A DNA stretch of 58,371 nucleotides from Bdellovibrionales bacterium RIFOXYC1_FULL_37_79 (GCA_001770015.1 MEQB01000013.1:1-58371); one strand, 5' to 3'. Counted from the stretch's first letter, positions 1 to 58,371 are shown. Made by a program: numbers and translations. The notes: generated from the letters alone by a model not told the origin.

Positions 1-54
1 ATTCAAGTTTAACTGGAAAAAATCAAGTATAACTTGATTTTTTTTTGACATGTT

Positions 55-101
55 AAAAAAACAAAAGCCTCATTAAATTAGAAACTTAATGAGGTCTTTT
101 T
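55..101. terminator. Probable bidirectional terminator after tRNA-Leu
   Basis: A perfect 9-bp stem (68-76 with 86-94) carries a 9-nt loop. On the plus strand it is followed by a T-rich tract. On the minus strand it is followed by the complement of an A-rich tract (55-66), giving a U-rich tail. It lies just downstream of the minus-strand tRNA-Leu, so it most likely ends that transcript. It could also stop anything arriving from the left. Confidence 0.7.
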
Positions 102-132
102 ATTCAGTTTTGTTAAAAACTTGCAAAACATT

Positions 133-217
133 TGGTGCCCAGGACTGGGCTCGAACCAGCACGAGTCTCCCCGCCACCCCCTCAAGATGGTGTGTCTACC
201 AATTTCACCACCTGGGC
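133..217 (-). tRNA. tRNA-Leu (anticodon GAG)
   Basis: Read on the minus strand, the sequence folds into a class II tRNA. The acceptor stem pairs GCCCAGG with CCTGGGC, followed by discriminator A and an encoded CCA (133-135). The D-arm has GGTAGAC. The anticodon stem pairs CCATC with GGTGG around loop TTGAGGG, giving anticodon GAG for Leu codons CUC/CUU. A long variable arm and a GGTTCGA T-loop follow. The layout matches E. coli tRNA-Leu(GAG) almost position by position. A hairpin terminator follows at 55-101 and a promoter-like pair precedes it. Confidence 0.95.
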
Positions 218-235
218 ATAAAATCTGTTGAGGTA

Positions 236-264
236 AATTTATCGTTAATCACTTTTTTTGGCAA
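236..264 (-). promoter_or_regulatory. Possible sigma-70 promoter for tRNA-Leu
   Basis: On the minus strand, TTGCCA (264-259) and TAAATT (241-236) are separated by 17 nt. This places transcription start about 10 nt before the tRNA 5' end. The -10 match is only 4 of 6. The pair sits in the short gap between the upstream hypothetical gene and the tRNA. Confidence 0.4.
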
Positions 265-271
265 TAAAAAT

Positions 272-565
272 TTATTTATGAATTAGGAAGGTTTCGATTT
301 CATCCAAATAAAACTTGAGCCTCTTTCTTGATTCCTCTAAAAGATCCATTCTGGTTTCAAAAAAGCACACCATCTCTTCGTCGGTTAAATCACTACACAA
401 ATATTCTTTGGAGGATTGGTTGATCTTGTCCAAATCAACATCCATCTCGGTTTCTAAATGAGAAAATTCTTCGAGTAAATCCCTTAAGGGATCGTCGATT
501 TTTCGAAGTGTATCAAAGTTAATGATTTCTGCCTCAACTGAATTTAACACCTTTTTTTCATTCAT
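272..565 (-). CDS. Hypothetical acidic helical protein, 97 aa
   Basis: I do not recognise a family. The protein is acidic, has no signal peptide or membrane segment, and is rich in Leu/Glu/Lys heptad-like stretches that suggest a helical, possibly coiled-coil fold. The single ATG at 565 has only a poor Shine-Dalgarno match. The gene ends about 54 nt before the tRNA-Leu on the same strand. Coding status is likely, given uninterrupted length and lack of a competing frame, but the function is unknown. Confidence 0.6.
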   Translation of the reverse strand: MNEKKVLNSVEAEIINFDTLRKIDDPLRDLLEEFSHLETEMDVDLDKINQSSKEYLCSDLTDEEMVCFFETRMDLLEESRKRLKFYLDEIETFLIHK

Positions 566-829
566 TTTTAATACCCGTAATTAGGCCCTAAAAAGGGACA
601 AAGGTTTAACTATTTGTTATGAATGCAGGGAATATGCCAGCTCTGCAATAAAGATTTGCGTATAAATTCAGCATGTTACGCAATCAATCAACGGGGCTTC
701 AGATGATTTTGTTTCTAACTGTCTATTTTTTCAACATATTCGTAGGCACTATTTATTTAGATAGACGACTTCTTCCTTCTCTTTAATTATTTACCCAAGA
801 GATATATAATTTTCCAAGAAGGATCCTTT

Positions 830-1036
830 ATGAATTGCTCCAAATGTAAATTCTTCTATATAACCTGGGACAGTTTCGCCAAATATGGATGTAAAGCGTA
901 CAAGTTCAAAAGCAAGGAAATGCCCTGTCTTTCGGTAAAAAAAATCTCCAATCAAGAATGCCAACTATTTAAAGACAAGGCCCAGCAGGCCAAAAAGAGT
1001 GATGAGCTGGATTTAACCAGAGACGACCTCTGGTAG
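830..1036 (+). CDS. Small cysteine-rich putative metal-binding protein, 68 aa
   Basis: A 68-residue protein starting with a CxxC pair (Cys3, Cys6), then Cys21, Cys33 and Cys43, with the conserved-looking text FYITWD and YGCKA. From memory, similar short proteins occur in Deltaproteobacteria, Bdellovibrionota and spirochaetes and are sometimes mislabelled uracil-DNA glycosylase. No enzymatic motif is visible here, and zinc binding is inferred only from the Cys spacing. The ATG at 830 is preceded by AAGGA. The gene converges on mnmA and overlaps its 3' end by 24 nt. Confidence 0.7.
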   Translation: MNCSKCKFFYITWDSFAKYGCKAYKFKSKEMPCLSVKKISNQECQLFKDKAQQAKKSDELDLTRDDLW

Positions 1037-2137
1037 ATTCTTATTCATTTCAAAATAAGTTTTACCGATTTTTTCAATGATCCCTCCTCCCAAACACACC
1101 TCACCATCATACAAAACCAGCGATTGCCCTATGGTGACCGCTCGTTGAGGAATATCGAAAAGAACCCTATAAAGTCCGTCTTGCTTTCCAAATATCTCAC
1201 ATGATTGATCCACTTGTCGGTACCTGACCTTGCTTTTGAGCCTGACGGGAAATTGCGATTCCAAGTTTTCGTTTATCCAGGTAAAATCTTTGATATAAAG
1301 TTCGTCCGTAAAAAGACTGGGATGGCGTTGCCCTCTTTCAACAAAAACGATATTTTTTTCCATATCTTTGGCCACGACAAACCATGGTTCACCAGGCCCT
1401 CCTAGGCCCAGCCCCTTTCTTTGCCCTATCGTATAAAATGAGACCCCGGAATGCTCTCCCACCACCTCTCCATTTAATTTTTTAAAAAAACCCACTTGAG
1501 GCATTAAATAATTGGAAAGAAAATTTTTAAAATTTCGCTCTCCGATAAAACAAATACCGGTTGAATCCTTTTTGTCCTTGGTGGAAAGATTATATTTGGT
1601 GGCCAGCTCTCGCACCTGTTTCTTTTCCAAATGTCCAATTGGAAAAAGAACTTCTTTTAAGACCGTACTACTTACCATATATAAGAAATAGGATTGATCC
1701 TTGCCAGCATCCAGCCCTTTTAAAAGCCTATGTTTTTGATCAGTCTGACAATAGTGTCCGGTGGCAATATAGTCTGCGCCAAATTCTTTGGCCTTATTGT
1801 AAAATGCTTTAAATTTGATTTCTCGATTACATAAAACATCGGGATTGGGGGTATAACCCTTTTTATATTCCTCTAAAAATTCTTTAAAGACATGTTCTTG
1901 ATACTCCTTGATAAATTCTACCGAGTAATAAGGAATATCAATTTTTTCACAAACTCGCTTAACGTCCTCATATTCATAGGAGGCCATGCAATTGCCAAAC
2001 TCATCATTCTCCTCCCAGTTTTTCATAAAAAGCCCAATAACGTTATACCCCTCTTCTTTGAGTAAAACAGCGGCCACCGAAGAATCTACCCCACCACTCA
2101 TTCCCACCATAACTGTCTTATGTTTTTTTTCATTCAT
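1013..2137 (-). CDS. mnmA: tRNA 2-thiouridine synthase MnmA
   Basis: MnmA activates U34 of tRNA-Glu/Gln/Lys with ATP and transfers sulfur from a persulfide to give 2-thiouridine. The 374-aa length is normal. The PP-loop motif SGGVDSS is near residue 15. The catalytic Cys lies in NPDVLCNREIKF and the second, persulfide-accepting Cys in STGICF. The tRNA-binding GHY and GQRKGL motifs and the C-terminal beta-barrel are present. It is followed upstream on the same strand by an M28-like gene and a divergent mnmA paralogue, a possible cluster with 20-nt spacing. This copy has every canonical residue and is probably the working enzyme. Confidence 0.95.
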   Translation of the reverse strand: MNEKKHKTVMVGMSGGVDSSVAAVLLKEEGYNVIGLFMKNWEENDEFGNCMASYEYEDVKRVCEKIDIPYYSVEFIKEYQEHVFKEFLEEYKKGYTPNPDVLCNREIKFKAFYNKAKEFGADYIATGHYCQTDQKHRLLKGLDAGKDQSYFLYMVSSTVLKEVLFPIGHLEKKQVRELATKYNLSTKDKKDSTGICFIGERNFKNFLSNYLMPQVGFFKKLNGEVVGEHSGVSFYTIGQRKGLGLGGPGEPWFVVAKDMEKNIVFVERGQRHPSLFTDELYIKDFTWINENLESQFPVRLKSKVRYRQVDQSCEIFGKQDGLYRVLFDIPQRAVTIGQSLVLYDGEVCLGGGIIEKIGKTYFEMNKNLPEVVSG

Positions 2138-2157
2138 TGATATAACTTATAGATAGA

Positions 2158-3315
2158 CTATTTTTTAATGTCAAATCCCCAGGCGACAACGGCCAGAGAA
2201 ATATGCTGAAAGGCCCGGTGCAAGGTTGCCATATTAAGCGTTTCAATTAGGTCATTGGGAGTGTGCATTTTAAAATTAGGATCGTTCTCCCAATTTTGCG
2301 TCATTACCACGGAAGGAAGATCTTTTTCCCAAAAACTGATATTGGAGCCATCTTGAAAATCATTGGGCTCAACCTTGAAGTTAATACCACTTACCGCTTT
2401 AATGCCGCTCAAATTCATCAGCTTTGCCAAGTCAGCATCTTTGGCGTTTTGTTTGCGTGTATAGATTTTCATATTTCCCATTTGCTTTTCTTGATCTTCG
2501 TCTAACGTATCATGGCCTAACATAAGTACGTTGATAAAACCCACCAACCGGTTTTTATTATTAACCAACTCATCATAATATTTTTCGACAAAATTTCTTG
2601 AACCTAAAAAGCCCAGATTTTCAAAGTCAAAAAAGACTATACGAATTGTTTTTTCCATGTCCAATTTAGATATTATTTTTATAAGATTGAGTAATACACT
2701 GACCCCCGAAGCGTTATTATCAGCTCCCGGCATCGAAACATCTTTTTCAATACTGCTGGTATTGGAATTAACCACAATGGTATCCAGATGTGCTCCCAAG
2801 ATAATAATGTCGTTAGGATTTTTACTCCCTTTTTTTTCATAAATCACATTTTTTCCCTTTAGCCCTTTGAAATTTTTAAGGGTAGAAATGGCAGATTTAG
2901 TTAATCTGTCTGCCTTTCTATACTCAGTACTGCTGGGGGTATATTTGCCAATAATTTGATTTTCAAAATCACGATTATACATTTTTATCGCATACTCAAG
3001 ATCAGGATTAAATTCATCCACCCATAATAGGTCAGTGGTCCCCTTTATTTTCCCGATGTAATCGAGTAGAAAAGTAAACGTATTTTTATGACCGCTGGTA
3101 CCGACAAACCGCCCAGGTCTGGTGGCCTTTATAAATTCAATGAGGGTTTTATATATATCATCCTTGGTAATTTTCGAAACCAGGATTTTTACCTTCTCCA
3201 GCTGCTTGGGATTTCTTTCATATTTACTTATCGCCAGTTTATCCACCTGCGCCGCGACGGTTAGGCTACAAAGCACCATCAAGGTAATCGTCCATAATTT
3301 AAAACTTGTATTCAT
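2158..3315 (-). CDS. Secreted M28-family peptidase-like protein with altered metal site
   Basis: A 385-aa protein with an N-terminal signal peptide (residues 1-22, ending VAA) and an M28 aminopeptidase/Zn-peptidase fold. The first ligands are intact: GAHLD (His176, Asp178) and PGADNNASG (Asp199). The last ligand, His351 in MHTPND, is also intact. Where M28 enzymes have Glu-Glu in front of LG.LGS, this protein has Glu232-Asn233. Where they have NxDMxG it reads NVLMLG, so the usual Asp ligand is Leu264. It keeps the general base but lacks two of the five usual zinc ligands. It may bind one metal, have altered activity, or be a pseudoenzyme. The ATG at 3315 overlaps the end of the upstream mnmA-like gene by 17 nt, which suggests coupling. 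Confidence 0.85.
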   Translation of the reverse strand: MNTSFKLWTITLMVLCSLTVAAQVDKLAISKYERNPKQLEKVKILVSKITKDDIYKTLIEFIKATRPGRFVGTSGHKNTFTFLLDYIGKIKGTTDLLWVDEFNPDLEYAIKMYNRDFENQIIGKYTPSSTEYRKADRLTKSAISTLKNFKGLKGKNVIYEKKGSKNPNDIIILGAHLDTIVVNSNTSSIEKDVSMPGADNNASGVSVLLNLIKIISKLDMEKTIRIVFFDFENLGFLGSRNFVEKYYDELVNNKNRLVGFINVLMLGHDTLDEDQEKQMGNMKIYTRKQNAKDADLAKLMNLSGIKAVSGINFKVEPNDFQDGSNISFWEKDLPSVVMTQNWENDPNFKMHTPNDLIETLNMATLHRAFQHISLAVVAWGFDIKK

Positions 3316-4549
3316 CTATATTTCGTCCTTTGCGATCCTCTTCAATTTCCACCAAAGTATCCTCATCCAACTGACCTTCCAATCTCTCAATGACGCTATA
3401 AATCCCTGCCTCAATACACTCTCCACATCCCAGCAACTGAGCATTTCTGGAATTTTTATTGTAAATAGAAATAATTCCCCCCACGGCAAGCGGACCTTCT
3501 TGGATTTTTTGGAATTTTATAAGAACATGATCAAAAGATTTAAAATAAAGGGTACAGGCAACTTTTTCGTGAGTCATACTCCATTGGACATAGGCCTTAA
3601 AGGGCCTAGAAATATCTAGCACATTAATCGGCGTAAATTTAGCAATTTCACAATAATCCACTTTAAAATTTTTTTCCTTATCCACAAAAATCTTCCGAGA
3701 AGAAGCATCCAACATCACCACTTTATGATTTTTTAAAGAACTATCATCGCCGGCCGCAAATTTCACCTGGCCATGCTTATATTTATAAAGGCCTTGATGC
3801 TCTCCTAAAACATCTTTATTTTCAAAAGCAACAATATCCCCTTTAAACCAAAATTCCTCCGTAGAATTTTTTTCCACAAGTTCCACCACTATTTGATCCT
3901 GTTCAAAACAAAATGTTTTCTTTCTGGTATCTTTGAATTTGTACTTGAGCAACTTGGAAATTTTAATTACCTCTTGTTTCCTCATATCACCCAGCGGAAG
4001 AATTAACTTGGAAAGATGTTTGGTTGAAAGAGTGCTAAGCAGATAGGATTGATCATCCAACAAATCGCTAGAGGCATGCAACGAATATTCATTACTATCC
4101 TTGTTATAGGCCACCTTGGCATAGTGTCCGGTGGCAAAAAAATCTGCCCCCAGCAAGTTGGCCTTCTCAAGCAATATCCCCATTAATAAATTCGAGCAAC
4201 GGATACAATTACTAAATTTTCTCCCTTGCAACCTTCCATTGATTACATAATCAATCACTTCCGATTTGTAGATCTCCCTCGCGTTGACGGCATAAAAGGG
4301 CATCGACAATTCCTGACAGATTTGCTTGGTCTGCTCAAGATCAAACAGATTGCATATTCCAAATAAGTTTTGATCCAATTTTTTGTCATTTTTAGCTTCA
4401 TCGGCAAAAAGGACCCCAAGGCCCATGCACTTATATTCCTGCTTGGTTAGAAGATAGGCCGTGACGGTGGAATCCATGCTACCATTCATTCCAATTAAAA
4501 CCGTTTTCTTCTCAGTGGCCTGATTAGGTATGGGTGTATTTTGTGACAT
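3299..4549 (-). CDS. Divergent MnmA paralogue
   Basis: The whole length (416 aa) follows the MnmA fold, but with strong divergence. The PP-loop reads NGSMDST instead of SGGVDSS. The two Cys positions are kept, as NCIRCSN and TFCFEQ. FATGHYAK and DDQSYLL match the canonical TGHY and DQSYFL blocks. The C-terminal half ends with extra acidic sequence. The ATG at 4549 follows AGG at 4-nt spacing. A start 33 nt upstream at 4582 is possible but has no ribosome site. It may thiolate another tRNA or RNA, or act as a sulfur-handling partner. I cannot tell which from sequence. It sits two genes from a canonical mnmA. Confidence 0.85.
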   Translation of the reverse strand: MSQNTPIPNQATEKKTVLIGMNGSMDSTVTAYLLTKQEYKCMGLGVLFADEAKNDKKLDQNLFGICNLFDLEQTKQICQELSMPFYAVNAREIYKSEVIDYVINGRLQGRKFSNCIRCSNLLMGILLEKANLLGADFFATGHYAKVAYNKDSNEYSLHASSDLLDDQSYLLSTLSTKHLSKLILPLGDMRKQEVIKISKLLKYKFKDTRKKTFCFEQDQIVVELVEKNSTEEFWFKGDIVAFENKDVLGEHQGLYKYKHGQVKFAAGDDSSLKNHKVVMLDASSRKIFVDKEKNFKVDYCEIAKFTPINVLDISRPFKAYVQWSMTHEKVACTLYFKSFDHVLIKFQKIQEGPLAVGGIISIYNKNSRNAQLLGCGECIEAGIYSVIERLEGQLDEDTLVEIEEDRKGRNIDEYKF

Positions 4550-4706
4550 TTGACCTACTCTCAATGGTGCTAACCCTACCATTATATTTGGTTAACCGGA
4601 TTAAGTATAGAGCATTGTTATCCAACTAAAATGGTCGGAAAATACAAAACTGGCCGAATCATTTTTTTTTATTAATCGATCATTTTGATTGACCGATCAG
4701 TGAATT

Positions 4707-5378
4707 ATGTCACCGAGTAAAATTTTTTCTCCAAATGTTTATTTTTTTGATGTAGGTCATTATAACCCTGCTTCAGAATTAAAATCCTTTGTCACCTATT
4801 TAAAGTATCAAAAAATACCCGCACCACTCATTTTTTCTCACATAGAAAGTGAAGGAAAATTGATTAATAAAATGACGCTGCTGGAGAATATCTTATTGGC
4901 CCTTCCCACCCTTAGCAAATCAAATACCTCTGAAGATTTTTTACATATTATAAAAAAAACCAATAATGAATCTCTGCTTTGTCTCTACAACCAAATTACA
5001 GATTTTCATGCCTATCCAGAAAATGTCACCTGTAACACCATAAAACTCATTCAAATAATCAAGGGTCTTTTAATCAAATCAAAGTATATTTTTGTTGATC
5101 TTCCCGAGTTGAATCTCATGGACCATCAGTTATCCACATTTGCCCAGGCATTGGAATTAAACGCCAAACTTTTTCATCAAACCATTTTTGTACGCACTAA
5201 TTTAAAGATCCATTTTAAAAATGCCACTCAGATTATCCAACGACTTCCAGATGGCACCTTCATTCAAAATCAAATTAACGTTCAATCTTTCAAATCATCT
5301 ATGGAAAATGAGCTCGCTGTGAAAAATGAGGGGTATTTGAAATTTTTCTACACTCATCAAAAAAACCAAGCTGCCTGA
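4707..5378 (+). CDS. ABC-ATPase-like protein without Walker A (223 aa)
   Basis: No family is certain, but the order of blocks resembles an ABC transporter nucleotide-binding domain. MTLLENILLALP fits the post-Walker-A LTVLENV region. IIKGLLIKSKYIFVDLPELNL fits ARALLxxPKLLLLDEPTxxLD. TIFVRTNL fits TVIxVTHD, and the final IIQRLPDGTFI fits the D-loop/H-loop tail. There is no GxxxxGKS/T, no LSGGQ, and the Walker B catalytic Glu is replaced (DLPE). This suggests a degenerate, non-hydrolysing member. No permease gene is nearby. The ATG at 4707 lacks a clear ribosome site. It lies divergent from the mnmA paralogue and upstream of the methyltransferase gene, which has its own promoter. Confidence 0.65.
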   Translation: MSPSKIFSPNVYFFDVGHYNPASELKSFVTYLKYQKIPAPLIFSHIESEGKLINKMTLLENILLALPTLSKSNTSEDFLHIIKKTNNESLLCLYNQITDFHAYPENVTCNTIKLIQIIKGLLIKSKYIFVDLPELNLMDHQLSTFAQALELNAKLFHQTIFVRTNLKIHFKNATQIIQRLPDGTFIQNQINVQSFKSSMENELAVKNEGYLKFFYTHQKNQAA

Positions 5379-5401
5379 CTCTTGTTATTAAGTTTTTCCA
5401 G

Positions 5402-5431
5402 TTGACAGTTTAAGTGCGGTATTACGATAAT
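5402..5431 (+). promoter_or_regulatory. Sigma-70 promoter of the DNA methyltransferase gene
   Basis: TTGACA at 5402-5407, an 18-nt spacer and GATAAT at 5426-5431 make a near-consensus promoter (6/6 and 5/6). Start of transcription is expected near 5438, 25 nt before the ATG at 5463. The gene therefore has its own promoter rather than depending on the upstream gene. Confidence 0.75.
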
Positions 5432-5462
5432 ATTTGTCTGATACAAAAAAACCAGGTTGCTA

Positions 5463-6605
5463 ATGAAAAATCGAACCAATGTTTCTTTAAATTTTATTGA
5501 TGTTTTTGCGGGAGCCGGAGGCCTGTCGTGTGGACTGGAACAAGCAGGGCATCGTTGTTTACTGGGAATTGAGCAAGATAAATTTGCAGCTCAAACATTT
5601 TTAAAAAACCACCCTCAGGCAAAAGTGTTTTGCGGAAATATATATGATCTTTCTGCCGCTCAACTTAAAACTTTAATCGCCTCCCAAAAAGTCAATGCCA
5701 TCGTCGGAGGCCCACCTTGTCAGGGCTTTTCCACCGTGGGATGCGGAAACCCGCAAGATAAAAGAAATTCTTTATTCATGGAATTTTTTCGAATTGTCAA
5801 AATATGCAATCCTGAATTTATTGTAATCGAAAATGTAACCGGAATTGTGGCAAAAAAAAATGAGCAGACTCTTTCTGCGATATTTAAACTTTTTGCCTCG
5901 CTTGGCTACAATTTGGATGTCCAGGTATTATCTGCACATCATTTTGGCGTTGCTGAAAAAAGAAGACGCACCATCATTTTGGGTTCCAAGATCAACGATA
6001 TGATTATTTTTCCAACCCCGATTTTTCCCCCAGTCACCGTGGGCGAGGCCTTCAGCGATCTTATGGATCAAACAGGTAGTATTCATAATCATGACCTGCA
6101 GATGGCAAAAATCAAATGCCCGCTAGAAGCTAAACGACTGAAGCGGATACCCGAAGGCAAGGGGATTCGTTACGAACAAGACGAAAAAAAATATTTACCG
6201 ACCTCCCTTCGACTCGGCATTGATTGGAAAAATTTAAAAGAAAATCGCTTCCGGCAAACCAAATATTATCGCCTAGATCGATCACTGCCTTCCCCCACTA
6301 TCATGACGAACCGATATAGTTATTATCACCCTATCGAACCTAGATATTTGACCCAAAGAGAGGCAGCCAGGCTCCAAAGTTTTCCAAATGATTTCATTTT
6401 CTGTGGCCCACTTTCATCGCAATGGCGACAGATTGGCAATGCGGTTCCACCCTTACTTGCTAAAAGTGTCGGTCACTGCCTCTGTGATATGTATCTCAAA
6501 AAGAAGTCCCCTAACGGCAAGTTGAAAAACAATCTGCATGGTACCCATAAAGTTAAGACTATCAGGAAATCAGCTTTTATCTATCGTGAAACCCAACCCA
6601 GTTGA
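5463..6605 (+). CDS. Orphan DNA (cytosine-5)-methyltransferase
   Basis: A C5-type DNA methylase of 380 aa, of normal length. Motif I is FAGAGG (residues 15-20), motif IV PPCQGFS with catalytic Cys86, motif VI ENV (123-125), motif VIII EKRRRT, and motif X GNAVPP near the C-terminus. The target recognition region lies between VIII and X, so specificity cannot be read from sequence. ATG at 5463 follows CCAGG. A TTG two codons upstream is less likely. No restriction endonuclease or Vsr-type gene is adjacent, so it looks like a solitary methylase (regulatory, or left from a restriction system). The C-terminal 30 residues after the last helix are basic and not conserved in the family. It converges on mpaA with a 5-nt gap. 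Confidence 0.92.
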   Translation: MKNRTNVSLNFIDVFAGAGGLSCGLEQAGHRCLLGIEQDKFAAQTFLKNHPQAKVFCGNIYDLSAAQLKTLIASQKVNAIVGGPPCQGFSTVGCGNPQDKRNSLFMEFFRIVKICNPEFIVIENVTGIVAKKNEQTLSAIFKLFASLGYNLDVQVLSAHHFGVAEKRRRTIILGSKINDMIIFPTPIFPPVTVGEAFSDLMDQTGSIHNHDLQMAKIKCPLEAKRLKRIPEGKGIRYEQDEKKYLPTSLRLGIDWKNLKENRFRQTKYYRLDRSLPSPTIMTNRYSYYHPIEPRYLTQREAARLQSFPNDFIFCGPLSSQWRQIGNAVPPLLAKSVGHCLCDMYLKKKSPNGKLKNNLHGTHKVKTIRKSAFIYRETQPS

Positions 6606-6610
6606 GGCTT

Positions 6611-7291
6611 TTAGATAAATCGTCGTAAGACATTACTTTTAAGCAAACTTTTAATCCCCTCTTCATTTTCGGCCCAGATTTCTTTGAGGCTTAGTTGATC
6701 AGAAATTCTTGGCATTTCAAAGGTCAAAACCGGAGCATGGAAATGTTTAGGTGCATATTCGCCAAGAGACCCTGGGGTTTCATATCCCACCGAATCCACC
6801 ACTTCGTAATGATTAAATTGGTGCAGATACAAGGCCACATCCAAACAATCACCATTATAATTAAGCATGGGTTTCCAGGAATGGATACTGATAATCATTC
6901 CAGGAGGATATTTTTCCATAAGTTTTACCAAAAATATATTTTCAGGTTCGCTTAAAGGTGATTGTCCTGGATTATATTTCGCTTTTTCACACTGATTAAT
7001 CCAGTTGTCCGCCGGTAAATTTCGATTAAGATCCACTCCATGAGAATTTCCCCGGCTCGAAACTCTAAACCCATCAACGTTCAGCACGGGAATAACCACC
7101 AACGGAAGATCCACTTCATTGGTTTCTTTTAACCAATGAAAAATATTTTTTAAAACAAAAACACCCTCCACTTCATCACCATGCACACCCGCAATCAGAT
7201 AAATGTGTTTTTGGCCTTTTTTGTCTTGCTTAAAAACTTCAATTTTAACATTTTCGACACTTTGACCACTTTTTACTTCAATAAAGTTCAT
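6611..7291 (-). CDS. mpaA: Murein peptide amidase MpaA-like M14 carboxypeptidase
   Basis: A zinc carboxypeptidase of the M14 fold, closest in text to MpaA, which cuts the gamma-D-Glu-diaminopimelate bond in recycled murein tripeptide. Zinc ligands are visible as HGDE (GVHGDEVEG, residues ~37-45) and the His of SIHSW. Substrate-binding NRNLPADNW and catalytic Glu in LTFEMPR are present. Length 226 aa fits. There is no signal peptide, so it probably acts in the cytoplasm on recycled peptides. ATG at 7291 overlaps the upstream stop (TGATG), so it is translationally coupled to the pterin gene. A GTG one codon earlier is possible. Confidence 0.85.
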   Translation of the reverse strand: MNFIEVKSGQSVENVKIEVFKQDKKGQKHIYLIAGVHGDEVEGVFVLKNIFHWLKETNEVDLPLVVIPVLNVDGFRVSSRGNSHGVDLNRNLPADNWINQCEKAKYNPGQSPLSEPENIFLVKLMEKYPPGMIISIHSWKPMLNYNGDCLDVALYLHQFNHYEVVDSVGYETPGSLGEYAPKHFHAPVLTFEMPRISDQLSLKEIWAENEEGIKSLLKSNVLRRFI

Positions 7292-7776
7292 CACTCACCC
7301 TCTGCCATCTCATATGTGCCTACACAACCGACGGCCTCTTCTAGACCAATTTTTACCGATAGGTTTTTAATAGGCAGCATTTTGTTGATTTCTTTTCCAA
7401 TATAACTGGCAATTAATTCCGTGGAACAGTTGTTTATAGGTAACAAAACGCAATCCCGAGAAGGCAGGGAAAGAGTTTCATTATGGTGGTAAATATTGAT
7501 CTGTTTTTCCTTCATCTCGATACGCAAATTCTTATCATTTTGAGCAATCAGTAACTTGTCTTTCAATTCACTAATCACATGCATCACAATTTTTTCAAGG
7601 ATGACAAAATCGATCACCATCGAATTGTGCAGTTCATGGCCGCTGACTTCCACTGATACCTTGAAATTATGGCCATGAAGGTTTTCTCGTGTTTTTTTAT
7701 CGTAGGTTAAAAAATGAGCTGAAGAGAAAACCAGGTTTTCCCCCTGAAGTACAACGCTAAATTTTTCTTTTTTCAT
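7291..7776 (-). CDS. 6-pyruvoyltetrahydropterin synthase family enzyme, PTPS-III type
   Basis: The T-fold motifs are clear: SSAHFL with His21, LHGHNF with His34 and His36, and GLEEAVGC near the C-terminus. The usual catalytic Cys four residues before HGH in QueD/PTPS-I is Arg30. Glu31 stands three residues before HGH, giving ExxHGH. This Glu-for-Cys signature is that of PTPS-III, which makes 6-hydroxymethyl-dihydropterin and can replace dihydroneopterin aldolase (FolB) in folate synthesis. A 60-residue insert between the T-fold halves is longer than usual. ATG at 7776 or GTG at 7779. The downstream mpaA gene overlaps it. Confidence 0.8.
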   Translation of the reverse strand: MKKEKFSVVLQGENLVFSSAHFLTYDKKTRENLHGHNFKVSVEVSGHELHNSMVIDFVILEKIVMHVISELKDKLLIAQNDKNLRIEMKEKQINIYHHNETLSLPSRDCVLLPINNCSTELIASYIGKEINKMLPIKNLSVKIGLEEAVGCVGTYEMAEGE

Positions 7777-7967
7777 CACCCTTACTCGCCTACTTTAGCG
7801 CAGATTCTTATCACACTAATGACCAACCTACAAGTCAGTCACAAATAATCACGGCAATTCCCACCCTTTGCATAGTGTTATATGTTTTTTAAAATTGGCA
7901 GTCACTCTATTCAAAAACAACAATTTAATATACCATCTTAGCTTAAATCAAATTAGGAGAACGATGC

Positions 7968-9206
7968 ATGACTACCAGCGATCAGGTTGATCCTCGAATT
8001 GAAAATGAAGTCAATAAGCAACTTGAGATGTTAAGTTACGGATGCGCAGAAATTGTTCCTTTGGAAGAATTTAAAAAAATGCTTCGTAAATCCATCACCC
8101 AAAACACCCCCTTAAGAGTCAAATGCGGGATCGATCCAACTTCTCCTGATGTGCATGTTGGACATTTAGTTCCTTACAAAAAAATGCGCCAATTCCAGGA
8201 CCTGGGACATCAAGGTGTGGTGATTATCGGTGACTATACTGCCTCGGTTGGTGATCCCACCGGAAAAAATGAAGCTAGAAAGGCTTTGGATGAAATTACT
8301 GTCAAAAATAATGCCCAAAAATATATGGAACAACTTTTCACCGTGCTAGATAAAAATAAAACTGAAGTGCGTTTCCAGTCTGAGTGGTTTTCTAAGGTCA
8401 CTTTACGTGATATTTTATCCTGGGCCGGGCAAACCACGGTGGCCAAACTTTTATCTCATGAAACCTTTAGTGAACGACTTGCCAAGGGACTTCCCTTGGG
8501 ACTTCACGAGATTTTTTACCCAGTTTTGCAAGGGATAGATTCCGTCTATGTAAAAGCTGATATTGAACTTGGTGGAACCGATCAAAAATTTAACGTGCTG
8601 ATGGGACGTGATTTCCAAGGGGCGAGAAACCAAAGAGAACAAGTGGCCATTTTACTGCCCATTATAACTGGAACTTGCGGCACGACCAAAATGAGCAAAT
8701 CACTGGGGAACTACATCGGAATCCTAGATGACCCCTTTGACAAGTTTGGCAAAGTCATGAGCATCCCCGATAGCCTCATGGCGGAATATTATAAATATAT
8801 TATCGGTCTTCCAAAAGATAAATTGGAAGTCATTATTCAAGGTTTAAAAGACGGCACTAAACATCCCAATGAAGTTAAAAAAGATCTGGCAAGACAATTG
8901 GTGGCATTTTTTCACGGAGATACCATAGCTTCGGAGATGAAAGAAAAATTTGAAAATGTTTTTAAACGTAAAGAAGTTCCCGACGATGCTCCCGAAATGC
9001 ATTTTACCCGGGGAACAACCCTCATATCTGTTTTGAGTACCAGCAAAATGTGTGAAAGCAACGCCGAGATCAGAAGATTGATCAAACAAAATGCCGTCAG
9101 CATTGTTGATGGCGATAAATTAACCAACCCAGATCTGATTTTGGATACATCATTTGCTGGCAAATCCTTAAAGATTGGTAAAAGAAAATTTTTAAAACTT
9201 GTGTAA
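7968..9206 (+). CDS. tyrS: Tyrosyl-tRNA synthetase
   Basis: Class I aminoacyl-tRNA synthetase of 412 aa. The HIGH motif appears as HVGH (near residue 65), with GIDPTSPDVHVGH before it. KMSKS is intact (TKMSKSLGNY). Tyr-specific QGIDS and LGGTDQKFN blocks are present, and a C-terminal S4 domain (residues ~345-410) carries the FAGKSLKIGKRKF end. GGAG-type ribosome site precedes the ATG. It is divergent from the PTPS gene with a 190-nt gap that should hold both promoters. It is followed after 1 nt by rnhA. Confidence 0.97.
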   Translation: MTTSDQVDPRIENEVNKQLEMLSYGCAEIVPLEEFKKMLRKSITQNTPLRVKCGIDPTSPDVHVGHLVPYKKMRQFQDLGHQGVVIIGDYTASVGDPTGKNEARKALDEITVKNNAQKYMEQLFTVLDKNKTEVRFQSEWFSKVTLRDILSWAGQTTVAKLLSHETFSERLAKGLPLGLHEIFYPVLQGIDSVYVKADIELGGTDQKFNVLMGRDFQGARNQREQVAILLPIITGTCGTTKMSKSLGNYIGILDDPFDKFGKVMSIPDSLMAEYYKYIIGLPKDKLEVIIQGLKDGTKHPNEVKKDLARQLVAFFHGDTIASEMKEKFENVFKRKEVPDDAPEMHFTRGTTLISVLSTSKMCESNAEIRRLIKQNAVSIVDGDKLTNPDLILDTSFAGKSLKIGKRKFLKLV

Positions 9207-9207
9207 T

Positions 9208-9882
9208 ATGAAAAAAGAAGACTACCAACATATCCTTGGCCAATTACTTAACTTTTTTAAAAAAGATATTGATATTACCGATGCTTTAAAATTTGTAAAC
9301 GATGCTGTTGAACGTAATCATGATCAAATCTTTAAAAAAAACCAAAAACCAAAAAGTCCAGCACCAAAGACCACCAATCATAATTTCCCTATACCCAAGA
9401 ATTTGTTGCAAAGACCAAATACTTTTTTTGTGTTTTCTGATGGTGCTTGCAGAGGCAATCCCGGCCCAGGTGCTTGGGGAACGGTTATTCAAAACTCAAA
9501 CGAAAAGGTTATGGCCACTTTGAGTGGCATAGAATTTCAAACCACCAACAACCAAATGGAACTGCTGGGAGCAATCAACGGTTTAAAGGAACTTTCCAAA
9601 CTTCTCACAAAAAATTTGAAAAATGCTGAAATTTATATTTATAGCGACTCCAAATATCTCGTGGAAGGGATAAGTAAATGGTTACCCAGTTGGAAAAAAA
9701 GAAATTGGAAGAAAGCGGATAATAAAGCACCCGAGAACTTGGCACTCTGGCAATCTCTCGACCAATTAAATTCCGTTTTTAAAACCGTACATTTTAACTG
9801 GATAAAAGGACACGCAGGTCATCCCCAAAATGAATACTGTGATCAACTGGCCAATGACGCCTTGAATGACGCTGGCTGTTAG
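9208..9882 (+). CDS. rnhA: Ribonuclease HI with N-terminal extension
   Basis: RNase HI degrades RNA in RNA-DNA hybrids. The catalytic carboxylates are FSDGACRGNPGPG (Asp), NNQMELLGAI (Glu), YIYSDSKYL (Asp) and YCDQLAND (Asp). The basic protrusion GISKWLPSWKKRNWKKAD is typical of the E. coli type. The 224-aa protein carries about 75 extra N-terminal residues that are helical then Lys/Pro-rich. They do not match the known hybrid-binding domain by eye. The ATG at 9208 lies 1 nt after the tyrS stop. A TTG at 9199 is less likely. Confidence 0.92.
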   Translation: MKKEDYQHILGQLLNFFKKDIDITDALKFVNDAVERNHDQIFKKNQKPKSPAPKTTNHNFPIPKNLLQRPNTFFVFSDGACRGNPGPGAWGTVIQNSNEKVMATLSGIEFQTTNNQMELLGAINGLKELSKLLTKNLKNAEIYIYSDSKYLVEGISKWLPSWKKRNWKKADNKAPENLALWQSLDQLNSVFKTVHFNWIKGHAGHPQNEYCDQLANDALNDAGC

Positions 9883-10009
9883 CCCCTGCTTTTTTTAATT
9901 AAGATTATAATATTATTCTTTTTTGGCCCAACTTGATTCTTGCTATTTTATAGCGACACAGATTAAAATTAACATGAAATTATTTAATAAATATCAAAGG
10001 AAGGAAAAG

Positions 10010-10792
10010 ATGAAATTAATTATTTCAGTATTTGTATTAACGAGTATGATTGTTCTACTGTCCAGCTGTAATAACCCCACTAAAATGTCTTTGAAAACTG
10101 ACGATGACAAAGCTTTTTATTCCATGGGGGCCATGTTTGGACAAAGGTTGGCCAATTTAAATTTATCCGAAAATGAGATCAACGCTATCATTAAAGGTCT
10201 CTACGACACTGCCAAAAATAACAAACCAGAAGTGGAAGTTATGCAATTCCAAAAAAATATTCAGGATATTATAAGAGAAAGAATGAAAAAAGTTGCTGAA
10301 ACAGAAAAAAATGCCGGCGTAAAATACCTTGAGGATTTTCTTAAAAAAGAAGGCGGACAAAAAACAGAAAGTGGACTGGCTTATAAAATCATTGAGCCGG
10401 GAACCGGAGAAAAACCAAATGATGAATCAACCGTCGAAGTTCATTATCACGGAACACTTTTAGACGGAACCGTGTTTGATTCCTCCAAAGATCGAGGCAA
10501 GCCAGTGGAATTCCCACTCAATCGAGTCATCAAGGGTTGGCAAGAAGGTCTTAAACTCGTTGCTCCTGGTGGAAAAATAAAATTAGTAATTCCTGGTGAT
10601 CTTGCTTACGGAGATCAGGGTGCCCCTCCTAAAATTCCTGGTGGTGCCACTTTAGTTTTTGATGTTGAATTGATTAGCATTAAAACCAAGGAAGCTATCG
10701 AAAAACAAAGAAAAGAAATGTACGACAAATTCAAAACCGAATCAAAAACCACTAAACCAGAAATTAAAAAGACCGAAAAAAAGAAAAAGTAA
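10010..10792 (+). CDS. FKBP-type peptidyl-prolyl isomerase lipoprotein
   Basis: The start at 10010 follows AAAGGAAGG and gives a lipoprotein signal, LLSSC, with lipidated Cys near residue 20. A longer frame opening at 9923 would bury this signal. After it comes an FKBP N-terminal dimerisation domain (residues ~30-100), then an FKBP domain with YHGTLLDGTVFDSS, VIKGWQEGL and IPGDLAYG, the usual active-site blocks. The tail is Lys/Glu-rich. This matches Mip/FkpA-like periplasmic foldases (260 aa). Here it is predicted to be membrane-anchored. A terminator follows directly. Confidence 0.93.
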   Translation: MKLIISVFVLTSMIVLLSSCNNPTKMSLKTDDDKAFYSMGAMFGQRLANLNLSENEINAIIKGLYDTAKNNKPEVEVMQFQKNIQDIIRERMKKVAETEKNAGVKYLEDFLKKEGGQKTESGLAYKIIEPGTGEKPNDESTVEVHYHGTLLDGTVFDSSKDRGKPVEFPLNRVIKGWQEGLKLVAPGGKIKLVIPGDLAYGDQGAPPKIPGGATLVFDVELISIKTKEAIEKQRKEMYDKFKTESKTTKPEIKKTEKKKK

Positions 10793-10808
10793 ATAAGTTT
10801 GTGATCCA

Positions 10809-10840
10809 AAGGCTTCTTCATCAAGAGGCCTTTTTTTTTA
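10809..10840 (+). terminator. Rho-independent terminator after the FKBP gene
   Basis: A 10-bp stem (10809-10818 with 10823-10832, one G-T pair), loop CATC, then a run of T to 10839. The T-run overlaps the truB stop codon on the other strand, so the two convergent units meet here. Confidence 0.88.
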
Positions 10841-11758
10841 TGAAATATTAAAAACGACTTTACAATATCCGTCTATGATTTCTCCCATTCCCATCACCTG
10901 ATTATTATTTTTAACCCAGATTTTTTGGTTGTTCCGGTTATCATTTTCAATAGAAAAAGGAATGCCATTTTGATACTTCTTAGCTGTAACACTATCGAGC
11001 ATAATTTCCGGTAGGGGTAAAACCTCACTCATGGACTTCCCACACTGTAAAATATTTTTGTCCCCCAGAACCGGCCACTTATTTTTTTTTAGGGAATTTG
11101 ACAGATGACTTGGCCCGATGGACTCCCTGACCAAGGCTTTCAAGCTCCCATAAGTTCCCAGATGTTTAGCCATATCTTCAAATAAGGAACGCACAAATGT
11201 CCCCGAGCTCACCGTAACTCGAAATGCCAGCCAGGGAAAAGAATATTTAAGTACTTGGATAAAAGAAATACTTCGTTTGACTTGCTCCTTTTTAATCACC
11301 ACACCAGCTCTGGCCCATTCATGCAAAGGCCTGCCATCATATTTTGAAGCTGAATATGCATGAGGAGATTGCAAATAGTCACCGAGAAATACTTTGGCAA
11401 ATTCACTCTCCAGAAAATTTATGGGTAACCTTTTAATTTCCTCAAATAAATATTTACTTTCATCTATCTCAGTTGGATTTACCGTCAAATCCCCGGTGGG
11501 TGTTTTGACCCCTAGTTTTCCAACCGCTATGTAAGTTTTGGAAAAAGTATCATGAATGATATTATTAATTTTGGTGGCCTGGTTGATGCCAATTAAAAGT
11601 ACTCCACAAGCAAAAGGATCAAGCGTTCCAAAATGACCAATTTTACCAAACCCCTGAGGTAAATTTTTTTTGAAATGTCTGATAACATCATACGATGAGA
11701 GATTAACCGGTTTAAAAACGTTAAAAACCAAAGGGGCCTTAATTAAATGGTCACTCAT
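10838..11758 (-). CDS. truB: tRNA pseudouridine-55 synthase TruB
   Basis: TruB makes pseudouridine 55 in the T-loop of tRNAs. The catalytic Asp is in GHFGTLDPFACGVL (residue ~47). KTYIAVGKLG and the KYDGRPLHEWAR block fit the family, as does the SSGTFVRSLFEDM segment. Length 306 aa is normal. It is the last gene of the rimP-nusA-infB-rbfA-truB operon, overlapping rbfA by 8 nt. Confidence 0.95.
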   Translation of the reverse strand: MSDHLIKAPLVFNVFKPVNLSSYDVIRHFKKNLPQGFGKIGHFGTLDPFACGVLLIGINQATKINNIIHDTFSKTYIAVGKLGVKTPTGDLTVNPTEIDESKYLFEEIKRLPINFLESEFAKVFLGDYLQSPHAYSASKYDGRPLHEWARAGVVIKKEQVKRSISFIQVLKYSFPWLAFRVTVSSGTFVRSLFEDMAKHLGTYGSLKALVRESIGPSHLSNSLKKNKWPVLGDKNILQCGKSMSEVLPLPEIMLDSVTAKKYQNGIPFSIENDNRNNQKIWVKNNNQVMGMGEIIDGYCKVVFNIS

Positions 11759-12134
11759 GATCTTCTTTACTGGGGAACTTACCTAATTTGGCCTCTTCAT
11801 CAAGAATGGCAGTGATCTTATTTTCATCTTCAAATTGAGAATCATAAATAAATTGGATTTGCGGAGTATGCCTGATATTTAAAGTTTCAGAAAGCATGGC
11901 CCTAAATCTCTTCTGGCCACCTTCTAAGGCCTTTTTAGCATCGCCTCTACTTTTTTGTTCAAAAGTATCCCAATAAACTTTGGCATAAGAATAATCATTG
12001 GAGATTTCAACTTTGGTAATACTTACAAATTTTAATCTCTGATCACTAAAACTGGTACGTAAAAAAGAATTAATATCGTGCAAGACTCTTTCTTCAATAA
12101 TTTGTTTTTTTTGTCCTTTAGAACCTGCTCTCAT
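11751..12134 (-). CDS. rbfA: Ribosome-binding factor A
   Basis: A small KH-fold protein (127 aa) that helps mature the 30S subunit at cold temperature. ISNDYSYAKVYWDTF and LNIRHTPQIQFIYD match the family. The ATG at 12134 has AGG six nt upstream. A second in-frame ATG two codons earlier touches that AGG and is less likely. It lies between infB and truB in the usual order. Confidence 0.9.
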   Translation of the reverse strand: MRAGSKGQKKQIIEERVLHDINSFLRTSFSDQRLKFVSITKVEISNDYSYAKVYWDTFEQKSRGDAKKALEGGQKRFRAMLSETLNIRHTPQIQFIYDSQFEDENKITAILDEEAKLGKFPSKEDHE

Positions 12135-12153
12135 AATCATCCTAACTTGGTGC

Positions 12154-14952
12154 TTATAACACCACTTTATTTTCTTCCAATTTTCTTCTTTTTTCTTCTC
12201 TTATATAAGCTTCAAAAACATCATTTAATTTTAAATCATTAAATCCGTCCAAACCAATCCCGCACTCATAACCATGATTAACTTCTTTAACATCATCTTT
12301 AAATCGTTTTAGGGAAGCCATTTTTCCATCAAAGATAATTTTACCTTCACGAAGAAGTCGGATACTGCAACCGCGCTGGATTTTTCCGTCGATAACGATT
12401 GATCCTGCGATCATACCAATTTTAGGTACTACAAATGTATCCCGTACTTCAGCTCTACCGATATATTTTTCTTCAAACTCGGGTTCCAGTAATCCTTCTA
12501 GGGCAAGTTTTACATCATTTATAAGTTCATAAATGATAGAATAAGTTTTTATATCAACACCTTTTTGCTCGGCAATTCTTCTGGCGCTGGTAATCGGTCT
12601 CATATTGAAGCCGATAATATAACCATTGATTTCGGCAGCCAACATGACATCGTTATCACTAATGGCCCCTACCCCGCCGCTGATCACTTTTACCCCGACT
12701 TCTTTATTGCCCAAAGCTTCCACAGAGTTTTTGATGGCCTCATAAGACCCATGCACATCAGTTCTTACGATTAGTTTAAGTTCTTTAAACTCGGTATTAT
12801 CCTTGTAAGTTGCAAAGAAGTCTTCTAAGGAGACCGCCTTTTTCGTTACCAGGAACTCCGCATCTTTTCTTTCCTGAACTCTATTGGCCACAATTTTCTT
12901 GGCCTCTCTTTCATTTTTAACTACATATAATTCTTCACCCGGATTGGGGGTTTTATCAAGACCTAAAATCTGCACCGGCACAGATGGCCCTGCCGAGACA
13001 ATATTTTCACCAGCATAGTCCATCAGGTTTCTGGCCCTGCCACACGATTCACCAACCACAATCGTATCTCCCTTATAAAGTGTGCCTTCTTGAATCAATA
13101 TTGTAGACATCGGTCCCCGACCTTGTTCAACTTTGGATTCAATGACTACGCCTTTCACGGGAGCTTTTGGGTCACCACGAAGTTCCAGGATTTCCGCTTG
13201 AAGTTGAATGGCTTCCAGAAGTTCATCAACCCCTGTACCTTTAAGTGCCGAAATATTTACACACTGGGTTTGTCCTCCCCATTCTTCAGGAGTCAAATCA
13301 AATTCAGCCAGCTCCTGCTTAATGCGATCAGGATTGACCGATTCCTTATCAATTTTATTGATGGCCACAATAATTGGAACATCGGCTTCGCGACAAAATC
13401 TTATCGATTCTCTGGTTTGTGGCATAACACCATCATCTGCCGCTACAATTAAAACCACGATGTCGGTTACTTGTGCCCCTCTTTGTCGAATAGTCGTAAA
13501 GGCAGCATGGCCTGGAGTATCCAAGAACGTTAACTTTCTCCCCTTAACATCCACTTGATAGGCGCCAATATGCTGGGTAATACCACCAGCTTCACCTTGG
13601 GCCACTTTTTCCTTTCTAATATAATCCAGTAAAGAGGTTTTACCATGATCTACGTGTCCCATGATGGTGATGACTGGATTTCTAAGAGGCAAATGGCTTT
13701 CATCCTTATGGCTTTGTCCCTTATTAACCAAAATTTCCTCTTCTTTAAAAGAAGTCTCTTCCACTCGATAATTCCAAAGGGCGGCAATATCTTTGGCAAG
13801 CGCATGCCCTATATAATCATTTTCATTAATCAAAAGATTAATATCGAGCACTTGGTCTGCCATGGTTGTAAATTTAATTCCCAACTTGTGGGCCAGTTCA
13901 TGGGCCAGGATAACTTTATGTATCTCCACCACTCTCTTTGACTCTTTAGTTTCAGTAATTTCTGTTTTACCGGATAATCCCATATACACCTTTTTTCTTT
14001 TCACCTGCGTATACAGCGGTTTTCCAGTGGATGATAAAGCTGCATAGGATTTAAGTTCTTCTTCTGATCTATCATCCAATATCTTTTGAGATTTACTAAT
14101 ATTGATCTTGGCCTTGCCTGACATAATGGAAGCCAAACCACTCATTCTCTTTCTGGCATTTTTACTATCTGCTCCCAGACCATCTTCCTCTTCAATCACT
14201 TTTTCATCAACCGGTGGAATTTCCTTCTTAACTGGTTTTTCCAATTCTTTTTTGGGAGGAATATATACCGGAGTAAAAGTGTGAACTCTTTCCTTATAAA
14301 TAATTTTTTTATCTTCAACATCCAGCGGCCGGTCATCCAGCTCGGTTTCATTCTCACCAATGTCATCTTCCGATTGAAGTTGTTCAATCTTAGGTTTGGA
14401 AACCACTCGCAGACCGACACTATCACGTTTATCCGTTTTAACCACCTCTGGTTCGACATTTTCAAAATCAGATTGCTCCAAATTTACTTCATTTTCGATC
14501 TGCCCATTATCTTCATCAAAGTAAATTTCCTGGTTATCTCGTTCCTCTGGTAGTTCAGCCAGGGTCTCATCGGTTTCGTTGGTCCTTCTTATAATGACAG
14601 TTTTCTTCTTCACTTCCGACTTTTCCACATGTACTTCTTTTCTAACTTTTTTCTTTACCTCATCTTTGGCTTTGCTATCTTTTTTTATCGTAACAATTTT
14701 TTTGGAAGCAGCTTGGCCTTCACTAGACTTAGCAACCACCTTCTTCTTTTTCACCACCTTCTTTTTTTCAACATCTGCTTGCTCTTGGGTTTGAGAATCC
14801 GCCTTGATGAGAGAAAGGGCCCTTTCCACTTCATCATCTTCGAGGGTTGCCATATGGTTTCTAATGGACATGCCTTTTGCTCTTAGCACTTCCACTAATT
14901 CAATAGCACCTATCTGTAATTCACTCGCCAATTCAAAAATCTTCCTGGGCAT
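12154..14952 (-). CDS. infB: Translation initiation factor IF-2
   Basis: IF-2 brings fMet-tRNA to the 30S subunit and promotes 50S joining. Residues 1-50 form the first IF2_N module. A long Lys/Glu-rich linker follows (about 55-285). A second IF2-associated region covers ~335-400. The GTPase domain has G1 GHVDHGKT (432-439), DTPGH and NKID. Domain II and the C-terminal tRNA-binding domains follow to 932. An SD of GGAGT precedes the ATG. The domain order and size are normal for proteobacterial-type IF-2. Confidence 0.97.
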   Translation of the reverse strand: MPRKIFELASELQIGAIELVEVLRAKGMSIRNHMATLEDDEVERALSLIKADSQTQEQADVEKKKVVKKKKVVAKSSEGQAASKKIVTIKKDSKAKDEVKKKVRKEVHVEKSEVKKKTVIIRRTNETDETLAELPEERDNQEIYFDEDNGQIENEVNLEQSDFENVEPEVVKTDKRDSVGLRVVSKPKIEQLQSEDDIGENETELDDRPLDVEDKKIIYKERVHTFTPVYIPPKKELEKPVKKEIPPVDEKVIEEEDGLGADSKNARKRMSGLASIMSGKAKINISKSQKILDDRSEEELKSYAALSSTGKPLYTQVKRKKVYMGLSGKTEITETKESKRVVEIHKVILAHELAHKLGIKFTTMADQVLDINLLINENDYIGHALAKDIAALWNYRVEETSFKEEEILVNKGQSHKDESHLPLRNPVITIMGHVDHGKTSLLDYIRKEKVAQGEAGGITQHIGAYQVDVKGRKLTFLDTPGHAAFTTIRQRGAQVTDIVVLIVAADDGVMPQTRESIRFCREADVPIIVAINKIDKESVNPDRIKQELAEFDLTPEEWGGQTQCVNISALKGTGVDELLEAIQLQAEILELRGDPKAPVKGVVIESKVEQGRGPMSTILIQEGTLYKGDTIVVGESCGRARNLMDYAGENIVSAGPSVPVQILGLDKTPNPGEELYVVKNEREAKKIVANRVQERKDAEFLVTKKAVSLEDFFATYKDNTEFKELKLIVRTDVHGSYEAIKNSVEALGNKEVGVKVISGGVGAISDNDVMLAAEINGYIIGFNMRPITSARRIAEQKGVDIKTYSIIYELINDVKLALEGLLEPEFEEKYIGRAEVRDTFVVPKIGMIAGSIVIDGKIQRGCSIRLLREGKIIFDGKMASLKRFKDDVKEVNHGYECGIGLDGFNDLKLNDVFEAYIREEKRRKLEENKVVL

Positions 14953-15005
14953 TTTTTACTCCGTATCAATAATAATTTTAAAATACTCAAACAAGTAGAG
15001 CTTCC

Positions 15006-16427
15006 CTATTTCAATTTAAACGCCGCCAGCTCTTCACGAAGACGTTTTTCTGCCTCTGAAAATTTATTTTCAGTATCACCTTTACCGTCTCTATCACTTT
15101 CATTTCTGGCCTTCATCATTCCGTCATAAACCGGTACGGCTGAAGCTGACACCAGTTCTTCTTCCATATCCGGCTCAAGCTTAATTTGCGCTTTATCAAT
15201 CATATCCTTGGTTTTTTCCAGGACCTCGGTCGCCTCATTTTCATCTATGGCAAGGGATCTGGCCAAGTCTTTAATTTCCATGGCCACAAGATCCCCAATA
15301 TTCATGATACCTTCTTGCACCAGTACTTGGGCCCTTGGTTCGGTGATACCTGGCACTTGCAATAGATTTTCCACCGCTTTTTGAATTTTGTGTTTCAATT
15401 TATCTTTTGAAATGATATTCACCCGATAACCGGTAAGCATGGCCGCTAATCGAACATTTTGTCCTTTTCTGCCAATGGCCAAGGCCAATTGATCTTCTTC
15501 CACTATGATATCCATCGATTTTTCTTCGTTATCCATCATGATATTGGAAATTTCAGAAGGTGCCAAAGCCGCCTTGGCAAAGGTTTCCAAATCAGCACTC
15601 CATCTGACGATATCAATTTTTTCTCCTTGCAATTCATTGACAATATTTTGAACCCTGCTGCCTTTCATCCCCACACAAGCACCCACCGGATCAATGTCCT
15701 TATCGGTTGAATAAACTGCGATTTTGGCCCGCTGGCCTGGTTCCCGGGCGGCGGATTTAATTTCAATAGTTCCATCTTGGATTTCTGGAACCTCTACTTC
15801 AAACAGCTTGACCAAAAATTGTGGACAGGTTCGAGACAGTCTGATCTCCGGTCCCTTATTAGTCATAACAACTTCAGTAAGATAGGCCTGGATGCGATCT
15901 CCGGTTTTAAAATTCTCGCTAGGAATAATTTCTCTCCGGGGTAATACCGCATCCGCTTTGCCAAGATCTACCACAATAAACCCTCTTTCATATCTTCTGG
16001 CAATGCCGGTAATAAGTTCACCTTCTCTATGTTTGAACTCAGAAAATAAGATCTCTCTCTCCGCATCCCTGACTTTTTGAAATATGATTTGACGGGCAGT
16101 TTGAATATCAACTCTGGTAAAATTGGGATTTTCAATGCGTATCCCCAGTTGATCACCGATTTGAGAATCTTCATTCATCTCTCTGGCATTTTTTAAATCA
16201 ATTTCCAAGATCGGATCTTTAACCGCTTCCACCACATTTTTATATTGAAAGATTTCGATGTCATCTTCTTCCGGATTATATCTGGTTTCATATTCGCCTT
16301 GAATACCATATTTTTTTCGTGCAGTTACTAAAAATGCTTGTTCAATGGCCTTAACGACTACATCTTTTTGCACTCCACGATCTTTTCCTAACGCCTCAAT
16401 TACTCTTCCAAGTTCCGAAAAATTCAT
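15006..16427 (-). CDS. nusA: Transcription termination/antitermination factor NusA
   Basis: NusA binds RNA polymerase and nascent RNA to modulate pausing and termination. The N-terminal polymerase-binding domain (1-125), S1 domain with GIARRYERGFIVVDLG, KH1 and KH2 (DPVGACVGMKGSR and ALAIGRKGQNVRLA) are all visible. The tail has one helix-hairpin-helix type repeat (LLQVPGITEPRAQVLVQEGI). The protein is 473 aa. AAAGGAAG precedes the ATG. A 53-nt gap separates it from infB. Confidence 0.96.
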   Translation of the reverse strand: MNFSELGRVIEALGKDRGVQKDVVVKAIEQAFLVTARKKYGIQGEYETRYNPEEDDIEIFQYKNVVEAVKDPILEIDLKNAREMNEDSQIGDQLGIRIENPNFTRVDIQTARQIIFQKVRDAEREILFSEFKHREGELITGIARRYERGFIVVDLGKADAVLPRREIIPSENFKTGDRIQAYLTEVVMTNKGPEIRLSRTCPQFLVKLFEVEVPEIQDGTIEIKSAAREPGQRAKIAVYSTDKDIDPVGACVGMKGSRVQNIVNELQGEKIDIVRWSADLETFAKAALAPSEISNIMMDNEEKSMDIIVEEDQLALAIGRKGQNVRLAAMLTGYRVNIISKDKLKHKIQKAVENLLQVPGITEPRAQVLVQEGIMNIGDLVAMEIKDLARSLAIDENEATEVLEKTKDMIDKAQIKLEPDMEEELVSASAVPVYDGMMKARNESDRDGKGDTENKFSEAEKRLREELAAFKLK

Positions 16428-16445
16428 AAAACCTTCCTTTCTAAT

Positions 16446-16958
16446 CTAAAAGTTTATATCTGGTGATAAGTTGGCCTTCTTAATTTCATTAAAATCGATT
16501 ACCAAATTTTCACCATCAAACTCTATCTCTATGTCTTGTTTGTTAACTGCTTTAATCATCGCTCTTATTTTTTTACCATTTCTACTTTGCTTATTCTTTG
16601 CATGGTTCGTAGTTTTTAAATCCTTACTCAAATAAAGATCAATCATCGCTCCTTGGGCCTTTACAAAATGATTATAAGTTTTTAGTTTACGAAACATCCC
16701 GGGTGATGAGACTTCCAAAACCAAAGACTCTGGAATCCAAGCATGACTTTCGATAAAAGGTGAAAACGCACGATCCACCGACACACATTCTTCCAAAGTG
16801 GCAGTGTTGGTATTTTCGTTCATGATATAAAGGCGCAGGGTCTTATTGGATTTTACAAACTCCATGTCATAAAGACTTAAATTCACGCTGGAGACAACTT
16901 CCATGCAAAGTTCGTAAAATTTTCCCTCAATACCTTTTTTTTCTTCCTCTAAAAACAT
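16446..16958 (-). CDS. rimP: Ribosome maturation factor RimP
   Basis: RimP is needed for 30S maturation. The pattern VNLSLYDMEFVKSNKTLRLYI and SPGMFRKLK matches the family's N-terminal domain, including the SPGxxRxL signature. The C-terminal SH3-like part is Lys-rich. The 170-aa length fits. It is first in the nusA operon. A terminator just upstream (16976-17006) separates it from rimI, so the operon must have a promoter near 16960-17000 on this strand, but no convincing boxes were found. Confidence 0.9.
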   Translation of the reverse strand: MFLEEEKKGIEGKFYELCMEVVSSVNLSLYDMEFVKSNKTLRLYIMNENTNTATLEECVSVDRAFSPFIESHAWIPESLVLEVSSPGMFRKLKTYNHFVKAQGAMIDLYLSKDLKTTNHAKNKQSRNGKKIRAMIKAVNKQDIEIEFDGENLVIDFNEIKKANLSPDINF

Positions 16959-16975
16959 AGCAAATCAATTTTCCC

Positions 16976-17006
16976 AAAAAAAAAGGCGGATTTAAGAAAA
17001 GCCGCC
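16976..17006 (-). terminator. Rho-independent terminator after rimI
   Basis: On the minus strand GGCGG (17006-17002) pairs with CCGCC (16989-16985) around a 12-nt loop, followed by a run of nine U. It ends the TPR-regulator/hypothetical/rimI unit before rimP. Confidence 0.8.
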
Positions 17007-17097
17007 CCTCTGACCAAATAAATAACTAAAAATTAGGACAAGCTCCTTTTAACAAGTTCTGATAAGTTTTGCAATCTAAAATACTAATTTATTTAAA

Positions 17098-17613
17098 TTA
17101 TCCGGCATTTTCTTTCAGCATTTTCCAGGCGCTTTTTCCATTTGAATAGAAATTTTTACTCAAATATATTTTATTGACCCCAGCTTTCTCATAGAGTGAA
17201 ATTGCCGGAATATTATCCGCTTCCACTTCTAAAAAAAGTTTGGTTAAGCGCCGAGATTCCATAAACCCTGCGAGCTCCCCCAGCAACATTATACCAAAAC
17301 CTTGTTTTCTTTTTTCTGGTGTCACCACCAGTTTAAGCAGATGCACCATTGCTTCTTGATAATTAAGTTTGGCCAAAAGTAGCCCTATTAAACCGTCATT
17401 TTGCACCAGATTAATCAGTAAATAATCTTTTGCTCCTACCAGTTCCTGCCAATTTTCTTGGGTCCAACTATAATTTCCTAACTCCTTATCTAACAAAAGA
17501 TTTTGATCAAAACGCAACTGAGATAATTTGGTAGCCGAAGCCACCTGGTCCAAAACATAAAAATCCACCAAGGTGTGGGAATATTCCTGGGTTTTAATTT
17601 TGTAAAAAAACAT
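17098..17613 (-). CDS. rimI: GNAT acetyltransferase, RimI-like
   Basis: GNAT fold with the acetyl-CoA loop VTPEKRKQGFGIMLL (Q/RxxGxG/A). It also has the RimI-type signature LFLEVEADNIPAISLYEKAGV and the Tyr-rich end NFYSNGKSAWKM. RimI acetylates the N-terminal Ala of ribosomal protein S18. The assignment to RimI rather than another GNAT rests on the EVxxxNxPAxxLYEKxG motif. Length 171 aa. It overlaps the upstream hypothetical gene by 20 nt, and no SD is visible, which suggests coupled translation. Confidence 0.8.
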   Translation of the reverse strand: MFFYKIKTQEYSHTLVDFYVLDQVASATKLSQLRFDQNLLLDKELGNYSWTQENWQELVGAKDYLLINLVQNDGLIGLLLAKLNYQEAMVHLLKLVVTPEKRKQGFGIMLLGELAGFMESRRLTKLFLEVEADNIPAISLYEKAGVNKIYLSKNFYSNGKSAWKMLKENAG

Positions 17614-18124
17614 AATGTGATATTTTTTTCTCCACCGTTTCTAGATAAAGGCCCAGTTTGCCAAGGATGAGAGCATTTCGTTTACGATTATGGACATCCA
17701 TCGTACCAAACTTTTTTTGCAGATTGATTTCATAGATATATAACTCCCTCAACTCCTGTCGTTCATGCTTAGAAAAGTCTATCCGGCATTTTTGCAGTTT
17801 TTGCTCATCAACGTTGATCATTTTATTATAGGGAGTTTCCAGTAAAGACCAATAAATAAGTTTTTTTATCTTGATCACTGAATCCAAATTTAAATTCGAC
17901 GGCTGTTTATCAAAGTTGGTAGAAGTCAATAACAAGGATTGAGGCATCAGACACTTAAGGCCTCGTAACACATTATTGGTTTGCTCCAGATCAGATAAGA
18001 AAAATATCTGGTTTTGAACCTGAAATGCGCTGCGATCAGAGTAAATTAATTTAACACTCGAAAAAACCGGTAAAACAAATCCTATGATTATAAAAAATAA
18101 AAAATAACCCACCAGTTTCATCAT
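17594..18124 (-). CDS. Hypothetical secreted or membrane-anchored protein, 176 aa
   Basis: I do not recognise this family. A hydrophobic N-terminal segment (about residues 4-22) is a signal peptide or anchor. The rest is soluble with two Cys and a basic C-terminal half. It lies 5 nt after the TPR regulator gene and overlaps rimI, so the three are probably cotranscribed. The start may be either of two adjacent ATG codons. Confidence 0.65.
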   Translation of the reverse strand: MMKLVGYFLFFIIIGFVLPVFSSVKLIYSDRSAFQVQNQIFFLSDLEQTNNVLRGLKCLMPQSLLLTSTNFDKQPSNLNLDSVIKIKKLIYWSLLETPYNKMINVDEQKLQKCRIDFSKHERQELRELYIYEINLQKKFGTMDVHNRKRNALILGKLGLYLETVEKKISHYVFLQN

Positions 18125-18129
18125 CGCAT

Positions 18130-19404
18130 TTAGACTGGTGAACTTAAATCAACGTTGGCAATGGGTTTGGAAAAGTTGGCCTTGTTATCCATATGGAAGC
18201 GAATTTTGGTGTGAGGGTTGAAGGTATAACCGTCCTTGCCTCTAACGATATATTTTCTTTTATCTTCTCTTTCCGTCTTCGGTTCTATTAATTTTCTAAG
18301 CCTGCTTACACTGGTATAAATGAGCTTATCATGAATAAGGGGATTGTATTCATCCTTCCAGATGGATTTAGCCAATTGCTCCTTATCGTAAAAGACACCT
18401 GGATTTTTGGCCAGCAAAAATAAAATTTCCAGCAATATAAAACGATGTTTGAAATCAATTGTGCCAAGAGTTTTTTCCCGAATTCTACGATTGGTCTTGT
18501 CCAAATATAAGTCAACGCTACTATCATTAACGTCATTAATTTCAACATTCAAAAGATTGGTCAAGCGTCTGAATGTTTTTGATTCGGTAATATCTAGGGC
18601 GAGTTGAAAATAAGTAAGGGCAATATCAAATGCCCCCAAGTTCTTGTAGGAAACACCTTTACTAAGCAAAATGTAACCCAAAAGATTCCAACATTTTTTA
18701 CCCTGTAAAATAATATTTGCCTGTCTGAAGCTTTGTAGCGCTCTTTGATGTTCCCCCAAATCCCCGTATATTTTTCCGGCCAAAAGGTGCATCGAACCAA
18801 GCAGATAAGACTTATCAATGATCTTTAGCAATTCTTCCAACTGGGTGACGTGTTGAAGAGCATCTTTAAAATTGCGATTATTATAGGCAGCATTACTTAA
18901 GGCGAGCAGACATTTGGCGAGTAGCTCTGGGTTGTTTTCCTCTTTGGCCTTGCCGTACGAAGTTAAAAAATGTTTTTTGGCCTCATCAAATTGCCCCTGG
19001 TAAGTGCTGACCACTCCCAAATTATAAAAATATTCGGCATTCAAGGAATCCAGTTTTTGGGGCATTTCAAAGGCCACTTCTTTGGCTATTTTTATATATT
19101 TTTGTGCCTTCTCGTTTTCCATTTTTTCCGAGGCGATTCTAATGAGAAAACCTAGGGTTTTTAAAATCGTTGAATGATCAGAACTCTTATCAGTGCAAGT
19201 CAGTGCGTTTAAGAATTGTTCTTCGGCATTATCGAGATCAGATTTATCGTAAAATATTTTTCCCAAATTATAAAAATTTTTACCCCGAGTAGCATTCTCA
19301 CTATGATCTTGGGAGGACAACAATCCATCATAACTGGAAAGAAATGAGAAAGTTGGATCTTTATCTTTGAGCTCTTCTAAAATCTCTCGCATAATTTTCT
19401 CCAC
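18130..19404 (-). CDS. TPR protein with C-terminal OmpR-type winged helix
   Basis: A 424-aa protein. Residues ~35-290 are a run of tetratricopeptide repeats (for example NFYNLGKIFYDKSDLDNAEEQFLNAL and the matching blocks that follow). Residues ~315-400 resemble the OmpR/PhoB winged-helix DNA-binding domain: FILLEILFLLAKNPGVFYDKEQLAKSIW, LIYTSVSRLRKLIEP and the wing VRGKDGYTFNP. The usual SARP/LuxR-like order is DNA-binding first, so a C-terminal output domain behind TPRs is uncommon. There is no receiver domain. It is probably a transcription regulator sensing a protein or peptide partner through its TPRs. Two unrelated genes follow in the same unit. Confidence 0.8.
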   Translation of the reverse strand: MEKIMREILEELKDKDPTFSFLSSYDGLLSSQDHSENATRGKNFYNLGKIFYDKSDLDNAEEQFLNALTCTDKSSDHSTILKTLGFLIRIASEKMENEKAQKYIKIAKEVAFEMPQKLDSLNAEYFYNLGVVSTYQGQFDEAKKHFLTSYGKAKEENNPELLAKCLLALSNAAYNNRNFKDALQHVTQLEELLKIIDKSYLLGSMHLLAGKIYGDLGEHQRALQSFRQANIILQGKKCWNLLGYILLSKGVSYKNLGAFDIALTYFQLALDITESKTFRRLTNLLNVEINDVNDSSVDLYLDKTNRRIREKTLGTIDFKHRFILLEILFLLAKNPGVFYDKEQLAKSIWKDEYNPLIHDKLIYTSVSRLRKLIEPKTEREDKRKYIVRGKDGYTFNPHTKIRFHMDNKANFSKPIANVDLSSPV

Positions 19405-19560
19405 CTAATGCCAGCAGATCTGCCAACATTTTCGATAACTTCAGTTACCATAGTGCCATGCTTTTAGTCAAAAAATCTTACATCTGTAGCATAATAATTT
19501 CACATCAATAATATTTTTATTTAACTAATTGATTTATAAAGGAAAACTTGATATGTAATC

Positions 19561-19594
19561 ATGGATATATAAATTTATCTCGTTCCATATCCAT
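19561..19594 (+). promoter_or_regulatory. Leader hairpin upstream of thrS
   Basis: ATGGATAT (19561-19568) and its exact reverse complement ATATCCAT (19587-19594) can pair around an 18-nt loop, 16 nt before the thrS ATG. It could be a chance repeat or a translational control structure. E. coli thrS is autoregulated through leader RNA, but no tRNA-like fold was recognised here. Confidence 0.3.
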
Positions 19595-19610
19595 AAGTTG
19601 AGGTCCAAAT

Positions 19611-21362
19611 ATGCATAACTATTCAATTGATACCCTGCGCCATTCTTGTGCCCATGTGCTGGCACAAGCAATCTTTCGTTTATTTCCCGATAAAAAAATC
19701 GAACTAGGCATCGGGCCCACCATTGAAAATGGTTTCTATTACGATATTGATATGGATTACAAGCTCACTGAAGCCGATCTGAACAATATCGAAAAAGAAA
19801 TGAAACAAATTATCAAGGAAAAACTGCCGATCGTAAAAAAAGTCCTGACCAAATCCGAGGCCATCGAACTTTTTTCCAAGGCTTCTCAATCCTTAAAAGT
19901 TGAACTCATCAAAGAGTTGCCTGACCATGAAGAAATCAGTTGTTACTCACAGGGAGAATTTACAGATTTATGCCGAGGACCTCATGTGGAAAATACTGGA
20001 GAGATACCTCCTTTTTTCAAACTGCTGCACACTGCAGGAGCTTATTGGAAAGGAGACTCCAATCGCAAAATGCTCCAGAGAGTTTATGCCACTGGATTTC
20101 TCACCAAAGAAGAGCTTAAGGAACATCTGCATTTTTTAGAAGAGGCAAAAAAAAGAGATCATCGAAAACTCGGAAAGGAACTCGAATTATTTATGTTTGA
20201 CCTTTCATCCCCCGCCATGCCCTTTTTCACCCCCAAAGGGGCCTTTATCTATAATGGCCTGCTTAATTTTATAAGGAGAATCTATCCCTATTACGGCTAC
20301 GATGAAGTCATCACTCCCCAAATTTTAGAAAGTGAGCTTTGGCATCAATCCGGACATTACGAGCATTACAAAGAAAACATGTACTTCACCAATATTGATG
20401 ACCGTGAATATGCCGTCAAACCCATGAACTGTCCGACCCATATGATTCTTTTTAAAAACACCAAAAGATCCTACCGGGATTTACCTATCCGTTACGCTGA
20501 TTTTGGCAGAATTCACCGTTATGAAAAATCCGGAACCCTGGCCGGACTGACCAGAGTTAGAAGTTTTGCCCAAGATGACGCTCATATTTTTATTGCGCTG
20601 GAAGGTATTCAATCAGAAATTAAAGATTTGATTAAAATGTTTTTCTCCGTCTACGATCATTTTGGTTTTACGGACGTTAAAATTGCGCTCTCCACTCGGC
20701 CCGAAAAAAAGGCCGGCGATGACGCCTCCTGGGATAAGGCTGAACATGCCTTGAAGGAGGCGCTTAATAGTTTTGGTGTTAAATACGAAATCAATGAAGG
20801 TGACGGGGCATTTTACGGGCCAAAAATTGATTTTCAAGTAGCTGATGCCATTAAACGCTATCATCAACTCGGCACCATTCAACTGGATTTCCAACTTCCT
20901 GAGCGCTTCGATCTGACCTTTACCAATTCAAACGGCGAATCAGAAAGACCAGTAGTCATCCATCGGGCCTTACTGGGTTCTATTGAAAGATTTTTTGGAC
21001 TCTACCTCGAACATGTGGCCGGAGCTTACCCATTCTGGCTCGCCCCGACCCAAGTCAACCTCATTCCTGTCAACAACAATGATCATCTGGAATATGCAAA
21101 AAAATTATTTCATGAACTAAAAAAAATGAACATGAGAGTTAACCTGGATGATCGAAATGAGTCCATGGGATTCAAAACCAGACATACCCAAAAAAGCAAA
21201 ATTCCTTTCATGGCAGTGATTGGTGATAAAGAAATTCAGTCAGGTACGGTGAGCCTTAGAAAGTATGGCGCACAAGATTCTACGACTGTCTCTCTTGACG
21301 AAATGAAAAAGCTCTTTAATGATTTAAATAAGGAGATCTTGCCTAAAAATTTAAGAGATTAA
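19611..21362 (+). CDS. thrS: Threonyl-tRNA synthetase lacking the TGS domain
   Basis: Class II synthetase of 583 aa, about 60 shorter than the usual 640. The missing part is the N-terminal TGS domain: the frame opens directly at the editing domain with HSCAH (HxxxH) and later CRGPH. The catalytic core has motif 2 around RIHRYEKSGTLAGLTRVRSFAQDDAHIF and motif 3 VVIHRALLGSIERF. Zinc ligands are in MNCPTHM (Cys), DDAHIF (His) and the HRALLG motif (His). The C-terminal anticodon domain is complete. The in-frame region before the ATG has a stop, so the short form is genuine. ddl begins 3 nt later. Confidence 0.93.
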   Translation: MHNYSIDTLRHSCAHVLAQAIFRLFPDKKIELGIGPTIENGFYYDIDMDYKLTEADLNNIEKEMKQIIKEKLPIVKKVLTKSEAIELFSKASQSLKVELIKELPDHEEISCYSQGEFTDLCRGPHVENTGEIPPFFKLLHTAGAYWKGDSNRKMLQRVYATGFLTKEELKEHLHFLEEAKKRDHRKLGKELELFMFDLSSPAMPFFTPKGAFIYNGLLNFIRRIYPYYGYDEVITPQILESELWHQSGHYEHYKENMYFTNIDDREYAVKPMNCPTHMILFKNTKRSYRDLPIRYADFGRIHRYEKSGTLAGLTRVRSFAQDDAHIFIALEGIQSEIKDLIKMFFSVYDHFGFTDVKIALSTRPEKKAGDDASWDKAEHALKEALNSFGVKYEINEGDGAFYGPKIDFQVADAIKRYHQLGTIQLDFQLPERFDLTFTNSNGESERPVVIHRALLGSIERFFGLYLEHVAGAYPFWLAPTQVNLIPVNNNDHLEYAKKLFHELKKMNMRVNLDDRNESMGFKTRHTQKSKIPFMAVIGDKEIQSGTVSLRKYGAQDSTTVSLDEMKKLFNDLNKEILPKNLRD

Positions 21363-21365
21363 TAC

Positions 21366-22328
21366 ATGAAAAAAAATATTTTACTCATTTGTGGTGGTAA
21401 CAATACCGAGCATGAGGTTTCACTTCGTTCTTCACAATATTTCAAATCAACGATTGAAAGCATGGATAAGTACCATCTAGTGGAGGCTATCATTGGAAAA
21501 GACAGTATTCCAAGATCAGCACCCCAAAATACCGAGATTTCTTACCAGGATCTTTTTCGTAATATTGATTTTGCCATTCCCTGCATTCACGGCTACCCCG
21601 GAGAAACCGGTGATATTCAATCGCTTTTTGAAATGCATAATATTCCCTACCTAGGGTGTAAATCAGAAAGTAGCATTCTGTGCTTTAACAAAATAAGCAC
21701 CAAACTATGGTTTAATGCCCTCGACATTCCCAATACCCCATTTGTTTTTCTAAACGATATAACTCACATGGATAGAGCGAAACAAATGCTCCAAAAATAT
21801 GGTCAAGTTTTTGTCAAAGCCTCCAGTCAAGGATCAAGTGTCGGATGTTATAAGGCCACATGCGAATCCGAACTCATGCATGCCGTAACCGAGGCATTCA
21901 AATATTCACCGTGGGTCCTGGTTGAAAAGATGGTGAAGGCCAGGGAACTGGAAATCTCGGTGTACCAATGGAAAAACACTGTCATCGCCACGGCACCTGG
22001 AGAAATCGGATGTCCCAATGGATTTTATAGCTACGAAGAAAAGTATTCAGGAAAAAGTCATACTGAAACCATTATCCAGGCAAGCAATCTTGACCGTAAA
22101 ACCATTGACCAAATGAAAAAAATCGCTCTCAATGCGTTTCACTCATTAAAACTTCGTCATTTGTCCAGAATAGATTTTTTTCTGACCGAGGACAACGAAA
22201 TATTACTCAACGAGATCAACACCTTCCCAGGAATGACCTCCATCTCCATGTTTCCAAAGATGATGGAGGCAAACGGTCATCCCTTCAAGGAATTTTTACT
22301 TAACATTATCAGTGAATCAACACACTAA
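21366..22328 (+). CDS. ddl: D-alanine--D-alanine ligase
   Basis: Ddl joins two D-alanines for peptidoglycan precursors. The ATP-grasp fold is complete. GGNNTEHEVSLRS binds the first D-Ala, and IHGYPGETGDIQSLFE, VKASSQGSSVG and LLNEINTFPGMTSISMFP supply ATP and metal ligands. Length 320 aa is normal. With a 3-nt gap from thrS it is almost certainly cotranscribed. Confidence 0.93.
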   Translation: MKKNILLICGGNNTEHEVSLRSSQYFKSTIESMDKYHLVEAIIGKDSIPRSAPQNTEISYQDLFRNIDFAIPCIHGYPGETGDIQSLFEMHNIPYLGCKSESSILCFNKISTKLWFNALDIPNTPFVFLNDITHMDRAKQMLQKYGQVFVKASSQGSSVGCYKATCESELMHAVTEAFKYSPWVLVEKMVKARELEISVYQWKNTVIATAPGEIGCPNGFYSYEEKYSGKSHTETIIQASNLDRKTIDQMKKIALNAFHSLKLRHLSRIDFFLTEDNEILLNEINTFPGMTSISMFPKMMEANGHPFKEFLLNIISESTH

Positions 22329-22333
22329 AACGC

Positions 22334-22561
22334 CTAAACCTGGCCTTTTTCACACTTTAAACAAGATGAGACTTTATCATCGCTATTTTTGATAAATGAA
22401 CTTTCATCTTTTTTATCTTGTTTATCTTCTTTATCTTGTTTATACGGACAGCTTTGGTGATCCCCCATTTTATGATCACCGTGGTGCTTATGACAGCCCC
22501 CCCTAAAGTGTGAACAGGATATAACTAAAACAAAAACCAATGACATTAACGCAATTTTCAT
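22334..22561 (-). CDS. Small His/Cys-rich lipoprotein, 75 aa
   Basis: Signal peptide with lipobox VISC (Cys at about residue 16). The mature part has a His/Cys cluster (GGCHKHHGDHKMGDHQSCPY), a Lys/Asp/Glu repeat and a final SSCLKCEKGQ. His, Cys and Met clusters of this kind suggest metal or copper binding, but I know of no defined family. It converges on ddl with a 5-nt gap. Confidence 0.7.
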   Translation of the reverse strand: MKIALMSLVFVLVISCSHFRGGCHKHHGDHKMGDHQSCPYKQDKEDKQDKKDESSFIKNSDDKVSSCLKCEKGQV

Positions 22562-22629
22562 AGATCCCTCCCATAGATATTTATACCTTTAGTATTCTGT
22601 GTCAGGGAATTCCCAATTATTACAATTAA

Positions 22630-22950
22630 TTAGTCCGAGTTTTTTGATCTAGAATTTTTATGAATAATGCTTTTAGTTTGCTCTTTTCTTTTTTTCAATT
22701 GTTTTTCCAGCTTGGGAAGGATGTCATCAAACGTTTTATATAGGTTATCATTTTCCGATTTAGCATGGTAGGTAAAATGATCACCGGAAACCGTGACATC
22801 CGACGTATGTAATGTTCCATCCAATGAGCATATCCAATCCACATTCATTTTTCCTTGAAAATACTTCTTAAGTTTTTCAAGCTTATTTTTAATGGTGGTC
22901 TCAATGTATTGTGAAGACTCAATATGCCTATAAGATATTTTCAATTCCAT
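22630..22950 (-). CDS. hpf: Ribosome hibernation promoting factor
   Basis: A 106-aa short-form HPF/YfiA protein. ELKISYRHIESSQYIETTIKNKLEKLKKYF matches the beta-alpha opening of the family, and HAKSENDNLYKTFDDILPKLEKQLKKRK matches its second helix. It binds the 30S decoding centre in stationary phase. The ATG at 22950 has a strong SD, GGGAGG. An open frame 14 codons longer lacks this. The C-terminal dimerisation domain of long HPF is absent. Confidence 0.9.
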   Translation of the reverse strand: MELKISYRHIESSQYIETTIKNKLEKLKKYFQGKMNVDWICSLDGTLHTSDVTVSGDHFTYHAKSENDNLYKTFDDILPKLEKQLKKRKEQTKSIIHKNSRSKNSD

Positions 22951-23107
22951 CAATCCTCCCGGATGCGTTTGGGTGTCATAAAATGATATCAATCAATTAG
23001 ATTGTCGTCACACTATTTTCTTGTTTTTCGCTTTGCGCATGCAAAAATACATTGCCCAAATAATAGCTTTTATGGATAATTCATCAAATTTATCACAAAG
23101 GTCACCT

Positions 23108-23914
23108 ATGCAAGAAATAAAGTGTTTGGATCACGGATTCGTCAGATTGGTTGATTATATGGGCAACGATTTTTCCATCACCCAGGCTGCCCGAACCAGC
23201 TATGGGGATGGTACCAAATCAACCACCAAAGATAAAGGCCTGATTCGCTACTTGATGAGACATCGTCACACCAGCCCTTTTGAAATGGTCAGTTTCAAAT
23301 TTCATTGCAAAATGCCCATCTTTGTGGCGAGACAATGGATTAGACACCGTACCGCCAGTTTAAACGAGGTCTCCGGCCGCTATAGCATCCTGCCTGAGGA
23401 ATTTTACCTCCCTTCCAGGGAAGATATTAACTTTCAAAGCGACACCAATAATCAAGGCAGAAGCGAACAATCCGTCTCTCCAGAAATCATAGACTACACC
23501 CTGGCCAAATTGGAAAACACATACAGGGAATGCCGTAAAACCTACGAGGATCTGATCGCCAAGGGCATCGCCCGGGAAATTGCCAGAATCGTCCTCCCGC
23601 TTGCCCAATACACCGAATGGTACTGGAAAATGGATCTGCACAATCTGCTGCATTTTCTGGCCCTAAGACTCGATAAGCACTCTCAAAAAGAGATCCGAGT
23701 CTATGCTGAGGCCATCAGGGACTTGATTAAAACCATTGTACCAACCACCTGGGAAGCCTTTGAAGATTATGTTTTAAACGCCTATACCTTTTCGGGACCA
23801 GAACTGGGAGTTTTGAAAGATCTCGTTAAAGATCGAGTCCCCAATATTCCTAAAGAACATAATAATATATCCAAAAGAGAGTTATCTGAATTTACCGATT
23901 ACTTTATAAAATAA
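23108..23914 (+). CDS. thyX: Flavin-dependent thymidylate synthase ThyX
   Basis: ThyX makes dTMP from dUMP with FAD and methylene-tetrahydrofolate. The signature RHRTASLNEVSGRYS is at residues 79-93 and RHRHTSPFE at 51-59. The substrate Arg/Tyr blocks (ARIVLPLAQYTEWYW and LRLDKHSQKEIRVYA) are intact. ATG at 23108 has AAAGG upstream and gives 268 aa. Starts up to 87 nt earlier are open but lack ribosome sites. The next gene starts 3 nt later. Confidence 0.93.
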   Translation: MQEIKCLDHGFVRLVDYMGNDFSITQAARTSYGDGTKSTTKDKGLIRYLMRHRHTSPFEMVSFKFHCKMPIFVARQWIRHRTASLNEVSGRYSILPEEFYLPSREDINFQSDTNNQGRSEQSVSPEIIDYTLAKLENTYRECRKTYEDLIAKGIAREIARIVLPLAQYTEWYWKMDLHNLLHFLALRLDKHSQKEIRVYAEAIRDLIKTIVPTTWEAFEDYVLNAYTFSGPELGVLKDLVKDRVPNIPKEHNNISKRELSEFTDYFIK

Positions 23915-23917
23915 AAA

Positions 23918-25057
23918 ATGAATAAAACCAAAATACTCTACGTCTCGGCTAACGGTTATGTGGGTGGTGCTGAACAATTTGTTTTCAATGCTCTCCAAGG
24001 ACATCTGCAATCCCCAGATTTTCAGTGCGAACTACTATGTTTTAACGACGGTCCACTTCTTAAAAAATGCCAACACATTGGCATTGTAACATATCTTTTA
24101 CCAAGACCTTTTCGATTATCCCGCATTCATACCCTCCTTCGGGCCATGATCTATCTTAGAAAATTTGTCATTTCAAATAACTACAAAATTATTCACTCCA
24201 CGATGCCTTACAGTTTCATCGTTATGTTTTTGGCAACTTGCTTTTTAAATCTTAAGCATATCTGGTTTCAGCATGGCCCAGTGGGGGGAATTCTGGATTA
24301 TGTGGCCAATTTTTTCAAACCAGATATTATTTATTTTAATAGCACCTTCTTAGCGTCTGAACATTTAAAGATGCCTTTAAGCAAACGCTTAAAACATCTG
24401 CATAAAATCATTCATCTTGGTATTCCACTTAGTACTCCCGATAAAAAAAAGATTGAAGAACTTAAACTGCAATTTAAAAATAATAAACCCCTGCTGCTTT
24501 CTGCGGGGAGAATTACTCCTAGCAAAGGTTATCACACCATAATTGAAACGATGAAATTACTGGTCAATGACTATAAAACCGAGGCTCCACAGATTCATTT
24601 GCTCATTATTGGAAACACCACTTATTTTGCTGAAGAAGTTTATTTAAAAAAACTGAAAGGTTTGGTAACCCAATATCAATTAGAAAAATATGTGACTTTT
24701 TTAAATCATGTTGATGATCTATATAACTATATGCATATCAGTAATATCTATATTCAAGCTACCACCATCCCTGAATCTTTCGGATTGGCAGTCGCCGAAG
24801 CCATGGCGCAAAAATGTCTAGTGATCGGCCCTGATTTTGGAGGAGTTAAAAGCATTTTAAAAAATCATGAAACCGGGCTTTCGTTTGCTTCAAATAGTGT
24901 CAATGCCCACACCCAACTGGCCTTCATTTTAAAAGATATTTTGGAGCAAAAAATTGCTACCAATCACCTCATCGAAAACGCATATACCCAGATAACCAAT
25001 CACTACTCGATGGATCAGATGATTAAAATCCTGGAAGATGATTATCAAACACTTTGA
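23918..25057 (+). CDS. GT4-family glycosyltransferase
   Basis: A 379-aa GT-B enzyme. N-terminal ANGYVGGAEQFV binds acceptor. The C-terminal half has AGRITPSKGYHTIIETM and the nucleotide-sugar site PESFGLAVAEAMAQKCLVIGPDFGG with the EX7E Glu pair. The donor and acceptor are not predictable. It is probably involved in envelope sugar assembly. It is cotranscribed with thyX and followed by a 209-nt gap holding the promoter of the redox operon. Confidence 0.88.
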   Translation: MNKTKILYVSANGYVGGAEQFVFNALQGHLQSPDFQCELLCFNDGPLLKKCQHIGIVTYLLPRPFRLSRIHTLLRAMIYLRKFVISNNYKIIHSTMPYSFIVMFLATCFLNLKHIWFQHGPVGGILDYVANFFKPDIIYFNSTFLASEHLKMPLSKRLKHLHKIIHLGIPLSTPDKKKIEELKLQFKNNKPLLLSAGRITPSKGYHTIIETMKLLVNDYKTEAPQIHLLIIGNTTYFAEEVYLKKLKGLVTQYQLEKYVTFLNHVDDLYNYMHISNIYIQATTIPESFGLAVAEAMAQKCLVIGPDFGGVKSILKNHETGLSFASNSVNAHTQLAFILKDILEQKIATNHLIENAYTQITNHYSMDQMIKILEDDYQTL

Positions 25058-25197
25058 TTAAGAGGTTTTAAAAATAGACTGACAAACTAAACAAATGAAA
25101 ATTCCAATCGTCCCAGCTGAAGCAAACAACCCATTCAAAAAAACTATTTCGCACACAGTCTTTTTTACGAAAATGTCCAGAATGACTTCCTTTTACG

Positions 25198-25226
25198 TTC
25201 AATTTTTCACAGCAATTTGCTATAGT
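25198..25226 (+). promoter_or_regulatory. Promoter of the AOR/Nuo redox operon
   Basis: TTCAAT (25198-25203) and TATAGT (25221-25226) are 17 nt apart. Transcription would start near 25233, 34 nt before the ATG at 25267, which follows a strong AAGGGGGA. No operator palindrome or FNR-like box was convincing nearby. Confidence 0.55.
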
Positions 25227-25266
25227 CTCTTCACAAAATACAAAGACACTCGGATAAGGGGGAAAG

Positions 25267-27981
25267 ATGCAGCATCATGAGCATATCCTGAAATTAAAAA
25301 AGTCCCATCAACCATATCATCATTTTACTTTCGAAAAAGTGAAACTGCAGCGTGGGTATTCCAATCGCATTCTACGCATTGACCTTACGAAAAAAGAGAC
25401 CAAAATTTTACCAGTCACCCAAGAAATGAAAGATCTTTTTGTGGGAGGTAAAGGTTTTGATATGTGGCTGACCTTCCAGGAAATTGATGAACATACCAAA
25501 TGGGATAGTGACAATAATCCGATTTGTTTTTCGGTAGGCCCGCTCGGGGGAACCACCTCTTTTCCTGGAGCTGGTAAAACCATCGTCACCGCCATCTCAC
25601 CTGCCACGGCTTCCATTATGGATTCCAACGTGGGCGGATACTTTGGCCCCTATCTCAAATTTGCCGGCTTTGATGCCATGATCATTGTGGGAAAAGCGAG
25701 TGTCGATTCAATTATCTACATTGATGCCGTCAAAGGCACCTTGTCCATTGAATCCGCTCCTCTTGAACAACTGGATTCTCATATCATTGCCGAAGATTTA
25801 ACGGACATGTACGCCGACGATGATCTCGATAAAAGAAATATTTCGGTGGTATCTGCCGGATCGGCCAGCGAACATTCCAGGATGGGACTATTAAACTTTT
25901 CATTTTTTGATTGGAGAAGAAATGTTGCCAGATTCAAACAGGCGGGCCGAGGTGGCATTGGTACAGTTTTTAGAAACAAAAAATTAAAGGCCATAGTGAT
26001 TAAAAACAATGGAATAACTCCGGCATGGACTATAACGGAGAGTAAGGTTGCCAAAAATACCAGGCTTTCCAAGATTATAGAGACCACTTGTAAAAAGGAA
26101 ATTAGTAAAATTGATGCCATTATAGCGAAATGGCATAATAATCCTGACTATTTAATAGAAATTATGCAGCACCTGATGCGTGAGTTTAAATTTATTTCCA
26201 AAACCACCATTGATCGACTGAATTTTCACTTGAAAATACCCAAGTCTTATATTTATCAAGTGGCCACTTTCTACGATTGTCTGGCCCTGGAACCCAAAGG
26301 TGAACAGACCATCCAGGTCTGTATGGGGCCTGGCTGTCACGCCAAGGGAGCGCAAACTGTGCTGGATACCTTTAAAAAGGAGCTTGGTATTTCAGAGGGA
26401 GAAACGACTCCTTGCCAAAAATACACCCTACTTGCCAGCAACTGTCTGGGGGCCTGTGACCAAGCGCCACTGGTAAAAATTAATGACCAACTGATCACCA
26501 AAGTAAATCCTATCAACGTTTCGGCCATTCTTAAGGGGGAATTTTTCAATGATACTTCCCTCGATACTCCTGAAATATTACAAATTTCAACCAACCATCC
26601 CGTCTGTGCGTGCGGTGGAGATAAACATTTCTCCACTTTCAAAAAATTACTCAAGGAAAACAATCCTGAAAAAATAATTGAGACCATTCGTGACTCAAGA
26701 TTGCAAGGCCGGGGTGGTGCTGGCTTTTTTACAGGTGATAAAATGCAGATGGTCTTTAACACCCACCGGGAAAACCAACTGGATTCGGTGGTGGTAGTCA
26801 ACAGTGCCATTTTTGAACTAGATCCACTCAACGTCATAGAGGGAATTCTCATTAGCGCCTTGGCGGTGCGGGCCAAGCTTGGTTTTATTTGTTATCGAAA
26901 TGAGCATTTACCCGCACTACTTAAAATGAATGATGCCATCAACTGGGCCAGATCTAAAAATTTCATTGGCAAAAATATCTTAGGAAGTAACTTTTCCTTT
27001 GATTTGAAAGTACGTCATGGTGCCGGTGGTTTTATCGTGGGTGAATCCAGTGCCCTCGTCCAAACCCTGATGGGAAAAGTGGGAGAACCCCAGGCCAAAT
27101 ATATAAAGCTGGCCCAATCTGGTTATAAGAAAAGACCAACTTTCATCAGTAATATTGAAACCATCGCCAATATTCCGCAGATCATGGAAAAAGGCGTTGA
27201 TTGGTTTAGAAAGATTGGCCATCATTCCAAAGGCACCAAACTGCTTTCCCTGTCCGGCGACGTCAAAAATCCTGGTTTCGTGGAGGCCCCTTTAGGAACC
27301 ACCATTAATGAAATAATTCAAAACGTAGGAGGAGGTATTACCAGTCCTAAAAAAAGAACCATAAAATTTGTCCAAGTAGGTGGTCCCACTGGCGGCTATC
27401 TCCCTTCCAATATGCTCGAGCTGAAAATTGATTATGATTCACTCAAAGAAGTTGGCGCCATCATGGGGTCTGGACTTATCAGTGTAAAAAATGATCGCAA
27501 ATGCTTGGTTGACTCGCTCCTTTATCAAATTACCTATCTTGCCGGCGAATCGTGTGGAAAATGCACTCCCTGTAGGGAAGGGCTCTATATGGCAAAACGA
27601 ATTCTGCACAATATCTCAAGAGGAAAAGGATCAAAAAATGATCTTGCTTTATTATCCGATATTGCGCAAACTTTACGTGAAACATCTTTTTGTCAATTTG
27701 GTAAGACTGCCAGCAATCCAATCCTTTCTGCCCTCAGGTATTTTGAACAAGAATTTTTTGAACACGTTGATGGGAAAATCTGTCGTTCTGGAGTTTGTAA
27801 AGAACTGACGCAATTTCATATCAATGATCAATGCACGGGCTGTACGTTATGTGCCAAAGTTTGTCCAACAGGCTGTATCACCTCAAGAAAAAAAGAGCTA
27901 CATATCATCGACCAACAAAAATGTATCAAATGCGGGGCCTGTTTTGAGGTCTGTAACTTTAAAAGCGTGGAGGTCAGATAA
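25267..27981 (+). CDS. AOR N-terminal domain fused to NuoE, NuoF and 2[4Fe-4S] ferredoxin
   Basis: A 904-aa multidomain redox protein. Residues ~28-246 are the AOR N-terminal pterin-binding domain (VGGKGFDMW, GPLGGTTSFPGAGK, SNVGGYFGPYLKFAGFDAMI). Residues ~268-422 are NuoE-like with [2Fe-2S] ligands C352, C357, C393, C397. Residues ~455-845 are NuoF-like with GRGGAGF (481-487), ESCGKCTPCR (C763, C766, C769) and C809 for a [4Fe-4S] cluster. Residues 850-900 carry two [4Fe-4S] ferredoxin motifs (C856-C866 and C886-C896). The NuoF loop NADEGDPGAFxDR is missing: NSAIFELDP runs straight into VIEGILISAL. GESS replaces GEET. FMN/NADH binding is therefore uncertain. The AOR half lacks domains 2-3, which lie in the next gene. 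The second gene overlaps by 1 nt (TAATG). Electrons could pass from the pterin site to NuoF or the ferredoxin. Confidence 0.92.
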   Translation: MQHHEHILKLKKSHQPYHHFTFEKVKLQRGYSNRILRIDLTKKETKILPVTQEMKDLFVGGKGFDMWLTFQEIDEHTKWDSDNNPICFSVGPLGGTTSFPGAGKTIVTAISPATASIMDSNVGGYFGPYLKFAGFDAMIIVGKASVDSIIYIDAVKGTLSIESAPLEQLDSHIIAEDLTDMYADDDLDKRNISVVSAGSASEHSRMGLLNFSFFDWRRNVARFKQAGRGGIGTVFRNKKLKAIVIKNNGITPAWTITESKVAKNTRLSKIIETTCKKEISKIDAIIAKWHNNPDYLIEIMQHLMREFKFISKTTIDRLNFHLKIPKSYIYQVATFYDCLALEPKGEQTIQVCMGPGCHAKGAQTVLDTFKKELGISEGETTPCQKYTLLASNCLGACDQAPLVKINDQLITKVNPINVSAILKGEFFNDTSLDTPEILQISTNHPVCACGGDKHFSTFKKLLKENNPEKIIETIRDSRLQGRGGAGFFTGDKMQMVFNTHRENQLDSVVVVNSAIFELDPLNVIEGILISALAVRAKLGFICYRNEHLPALLKMNDAINWARSKNFIGKNILGSNFSFDLKVRHGAGGFIVGESSALVQTLMGKVGEPQAKYIKLAQSGYKKRPTFISNIETIANIPQIMEKGVDWFRKIGHHSKGTKLLSLSGDVKNPGFVEAPLGTTINEIIQNVGGGITSPKKRTIKFVQVGGPTGGYLPSNMLELKIDYDSLKEVGAIMGSGLISVKNDRKCLVDSLLYQITYLAGESCGKCTPCREGLYMAKRILHNISRGKGSKNDLALLSDIAQTLRETSFCQFGKTASNPILSALRYFEQEFFEHVDGKICRSGVCKELTQFHINDQCTGCTLCAKVCPTGCITSRKKELHIIDQQKCIKCGACFEVCNFKSVEVR

Positions 27982-29996
27982 TGGAAACTAAAAAAATCAC
28001 CCTCACCATCAACGATATCGAAACCACTATCGTAAAGGGTACCACCCTTCTTAGTGCCATCAATAAATTAAATATCGATATCCCCACTCTGTGCCACCAC
28101 AAGGATCTGACTCCAAGTGGTAATTGCCGCCTGTGTGTTTGTGAAATTGAAAATAATGGAAAAAAAGAACTGGTGACCAGTTGTAATTATCCCATAATGA
28201 ATTCCATCAAAGTCGAAACGGAAAACGAAAAAATTAAAAAACATCGCCAGAACTTAGCTCTGATGTACCTAGGCCGTTACCCAAATGTTCCCATCATCCA
28301 AGAAATTGCCAGAAGATGTGAGGCCTTTGATAGCGACCTTTATAAGAGTGAACTTAGCGAAACATCCGCTAAGGCCTGTATCCTATGCGGAAGATGTATC
28401 AGGGCCTGCGAAGAATTTATCCAAGAAAAAATTATAAGCTTTGCCGGACGGGGTATCAACCGTCACCTCACAATGCCTTTTAGCGAAGTAGATCCCCACT
28501 GTGTAGGCTGCACCAGTTGTGCTTATGTGTGTCCCACCGGTGCCATTCAAATTGTTGATCAGATGAATAATCCAGCGAACCCCGAACTCATTCGTAACCA
28601 TGGCATGAAAGTCAATGCGGAGATGGCAAACCTTGACCCCTACCAATGCCGAATGCGTGAGGTAGGTACTGCTAACATCGTTGAAGTCATGGATAAATAC
28701 GACCTGCTACCGGTTCATAACTACAAATTCGGACAACACGTTGATACACCTAAAATTGATTCCAAAGTTATGAAAAAACATTATTTCACCCAAGGACATC
28801 CAGATCAATGCTGGCACGGCTGTTCCATGGCCTGTGCCAAAGCAGTGGATGGATTTAAACTAAAAACCGGGCCCTATAAGGGTCACAAAGTTTGCGTAGA
28901 TGGCCCTGAATATGAAACCGCTGGTGGTTGCAGTAATATGGGCTGTTTTGATATTGAATTTGTAATTGAATTCAACTTTTACTGTGACACTTATGGCATT
29001 GATACCATTTCGATGGGAACTACCATGGCCTTTGTGATGGAGGCCTTTGAGGCCGGTGTCATCACCACTAAAGATACGGGAGGCATAAAACTCAACTTTG
29101 GCGCTTGCCATGAAGTGCTAGAATGCCTTCATCAATTGTCAAAAGGTGAAGGCTTTGGAGTAGAAGTCGGTCAAGGGGTTAAGTTTCTCAAAGAAAAGTG
29201 GAGCAAACAAAAACCACAATTTAAAAGTTTTCTCTACGATATCGGAATGGAAGCTAAAGGCCTTGAATACTCCCAATATATGTGTAAAGAATCCCTGGCC
29301 CAACAAGCAGGTTATACGCTGGCCTTAAAAGGTCCTCAACACGATGAAGCCTGGCTCATCTTTATGGATATGGTTAACAACCAGATTCCTTCCTTCGAAG
29401 ATAAAGCTGAGGCACTTTACTACTTTCCACTTTTTAGAACCTGGTTTGGTTTACAAGGACTATGCAAAATCGTCTGGAATGATGTCTCCCCTGCTGATAA
29501 TAAAAAACATCCTCCTCAACAAGCAGCTAAAATTCCAGAACATGTGGATAATTACTGGAAATTTTTTGAAGGTATGACCGGCATTAAGCTGGATGAGGAA
29601 AAAATGCTGAATCAATCAGCTCGAGTTCATAACCTGCAAAAAATAATTGGTCTTATGTTAGGAAGAAATAAACTGATTGATGACATTCCTCCCTACCGGG
29701 CAGTTGGCCCGGTTACCAAAGAAGAATACGAATCCCGAAAGGAACGTTACGATAAGGAGTTAAAGGAAAAAATTGGAATTGAACCAACCTCGCTTTCTAT
29801 CGAGGAGAAAATGAGTAAAGTCAGGGAATACCGCATGAACCAATACCATAAAGTCATGCAAGCAGCTTTTAAACGCCGAGGCTGGGATCAATATGGCATT
29901 CCGACCGTTGAGCGCTTAAAGCAGCTGGGAATTGATAGGCCATTCTTTATCAAGATTGTAGAAAAGGCCAGACATGAAGCAGTGGAGTCCAACTAA
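27981..29996 (+). CDS. NuoG-like FeS module fused to AOR C-terminal domains
   Basis: A 671-aa protein. Residues 1-80 form a [2Fe-2S] domain with C38, C49, C52 and C68. Residues 130-190 carry two [4Fe-4S] motifs (C133-C143 and C174-C184), as in NuoG, but the HxxxCxxC cluster usual in NuoG is absent. From ~270 to the end lie AOR domains 2 and 3. C277, C281, C285 and C495 fit the AOR [4Fe-4S] ligands, although spacing CxxxCxxxC is one residue longer than the usual CxxCxxxC. GPEYET and DTISMGTTMAFVMEAFEAG are typical AOR text. With the AOR_N domain of the previous protein these would complete one tungstopterin active site. A 1-nt stop/start overlap (TAATG) leads into the ThiF-like gene. Confidence 0.92.
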   Translation: METKKITLTINDIETTIVKGTTLLSAINKLNIDIPTLCHHKDLTPSGNCRLCVCEIENNGKKELVTSCNYPIMNSIKVETENEKIKKHRQNLALMYLGRYPNVPIIQEIARRCEAFDSDLYKSELSETSAKACILCGRCIRACEEFIQEKIISFAGRGINRHLTMPFSEVDPHCVGCTSCAYVCPTGAIQIVDQMNNPANPELIRNHGMKVNAEMANLDPYQCRMREVGTANIVEVMDKYDLLPVHNYKFGQHVDTPKIDSKVMKKHYFTQGHPDQCWHGCSMACAKAVDGFKLKTGPYKGHKVCVDGPEYETAGGCSNMGCFDIEFVIEFNFYCDTYGIDTISMGTTMAFVMEAFEAGVITTKDTGGIKLNFGACHEVLECLHQLSKGEGFGVEVGQGVKFLKEKWSKQKPQFKSFLYDIGMEAKGLEYSQYMCKESLAQQAGYTLALKGPQHDEAWLIFMDMVNNQIPSFEDKAEALYYFPLFRTWFGLQGLCKIVWNDVSPADNKKHPPQQAAKIPEHVDNYWKFFEGMTGIKLDEEKMLNQSARVHNLQKIIGLMLGRNKLIDDIPPYRAVGPVTKEEYESRKERYDKELKEKIGIEPTSLSIEEKMSKVREYRMNQYHKVMQAAFKRRGWDQYGIPTVERLKQLGIDRPFFIKIVEKARHEAVESN

Positions 29997-30598
29997 TGTC
30001 GGAAATGTTTTTAAGGAATGTGCCAGGCACTGACGATATTTTGAAAAACATCACCGTAGGCATTGCGGGATGTGGTGGAATTGGCTCCAATGTAGCGACC
30101 AGTTTAACTCGCTCAGGAATTGGAAGCTTGGTTATCGCAGACATGGACATGGTAGAGATCACCAATTTAAACCGTCAACATTACTTTCAAGATGATATTG
30201 GCAAAATCAAAGTGGATGCTCTTTCCACTCATTTATCAAACATCAATCCTGAAGTTAAAATAATCAAACATTTTGGAAAAATTACTGCGCATAATTACCT
30301 TGAACTATTTCATGACGTTGACATTTTAGTTGAGGCATTTGATTTGGCAGGCGAAAAAAAATGGCTTATCGAAGGCTGGATGAAAAATAAACCAAACATC
30401 CCCATTATTGCAGGATCCGGCCTTTCTGGGATAGGTAGCACTGCCAGGATAAAAATTCAAAAATCAGGAATACTCACTATCTGCGGAGATCAGGAAAGTG
30501 ACATGAGTCAAGGCCTCATCGCCTCAAGAGTAATTTTAGTGGCCAATATGATCGCCCACGAAGTGATCAGCGAAATATTAAAGGATAAGCTCAAATGA
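29996..30598 (+). CDS. ThiF/MoeB-like adenylyltransferase (short form)
   Basis: A 200-aa E1-like enzyme. GCGGIG (25-30) binds ATP, ADMDMVEITNLNRQ holds the adenylate-contact Asp/Arg residues, and DIGKIK has the conserved Lys. This is the short ThiF type without the CxxC zinc pair. Its partner is the ThiS-like carrier that overlaps it by 4 nt. ThiF/ThiS-like pairs near AOR genes are thought to supply dithiolene sulfur for the tungstopterin or molybdopterin cofactor. Here the role is inferred from context, and thiamin synthesis is the alternative, although no thi gene is nearby. Confidence 0.88.
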   Translation: MSEMFLRNVPGTDDILKNITVGIAGCGGIGSNVATSLTRSGIGSLVIADMDMVEITNLNRQHYFQDDIGKIKVDALSTHLSNINPEVKIIKHFGKITAHNYLELFHDVDILVEAFDLAGEKKWLIEGWMKNKPNIPIIAGSGLSGIGSTARIKIQKSGILTICGDQESDMSQGLIASRVILVANMIAHEVISEILKDKLK

Positions 30599-30795
30599 TT
30601 ACCGTAAATAACCGTGATCAACTCGACTGGACTGAAAATATGACAGTTAGGGATATCTTAAAGCTCATGGGCCATACCTATTCCCTCATCACCGTCACCG
30701 TCAACGACCAATTAGTAGAAGATGAGGATTATGATAGCTTTATCGTTCCTGATCATGCGTTTGTTAGCGTCTTTCACTTGGCGCATGGTGGATAA
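30595..30795 (+). CDS. ThiS/MoaD-like sulfur carrier
   Basis: A 66-aa beta-grasp protein. It ends exactly in Gly-Gly (LAHGG), the thiocarboxylate site, and has the family pattern TVNDQLVE and FVSVFHLAHGG. ATGA overlap with the ThiF-like gene shows translational coupling, consistent with a dedicated E1/carrier pair for the AOR cofactor. Confidence 0.88.
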   Translation: MITVNNRDQLDWTENMTVRDILKLMGHTYSLITVTVNDQLVEDEDYDSFIVPDHAFVSVFHLAHGG

Positions 30796-30812
30796 TTAGT
30801 TAAACTTTTAGG

Positions 30813-32006
30813 GTGTGCAATATAATTTTTACTCCATTTAAAATTAACCATCTTACTATTAACAATCGTATCATTAGGGCAGCCACCTATGAGGGTTGCG
30901 CTGATGCTAACCAAGTTCCTCTTTTGTCCATGATCGGTTTTTATGAAGAACTTGCGAAAAATGAAGTGGGACTCATTATTACTGGATTTAACGCCACCTC
31001 ACAAGCTGGACGGGCGATCCAGCCAAGACAGGCCTCCATTCAAACGACTGAGCAAGTAAAAATGTGGAAAAAAGTGACCGACCGGGTACACCTCTATGAA
31101 TCAAAAATTTTTATGCAAATATCCCATGCTGGCCGACAAACTTTAAAAAAAGTGACCAACCGTAGAATTGTTGCCCCTTCCAGGATTGCCAGTCCCCTTT
31201 TTAGACAAACCCCCACCATCCTCAATAAAACCGAAATAAAAAATATTATTACAGAATATGCGACCGCTGCTTTAAATGCCAAAATGGCCGGATTTGATGG
31301 TGTGCAAATCCACAGTGCTCATGGATATTTAATTCATCAATTTCTTTCCCCCCATACCAATCAAAGAACCGACCAGTACGGCGGCAGTTATGGCAATCGA
31401 TTGCGATTTTTAAAAGAAATCCTAGTCGAAATAAAAAAACAATGTGGACTCACCTTTCCCACCATAATCAAACTAAGCCTTGGAGATGATTTCGGATACA
31501 CCGTTAATGATACTAGGGAATATCTCTGCCTTTTAAATGAATGCAGCGAAGTGGACGCTATCGAACTCTCTTACGGAACCATGGATCGGCCATTTAATAT
31601 CATCCGAGGAAATGCCCCTTTGGATCTATACTATCGCTTTTCACCCTTTTTCAAGGCCTACCCCGGTTTTTTAAAGCAACTAATTTTTCTACTGGTGAGC
31701 AAAAAACTCAAACGCAATCTGATGCCTTTTAATTTGAATTACAATTGGGAAAGTGCCAAAGAGATCCAAACACACTCTACCAAACCACTGTTTTTAACCG
31801 GAGGTATTCGCAAAGTCGCCGATATCCGCTCCATCCTGGAAAAAGGGTTTACCGCAGTCACCCTGAGTCGACCGTTTATCAGAGAACCTGAGTTGATGTT
31901 AAAATTTCGCTATCATTTAGCTGATGAATCCCAATGTATTAATTGTAATTTGTGTACCATTCATTGTGACTCACCCAAGCAGACCCACTGTTATTTACTA
32001 TCTTAA
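30813..32006 (+). CDS. Old Yellow Enzyme family flavoprotein with C-terminal Cys cluster
   Basis: An FMN TIM-barrel of 397 aa. Family blocks visible are NRIIRAATYEG, MQISHAGRQ, GFDGVQIHSAHGYLIHQFLSPHTNQRTDQYGG, and LTGGIRKVADI with VTLSRPFIREPEL for phosphate binding. The end has Cys spaced CINCNLCTIHC and a final Cys, resembling a [4Fe-4S] site as in 2,4-dienoyl-CoA reductase-type enzymes. These would pass electrons from FeS to FMN. GTG start at 30813, 17 nt after thiS, with a weak ribosome site. The substrate is unknown. Position after the AOR genes suggests it takes part in the same pathway, possibly reducing an enone or enoyl group. Confidence 0.88.
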   Translation: MCNIIFTPFKINHLTINNRIIRAATYEGCADANQVPLLSMIGFYEELAKNEVGLIITGFNATSQAGRAIQPRQASIQTTEQVKMWKKVTDRVHLYESKIFMQISHAGRQTLKKVTNRRIVAPSRIASPLFRQTPTILNKTEIKNIITEYATAALNAKMAGFDGVQIHSAHGYLIHQFLSPHTNQRTDQYGGSYGNRLRFLKEILVEIKKQCGLTFPTIIKLSLGDDFGYTVNDTREYLCLLNECSEVDAIELSYGTMDRPFNIIRGNAPLDLYYRFSPFFKAYPGFLKQLIFLLVSKKLKRNLMPFNLNYNWESAKEIQTHSTKPLFLTGGIRKVADIRSILEKGFTAVTLSRPFIREPELMLKFRYHLADESQCINCNLCTIHCDSPKQTHCYLLS

Positions 32007-32012
32007 ACTAGA

Positions 32013-33782
32013 TTAAAATTGAGTAGGAGCATCAATAGCGTCCGTACAATTGGGATTTTTAAGATCCAAATAAGGTACTGACGGCGTGGCCGGTATTTGA
32101 CATCTAAAATTAACACAATCTCCAAAGGTCGGTTTATAATAACAACGAATGGCACAAGTTTGTTTTCCATCAAAAATACCGGTTTTCACCTTGTAGCAAG
32201 TGGGAATTTGATATTCCTGGCAAAACTCCTTAGCGATACAACTTTCCCCGGCGCTCTTTCCACACAGCACTTTTTCGTCCTGGGAGTAGATATGAACTGC
32301 ACATCTTTTTTGATTACTACAGCATAAACTGGAGCATTCCAAATCGTTTTGACAATTCTCCCCGGTCTGGCGGTTCCCTTCACTGGGCATCTCACTCAAA
32401 CAAGTGCCACCTACCATGGATTTTTCAAAGCATTGATGATTAAAACAACACTCTCCACTTCCACAATTACTATCTATCTGACAAGACCTCGAAGTCAAAT
32501 AAACATTTTGTTCCTCAATGAGCTGAATTTTTAAAAATTTATTTTTAAGGACACTGACCTCCTTTTCATTTTCATCCAGATAATAAACCTCTAGATCGGC
32601 CGTCACATTACACTTATTAACACTTGGCCTGATGACCCGGGTACTACAACCATCCATGTACATACTCTCCCCGCTAGCGAGCATGATTTTTTTTTCTTTG
32701 CGTGCAAAAGCGGCTGCACTACCCATATATTCCATTTGGCTTTGCAGTGATATGGTTTGGGCCCTTGGATAGAGATTGGCCTGGTATCCAAACTCCGGAT
32801 TGACCGATCCATCAATGCTCTTTTGAAAGACGCCATATTTCCCAAAGACGGCCTGTCCCGCAATTTGCCACAGCCCCAGTGCGCTGGTTCGGTAAGGGCC
32901 TTTCCAAGTATAATTCTTTCCATCTAATCGAAAGACGCTGCCAATGGAATTATTGGTCACGATCGTGCCCAGCGGTCCAAGCGTAGTTTGCACATCCCCA
33001 ATATAGGCACTATCTGGCAAACATCGATTTTTCACAACCTCCAGGGAATTATTATGATAGCCGTTGCCCTCAACATCGTACGCTGGATATTTTCTAAGCG
33101 TCGTTAAATTGGAACCATCATAAAGTCCACTATCGATAATGCTGGCGTATGAATAAAGACAACGTGCCCCTGCATAATTACATTGAGGATGACTTGCAGT
33201 TGGGACAAAGGTTACATCATCCTCCGTTTTTAATCCCCGGCAATAAAGATTTTTATCCTGAGAATTTCCTACCAGAATGTCGCTTTCATCATAATCCTTA
33301 TAATCATAAAGGTCGTAATGAACACGCATGGATTGAAAATCCTGTTTACTAAAATCCAAAATAAGATGATCAATTTGAGTATCCGGGGTGATACCACTGC
33401 CTTTGGCGATTAGCCCTTGCATGGTGACGCTGCTTAATTCTGTGCCAAAGCGAAATCGAACATAAACAATTTTATCCTTCAGCGTAAATAAATTTAATCC
33501 AGACAAATATAACCAACCATTATAATTTTTAGGTAGCGAAATTTTGGTCTTATAACTGCCATCAGTAGGATCCACGATGCCATTTAAAAGTACCTCCGGT
33601 GCCACACTACTGGGGATGGCCGTTGGAGTAATTACGGGAATTAATGGATTGGTATCCTTGATAGGGTCAATCATTCCTTGAAGGCCTTTGGTCACACCAC
33701 TAGTTCTTCTTTGACCCGATGTCTGGTTTTCCATACAACCAAAAAAAAGATTAATCATTAAAATCCAAACCATCACTTTCAT
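32013..33782 (-). CDS. Cys-rich secreted lipoprotein, 589 aa
   Basis: Signal peptide with lipobox FFGC (Cys16). A Ser/Thr/Pro linker follows, then a middle domain of unknown type (residues ~65-400). The C-terminal ~160 residues are Cys-rich with GECCFNHQCF and SSLCCSNQKRCAV repeats, resembling small disulfide-bonded knots (dickkopf-like). Similar proteins are common among predicted Bacteriovorax surface lipoproteins, from memory. It converges on the OYE gene with a 6-nt gap and is divergent from htpG. No enzyme motif was found. Confidence 0.75.
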   Translation of the reverse strand: MKVMVWILMINLFFGCMENQTSGQRRTSGVTKGLQGMIDPIKDTNPLIPVITPTAIPSSVAPEVLLNGIVDPTDGSYKTKISLPKNYNGWLYLSGLNLFTLKDKIVYVRFRFGTELSSVTMQGLIAKGSGITPDTQIDHLILDFSKQDFQSMRVHYDLYDYKDYDESDILVGNSQDKNLYCRGLKTEDDVTFVPTASHPQCNYAGARCLYSYASIIDSGLYDGSNLTTLRKYPAYDVEGNGYHNNSLEVVKNRCLPDSAYIGDVQTTLGPLGTIVTNNSIGSVFRLDGKNYTWKGPYRTSALGLWQIAGQAVFGKYGVFQKSIDGSVNPEFGYQANLYPRAQTISLQSQMEYMGSAAAFARKEKKIMLASGESMYMDGCSTRVIRPSVNKCNVTADLEVYYLDENEKEVSVLKNKFLKIQLIEEQNVYLTSRSCQIDSNCGSGECCFNHQCFEKSMVGGTCLSEMPSEGNRQTGENCQNDLECSSLCCSNQKRCAVHIYSQDEKVLCGKSAGESCIAKEFCQEYQIPTCYKVKTGIFDGKQTCAIRCYYKPTFGDCVNFRCQIPATPSVPYLDLKNPNCTDAIDAPTQF

Positions 33783-33948
33783 GAGTTTTATTGTAAATCA
33801 AGGCCTGAAATTCTAATAAACAATCAAGTAATTATCAATATTTTCAACTATTTACCTAATTGGATACATAAAAAACATGCAAAAATACCAGCTCATTTTT
33901 GGGCCAATCAATAGGGTTTGTTTGATCCGGTTTTTTTATGGTTATACC

Positions 33949-33977
33949 CTTGACTCTCGGTAATTGAGCACCATAGT
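33949..33977 (+). promoter_or_regulatory. Possible heat-shock (sigma-32-like) promoter for htpG
   Basis: CTTGACT (33949-33955) and CACCATAGT (33969-33977) are 13 nt apart. This resembles the sigma-32 pattern CTTGAAA-N13/14-CCCCATNT. It lies 35 nt before the htpG ATG, with GGAG as ribosome site. A sigma-70 reading (TTGACT with TAGTTG) is possible. No full CIRCE element was found. Confidence 0.45.
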
Positions 33978-34011
33978 TGATTGTACAATTTTTTTATCAG
34001 GAGTTTTTTAA

Positions 34012-35982
34012 ATGAGTGAAAGAAAAGGTTCAATTTCCGTTAAAACCGCTGACATTTTTCCCATCATCAAAAAATGGCTTTATTCCGAACACGATATTTT
34101 CCTAAGGGAGTTGGTGGCCAATGCCACGGATGCCATTACCAAAAGATCAACCCTGGCCCGAACTCAAAACATTGAAATTCCTGAAGGAAAAATCATTATC
34201 GATATTGATAAAAAAAGTGGGATGATCAAAATTCATGATAACGGCATCGGTATGACAGAAGAGGAAGTGGAAAAATATATTGCCCAGCTGGCCTTTTCGG
34301 GTGCTGAAGAATTTGTCAAACAAATGAAAGGTGTCGAGGATGCTAACAAATTTGACATCATCGGGAAATTCGGTCTGGGATTTTATTCATCTTTCATGGT
34401 GGCGAAAAAAGTGGAGATTGATTCACTGAGTGCCTCCGAAAATGCCACCGCCACCAAATGGATCTGTGATGGTGATACCGAATATGTGTTTGGCACATCC
34501 GATCGACAATCAATTGGAACCACCATCACCTTGCATGTGAATGACGATGGAAAAGAATATCTGGATGATTACAAGGTCAACTCCTCCCTTCGCAAATTTT
34601 GTGATTTCATGCCTTATCCCATCACCGTATATGACCTGGAAAAAATTGAAAAGGAAGAAAAAGATAATGCCAAGAAAAAGGAAGAAGAAAAATACTCTTA
34701 CTACAAAAAAGGCACTCTCATCAACGAAACCATTCCACTTTGGAAAAAAAATACCAATGACTTGAAAGATGAAGATTATCTGGATTTCTTCAAGAAACTT
34801 TATCCCATGGAAAAAGATCCGCTCTTTTGGATTCATCTGAAAGTTGATCATCCTTTCACTCTGGAAGGTATCCTTTATTTTCCCAAATTGAACCTAAATA
34901 AACCTTTTAACGAATCCAATATCAAACTTTATTGTAAACAGGTTTTTGTTTCCGATAATGTAAAAAATATTATTCCAGAATTTTTATCCCTTCTCAAGGG
35001 AGTGATTGACTCACCCGATATTCCTCTTAACGTATCCAGGTCCTCTCTGCAAGGCGATCCCAATATCAAAAAGATTTCCAACTATGTTATTAAAAAGGTG
35101 GCCGAATCCCTTAAAAAACTCTTCAAAAATGACCGGCCCAAATATGAAAAAATCTGGGAAGATATTGGTATCTTTGTAAAATATGGTTGTATTTCCGATT
35201 CAAAATTTGACGAACTGCTACGGGAAATGGTGATTTTCAAAGCTTTGGATAACAAGTATCTCACCCTTAACGAATACATCGAAAGCATTCCCGATAAATA
35301 CAAGGATAAATTAAAAGAAAAGATCCTGTATGCAATCAAGGATAAGTGCGACAACAGTTTAAGGGCCCAATTATGGGATGAACAAATCAATAGCGTTTTA
35401 ACCGATGAACATATTGATCCCCATTTCATGCAACATGCAGAGATGAAATCCCTTAAAGATCAAAAAATACACTTTTGCTCGGTCGATTCTGAAATTGAAA
35501 ATATTTTAACTGCCGAAACCAATGGCCCGGAGGATCTGAAAATCAAGGATCTTTTTATTGATATCTTGGCACCCAAAAAAGAAACGACCACCGAAAATCC
35601 CGACCCTGCCAACCTTCCAGTGGAAGAGATCAATAATTCTTTGAATATCGAAATTGTAAAACTTAAAAACCATCAATCTCCGGCTTTTTTTAAAATTGAT
35701 GAACAAATGAAAAGATATCGCAATATGATCCAGGCCATGGGACAAAATGACAGTGTTTTCCCGGTGAAAAAAACCTTGGTCATCAATCCCAACAATCCCT
35801 TGGTAAAAAACACCCTAAGAATATGGGAAAATGGGAAAAATAAAAACCTGGTGGAAAAACTTTGTCACCACGTCGAAGACCTGGCATCCATCTCATCGGA
35901 AGGACTAAAAGATAGTGAAAAAGAAGGATTTGTCAAAAGATCCCAAGAACTTATTTCCGAACTTTCCAATCATTTAGTATAA
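34012..35982 (+). CDS. htpG: Hsp90 chaperone HtpG
   Basis: Bacterial Hsp90 of 656 aa. The GHKL ATPase domain has FLRELVANATDA, IHDNGIGMTEEEV and GKFGLGFYSSF. The middle domain has VNVSRSSLQGD (as LNVSRSSLQGD). The C-terminal dimerisation domain follows. A Lys/Glu linker (residues ~215-225) joins the N and middle domains. It acts as a cytoplasmic foldase, expected to be heat-inducible (see the promoter upstream). Neighbours are convergent with dksA. Confidence 0.95.
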   Translation: MSERKGSISVKTADIFPIIKKWLYSEHDIFLRELVANATDAITKRSTLARTQNIEIPEGKIIIDIDKKSGMIKIHDNGIGMTEEEVEKYIAQLAFSGAEEFVKQMKGVEDANKFDIIGKFGLGFYSSFMVAKKVEIDSLSASENATATKWICDGDTEYVFGTSDRQSIGTTITLHVNDDGKEYLDDYKVNSSLRKFCDFMPYPITVYDLEKIEKEEKDNAKKKEEEKYSYYKKGTLINETIPLWKKNTNDLKDEDYLDFFKKLYPMEKDPLFWIHLKVDHPFTLEGILYFPKLNLNKPFNESNIKLYCKQVFVSDNVKNIIPEFLSLLKGVIDSPDIPLNVSRSSLQGDPNIKKISNYVIKKVAESLKKLFKNDRPKYEKIWEDIGIFVKYGCISDSKFDELLREMVIFKALDNKYLTLNEYIESIPDKYKDKLKEKILYAIKDKCDNSLRAQLWDEQINSVLTDEHIDPHFMQHAEMKSLKDQKIHFCSVDSEIENILTAETNGPEDLKIKDLFIDILAPKKETTTENPDPANLPVEEINNSLNIEIVKLKNHQSPAFFKIDEQMKRYRNMIQAMGQNDSVFPVKKTLVINPNNPLVKNTLRIWENGKNKNLVEKLCHHVEDLASISSEGLKDSEKEGFVKRSQELISELSNHLV

Positions 35983-35983
35983 T

Positions 35984-36006
35984 TATCGGGCCCAAGAGGC
36001 CCGATA
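35984..36006. terminator. Hairpin between convergent htpG and dksA
   Basis: TATCGGGCC (35984-35992) pairs perfectly with GGCCCGATA (35998-36006), loop CAAGA. There is no U-tract on either strand, so it is not a canonical terminator, but its place between convergent genes suggests a transcript-end structure. Confidence 0.5.
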
Positions 36007-36030
36007 AAATGGTCATCTAATAATCCCCTC

Positions 36031-36519
36031 TCAATTATACTGAACGTTTTGTTCGTCAATACGTTTGCGATTAAACTTTAAAATTTTCTCATCCAAAAAT
36101 TCGTCCTCACTTTTGGTCAAATCAAGGACATTATTATTTATAATTTCCCTACCGAGAGTATGAGAGCGCTTGTTATAAAGGACTTGCACTTCTTCTTTTT
36201 CTTCCTGCTCTTTACATTTTATACAAAGATTGGCAGTTGGACGGGCAATCAGGCGTTTGGATTCAATTTCCTCTCCGCACTCAAGACAGGTACCAAATTC
36301 GCCTTCGTCAATTTTTTGCAAGGCTTCGTTAATCCTATTAATGAAAAGTTCTTTTCTTTTTCTCAATTTAATGGCCAAGGTATTATCTCTTTCAAATATC
36401 AAAAGATCCACTTCATCCCCTTTTGAACTGTTCAATTCTTCTTGCATTCCCTCGAGATTGTACTTTTCAAGCATGAGATTAAAAAGATTTTTAAATTTCA
36501 TAAGTTTCTCTTTTTGCAT
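36031..36519 (-). CDS. dksA: DksA/TraR family RNA polymerase-binding protein
   Basis: A 162-aa DksA-like protein. A coiled-coil (residues ~1-100) precedes a C4-type zinc finger (CLECGEEIESKRLIARPTANLCIKC), which sits below the coiled-coil tip in DksA. It binds the RNA polymerase secondary channel and amplifies ppGpp signals. The ATG at 36519 has a strong AAGGAGT at 4-nt spacing. A frame 22 codons longer is not supported. It may be one of several paralogues in the genome. Confidence 0.87.
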   Translation of the reverse strand: MQKEKLMKFKNLFNLMLEKYNLEGMQEELNSSKGDEVDLLIFERDNTLAIKLRKRKELFINRINEALQKIDEGEFGTCLECGEEIESKRLIARPTANLCIKCKEQEEKEEVQVLYNKRSHTLGREIINNNVLDLTKSEDEFLDEKILKFNRKRIDEQNVQYN

Positions 36520-36933
36520 GTCAACTCCTTTTGCTGTTTCCTTCGGTTCGTCCATTTTCCGAAGTCTCAAGGAAATCGTTTCCATCCTAGAAGTTCATTC
36601 CTTTAATAAAACGCCTTAAGGCCTTCATGGCCTTATTCGTTTTAGATAAATACTTTGATGCGAAAGCAGTGCCAAAATAAAGTTGTCACTTTTCACAAAT
36701 TTAGACATTTATCAAGATTTTAAGGGTCATTCTGACATTACCGCCCTGTGCCATAAAGACTTCTTTTTTCAACTGGCCTAGGATAATGGGGTTGAAATCT
36801 ACCTATCTGTTCGAAATCATTATAATTTACTCAAACAAAATTGAAGTGTTATGTTGATCAGAATTTAATCTATTGATAAAGAAAGATTATTTTGTATTCC
36901 ATTCCCATTCTTGTGATCCAGTTAAAAACGGAT
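36520..36933. other. Intergenic stretch, no gene recognised
   Basis: About 400 nt between the dksA start and the antitoxin gene. It contains the dksA ribosome site, overlapping palindromes around AAGGCC-loop-GGCCTT (36618-36634), and otherwise AT-rich sequence. I see no conserved ORF or RNA structure. Confidence 0.6.
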
Positions 36934-37251
36934 TTAAGCTGCCGGTCTAATTTCTACAAGATACTTAAGTCCTGCTGCTTGTAGGGATTCTTCAATAGAA
37001 AGACGAACCAGAAGAGACGGGGGCACTTTTATAATCTTGGCAATTTCTTGTGCTTTCTTGGGACTAACTCCTTTACGTCCCTTTTCTATATCGCATAGAT
37101 TGGCCACTGAAAGTCCAACCAATTTCCCAAATTCCTTAAGGCTCATTTCTTCAGTAAGTCTCCAAGTCCGAAGAAATTCACCAACTTTAATTTTGCCAAG
37201 TCGAACATCCAAATTTTTTGATCCGTAAGTTTTGTTTTTTTTAGTATTCAT
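36934..37251 (-). CDS. XRE/HigA-type antitoxin
   Basis: A 105-aa Cro/C1 helix-turn-helix protein. The HTH is MSLKEFGKLVGLSVANLCDIEKGRKGVSP. It follows the broken toxin coding region on the same strand, with its ATG lying inside the toxin's stop region (CATGAATACTAA). That is the classic toxin-first higBA-type arrangement. It probably represses its own promoter. The toxin partner is disrupted, so the antitoxin may persist as a free regulator. Confidence 0.8.
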   Translation of the reverse strand: MNTKKNKTYGSKNLDVRLGKIKVGEFLRTWRLTEEMSLKEFGKLVGLSVANLCDIEKGRKGVSPKKAQEIAKIIKVPPSLLVRLSIEESLQAAGLKYLVEIRPAA

Positions 37252-37500
37252 GTTTAATTATCTCCAATATTTCTATTAACTCAACATGTCCACCATGAAC
37301 TTCTCTATACATCTTCTAACTTCTCTAACACCATTCTCTTCCACAAGATTGACCCAGATTCTAAATTTTCTAACAATTAGTTCGGGAACACGGTCTAATT
37401 GCTTTTCAACAAACTTATTCCAAAATATGTTTGTCACAGGCACCTCATTACTGCCACGAGCAGTATATAATGACAAATTATTAATAGCAAGATATACCAA
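37241..37500 (-). pseudogene. Decayed RelE/HigB-like toxin
   Basis: The 5' frame reads FVEKQLDRVPELIVRKF..WVNLVEENGVREVRR, which fits the N-terminal half of HigB/RelE toxins. It then runs out of frame and stops early. The other frame reads YREVHGGHVELIEILEIIKHEY, which fits the family C-terminus ending in KHEY, and its TAA (37241-37243) overlaps the antitoxin start. The usual centre (GYHDEPLKG..GQRSIRLS..YRA) is absent, so about 30 residues were deleted with a frameshift. The toxin should be inactive. Confidence 0.8.
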
Positions 37501-37722
37501 AGAAATTACCTATCTATTTAATAACGGATAGGTAACTGGCTAATATTTCAACTTCGAAAGCTGACTGAATTAAAGAAATAGGAATGCTCATGCTGACAAA
37601 GCTAAGGCTTAAGTGTCTGCCTATACCGTAAAGCCAAGCAATTATTACAGTGCATCATTTTATTGTTTCACTGCGTTATATTCCATGGTATATAACTAAA
37701 CGTACAATTTTTTGGAGAATTC

Positions 37723-38445
37723 ATGCGACTGGTTTATCTACTAATGTTCTTAATTATTTTTTCCAGTTATGGAAGCGATGACTTTCTGTCGGCCATCGAC
37801 TCAGAAAATACAATCTATCCTGTCTCTGCAATAAATGACCAAACCATCAATTGTTTGCAGTTGAGTTATGATGTAAAGATCGCAAGAGTTCTAAAATATA
37901 TAAATAACAAGGGCGAATTTATCTTATCAGAGAAACAAGATGTTTCTGAAAGTTTGGAAAGAATCAATCAAAAATTTAAACAAGACGAATTATCATTCAA
38001 ACTGGAAACTGGTTTTTCAGTGGGAATGAGCACGCTGGTCGTTTACCTTCGACGAAAAAATATATTTTCTCTGGCAAAAAATATGGGAATCAAAACAGGA
38101 CAAGTGGCAACCTCTATCTCGAGCGGTATAACTAACCACCCTGCGCTGGGACTTGGCCTCACTTTTTTAAGTGCCTTAACTTTTACCTATTTTTACAAAT
38201 CAGAATTATCCGATGGCACCCTACTCACTCATTATATAAACCACCTAGAGAATTTTTTAGAACAACCGCAAGATGTTCAAGTTGATTTTATAATCAACTG
38301 CCAAAAAATTGATCAAAGGATTGAACTTTGCAATCACTTGGAACAAAAAATAATTGCGCTCAATCAATTTATAACAGCAGCGATAGATCAAAAAATTGAA
38401 CAGGATAATTTAGAGAGATTAATGAAAAGAATTGATAATGAATAA
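37723..38445 (+). CDS. Hypothetical secreted/membrane protein, 240 aa
   Basis: Signal peptide at residues 1-17 and a second hydrophobic segment near 145-165 (GLGLTFLSALTFTYFY). The rest is helical, with two Cys in the mature part. No family recognised. GGAG precedes the ATG. The next gene starts 13 nt downstream and also encodes a secreted protein, so the pair probably works together. Confidence 0.75.
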   Translation: MRLVYLLMFLIIFSSYGSDDFLSAIDSENTIYPVSAINDQTINCLQLSYDVKIARVLKYINNKGEFILSEKQDVSESLERINQKFKQDELSFKLETGFSVGMSTLVVYLRRKNIFSLAKNMGIKTGQVATSISSGITNHPALGLGLTFLSALTFTYFYKSELSDGTLLTHYINHLENFLEQPQDVQVDFIINCQKIDQRIELCNHLEQKIIALNQFITAAIDQKIEQDNLERLMKRIDNE

Positions 38446-38458
38446 AAAAAGAGGAATT

Positions 38459-40909
38459 ATGAAAAGATTGATTTGGTTATCCCTTGCTTTAATTGCGCTT
38501 ACCGGCCACTTAAGTGCATTTGCCGACACCAGCTACGATAATCTTGATGAATATTACAAGGAGTCTGTGTCAAGCGAAAATCGTTATAACACCTTTAATG
38601 ATGTACTATCGAAAGATTTTGAAAGAATCTATCTAGAAGATACTCCCCTTAATAAGATTTATGCCATTAGACTGCTTTTAAACAGCCCTGAGTATTTTAC
38701 CCAAGGAATCACCTATCTAAATCAAATAATTATAAGAGGTGGATTCACTCCTTCGGCCCAAAGAAATTTGGAAGATGCTGCCCAAATATTAAGATTATGC
38801 GACCCCATGTCAGTAAAACATTGGTTTAACGTCGTGACTGGCCAATCCACCATTGTCGAAAAAAGAGCATTCATCGTCGCCCAATATTTTCTAAACGAAG
38901 CAATTATGAATTCCAGAGTCAGACTTAACATCTCAAACCGCAACGAAAAAAAATTTGTAGAAGACCTTTTCACAAGCTATCTTTTCCCGCTCCCTCACAT
39001 CGACACCAAAATCAACATTATCTATCCCAAAAAAGAGGAATATGCTTTTAGTAAATGGCAATTGGTTGAATCAATCCTGGTGAATGACCTCATGCTAAAC
39101 CCTGCTGATGTTGAAAAATTAAAAGTCATTAGAGGCCAAAGTGATTTCATGAAAAGATTTAAAACTCTTGTGCTTGAGCATTTGGGAATGGCAATTGATC
39201 AAGGAACTTTTGAGGAGGAACTTCCCCAATTATTAAGCGAAGCAGGAATCAACGTTGAAAAAAATAATGATCCCTCTAACAAAGGTTTGGTGACTGATAC
39301 TGTAGGCGCACTGAGTGGAGTGGTACTGACTCCAGAACAAATAAAACAACTTTATAAACTGCTATATGGTCTTTACAAGGGATTTGTTGAAGAAGACAAC
39401 ATCCCCATCGAAGCTTATAACGATACCGTCCGTCTATCACTCCTTATGCAATTAATTGCTGACCCCGGCACCGTAGCAGTTGATCCACAACTTAGGGCCT
39501 TTGCTGAAAAAATAAAAGTTGAAATCTCTCTGGGAACCGAAGACCTAACGGCCTTTAAAGAACTTTATCAGGCCATCCAAGGACTCGCTAATCAAGAAAA
39601 ATTAGAATCCTGCGCATCCATACGCCAGAATCGTGAAGCCGTATTTAATCTTGAATGTCTCTACAAGCGTAGTCAAACAAGTCTTGGCATGAATCGCAAA
39701 TCCATCAATGAAATAGTAATAGGCATGGGAAAAAAAGATGACCAGAGTAATGATTTAAGCGATGTGAGTGAACCGATAGTCAGACTGGTGACAAGTATTG
39801 GCGGAGAAGACCTGGAAAGGTCAAGAGTTTTCATTATGCTCGCTAAACTGCATGTCATTAAAAGAGTTGGCGATCCTATCATCACCCATTATCCTTCAAA
39901 ATTATGGAATTTTTTAGTGCAATTATCAGAAAAGGGAAATACCAAATTTGGTAAATCTCTTGGAGGTTTGGCAAAGACATTTGATGAAACGGCGGTAAAG
40001 TTAGCTTTTTCTAAATTGCACACCATTTATGATACGGTGACCATCCCGGAAAGAGCAATTTACGCCAAATACCGTAATTTTATTTACGCCAAATACCGTA
40101 ATTTTATTGATCAAAGAACCCTGGCAAAACGATTTGATTACTATCACAAAAATCTTGAATCGATTACAAAAATGAATAATGAGCTAAAAAAAGCAAATAA
40201 ACCGACACTGCCACTGGGCCCCACCAGCCCATTCACTCCGCCGTTGACCAGATTAGAACAGATTTTAAACAAGGTCATTATCATGACCGCTATCGCTGAA
40301 GTGGCTTCCATTATCAGCGACATGTATAGACTTGATAAGATGAGCGACAAGTTGGACTCTGTTGCCACACACGGTGGTCGTTGGACAAGCCTGGCACTTT
40401 ATCTTAAACCTAGTTCCGGAACAGTTTTAGCAACCTGGGATATGCTTGCATCCACTGCAAAATTGCTTGGCATGAAAAATACCCTTTATTCGCACGACTT
40501 GTTCACTGGGGCTTTTAATTATGTGTTTGCCTGGGCAAATGGTGTCCGCAATCCTACCGAATTAAAACTGCAAGAAGTTGAACAAAGCTATAAAATCCCT
40601 TTGGATCCTATTACCCTTGAAAATGTCGTTAATCAGCTTGATGATAATAACATCAATTTAAATAGCATCCTTATGGAGGCCACTAACCAGACAGTTCAGG
40701 GGGTTGGGCGTTTGATTGCAGGTATCTATTTTGGACACAGAGTGGTCAATGAAAATAAAGTAGATAGATATCTGACTGACACTTTTGGAAAAAGAATCGG
40801 AACTTATATAAAAAATCATGAAGATTTCATGGTCTCTTATGGAACAACTATCAAAGAAGCTGCGAAAAAATACAAACCCATCACAATCGAACCGGAATTA
40901 CCCGAGTAA
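38459..40909 (+). CDS. Large secreted protein of unknown function, 816 aa
   Basis: Signal peptide (residues 1-22, cut near AFA). The rest is helical without recognised domain. The start at 38459 follows GAGG. A nine-codon upstream extension has no ribosome site and would bury the signal. Residues about 534-549 are an exact two-fold 8-residue duplication (IYAKYRNF), matching a 24-bp tandem repeat. Cotranscribed with the preceding secreted protein. Confidence 0.75.
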   Translation: MKRLIWLSLALIALTGHLSAFADTSYDNLDEYYKESVSSENRYNTFNDVLSKDFERIYLEDTPLNKIYAIRLLLNSPEYFTQGITYLNQIIIRGGFTPSAQRNLEDAAQILRLCDPMSVKHWFNVVTGQSTIVEKRAFIVAQYFLNEAIMNSRVRLNISNRNEKKFVEDLFTSYLFPLPHIDTKINIIYPKKEEYAFSKWQLVESILVNDLMLNPADVEKLKVIRGQSDFMKRFKTLVLEHLGMAIDQGTFEEELPQLLSEAGINVEKNNDPSNKGLVTDTVGALSGVVLTPEQIKQLYKLLYGLYKGFVEEDNIPIEAYNDTVRLSLLMQLIADPGTVAVDPQLRAFAEKIKVEISLGTEDLTAFKELYQAIQGLANQEKLESCASIRQNREAVFNLECLYKRSQTSLGMNRKSINEIVIGMGKKDDQSNDLSDVSEPIVRLVTSIGGEDLERSRVFIMLAKLHVIKRVGDPIITHYPSKLWNFLVQLSEKGNTKFGKSLGGLAKTFDETAVKLAFSKLHTIYDTVTIPERAIYAKYRNFIYAKYRNFIDQRTLAKRFDYYHKNLESITKMNNELKKANKPTLPLGPTSPFTPPLTRLEQILNKVIIMTAIAEVASIISDMYRLDKMSDKLDSVATHGGRWTSLALYLKPSSGTVLATWDMLASTAKLLGMKNTLYSHDLFTGAFNYVFAWANGVRNPTELKLQEVEQSYKIPLDPITLENVVNQLDDNNINLNSILMEATNQTVQGVGRLIAGIYFGHRVVNENKVDRYLTDTFGKRIGTYIKNHEDFMVSYGTTIKEAAKKYKPITIEPELPE
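40058..40105 (+). repeat. Exact 24-bp tandem duplication in coding sequence
   Basis: Two identical 24-nt units (40058-40081 and 40082-40105) encode IYAKYRNF twice and keep the frame. Perfect identity indicates a recent slippage-type event. Confidence 0.95.
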
Positions 40910-40923
40910 TACACCCGGGTAAT
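40897..40923 (+). terminator. Weak hairpin at the end of the secreted-protein operon
   Basis: ATTACCCG (40897-40904) and CGGGTAAT (40916-40923) form a perfect 8-bp stem spanning the stop codon. Only a short T-rich tail follows, so termination is likely but unproven. Confidence 0.45.
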
Positions 40924-41015
40924 TCTTAGTAATTGGTTCAAGCAGAAATTACATACCAATTTCAGCCATTTTGGCCTAAAATTAAGGTTATATTTTAATC
41001 ACCAACGAGAAATTC

Positions 41016-42821
41016 ATGGACATGGAATTTTTAGGATCACTCGTAGAAGAAATTGATGATATTCTACCGCAATTAAAAGCACCGGTTTTGGAACTACAAA
41101 AGCAGGTAAACAATCCAAAATATTTTGCCAGGTTTGGACAGATCATTGATCGTCTGTTTGGCACCTGTTCCATGCTCGATTTAAATTATTTTGCTGAATA
41201 CTTTGGCATGATGAAAGACATCTGTTATAAATCCCGTTTTTTAGATGAGGAAGCAGGCCAACAGGCAGTCCTTACATTAATGAAAAAATGCATCTATATT
41301 CTCGGAAGGCTAAAAGAATCCATCTCAAACGAAGAAAAAACCATCGCCCTGATGGAAGAAGTTGCCAAGGAACTTAAAAATGCCAGCACGGTCAAAGAAA
41401 ATTACCTCTATGCTATAAGACATGGAAGCGTTTCCATTGATCCCAACGAAGACATTATTATTATCTTTGAAAAGTTTAAAAAAATGAGTGATTTGGTCAT
41501 GGAATCGGAGCATCTCATGACCCCGACCCCCTTGTTTGCCAGTTCCCTGCTAAGTTTTCACAAAAAACTGGAAAATCCCGACTATAAAATTACTGCCATA
41601 CTGATCGATGCTTCTCTGGATAAAGAAATCTGGCTCCCCCTTTTAGAGGTCGTCCGCACCCTTCGTCCAGGTATTCCGATTGGATTGGTATCAGGTTTGC
41701 CGGAATCCTTCAAAACCATGGATTTAAAAAAGATTGGTGTCACCAACGTTTTTAAATATCCAGCCTCCTTTGAGACTCTCCAACAATATGCCGTCAGTAT
41801 CTTGAATGGGGAAATCAGTTTTGATAATCACGATTCTTCCCACGACACTGGACCTCTGACTGACAAAGACGACCACCCGATTGAACTTTCGAATTTTATC
41901 GAAATGCTGACCGCCAAGATCCACTTATGTGCCAAAAACCCTTTTGATATTTATGTTAAAGTGGGCAATAAAATGCTCAAATTTTCCCTGCAAAATGAAA
42001 AAATGACGAATGAGCAGATTCAAAATCACAAGAATAAAAACATCAAAAAATATTACGTCAAAAGAGACGACTATGAACAATATTTGAATGTGTGCAAACA
42101 GGAAGTGGCCCGTATTACCAGCGACAAATCCATTGATTTTGGCAGCAAAATATCCAAAACCGCCAGTCTGGGAGCCGAAACTTATTCATATATCAAACAT
42201 TGTGGTATTGATAAAAGAACCATTAATGAGGCCAACGGTTTTGTGGAAAATGTGTCCAATAGCCTAAATGGTGTCTTAAAAGATGGTAAAAATTTAAAAA
42301 ACCCGGAATTTATCAAATCCTTTATGAAAGATTTGGCCGGCCAGGAACATGCAGTTTCGGTGGCCATGCTCACCGGTCTTTTCCTGGAATCCCTGGAGGC
42401 CGAAGATGACATTCGGGACCAGATCATTCTTTCGGCCTTTTTACATGATATCGGACTGCATGATGCCAGTGAGAAGATCAAATCGGAAAATGAAGATGAA
42501 ATGAATGATGAAGAAAAAGAAATCTTTTATAACCACCCCCTCAAAGGAGTGGAGCTATTAAAAAATCTAGGGCTTAAAAATGTTCTCCTTGATGCCATCG
42601 AACGTCACCACATGCGGCTGGACGGACATGGTTTTCCCCGCTGGGAAAAAGGCAGTGTGAACAAAGTCAATCATATCGCAGAGGTGATTGGCCTTTCAGA
42701 AGAATTAAGTCACTGGATAACCCGTGCCAGTAGTGATGAATCCATCAATCCGCTTTCGATGGTAAAAAAAGAATATTTCTCAGAAAAAATTCAAAAGGCT
42801 TTTTTAAAAATATTTATTTAA
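41016..42821 (+). CDS. HD-GYP-type signalling protein with receiver-like domain
   Basis: A 601-aa protein. Residues 1-100 are a helical bundle, perhaps Hpt-like. Residues 190-265 look like a degenerate receiver fold (ITAILIDAS, GIPIGLVSGLP, VFKYPASFETLQQYA) without a clear phospho-Asp site. Residues 440-570 are an HD-GYP-like phosphodiesterase: H445, HD 477-478 (HDIG), H507 (HPLKG), H531-H532 and GHGFP 537-541 as the GYP variant. It probably hydrolyses cyclic di-GMP, or binds it. It overlaps the 3' end of the convergent FliG-C gene. Confidence 0.8.
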   Translation: MDMEFLGSLVEEIDDILPQLKAPVLELQKQVNNPKYFARFGQIIDRLFGTCSMLDLNYFAEYFGMMKDICYKSRFLDEEAGQQAVLTLMKKCIYILGRLKESISNEEKTIALMEEVAKELKNASTVKENYLYAIRHGSVSIDPNEDIIIIFEKFKKMSDLVMESEHLMTPTPLFASSLLSFHKKLENPDYKITAILIDASLDKEIWLPLLEVVRTLRPGIPIGLVSGLPESFKTMDLKKIGVTNVFKYPASFETLQQYAVSILNGEISFDNHDSSHDTGPLTDKDDHPIELSNFIEMLTAKIHLCAKNPFDIYVKVGNKMLKFSLQNEKMTNEQIQNHKNKNIKKYYVKRDDYEQYLNVCKQEVARITSDKSIDFGSKISKTASLGAETYSYIKHCGIDKRTINEANGFVENVSNSLNGVLKDGKNLKNPEFIKSFMKDLAGQEHAVSVAMLTGLFLESLEAEDDIRDQIILSAFLHDIGLHDASEKIKSENEDEMNDEEKEIFYNHPLKGVELLKNLGLKNVLLDAIERHHMRLDGHGFPRWEKGSVNKVNHIAEVIGLSEELSHWITRASSDESINPLSMVKKEYFSEKIQKAFLKIFI

Positions 42822-43255
42822 ACATATTCTTCATTTTTTTGTGGATCAAGAATTAACTGGCCGGTTTCCACTTTTTTTCTTACCACTTCCATGATCTTTG
42901 CCCGGGCAGCTTCCACTTGACTTACCGGCACCAGCTTTTTATTCATAATATCCTCCAAATCCTTTTTCATGCCAGAAGAAATATTATTATAAAAATGGTT
43001 TTTCAATTCATCGCTGGAAGTTTTAAGCGCCAAGGCCAAATCGGCCAAACTCACTTCTTTTAAAAATTCTCCGATCATTTTACTCGTCATAAATTGAAGA
43101 TCCTCAAAGACCACTAAATTATTCTTTAATAAATCAAACATCTGAGGATCTTTTTTTTCAATATTTTGTAAAATCTTCTCCCTTTCTCCGGAGGTGAGTG
43201 TTTGCAATATTTTAACGGCTGCCCTAATTCCACCAAATTTATTACCTTTAAACAT
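42818..43255 (-). CDS. Stand-alone FliG C-terminal domain protein
   Basis: A 145-aa protein matching only the middle/C-terminal part of the flagellar rotor protein FliG: GGIRAAVKILQTL, LVVFEDL (FVFEDL in FliG), EVSLADLALALK and VSQVEAARAKIMEVVRKKVETGQL. Charged residues near the torque helix are mostly kept (KEV for REV, ELK for PLR). The N-terminal FliF-binding domain is absent. It may modulate the motor switch or be recruited for another role, such as gliding. No flagellar gene is nearby. The neighbour is a c-di-GMP-type protein, an interesting pairing. Confidence 0.82.
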   Translation of the reverse strand: MFKGNKFGGIRAAVKILQTLTSGEREKILQNIEKKDPQMFDLLKNNLVVFEDLQFMTSKMIGEFLKEVSLADLALALKTSSDELKNHFYNNISSGMKKDLEDIMNKKLVPVSQVEAARAKIMEVVRKKVETGQLILDPQKNEEYV

Positions 43256-43358
43256 AATCTACCTCACTTCTTATGCCATTATACCAACGTCCTTTTTAAA
43301 ATTGTAGGGAAAAAACTGATCATTTTAATTTTTCACCAAACTACGATAAAATCATATT

Positions 43359-44000
43359 ATGAAGTCATTTCTCATTATCTGGATGGTGCTTTTTTCTTTC
43401 AACCTGTTTTCCAACGAACAAGTGGTCAACCCGCTACTTTATTGTCTGGGTGATGAGGAAGAATACCTGCACAAAAATAAAATCGTTGGCGCAGTCTATA
43501 AGATCAATAAAATTTTCATTGAAGAATTTAGTCTATTCAACCAAATCTTTCTAAAAAACCACTATCTTCAAGAAATATGTTTTGCTTCCAAGGCCTATTC
43601 TCCTTCCATCAATTTACTAAAACACCTGCTCCTAAACGGAGAAGAAATTTTTGAAATCCGCACCTCCTCCATTCTCCTTAATACCATCAGTCTGCGTTCA
43701 TCAATTCAAGGATTAGTGGCCAAATCACCCAATATTTTTTTAAACTGGATTAGTGAAATTCAAACCGGTGCCCCCTCCCATGACTGTCTAGACAAATACA
43801 TTCCCCAACTGGCCGATTTGAAATTCAAGGTGAAATATCTGGAGGAAGAACCTGATGTGGGTATTAACGCATTTTTTAAAGACACCAAGACCATCGAATC
43901 CATTTTTAATCAATTAAAAAACCTCGACCGTATCTTCGAAAAATGCAAGAAGGATCATCAAAAAAGAGAAATCGATATTATCAAAGGAAAAATTCTCTAG
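43359..44000 (+). CDS. Hypothetical secreted protein, 213 aa
   Basis: N-terminal signal peptide (residues 1-18, end FSN). The mature part is helical with Cys at about 29, 67, 147 and 198. No family recognised. It converges on map with a 4-nt overlap. Confidence 0.7.
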   Translation: MKSFLIIWMVLFSFNLFSNEQVVNPLLYCLGDEEEYLHKNKIVGAVYKINKIFIEEFSLFNQIFLKNHYLQEICFASKAYSPSINLLKHLLLNGEEIFEIRTSSILLNTISLRSSIQGLVAKSPNIFLNWISEIQTGAPSHDCLDKYIPQLADLKFKVKYLEEEPDVGINAFFKDTKTIESIFNQLKNLDRIFEKCKKDHQKREIDIIKGKIL

Positions 44001-44761
44001 ATAATTTCGCCACTTCGCAAAGTTAAAACTTCATAACCATTACTGGTGACTAAGATGGTATGTTCATATTGGGCCGAGGGCCACCCATCTTTGGTGACCA
44101 CCGTCCAATTATCTTTAAGCACTTCACAAAACCTCTCGCCCAAATTGATCATGGGTTCAACGGTAAAAATCATTCCTTCTTTTAGCACCGTACCCTTGTT
44201 TTTATCACCGTAATGTAAAATCTGCGGGTCCTCATGAAAACTTCTGCCAATTCCATGTCCACAATATTCTTCCACCACACTAAACCCCTGTTCCAACGCA
44301 TAAGTTTCGATGGCATGACCGATATCGCCGGTTTTTTTGCCGGGTTTGATAACTCTAATTCCGCGTAACATACACTCATAAGTCACTTCCACCAATTTTT
44401 TCAGTTGCGGATCAACTACTCCCACCAAAAAAGTGGCACTGGTATCCCCATGAAAACCTTCCAGGAAAGTGGTGATATCAACATTTAAAATATCACCACT
44501 TTTTAGTACGTCCTTACTGCTTGGAATTCCATGACATATCACTTCATTAAGAGAGGTGCAGATGGATTTTGGAAATCCGTGATAATTAAGCGGAGAAGGA
44601 GTCGCTCCATGACTGATGATATATTCATGGCATAACTCGTTTAGTTTCTCGGTGGAAACCCCCGGTTTGATATAGGGTTCAATAAATTGCAACGTCTCAC
44701 TGGCCAAAGCACAAGTCTTGCGCATTAACTCGATTTCTCTTTTTGATTTTATGGCGATCAT
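43997..44761 (-). CDS. map: Methionine aminopeptidase, type I
   Basis: Removes the initiator Met. The five metal ligands are visible as NVDITT (Asp), HGDTSATF (Asp), HGIGRSFHEDP (His), FTVEPMIN (Glu) and QYEHTILV (Glu). Length 254 aa is normal for type I without the N-terminal zinc extension. AAAGG precedes the ATG. Confidence 0.95.
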   Translation of the reverse strand: MIAIKSKREIELMRKTCALASETLQFIEPYIKPGVSTEKLNELCHEYIISHGATPSPLNYHGFPKSICTSLNEVICHGIPSSKDVLKSGDILNVDITTFLEGFHGDTSATFLVGVVDPQLKKLVEVTYECMLRGIRVIKPGKKTGDIGHAIETYALEQGFSVVEEYCGHGIGRSFHEDPQILHYGDKNKGTVLKEGMIFTVEPMINLGERFCEVLKDNWTVVTKDGWPSAQYEHTILVTSNGYEVLTLRSGEII

Positions 44762-44885
44762 AAGGACCTTTGGTATGGGGTGCTTTGCTACTATACTTAA
44801 CTTATATATTTAAATATTTTTTATAATATACTATTGGCCAAAAACAAACAATAATTCTAACTTAAATAAAGGGGTTCTTAATTTA

Positions 44886-45542
44886 ATGCCGGTTATAACA
44901 TTTCCTCCGATTGATCATGCTACAAAAGACGGCCTGGTGGCAGTGGGGGGAGAGCTTGATCTATACACCCTGGTGGAGGCCTATCATCAAGGAATTTTTC
45001 CCTGGCCTATTGGTGAAGATTATCCAATGGCATGGTTTAGTCCCGATCCCAGAGGAATATTGGAAATTGCTGATTTGCATGTACCCAAAAGTTTAAAAAA
45101 ATTTTTAAAAAACAATCCTTATACCACGACCTTTAACCAGGCCTTCAGTGAGGTGCTGTGGGAATGCAAGGAAATCAAGAGACCACATCAGGAGTCCACC
45201 TGGATTACCGATGAGATAATGGATTCTTTTACTCAGCTTTTTTGCCATCATTTGGCCTATTCAGTGGAAACTTGGCTAAAGGGTGAACTCGTCGGAGGAC
45301 TTTATGGTTTTGTTAGTGGAAATATCATAAGTGGAGAATCCATGTTTCACAAGGCCCCCAATGCCTCCAAAATTGCGTTAATTTTTTTACTTCAACATCT
45401 GCAAAAATACCAAATCCCCTTTTTGGACACCCAGATGATCACCCCAGTGGTAAAAAGCCTTGGCGGTAAAGAAATCAAGCGCACAGAATTCATAAAAAAA
45501 CTGAATCTTTTAAAAAAAATGCCCGTAAGGAAAATATTTTAG
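44886..45542 (+). CDS. aat: Leucyl/phenylalanyl-tRNA-protein transferase
   Basis: Aat adds Leu or Phe to N-terminal Lys/Arg of proteins, making them N-degrons for ClpAP. DGLVAVGGELDLYTLVEAYHQGIFPW and GLYGFVSGNIISGESMFH are family signatures. Length 218 aa fits. A strong AAAGGGG-type leader precedes the ATG. Confidence 0.94.
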   Translation: MPVITFPPIDHATKDGLVAVGGELDLYTLVEAYHQGIFPWPIGEDYPMAWFSPDPRGILEIADLHVPKSLKKFLKNNPYTTTFNQAFSEVLWECKEIKRPHQESTWITDEIMDSFTQLFCHHLAYSVETWLKGELVGGLYGFVSGNIISGESMFHKAPNASKIALIFLLQHLQKYQIPFLDTQMITPVVKSLGGKEIKRTEFIKKLNLLKKMPVRKIF

Positions 45543-45590
45543 CTCTTGGGACATGCTGGACTCACGAGGGTATATTGATATAATAAGAAA

Positions 45591-46205
45591 GTGAGTAATT
45601 ATTTTTATATTTTTCTATTCATCCTTTCTCTAACCTTCTGGTGCCTGGGTTTTAGCTACATTCCCCAAAAAATTTCCCTACATGAACGTAAACAGTTAAC
45701 TTTTAGCTACGGATTATTTCAACCCGGCAACAACTGGGAAACCTCCTCCCATGTGGTCAATCGGGAACTACCTTCCACGGTGTATGGAACCCAAATCAAA
45801 GTGCGATACGAAAGTTATGATTTGGATTTTATCGACTACCGCATAGGTGCCGATGTGCAGGGAATTGCCGATAAAGATTTACTTTTTTCTGCCGTTTCCT
45901 TGGCATTTGAATTAACCAATAATCTCTATAACAAAAAAAAGCATCGAATCATCAGCGTCGGTACGTTCGCCTATTCACCCAGAACTGTGGTGATTGCCAG
46001 TGATGAACAATTAGAAGGCATCTCCTACAAGTATGGCCTGTCCTTTGAATGGGTTTATGCCATCTTTAAGACCTGGTCCATGAAAACCATGATTGGCTAT
46101 AACTACCAAAAGCTCGGAGAATTTGATTCCACATATTTTTTTGATCCAAGTTATATGACCATCAGAGGATTGGAAGCAGGTGTTGGACTAAACTACGTTT
46201 TTTAA
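45591..46205 (+). CDS. Putative small outer-membrane beta-barrel protein, 204 aa
   Basis: GTG start with an N-terminal hydrophobic signal (residues 4-22). The mature part alternates hydrophobic and polar residues and ends in YVF, with a terminal Phe as in outer membrane proteins. No known family. It converges on the giant RCC1 lipoprotein gene with a 4-nt overlap. Confidence 0.65.
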   Translation: MSNYFYIFLFILSLTFWCLGFSYIPQKISLHERKQLTFSYGLFQPGNNWETSSHVVNRELPSTVYGTQIKVRYESYDLDFIDYRIGADVQGIADKDLLFSAVSLAFELTNNLYNKKKHRIISVGTFAYSPRTVVIASDEQLEGISYKYGLSFEWVYAIFKTWSMKTMIGYNYQKLGEFDSTYFFDPSYMTIRGLEAGVGLNYVF

Positions 46206-48415
46206 TAGGCAATGGAATTTACGCTGACAGGTACATCACTATATAAATCAGGTGCGGTACTCGTTCCCAATTGTCCATAATCATTATTACCCCAACATTT
46301 TGCTCCGGTTTTCAAAAGAGCACAGGTATGATTACTTCCGGCCGTCAGAAAAATAACTTCCGAACCTGCCGTTAGACCGCTAACTTCAAGCGCATAAGGG
46401 GAACTGATGAGATTACCACTACCCAGTTGTCCGTAATCATTATTACCCCAGCATTTTACTGCACCACTGACTTGTAAGGCGCAGCTATGTTTTAATCCCG
46501 CAACCACCTGTACCACCTGGGTCAGTGGCGTGTCACTGGTATCAACATCGACCACCACCGGAGTCGTGCTATCACCTATGGCACTGTTGTTTCCCAGTTG
46601 CCCATCGGAGTCACTACCCCAGCACTTTACTCCTTCATTCACAATGATGCAGGCATGATTTCCACCAACACTAATCTGGTCGGCATTATTTCCACCGGCA
46701 ATCGGTACAGCGTAAAGTGCTTCCATATTAACCGTGTTATTTCCCCAGCAATAAGTTTGTTTGGTACTTCCAATAATAGCGCAACTATAATTTCCCCCAG
46801 CCGCCAGCTTATGAATCGTACCCACCGTACTTAAATTGGCAGCTCCTCTTAAAACAATGCGCGGAATATAAGACGAGATATCCTGATTGTCCCCAAGCTG
46901 CCCGTCTGATCCTTGTCCCCAGCACATGATTTCATTACCCACCTTGGCGCAAGTATGAGAACTACCGCTGGATATATCGGTCACTTGTGCCAGATTCACG
47001 GACGACGAATCCTGGACCGCCACTGGAGTGGAGCTGGCACTTAGTGCAGGGGAAACCCCCAACTTGCCCAGCGAATTATTACCCCAACAACGGGCCTCAC
47101 TATTATAGGCAGCACAAGAAAAATCCGTCCCGGTGGAAAGACCTCTGATCACGCCATTTTCTATCTGCAAGACTTGTACTGGATTGGTGCTATTGGACGC
47201 ACTCCCTTGTCCCAGTCGACCTGAACCGCCATTTCCAAAACAATATGTTCCACTTTTTAAATAGACACATGAATGCTCATCCCCGGCTGTAATCCTGATT
47301 CCACTCATGGTAAGTACATAATCGGGTGAATTTTTATTGACGCTTATACCGTTACCGAGTTGATAGAAATTATTTTTTCCAAAACATCTCGCACCACCAC
47401 TGGTATTTATGCAGGTATGACTTCCCCCTGCAAAGACACCTTGGGCCTTATTATTGGCGGTAAATCCGGTTACATCGGTAGGAATATTTTTATATACGTT
47501 GGTGGAATCCCCTAGCTGGCCTTCAACATTTCGTCCCCAACACTTCACTCCCATACTCAGCAAGGCACAGGTATGATCATCACCTGCGGTAATCTGTACC
47601 ACCCCGGCATTTGCTCCCAACCCAGACACAAAATCACCAACCACGGGTACGGTTTTCATACTGACCGCATCTGAACCACTGCCCAGTTGTCCATACACAT
47701 TACTACCAAAACACTGGACACCACCATCATAAAGTGCACAGGTATGTGATCGTCCAAGTGCCATTAGATAAGCTTTTTTACTGGAAGATAATCCGGTGAT
47801 CAGCATGGGCGCAATTTGATAATTACCACTGCTGCCAATTCCAAGCTGCCCTTGATTATTTCGTCCCCAACAATAAAGATCCCCTTTTTGAACAGCACAA
47901 GCATGTTCGGCCCCGGCATAAATTGCCTCGACATCACTTAAAATGGCCGCATCCAATAGCGAAGCATACAGGCGATAAGTATCGCTTGAATTAATCCCCA
48001 GTTGTCCATAAACATTATCACCCCAACAGTAAACATTACCCGAGGTAGTGAGGGCACAACTGAAATACTTGCCAACGGCAATTTGCTTGATATTGTTAAT
48101 CGCATTACCGGTACTATCCACCACCGCCGATGATAATGCCGTTCTAAATGGTTCGTTGGTATTGACGCCAAGTTGGCCGGTCGTACTCCCCGATTTTTGA
48201 TTACTACCAAAACAATAAACCAATCCAGATATCAAAGCACAGGTGTGATCAGCTCCCGGGCCTACTTGGGTAGCATTGGCCAGACTTAAATTCTGTTTCG
48301 GATAACTTCTTAAAGTGGTCGTGCCATCCCCTAGCTGATAAAGGGCATTGTCTCCCCAGCCATTCACTCGCTCTTTAAAGATGGCAAAATTATGATCCTC
48401 CCCAGGATACAAAGC
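46202..48415 (-). repeat. RCC1-encoding tandem repeat array
   Basis: About 14 divergent ~155-nt repeats encode the RCC1 blades. Two copies near the 3' end (46268-46303 and 46424-46459) still share about 32 of 36 nt, indicating a recent duplication or gene conversion. Confidence 0.7.
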
Positions 48416-51400
48416 CAGGGCCTTTTGATAATATTTGGTAACCAGTATAGACTGATTATTAGCGGTATCACTTTGCGTAGCGGTGATCACCACCAATCCA
48501 TCTGGATATTCATCCAAAGTGTCCACATCATAACTCCACACCCCGCCCGCACAATTGGCACTTAAGGCCTGGGTATGACTGCCACCATCTGAAATACTAA
48601 TCGTCACTTCGACTGATCCATCCGGTGGATTTGTACATGTACCTGATAAACTGAAAGGTTCTGCCACATTTGTTCCTTGGGATGCCTTGATATAAGTATT
48701 CATACCCGGACTATCAATGGTTACCTCCGGTGCGATGGTATCAATGATGATATTTCTGCCTGCTAAGGTCGTGGGCATAGCAATCGAGTAGTTTGTCATG
48801 AGATTGCCACCTATATCGACCATCGTTGCCCCATTCATATGAAAGGTGGAAGCCGCCACTCCGAAAACTTCCAAAGGATTGGCCCAATCACCTTGGGTCA
48901 CCGTATAATTACAAGTCATTTTAGTTAAAACCGTCGCATGCAAGATACAAGTAATCTCTTTTTCCAAACCGCTGACATTAAGGCCCAGCGTAGGTGTGCC
49001 TCCCGCAGGCGCTTGCATACTGGCAGAAAAAGTTATCTCGATGGGAATAATTTCCCCGACGGTGTATGATCCTCCCATTTGATGAGTGGCCCCCGCATCC
49101 ACATCCACCACAGTGGGAGGAATGGTACTGACGTATAAATCCTTATTGCCCGCAAGAGAGGTAGGCAAAGATACATCGGGAAGATCCAAACTGGCAGTAA
49201 AAATCTGGGCATCATAAATAGTGGTCAAAGTTCCACTAGCAAGCACCAAAGAGCCCGTAGCCTCATAATTTAGATCGGCATTGAAATCCCCCGCCTGTAC
49301 GATGTAATTACACAGTAAAATAGAGGCATCACTTAAATCCTGGATACAATCTATGTATCTGGTGGTATCCGGACTGGCCACAGTATTAACCACCAAATTC
49401 AGCTGAACCGAGGCGTTGCTTGACAATATTAAATCATGAGAAAAATCAACCTTAATCTCAATCACATCATTTAAAATATAAATTCCATTCAAATTATCAG
49501 AGGTGACCACGTTGACCGCAGCGGTAGTCCCATCCACAATCATGGTATTGGGCATGAAAGGAGTGGTTAAATTCAAATTGGCCAGGTTTCCATGCAGGTC
49601 CCTGATATCACCTCTTAGGGCGTTCGAGTTCAAATAGCTCAGATATCCTACGATGGTTATATCGTTAGTACCAACCGTATAACTACATAGAATAGACTTA
49701 TTATCAGTCGGATGATTAACACAATTGATAGTTTTTCCCGTGGCCCCAATATTCAAATCCAAAGTTACCGCACTCACCGGCCCAATGACTTCATGGAATG
49801 AAACGGTGATATCTATGGTCTGTCCCAGATATATTTTATCTGGAGCAATCACAGAGGGGGCTGCCACGACGCTAGTGACATAAGGTCTGGTTCCATCAAT
49901 AAGCGTGGAAAGCCCCAGGCTTGGGATATGCAAATCAGCATAATTGATCCCGTTAACATCTCGAATGGTCCCGTTGATTCCGTTATTAGAGACCAATGAG
50001 CTACTTGAAGAAATGGAAATAGTTTGTCCGGCACTGGCAAGGCCTTCGCCGTCACCATCTTTCACTTGATAAGAAAATCTAACGGTATCTCCTACCGCCT
50101 GAACAAACTGGGCAATCCCAATAGCATTTGCCCCACCCACGTTAAGATATAAAAGTGGATTACCCGTGACAGATATATTTTGATCAAACGTAAAATCCAA
50201 CAACAAATTATATCCATCATCTATACTGATCAGTGACGGAGTGGAGACCACGGTTACGCCGGTAATGTGAGGAACCAAACCATTTATCACGATAGCATCG
50301 TTGCTGATGGTTCCTGCCGGATCAAAGGTGGTATAATCCAGATAGTTGCCCGCAGTATCAAAGATGGCATGCGTCCCGGAAATCGTCAGCGGATTGGTGG
50401 CAGAAAAAGTCAGCGGATTAGCAATATCATTAGGTAAAACCGTATAAGAAAAAGTCAACACCTTCGAATTGGAACCACTGGTATAGGTGGCCACTCTCCC
50501 ATTACTTAAATTAATTCCCAAAAATCCACTGCTGATGTTGACTTCCTCATTTAGTTCCATTTCCAAGCGCACGATCTGTCCGACCGTAAAGGTTTGAGTC
50601 GCACCGGTCGTGGGCCCTTGCGGTCTGATTTCCACCACCTCCGGTGAAAAAGTATCAATACGAATATCTTTTAAAAATTTAAGAGAAAAACCGGTCTCTG
50701 GATCAGGCAGATAACCAGCTACCGGAACAGGAACACTAAAAAGTGAATTGCCCCTGGCATCCCTAATATCTCCACCGCTGGAATCCAGGGAAGTAATACT
50801 AAGATAATTTAAATCGCAAGCTGAATCCGTAAATTCAGTTACACATAAAATGGGATCAAGTCCAATCCGATCACCACTCATAATTTGATAATGGAAGATC
50901 AACGTATTGGAATTTGCCACATTATTAAAGGTGGCACGACGGACCACCCCACTCGTATTTAAAAGAAGTGCAGGGGTCCCAATGACCGTAATGTCTTCTG
51001 AAAAAACTAATGATATAGGAATAATACCTGCCCCTAATCCTAAATTGGAATTAGGTCCATATTTGGCATTGGCAATCGTAGAGGTTACTTGAGTAACGGT
51101 AGGTCTTTGGGCATCGATGGTCATATTTTTATTAACCGCAAGTGAACCGGCCCCACTAACCCCGTCCCCGGGATTAAATAATTGCAAATCAATGATTTCC
51201 AGCTGATTGCCATTTACATCTCTCATGGCAGAACCATTAAACACCAGTGCCTGAGCATTTAAATAATCCAGTCTGCCACTGGTTCGATGCGAAGTGGTGT
51301 CCCCTGCTTTGACCCGATAATCAAACTCTAGGATGGACGTGCCAGAGCCCCCGATATAAGAAGCCGTCCCACATAAGGTAATATCAGGATTGGTATCCAA

Positions 51401-53908
51401 AGTCAGATACGGCGTGCCTGACACTGTATTAACAATAACCACATCATCAAAAGTAATTCGAATAGTAATCAGATCATTCTCCAAATAGTTTCCATCAATA
51501 TTGGGAGAGGTAATATTGGTGATCGCAGGAATTTTTCCATCCACCGTAACTGGCAACTGCAATGAAACTGGATTACTTAAAGATCCCAAAGCTGAAGGAG
51601 TTGGAAAACTTCCCAGCAAATTACCATACAAATCCCCCACGTTGATAAGTGGAGTGGCGCCAAGATAGTCCAAATGATCAACCCCATTATTATAATCCCC
51701 CTTTAAAACCGTGTATGGGCAGGTAAAAGTGGTTAACGGATTCACATGCACATAAGTACATTCCACATATTTGGAGGTTAACAGGTTATTATAAATATTA
51801 AGTAACAAACTTGGAGTACCGGTTACATAAAGCGGAGTAGCCGAGGAGGTTATTTCAATAGTAACCAGATCGCCGATAATTTTAGTTCCCACATCCACCG
51901 TGGTAATTTCATCAATGGCAGGCCTGGTGGTACCAAGGGTAACTAATTTACTGCGAATTCCAGTGGGAGTTAACCCATCATAAGTATCGCTTGAAGAATT
52001 GCCCGCATCATCTTCTAGCGTGGCACCTACCAGGCTAAAAATACTGGCGCTGGCAGTGTCAATATCCAGATAGGGTGCCTGGGCCCCAACCACTATGTCC
52101 CCATCGCTTGCACTATAACGAAAAATAATTTGATTGCTGCCACTACCACTGACATAAGTAGCAGTCAAAGCCGGTGCTACATTGATATAGATTTCCGGAA
52201 CCCCGGTAACCACCACATTTTGATCAAACTCAGCAATAATTTCCACCAGGTCATCAATCCCCACCAGTGCCCCGGTAGCAGTATTGGTATAGACACCGAT
52301 CAAATGAGGCCGGTCACCATCAACATCAACGTTTCTTAAAAAATCAATGGCCGTCGAAGAGGTGGGATGAGGTAAAAGCTGACTGAGATTTTCACCATTA
52401 TCGGTCCTCATGGTGCCACCGTTAAATTTTAAAGGCCCATTGGCCGGCACTACCATATCATTAGCGATATAGGATAGAGAGTATCCGATGGAAAGATCAC
52501 CCTCCTCTATGGTATAGCTAAAGTGCAGTAAACTGCTTCCACTCCCACCCACAAAGGGTGCCCTCGCCGTATTATTGATACCATCTGATACTTGAAGTTC
52601 CAGATAAGGACTTCCCGTGACAATAATGTCCCGGCTAGTCTCCAGAAAAATATTAATGGTCTGACCTAATATATATGTGCCATCCAGTTCACTTATATAA
52701 CCCCTAACCACCCTGGCAACCCGGGCATTGACGGGGATATTAGCAGCGTAAAGGCCACTGGTGGTGGGAGCAGGTAATGTTAACGATAAACTATTATTTC
52801 CCACATCAACGAGCACTCCACCATTTAAAGTGAGTGAATCCACCGTCACATATTGTAGTCTGGCAGCATAATCCTCGACTTGTACGGTATAGATAAAATT
52901 CAAACTGGTAGAGGTACTGGTGCTTGGATCAAACACCGCATATCTTTGATTAGGAGTGACGTTAAGTCCGATTCTTGGATAACCTAGAACAACATTCCAT
53001 GAAATTGGTTCCGAAGTGTTAACCTGAATATGGATTTGATCCCCCTGATTTCTCATTTGTCCGGCAGTAGCAGTGGTGGTCACACTTAAAATAGTAGGAG
53101 CACCCGTATCGATGATAATATTCTGATTATCAGATAAGGAATTGCCTCCGCCGATGGCAGGTAAAGCGGCGACAGTGGAAAAAGCGTTTCCGGCCACATC
53201 TTTAAAGGTTCCTCCCAGCGCACTGGTGGATGCATATTCCAGATCTAAAGTACTGTCTAAAATACTCACCGTATAATTAAAGACTAAAATAGAAGTTCCA
53301 CTCCCTGAAACATATATACCCTTGGCACCCGCTGAAGCATTCAAAAGCAACACCGCACTTCCAGAAAGATACACTGGTTCACTAAAGGCGATTTCAATTT
53401 TAATAACATCCGCCAGTCCGTAGGTACCATCCCCGGTGGAGGAACTGACATTTAAAATAAAAGGGGACACCGTATCCTTTCTGGTACTAAGGGTAACTGT
53501 TCTGGCCTGGCCTAGGACATCGGAGTGATTGGCCACGATCCGCACAGTACCCTGGGCCAGTGTAGTAAGATCCAGTTCTCTGCCTGCCCCGGTGGACCAG
53601 ACTTTATTGTTACAAATAATATTCCCATTAGGGGACCGTACCGTACCATTAACATCAATGGCCTGGACCAGCACCAACGCCCCATTTTCAGAGCACACTC
53701 CGGCCAACGGAAAATTGGTATAATTGACAGCATTAATATAAGTGGCAGAACTGGTTATCGACAATTTGGTATCATCTTCCGATCCGGGAACTCTTGCATT
53801 AAATGGTTTGTTTGGTACACAGGAAATAAGTAGGGACAGACTGATAACCATCAACCAGATAAGCCGACTTAGGGATGCATAACCTTTGAGATGGTTATAA
53901 TTAATCAA
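46202..53908 (-). CDS. Giant lipoprotein: 12 Ig-like repeats plus 14 RCC1 repeats
   Basis: 2568 aa. TTG start at 53908 with a strong TAGGAGT. Lipobox LISC near residue 30. One Ig-like domain (~45-145) leads into 12 imperfect ~130-aa repeats, each with a pattern like FSExVxVxGxPxLxLN, a GSGTSILxFxYTV strand and DxxGN. A second single Ig-like domain (~1720-1820) follows. The last ~735 residues hold 14 RCC1 repeats (CWGxNxxGQLG). Fourteen fits two seven-bladed propellers. Thirteen of the repeats carry a paired Cys in the pattern CAxxxxxxxxCW/FG. It probably sits on the outer membrane surface as an adhesin or binding scaffold. A role in prey contact is plausible but not shown. Confidence 0.88.
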   Translation of the reverse strand: MINYNHLKGYASLSRLIWLMVISLSLLISCVPNKPFNARVPGSEDDTKLSITSSATYINAVNYTNFPLAGVCSENGALVLVQAIDVNGTVRSPNGNIICNNKVWSTGAGRELDLTTLAQGTVRIVANHSDVLGQARTVTLSTRKDTVSPFILNVSSSTGDGTYGLADVIKIEIAFSEPVYLSGSAVLLLNASAGAKGIYVSGSGTSILVFNYTVSILDSTLDLEYASTSALGGTFKDVAGNAFSTVAALPAIGGGNSLSDNQNIIIDTGAPTILSVTTTATAGQMRNQGDQIHIQVNTSEPISWNVVLGYPRIGLNVTPNQRYAVFDPSTSTSTSLNFIYTVQVEDYAARLQYVTVDSLTLNGGVLVDVGNNSLSLTLPAPTTSGLYAANIPVNARVARVVRGYISELDGTYILGQTINIFLETSRDIIVTGSPYLELQVSDGINNTARAPFVGGSGSSLLHFSYTIEEGDLSIGYSLSYIANDMVVPANGPLKFNGGTMRTDNGENLSQLLPHPTSSTAIDFLRNVDVDGDRPHLIGVYTNTATGALVGIDDLVEIIAEFDQNVVVTGVPEIYINVAPALTATYVSGSGSNQIIFRYSASDGDIVVGAQAPYLDIDTASASIFSLVGATLEDDAGNSSSDTYDGLTPTGIRSKLVTLGTTRPAIDEITTVDVGTKIIGDLVTIEITSSATPLYVTGTPSLLLNIYNNLLTSKYVECTYVHVNPLTTFTCPYTVLKGDYNNGVDHLDYLGATPLINVGDLYGNLLGSFPTPSALGSLSNPVSLQLPVTVDGKIPAITNITSPNIDGNYLENDLITIRITFDDVVIVNTVSGTPYLTLDTNPDITLCGTASYIGGSGTSILEFDYRVKAGDTTSHRTSGRLDYLNAQALVFNGSAMRDVNGNQLEIIDLQLFNPGDGVSGAGSLAVNKNMTIDAQRPTVTQVTSTIANAKYGPNSNLGLGAGIIPISLVFSEDITVIGTPALLLNTSGVVRRATFNNVANSNTLIFHYQIMSGDRIGLDPILCVTEFTDSACDLNYLSITSLDSSGGDIRDARGNSLFSVPVPVAGYLPDPETGFSLKFLKDIRIDTFSPEVVEIRPQGPTTGATQTFTVGQIVRLEMELNEEVNISSGFLGINLSNGRVATYTSGSNSKVLTFSYTVLPNDIANPLTFSATNPLTISGTHAIFDTAGNYLDYTTFDPAGTISNDAIVINGLVPHITGVTVVSTPSLISIDDGYNLLLDFTFDQNISVTGNPLLYLNVGGANAIGIAQFVQAVGDTVRFSYQVKDGDGEGLASAGQTISISSSSSLVSNNGINGTIRDVNGINYADLHIPSLGLSTLIDGTRPYVTSVVAAPSVIAPDKIYLGQTIDITVSFHEVIGPVSAVTLDLNIGATGKTINCVNHPTDNKSILCSYTVGTNDITIVGYLSYLNSNALRGDIRDLHGNLANLNLTTPFMPNTMIVDGTTAAVNVVTSDNLNGIYILNDVIEIKVDFSHDLILSSNASVQLNLVVNTVASPDTTRYIDCIQDLSDASILLCNYIVQAGDFNADLNYEATGSLVLASGTLTTIYDAQIFTASLDLPDVSLPTSLAGNKDLYVSTIPPTVVDVDAGATHQMGGSYTVGEIIPIEITFSASMQAPAGGTPTLGLNVSGLEKEITCILHATVLTKMTCNYTVTQGDWANPLEVFGVAASTFHMNGATMVDIGGNLMTNYSIAMPTTLAGRNIIIDTIAPEVTIDSPGMNTYIKASQGTNVAEPFSLSGTCTNPPDGSVEVTISISDGGSHTQALSANCAGGVWSYDVDTLDEYPDGLVVITATQSDTANNQSILVTKYYQKALALYPGEDHNFAIFKERVNGWGDNALYQLGDGTTTLRSYPKQNLSLANATQVGPGADHTCALISGLVYCFGSNQKSGSTTGQLGVNTNEPFRTALSSAVVDSTGNAINNIKQIAVGKYFSCALTTSGNVYCWGDNVYGQLGINSSDTYRLYASLLDAAILSDVEAIYAGAEHACAVQKGDLYCWGRNNQGQLGIGSSGNYQIAPMLITGLSSSKKAYLMALGRSHTCALYDGGVQCFGSNVYGQLGSGSDAVSMKTVPVVGDFVSGLGANAGVVQITAGDDHTCALLSMGVKCWGRNVEGQLGDSTNVYKNIPTDVTGFTANNKAQGVFAGGSHTCINTSGGARCFGKNNFYQLGNGISVNKNSPDYVLTMSGIRITAGDEHSCVYLKSGTYCFGNGGSGRLGQGSASNSTNPVQVLQIENGVIRGLSTGTDFSCAAYNSEARCWGNNSLGKLGVSPALSASSTPVAVQDSSSVNLAQVTDISSGSSHTCAKVGNEIMCWGQGSDGQLGDNQDISSYIPRIVLRGAANLSTVGTIHKLAAGGNYSCAIIGSTKQTYCWGNNTVNMEALYAVPIAGGNNADQISVGGNHACIIVNEGVKCWGSDSDGQLGNNSAIGDSTTPVVVDVDTSDTPLTQVVQVVAGLKHSCALQVSGAVKCWGNNDYGQLGSGNLISSPYALEVSGLTAGSEVIFLTAGSNHTCALLKTGAKCWGNNDYGQLGTSTAPDLYSDVPVSVNSIAY

Positions 53909-54136
53909 TATAAACTCCTAACAAACAAACCACATGAACGCTTTAACCAAATACTAACACGGCATTCGATTCATTTTGTTCCAAGGATCAGCATCTATTT
54001 ATCGGTAAAAAAAAAAAATTATTTATAATATTCCGAGAAGATTAGTTTAATAATATCAAGTAATTATTATACTCGATAAAAACAATTGCATGCTTTTTTG
54101 AAATGAAACAGGAATAACTACTGCTCGACTTACAAG

Positions 54137-54562
54137 TTACTTCAAGCCTATGACCAATTTTTCTTGGCACACCATCAGGTTTTTATCCTTTCGGCCTAGA
54201 TACTCTTTTCTTACTTTTAAAGTGATTGCATCAATGGGACACACCTCTTCGCAGACAAAACAGCTAAGACATCGACTATAATCAATATTCATTTTGACCT
54301 CCTGATGGTGTACAAGTTTCACTTCTATACAACCACTAGGACATGCCCTCTCACAAATTTTACAACCGTTGCAAATGATTTTATTTTTTTGATTCACCAC
54401 GAGAGTCGGCAAACTTAAAACCCTTTGGTTATGTCGATTGCCTGTAACGGGTTTTATTTTGCCTAAAAAAAGAGATTTTATAAAAGTGCTCATCAATTTT
54501 AATATTTTTAAAACCGCACTCCCAAAACTATTTATTTTAAAATCACCAATATGAGGAATCAT
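54137..54562 (-). CDS. NuoI-like 2[4Fe-4S] protein
   Basis: A 141-aa NuoI-type protein. Two ferredoxin motifs are C64, C67, C70, C74 and C98, C101, C104, C108. The N-terminal amphipathic stretch matches NuoI. It would pass electrons between NuoG-type and NuoB clusters. Last gene of the nuoB-nuoCD-nuoI unit, 11 nt after nuoCD. No membrane-arm gene follows. Confidence 0.85.
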   Translation of the reverse strand: MIPHIGDFKINSFGSAVLKILKLMSTFIKSLFLGKIKPVTGNRHNQRVLSLPTLVVNQKNKIICNGCKICERACPSGCIEVKLVHHQEVKMNIDYSRCLSCFVCEEVCPIDAITLKVRKEYLGRKDKNLMVCQEKLVIGLK

Positions 54563-54573
54563 ATATTTCTCAC

Positions 54574-56256
54574 TTAACGATCCACCTCATGAATATTTAT
54601 ATCAAAAGATCGCAAAAGTAGCGGTAGCCGTTTAATATTTTCATTTTTAATAATATCTGGAAACGATGACAGCAATTTATAAGATGGCCCGCTTAACTTG
54701 AATCGATACGGCAAAAAATCTCCGAGCGTTTTAACAAAAATACCGATAGATCCTCTAGCATTTTCTATTCTTGAAAAATGCTCTCTGGCCAAAAGTTGCG
54801 GTCCATGACTGTAATATGCATCATATTTTTGAAAATTGATCTCTGACTCATTTAATTTATCTTTGTCAACCGGTCCCCCATTTTCTAGTTTGACGAAATA
54901 CTGGCCACTGGGGATATTATCTAAAATTTGGGAAATAATTCGCACCGACTCATAAACCTCTCTAATTCGGACATAATAACGGTCATAAGCATTTCCATAT
55001 GCGCCCAGTGGCACCTCAAATTCAACTTCATGATACAGATAATAGGGGGCATTTTTCCTTAAATCATATTTTATACCACATGCCCTCAAATTCGGTCCAT
55101 CCAGGCCATATTTCATAGCATCTTTGGCCGTTATCGCGTTGGTTTTGAGTTGATCAATCCATTGCATGGATTTAGTCAACTGCTTCTCCAGTTGCCTGAC
55201 TTTTTTTTCAAACTTGCCGATTGATTGCAAAATAAAAACCACTGTTTCTCTTTTAATGTCCTGGTAAAAACCGCCAAATCGATGAATATTTCTGGCATGG
55301 TTAAAAAGTCCCAATTGGAACATGTACTCATCAAACATTTGTAATATATCCTTCATAAACCAGGTGGCCACATCGTTTAATGAAAACTCCAGCATTCGCT
55401 TTATCGTTTGTAAATGATCATTGATCCGGTCCATTTCAAAATACAGCATCCTTAAAGCAGCGATCCGGTCATTAATGGGTATTTGGAGAATTTCTTCCAC
55501 CGTTTTACACCAGAGAATCGGTAACGAATTTCCAGAAAGACATTTGTATTTATGTAATAGTTGTAAAACGCTATGAGCATTCAACTCTTCAAACTTTTTT
55601 TCAAGACCCAGATGATGATAACCAATTTCAATTTTTGAGGCACCTATGCAATCTTCCTTAAGCTCCGTCAATAGGCGAAATTGATTATTGATGAAGGGGT
55701 GAAAAGGACCAAAACTAAACCATTGCTTAGTAGAATTCACCGTCGGCACCAAGACACCGTCAATCTTCAGGGACTTTCTATAAGTAGGCTCCTTAATCAC
55801 TGCACCAGTCTCATTTTTCCTAAGTACCAAGCCTTGAACGTTATCATGAGTAAGTAACTGTTGATGACGAGTGGAAGTATTTTTAATCCCCAAAAATTCA
55901 AAAATCTCTCTTAAATACCAGTCGCCGGTCATCCACAAGTTGGAAAAATCACAAAGGGGTTCATCGCTTGTCAAACTGGTCTTAAGAAATATTATTTGCG
56001 AGTCAACTGGTCGTTCCAGGATAAAGAGCAGTTCAAAATCACCCTGAGCTTGTTTGACCGCCGCAGAGTAAGCAATCACATCCACCAATTTCAAAAACTG
56101 ATATCGTTCTTTTAATATTTTCAAACTTTCAAGCAAATTTTTATGTTTAATATTAAAAGTACAATATCCTTCGCGCTCGGTGGACACCTCACATTCGATT
56201 AAAAGGTTAAACTCTTTAACCAGGATTTCTTTTGAATATTCAAAGGTCCAATTCAT
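54574..56256 (-). CDS. NuoCD-like fused subunit
   Basis: 560 aa. Residues 1-150 are NuoC-like, 185-560 NuoD-like, as in fused NuoCD. NuoD text is clear: FGPFHPF, DRINDHL, GLDGPNLRACGIKYDLRKNAPY, GNAYDRYYVRIREVYESVRII, and the SFDINIHEVDR end. The second His of the quinone site (GPQHPxxHG) is replaced by Asn (HPFINNQ). The site of the quinone Tyr (in LDY) aligns to Cys in KYKCLSG. NiFe ligands (CxxC pairs) are absent, so it is neither a usual quinone reductase nor a hydrogenase. Its nuoB partner ends at the shared base 56256. Confidence 0.87.
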   Translation of the reverse strand: MNWTFEYSKEILVKEFNLLIECEVSTEREGYCTFNIKHKNLLESLKILKERYQFLKLVDVIAYSAAVKQAQGDFELLFILERPVDSQIIFLKTSLTSDEPLCDFSNLWMTGDWYLREIFEFLGIKNTSTRHQQLLTHDNVQGLVLRKNETGAVIKEPTYRKSLKIDGVLVPTVNSTKQWFSFGPFHPFINNQFRLLTELKEDCIGASKIEIGYHHLGLEKKFEELNAHSVLQLLHKYKCLSGNSLPILWCKTVEEILQIPINDRIAALRMLYFEMDRINDHLQTIKRMLEFSLNDVATWFMKDILQMFDEYMFQLGLFNHARNIHRFGGFYQDIKRETVVFILQSIGKFEKKVRQLEKQLTKSMQWIDQLKTNAITAKDAMKYGLDGPNLRACGIKYDLRKNAPYYLYHEVEFEVPLGAYGNAYDRYYVRIREVYESVRIISQILDNIPSGQYFVKLENGGPVDKDKLNESEINFQKYDAYYSHGPQLLAREHFSRIENARGSIGIFVKTLGDFLPYRFKLSGPSYKLLSSFPDIIKNENIKRLPLLLRSFDINIHEVDR

Positions 56257-56714
56257 TATTCCAACTCTTTACTTTTTTTCAAAATCAAATCATCTAAATT
56301 TGCCATAAAATCCTCCATGGCGTTTGCATCTACCGGACAACCGGTCAAATAATAGTCCACTGTGATAAACCGTTCGACTCCAGTTAAAGCATTATAACCA
56401 TTAAAGGCTCCCGCATTGGATGCACAATTACCCAGGGCAACCACTATTTTAAAATCAGGCATATCTGCATAAATTTTTAATAAAACATTTAACAAAAGTG
56501 GATTGATTATTCCGTGGATAAACAAATAGTTTGCCTGTCTGGGACTATCAACAATCTTCAAGGTATAGTTTGCCTGCGCAAGCAACGCCCTTAATTCGGT
56601 GGATAAGTCCTCCTGCACACAGCATCCATTACCAAAAACCACGGCATTGATATTTTTCCGGGTACTCCAATTTTTTATGCTTTCAATCATTATGTCCGAC
56701 CGCCCATGTCCCAA
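56256..56714 (-). CDS. NuoB-like [4Fe-4S] subunit
   Basis: A 152-aa NuoB/PSST-family protein that carries cluster N2. Ligands are GNGCC (C31, C32), GNCASNAGAF (C97) and TGCPVDANAM (C126). SPRQAN matches the family's SPRQAD. ATG at 56714 follows the preceding lipoprotein gene after 3 nt. An ATG at 56690 is an alternative. It forms an operon with nuoCD and nuoI. Confidence 0.87.
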   Translation of the reverse strand: MGHGRSDIMIESIKNWSTRKNINAVVFGNGCCVQEDLSTELRALLAQANYTLKIVDSPRQANYLFIHGIINPLLLNVLLKIYADMPDFKIVVALGNCASNAGAFNGYNALTGVERFITVDYYLTGCPVDANAMEDFMANLDDLILKKSKELE

Positions 56715-56717
56715 ATT

Positions 56718-58331
56718 CTAAAAAGTATTTCGTTTACCATTAATATGGAATCCCTCCCATTGAACATCACTGGGGAAAATAAACTCATTTTCATCCTCTG
56801 AAATAAAATTCCCTTCCTTGACCATCATCCCTTGAATCCTGCGCCACAAAGAATCAGGTTCCTTGATACAACTAATCCTCTTGGAGGAGACTTTCACCCA
56901 TGCATATAGCTTTTCGTGGGAACCGGCATAAAAATCATAGGTAACATATCTATAAAATTGTTCATTGGAATTATTCATCATACGGTTAAACAGTACTGGT
57001 AATTTTTCAAAAGCAGCATCCAAAGCCTCTGATGAGCAAGACGTTAACTCTTCATATTGATCAAGGGCCCACTTACCTTGAGTGGTGCGATAATTTTGAA
57101 ACCATTCCCGCTTGGAACAATTATAAATATAATTTAAATCATTGGCATAAAAGAACCCTTCCAGATAAGCAAAAAACCAATGCCTTTGCATATCTTCGTT
57201 GAGATTGGCCGCCATGACGTTTTTGGAACAGATGGCATATTTTTCCTTGAATTTTTTATAAAACTGGACCAAAAAGGCTGAAAAATTATCTTTGGATAAT
57301 TCGATAATTTTTTGCTCCATCATTTCCCTTCTTAATTTGATCAAATCAGCAGTCTCCAGTTTTTTGTCCGTTTTTTGTTTTTGTAAATTCTTTTCTATCA
57401 CGCTGTTTATCCAATTTTTATCACTCAGCTTGGCCTTGATAATTTTAATTTCATTTACTTTTTTCCAAATATAATCATACATTTCGTGACAGCTATTTCT
57501 AAGCTTCATCAAATCTTCAAATCGATACAGATAACCTTTTTCAATGGCAAACAAAAGTGCTCTGTCCGCATCGATTTCATCTACCACCCGTACATAAGGG
57601 GACTCGAGTCCTTGATCAAAGGTTCTGCCTGAAGCATTTGCCAGGTACGCCACAGTATATTTCCAATCAACTTCTTTCTTTAAATCATACAGATCTTTGA
57701 CATAAGTATATTTTTCGTAAGTTGGATCAACCGCCACTAACACCAGTCTGGCAAGCCACTCATTATTCGCTAGACAGGGATATTTTTCACATCTTTGCTC
57801 GACCACTCCCCCCACGACTCTGACCCGATGAGAACCCACGGCATGACTTAAGGCCCTTTTATAAATATCCTTTGCTCCAAACACGATTATTTTTTGAGGT
57901 AATCCAGCACCATCAAGTAATCTGGGGATGAAGCCTTCGGTAAAATTGGGCTTATAAATAGTACCACTATAATTATTCCAAACATCTTTCTGTTTACATA
58001 GATGGAATTTGCTAAAAAGTTTGCCTGAGTAAAGATCTATGTCGAATCGCTTGGTTTCACCTTCAGGAGTCAGTACAACAAAGTTAATCATTTGATCTTT
58101 TTGGGAGGAAAAAGGTACCAGATCAAAGAACGGATGAGCCGCCACCATCTTTTCTTCCAACTTATTGGAATAGATATTTTTCGTATCAAACCACACCGGT
58201 TTGGCCGGCAAAAATTCAACATTATGTTTTATAAGCGGGGCACTACACGAGAAAACACTGATCACCACCATAATCGTAGTTACTAATACTTTTTTTTTTG
58301 TTTGACAGATCCCTAGTAAATAGTTCAACAT
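56718..58331 (-). CDS. Large lipoprotein of unknown function, 537 aa
   Basis: Signal peptide with lipobox VFSC (Cys29). The mature part has no recognised domain. It has seven or more Cys, a Lys/Glu-rich coiled-coil-like section (~285-350) and several aromatic clusters. AAGGAGT is 12 nt before the ATG, a long spacing. It lies 3 nt upstream of nuoB on the same strand, so it is probably cotranscribed with the NuoBCDI-like genes and could be their membrane anchor, although nothing in sequence proves it. Confidence 0.78.
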   Translation of the reverse strand: MLNYLLGICQTKKKVLVTTIMVVISVFSCSAPLIKHNVEFLPAKPVWFDTKNIYSNKLEEKMVAAHPFFDLVPFSSQKDQMINFVVLTPEGETKRFDIDLYSGKLFSKFHLCKQKDVWNNYSGTIYKPNFTEGFIPRLLDGAGLPQKIIVFGAKDIYKRALSHAVGSHRVRVVGGVVEQRCEKYPCLANNEWLARLVLVAVDPTYEKYTYVKDLYDLKKEVDWKYTVAYLANASGRTFDQGLESPYVRVVDEIDADRALLFAIEKGYLYRFEDLMKLRNSCHEMYDYIWKKVNEIKIIKAKLSDKNWINSVIEKNLQKQKTDKKLETADLIKLRREMMEQKIIELSKDNFSAFLVQFYKKFKEKYAICSKNVMAANLNEDMQRHWFFAYLEGFFYANDLNYIYNCSKREWFQNYRTTQGKWALDQYEELTSCSSEALDAAFEKLPVLFNRMMNNSNEQFYRYVTYDFYAGSHEKLYAWVKVSSKRISCIKEPDSLWRRIQGMMVKEGNFISEDENEFIFPSDVQWEGFHINGKRNTF

Positions 58332-58350
58332 TGTTGGGTAATTACTCCTT

Positions 58351-58371
58351 GCCCGGGTGGTGAAACGGTAG
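58351..58371 (+). tRNA. tRNA-Leu, 5' end only (runs off the window)
   Basis: The last 21 bases (GCCCGGGTGG then TGAAACGGTAG) match the acceptor 5' strand and D-arm of tRNA-Leu, close to the start of the tRNA-Leu at 133-217. The anticodon is outside the window. Confidence 0.65.

Follow-up and report, generated by a model that had tools for sequence, protein, structure and literature searches.

Can two neighbouring genes, each holding a different part of an aldehyde oxidoreductase (AOR) fused to modules of the complex I type, encode one enzyme? The question is raised by a stretch of DNA of 58,371 nt from Bdellovibrionales bacterium RIFOXYC1_FULL_37_79 (the window; GCA_001770015.1, MEQB01000013.1:1-58371), in which the proteins P1 (904 aa) and P2 (671 aa) are encoded by ORFs whose stop and start overlap as TAATG (Table 1). 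To our knowledge, every characterised AOR or tungsten oxidoreductase (WOR) is a single chain. The reading preferred here, to which we give a probability of about 75%, is that P1 and P2 together are one tungsten-type aldehyde oxidoreductase, the catalytic subunit of which was cut by an insertion at the linker between domain 1 and domains 2-3, and which, in the branch that includes the window, passes its electrons to ferredoxin without bifurcation.

Table 1. Features of the divided AOR genes and the gene that follows them; positions are counted from the first nucleotide of the window
Feature	Position	Strand	Basis
Gene 1 (P1), AFOR_N - NuoE - NuoF - 2x[4Fe-4S]	25267..27981	+	ORF, Pfam
AFOR_N, AOR domain 1, pterin/Mg side	25366..26007	+	PF02730; aligns with Pf AOR (1aor) 5-210
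NuoE-like [2Fe-2S] domain; ligands C352, C357, C393, C397 all four present	26110..26535	+	PF01257, motif positions
NuoF-like domain; keeps GRGGAGF and the NADH_4Fe-4S cluster	26629..27771	+	Pfam, PDB sequence match
Site where the ADEGDPGAFMDR flavin/NADH loop is deleted in-frame (N512/S513)	26800..26805	+	Alignment of 20 split loci
C-terminal 2x[4Fe-4S], B3/B4-type ferredoxin-like domain	27823..27963	+	Pfam, cofactor table
Gene 2 (P2), NuoG-like FeS module - AFOR_C	27981..29996	+	ORF, Pfam
NuoG-like module; [2Fe-2S] C38/C49/C52/C68 and two [4Fe-4S]	27990..28550	+	Pfam, motifs
Junction NNPANPELI, P2 aa 196-204; mark of the insertion point	28566..28592	+	Aligns with interdomain linker of unsplit relatives
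AFOR_C, AOR domains 2-3; catalytic and [4Fe-4S] residues	28608..29933	+	PF01314, fold comparison, invariant columns
ThiF-like E1 adenylyltransferase, 200 aa	29996..30598	+	Profile match; TAATG-coupled to gene 2

By Pfam, the domain order is AFOR_N, NuoE, NuoF, NADH_4Fe-4S and 2x[4Fe-4S] in P1, and a NuoG-like FeS module and then AFOR_C in P2; an earlier reading made from the sequence alone (the sequence-only reading) had described both fusions in these terms. In P1, AFOR_N (PF02730) is matched over residues 34-247 (E = 4e-48), the NuoE-type 2Fe-2S thioredoxin fold (PF01257) over 282-423 (1e-37), Complex1_51K over 474-637 (2e-19) and NADH_4Fe-4S over 753-833 (1e-26), together with SLBB and two Fer4 matches; in P2, Fer2_4 is matched over residues 4-82, Fer4 at about 131-190 and AFOR_C (PF01314) over 210-651 (1e-85). 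The main matches in both proteins lie above the curated Pfam cut-offs and all are far beyond chance. In the PDB, the NuoF part of P1 and the NuoG part of P2 find their best sequence matches in chains B and A, respectively, of the bifurcating WOR of Acetomicrobium mobile (9mqx_B and 9mqx_A); a His-Cys cluster motif was not seen in the NuoG-like module of P2. The ThiF-like gene lies 3′ of AFOR_C in 14 of the 23 split loci described below (among the matches listed, the window counted), and its role is probably maturation of the pterin cofactor. Downstream of it, the window encodes an old-yellow-enzyme-type flavoprotein (30813-32006), which has the same place in the congener locus L027 and not in L028.

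AORs carry two DXXGL(C/D) motifs as their pterin motifs; the first is kept here as DTYGID and the second reads GLQGLC, its D replaced by G among the sequences compared. P1, which by sequence covers residues 5-210 of Pf AOR, keeps the signatures of the pterin/Mg side (GPLGGT, SNVGGYFGP, AGRGGIG). The other side is found in P2: T230, Y311, E312 and Y433 align with T243, Y312, E313 and Y427 of Pf AOR, and H454, placed via the alignment with 8c0z, corresponds to H448, the second-shell residues T243, E313, Y427 and H448 (Pf AOR numbering) all being matched. C277, C281, C285 and C495 are the cysteines of the [4Fe-4S] cluster, with a first spacing of C-x3-C instead of C-x2-C, and both catalytic and cluster residues of P2 are invariant across a 30-sequence alignment. 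In single-chain structure predictions (mean pLDDT about 76; 76 for P2), the P2 model is superimposed from residue 196 onwards on residues 207-619 of Pf FOR (1b25; Z 27.1, 2.6 Å over 391 residues), from residue 188 onwards on 203-605 of Pf AOR (1aor; Z 25.9) and from residue 196 onwards on 208-604 of A. mobile WorL (Z 25.3); it covers AOR 203-619 only. The P1 model matches NuoEF-type proteins with Z up to 35, a match that the NuoEF part dominates, with AFOR_N judged by sequence.

Because P1 and P2 cover complementary parts of an AOR, the active site would form in a pocket between the two chains. Between the window and its congener, dN/dS is 0.03 for AFOR_N and 0.04 for AFOR_C, and 0.095, 0.085 and 0.067 for NuoE, the FMN part of NuoF and NuoG, respectively (dS is near or above 1, which makes the ratios rough); few parts of the operon are as constrained as the AOR halves, which are under strong purifying selection. 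Since the residues of what is one site in known AORs are divided between P1 and P2, and since both halves are constrained, a functional enzyme should need both chains, as had been proposed for each half.

How the parts may have come together, and how they may work, can be pictured as follows. A nuoE-nuoF-nuoG (worC-worB-worA) cassette would have entered an ancestral worL at the linker, whereby AOR domain 1 would have been left in front of NuoE(-NuoF) in one protein and domains 2-3 behind NuoG in the other; association of NuoE, NuoF and NuoG, as in complex I and HydABC, would bring the AOR halves together around the tungsto-bis-pterin. There, an aldehyde (or similar substrate) would be oxidised, and the electrons would pass from the AOR [4Fe-4S] cluster to the clusters of the fused NuoG and on to the [4Fe-4S] cluster of NuoF. 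In most members of the family they would then be bifurcated between NAD+ and ferredoxin at FMN, like those of the A. mobile WOR; in the window branch they would most likely leave via the C-terminal 2x[4Fe-4S] to ferredoxin, with no bifurcation. In this scheme, the domains, the constancy of the split site, the conserved residues, the purifying selection and the lost loop are observed; assembly of the two-chain site, this organism's metal, the substrate and the electron acceptor are what we infer. A bolder version can be put forward only tentatively: with the tungstopterin site at the interface and the whole bifurcation core nested between the halves, NAD-driven movement of NuoE/NuoF could act mechanically on the pocket in members with the full set of cofactors, while the window branch would be secondarily flavin-free and, as genes for pterin synthesis were not detected, may use scavenged cofactor.

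The ferredoxin exit is suggested by what NuoF has lost. In the window it is without the NADEGDPGAFMDR flavin/NADH loop, a loss common to L027 and L028; these three have an in-frame gap of 11 residues, spanning ADEGDPGAFMD(R), when 20 split loci are aligned. From what is known of NuoF/Nqo1, we take this loop to be the flavin/NADH-binding one. The window branch is also without the B5 [2Fe-2S] domain, only 26-32 residues lying between NuoE and NuoF; in full-cofactor members, about 160-200 residues with four or more Cys are found there. Of the B2 ligands, the window keeps His and Cys (His and two Cys in all), with S at the C/T position; this position is S or A in the window, L027 and L028, and most other members have B2 complete. 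A full set of cofactors is seen in L042, L050-L057, L063, L065, L066 and L097: these keep the NADEG loop, the NuoE [2Fe-2S], a Cys-bearing N-terminal NuoF domain, the C-terminal 2x[4Fe-4S] and the B2 signature of His, Cys and Cys or Thr, which is a mark of bifurcating BfuB (PMC9304861); by these features, they should be bifurcating WORs. NuoF has been eroded repeatedly, with the AOR halves and NuoG left intact: the loop is lost in L060, the loop, the NuoE cysteines and the C-terminal clusters are lost in L059 and L061, and the whole flavin (FMN) domain is lost in L064. A WorS-like ferredoxin is encoded just upstream in L061.

It is unlikely, if conceivable, that the window complex is still NAD(P)-linked or bifurcating, with flavin still bound by NuoF although the loop is deleted, as it would be in relatives with the full set of cofactors. 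The window retains GRGGAGF, the B1 cluster, His and two Cys of B2, the [2Fe-2S] of NuoE and the clusters at the C-terminus, the NuoF fold is intact in the predicted model, and the FMN-domain part evolves under purifying selection (dN/dS 0.085); further, loss of the FMN loop is no proof of lost NAD linkage, and a single change of a B2 ligand is by itself a weak sign. Against this, the 11-residue deletion removes the loop from the window, L027 and L028 alike, B5 is missing and the C/T ligand of B2 is replaced, and comparable erosion is seen in L059, L060, L061 and L064. Because the loop is lost, NuoF of the window should not be presumed to work as a diaphorase; ferredoxin-linked, non-bifurcating aldehyde oxidation is to be expected in its branch. 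We infer that NuoE and NuoF have turned into scaffold and wire, with an exit to ferredoxin via the C-terminal clusters in the window's enzyme, and the remaining NuoE/NuoF part could hold AFOR_N against NuoG-AFOR_C.

Tungsten is the likely metal of the family, because a gene for the tungstate-binding protein WtpA lies beside three split loci and one with a WtpA-like start is found in the genome G354. The three loci are from Krumholzibacteriota (L052, L054, L056); the gene is oriented divergently to the split AOR and its product is matched as WtpA above the curated cut-off, and in L056 WtpB-, WtpC- and ModE-like genes come next. In G354, the gene adjoins moeA, a moaA-like gene and moaC (WtpA and MoaA were read by eye). 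In the window's own genome (95.8% complete), profile searches found no MoaC, MoeA, MoaE or WtpA, and no MoaA (PF06463; TIGR02666 only under its cut-off); in the congener G127 (85% complete), no MoaC, MoeA or MoaE was found. Absence of MoaE alone is not telling, because it was not found in G064, G062 and G354 either, where MoaC and MoeA are present, and one assembly gap hardly explains the loss of both MoaC and MoeA, because in G064 they lie on different contigs. Either the genus takes up pterin, or its pathway is divergent, or the two metagenome-assembled genomes (MAGs) share gaps; it is possible that molybdopterin synthesis was lost and the cofactor is taken up.

These absences (MoaA, MoaC, MoeA and WtpA in the window's genome, MoaC and MoeA in the congener) would also suit proteins that are an iron-sulfur electron-transfer complex, with AOR halves that make no pterin enzyme in this genus. 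Such a relic is improbable: catalytic residues and those of the pterin side are intact, constraint is strongest on the AOR halves (95% and 94% identity; dN/dS 0.03-0.04 against 0.067-0.095 for NuoE, NuoF-FMN and NuoG), and further AOR genes are retained in the genome. Three AOR-family loci are present there. Two have full-length genes (L029:6511-8238 and L030:5062-6942; C22 and C19 of the genome); the second resembles archaeal GAPOR (E = 1e-100, under the curated cut-off). A complete AOR in the same genome had been named beforehand as something that would weaken the case for the split enzyme; two such genes do exist, but the split pair is still strongly conserved and not explained away by them, and the constraint on it argues against a relic beside two redundant full AORs.

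The same architecture, or a three-gene form of it, is found in G127 (same genus), G064 and G354. P2 is 91% identical in the same-genus genome and 74% in a same-family genome; in another family of the phylum, where NuoF has its own gene, identity is 67% over AFOR_C. Among close relatives the pair is rare: of 129 genomes of the family, 3 carry it, and of 369 searched in the phylum, 4. About 85,000 species genomes were scanned and the best 80 loci taken; domain mapping of the set assembled here shows at least 23 distinct split loci, each in a separate genome, in about nine phyla; at least 19 are beyond the window's phylum, and 3 of 19 are on contigs that end before AFOR_N. The matches listed come from Bdellovibrionota, Myxococcota, Bacillota, Sumerlaeota, Krumholzibacteriota, Aminicenantes, Eiseniibacteriota, Elusimicrobiota and a proteobacterium; thus the split and fusion are kept in relatives, as asked of Bacteriovoracia, but are not special to that group. 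Among the matches listed, the layout AFOR_N-NuoE-NuoF / NuoG-AFOR_C is seen in 11 of 23 split loci and AFOR_N-NuoE / NuoF / NuoG-AFOR_C in 7; the remaining five are variants or lie on contigs too short to tell. NuoG-AFOR_C is one chain at every split locus, AFOR_N comes first wherever the contig reaches it, and the split point is the same interdomain linker at every locus with both halves on the contig. The phylum-mixed branching of the trees points to horizontal transfer; a plasmid search with P2 returned ordinary AORs and NuoG/HydA-type matches only, none over more than 80% of P2.

All named split carriers are MAGs, but an assembly chimera, or a frameshift cutting one long gene, is hardly credible, as the same junctions recur in at least 23 separate genomes, the reading frames are open with starts and stops coupled by TAATG, and each AOR half is on a different NuoEFG-type module with no interrupted reading frame. 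The contig is not chimeric, because its architecture recurs in G127, G064 and G354 and in at least 19 loci of other phyla; the joining of two loci that the sequence-only reading had allowed for is rejected by this recurrence. AFOR_N and AFOR_C are both recovered by their profiles.

An origin by insertion is indicated by the unsplit relatives. The other 59 loci of the set (among the matches listed) have an unsplit AOR, mostly of 710-720 aa and about 57% identical over AFOR_C; no NuoE/NuoF match was found in the stretch fetched around them, and at 24 of the 59 there is a 4Fe-4S ferredoxin-like (WorS-like) match, mostly just upstream. GRGG at the end of domain 1 and MRxxGT at the start of domain 2 are separated by 57-58 residues (54 of the 59 could be measured). 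In the split genes, AFOR_N reaches that same linker, AFOR_C opens with a matching NNPxDPxLI, and the linker is occupied by the NuoE-NuoF-NuoG block in the order worC-worB-worA; because both halves meet at the same linker sequence, little or nothing of the AOR was lost or duplicated. That gene order is known from Class IV operons (PMC13328260), and since AORs outside this group are unsplit (PMC13328260, and general knowledge), the split is read as an insertion into worL. A single insertion of a nuoE-F-G (= worC-B-A) cassette would be the simplest history, and the unsplit clade is likely the ancestral form. The split loci are one clade in the AFOR_N tree (SH-aLRT 99.5). In a first AFOR_C tree, L097 grouped with unsplit AORs; with the split rows held together the likelihood was higher (p-AU 0.84), and one clade is not rejected, so that both half-trees would fit a single origin. 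Two independent splittings, to which that position of L097 would have pointed, were considered and dropped, since a single clade is favoured by the AU test and recovered for AFOR_N. An origin from Class IV WORs of the A. mobile type is unsupported, the catalytic halves being much nearer to the unsplit relatives.

Members of that unsplit clade (e.g. L074, L088, L090 of Alkaliphilus transvaalensis, L105, L122) share C-x3-C-x3-C, QHDEAW and the AFOR_C identity of about 57% with the split proteins, but are one chain in a Class II-like layout; we know of no characterised member. Conserved catabolic genes were not seen beside the split loci. L074 adjoins sarcosine-oxidase-alpha/beta-like genes (family-tested), and similar-looking genes lie there in L088 and L105, as judged by position and sequence start; the lead from these three hints at an amine- or amino-acid-derived aldehyde as substrate.

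Of known systems, the Class IV bifurcating WORs (WorABCSL; A. mobile 9mqx; Eubacterium limosum ElWOR1) share the AOR unit and NuoE/NuoF/NuoG-type WorC/B/A, and the WorA, WorB and WorC modules are present in the window as fused domains. There, WorL is one chain and has a separate partner, WorS, that carries [4Fe-4S] clusters (PMC13328260); in the window it is divided between two chains, joined to WorC(-B) in one and to WorA in the other, AFOR_C shares only about 23% identity with 9mqx_D, neither the FMN loop nor B5 is present, and no WorS-like gene is adjacent in the window, L027 or L028. In its working, the split enzyme would resemble an AOR/WOR and, in the members with all cofactors, a bifurcating WOR of Class IV. 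AFOR_N and AFOR_C are both present, but on separate ORFs and not on the one polypeptide by which WorL is defined. Because of this, and because an adjacent WorS, the FMN loop and B5 are all lacking, the split enzyme is filed as a WOR variant and not as a Class IV member. A census of 4,064 WorL selected proteins with both domains together (PMC13328260); split proteins would be missed by it, because both domains were required in one protein. AorABC of Aromatoleum aromaticum (8c0z; reviewed in PMC6365974, PMC12096430) has the AOR catalytic fold (Z 23.6) and conserved second-shell residues. Benzoyl-CoA reductase BamB-I (Geobacter; BamBC 4z3w) is similar in that an AOR-type BamB goes with NuoEFG-like BamGHI, but BamB is a single chain and its fold is less similar to P2 (Z 15.7 versus 27.1 for Pf FOR); the split enzyme is not counted among the Bam enzymes, since AOR and FOR match it better than BamB does and no set of Bam-type genes lies beside it. 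The catalytic AorB of AorABC is likewise a single chain, unfused to NuoEFG-type modules.

No description of the split layout was found in the open-access papers searched (most subscription journals were outside the search), which accords with the sequence-only reading, to which no such described system was known; the split AOR seems to be an undescribed variant within the known tungsten oxidoreductases. If the split site is active, it would be a natural two-component tungsten enzyme, the halves of which could be expressed and mixed separately, and a rare handle on the loading of a bis-pterin site and on the coupling of substrate oxidation to bifurcation. The series from the full bifurcation module of most members, through members without the loop (window, L060), to one in which the flavin domain is missing altogether (L064) would show which parts of the bifurcating core are dispensable.

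Elsewhere in the window, NuoI-, NuoC/D-fused- and NuoB-like genes at 54137-56714 (minus strand) resemble a partial complex I-type operon; they adjoin a gene for a protein of 537 aa without any Pfam match (56718-58331). An ORF of 2568 aa on the minus strand (46202-53908) encodes many RCC1 repeats.
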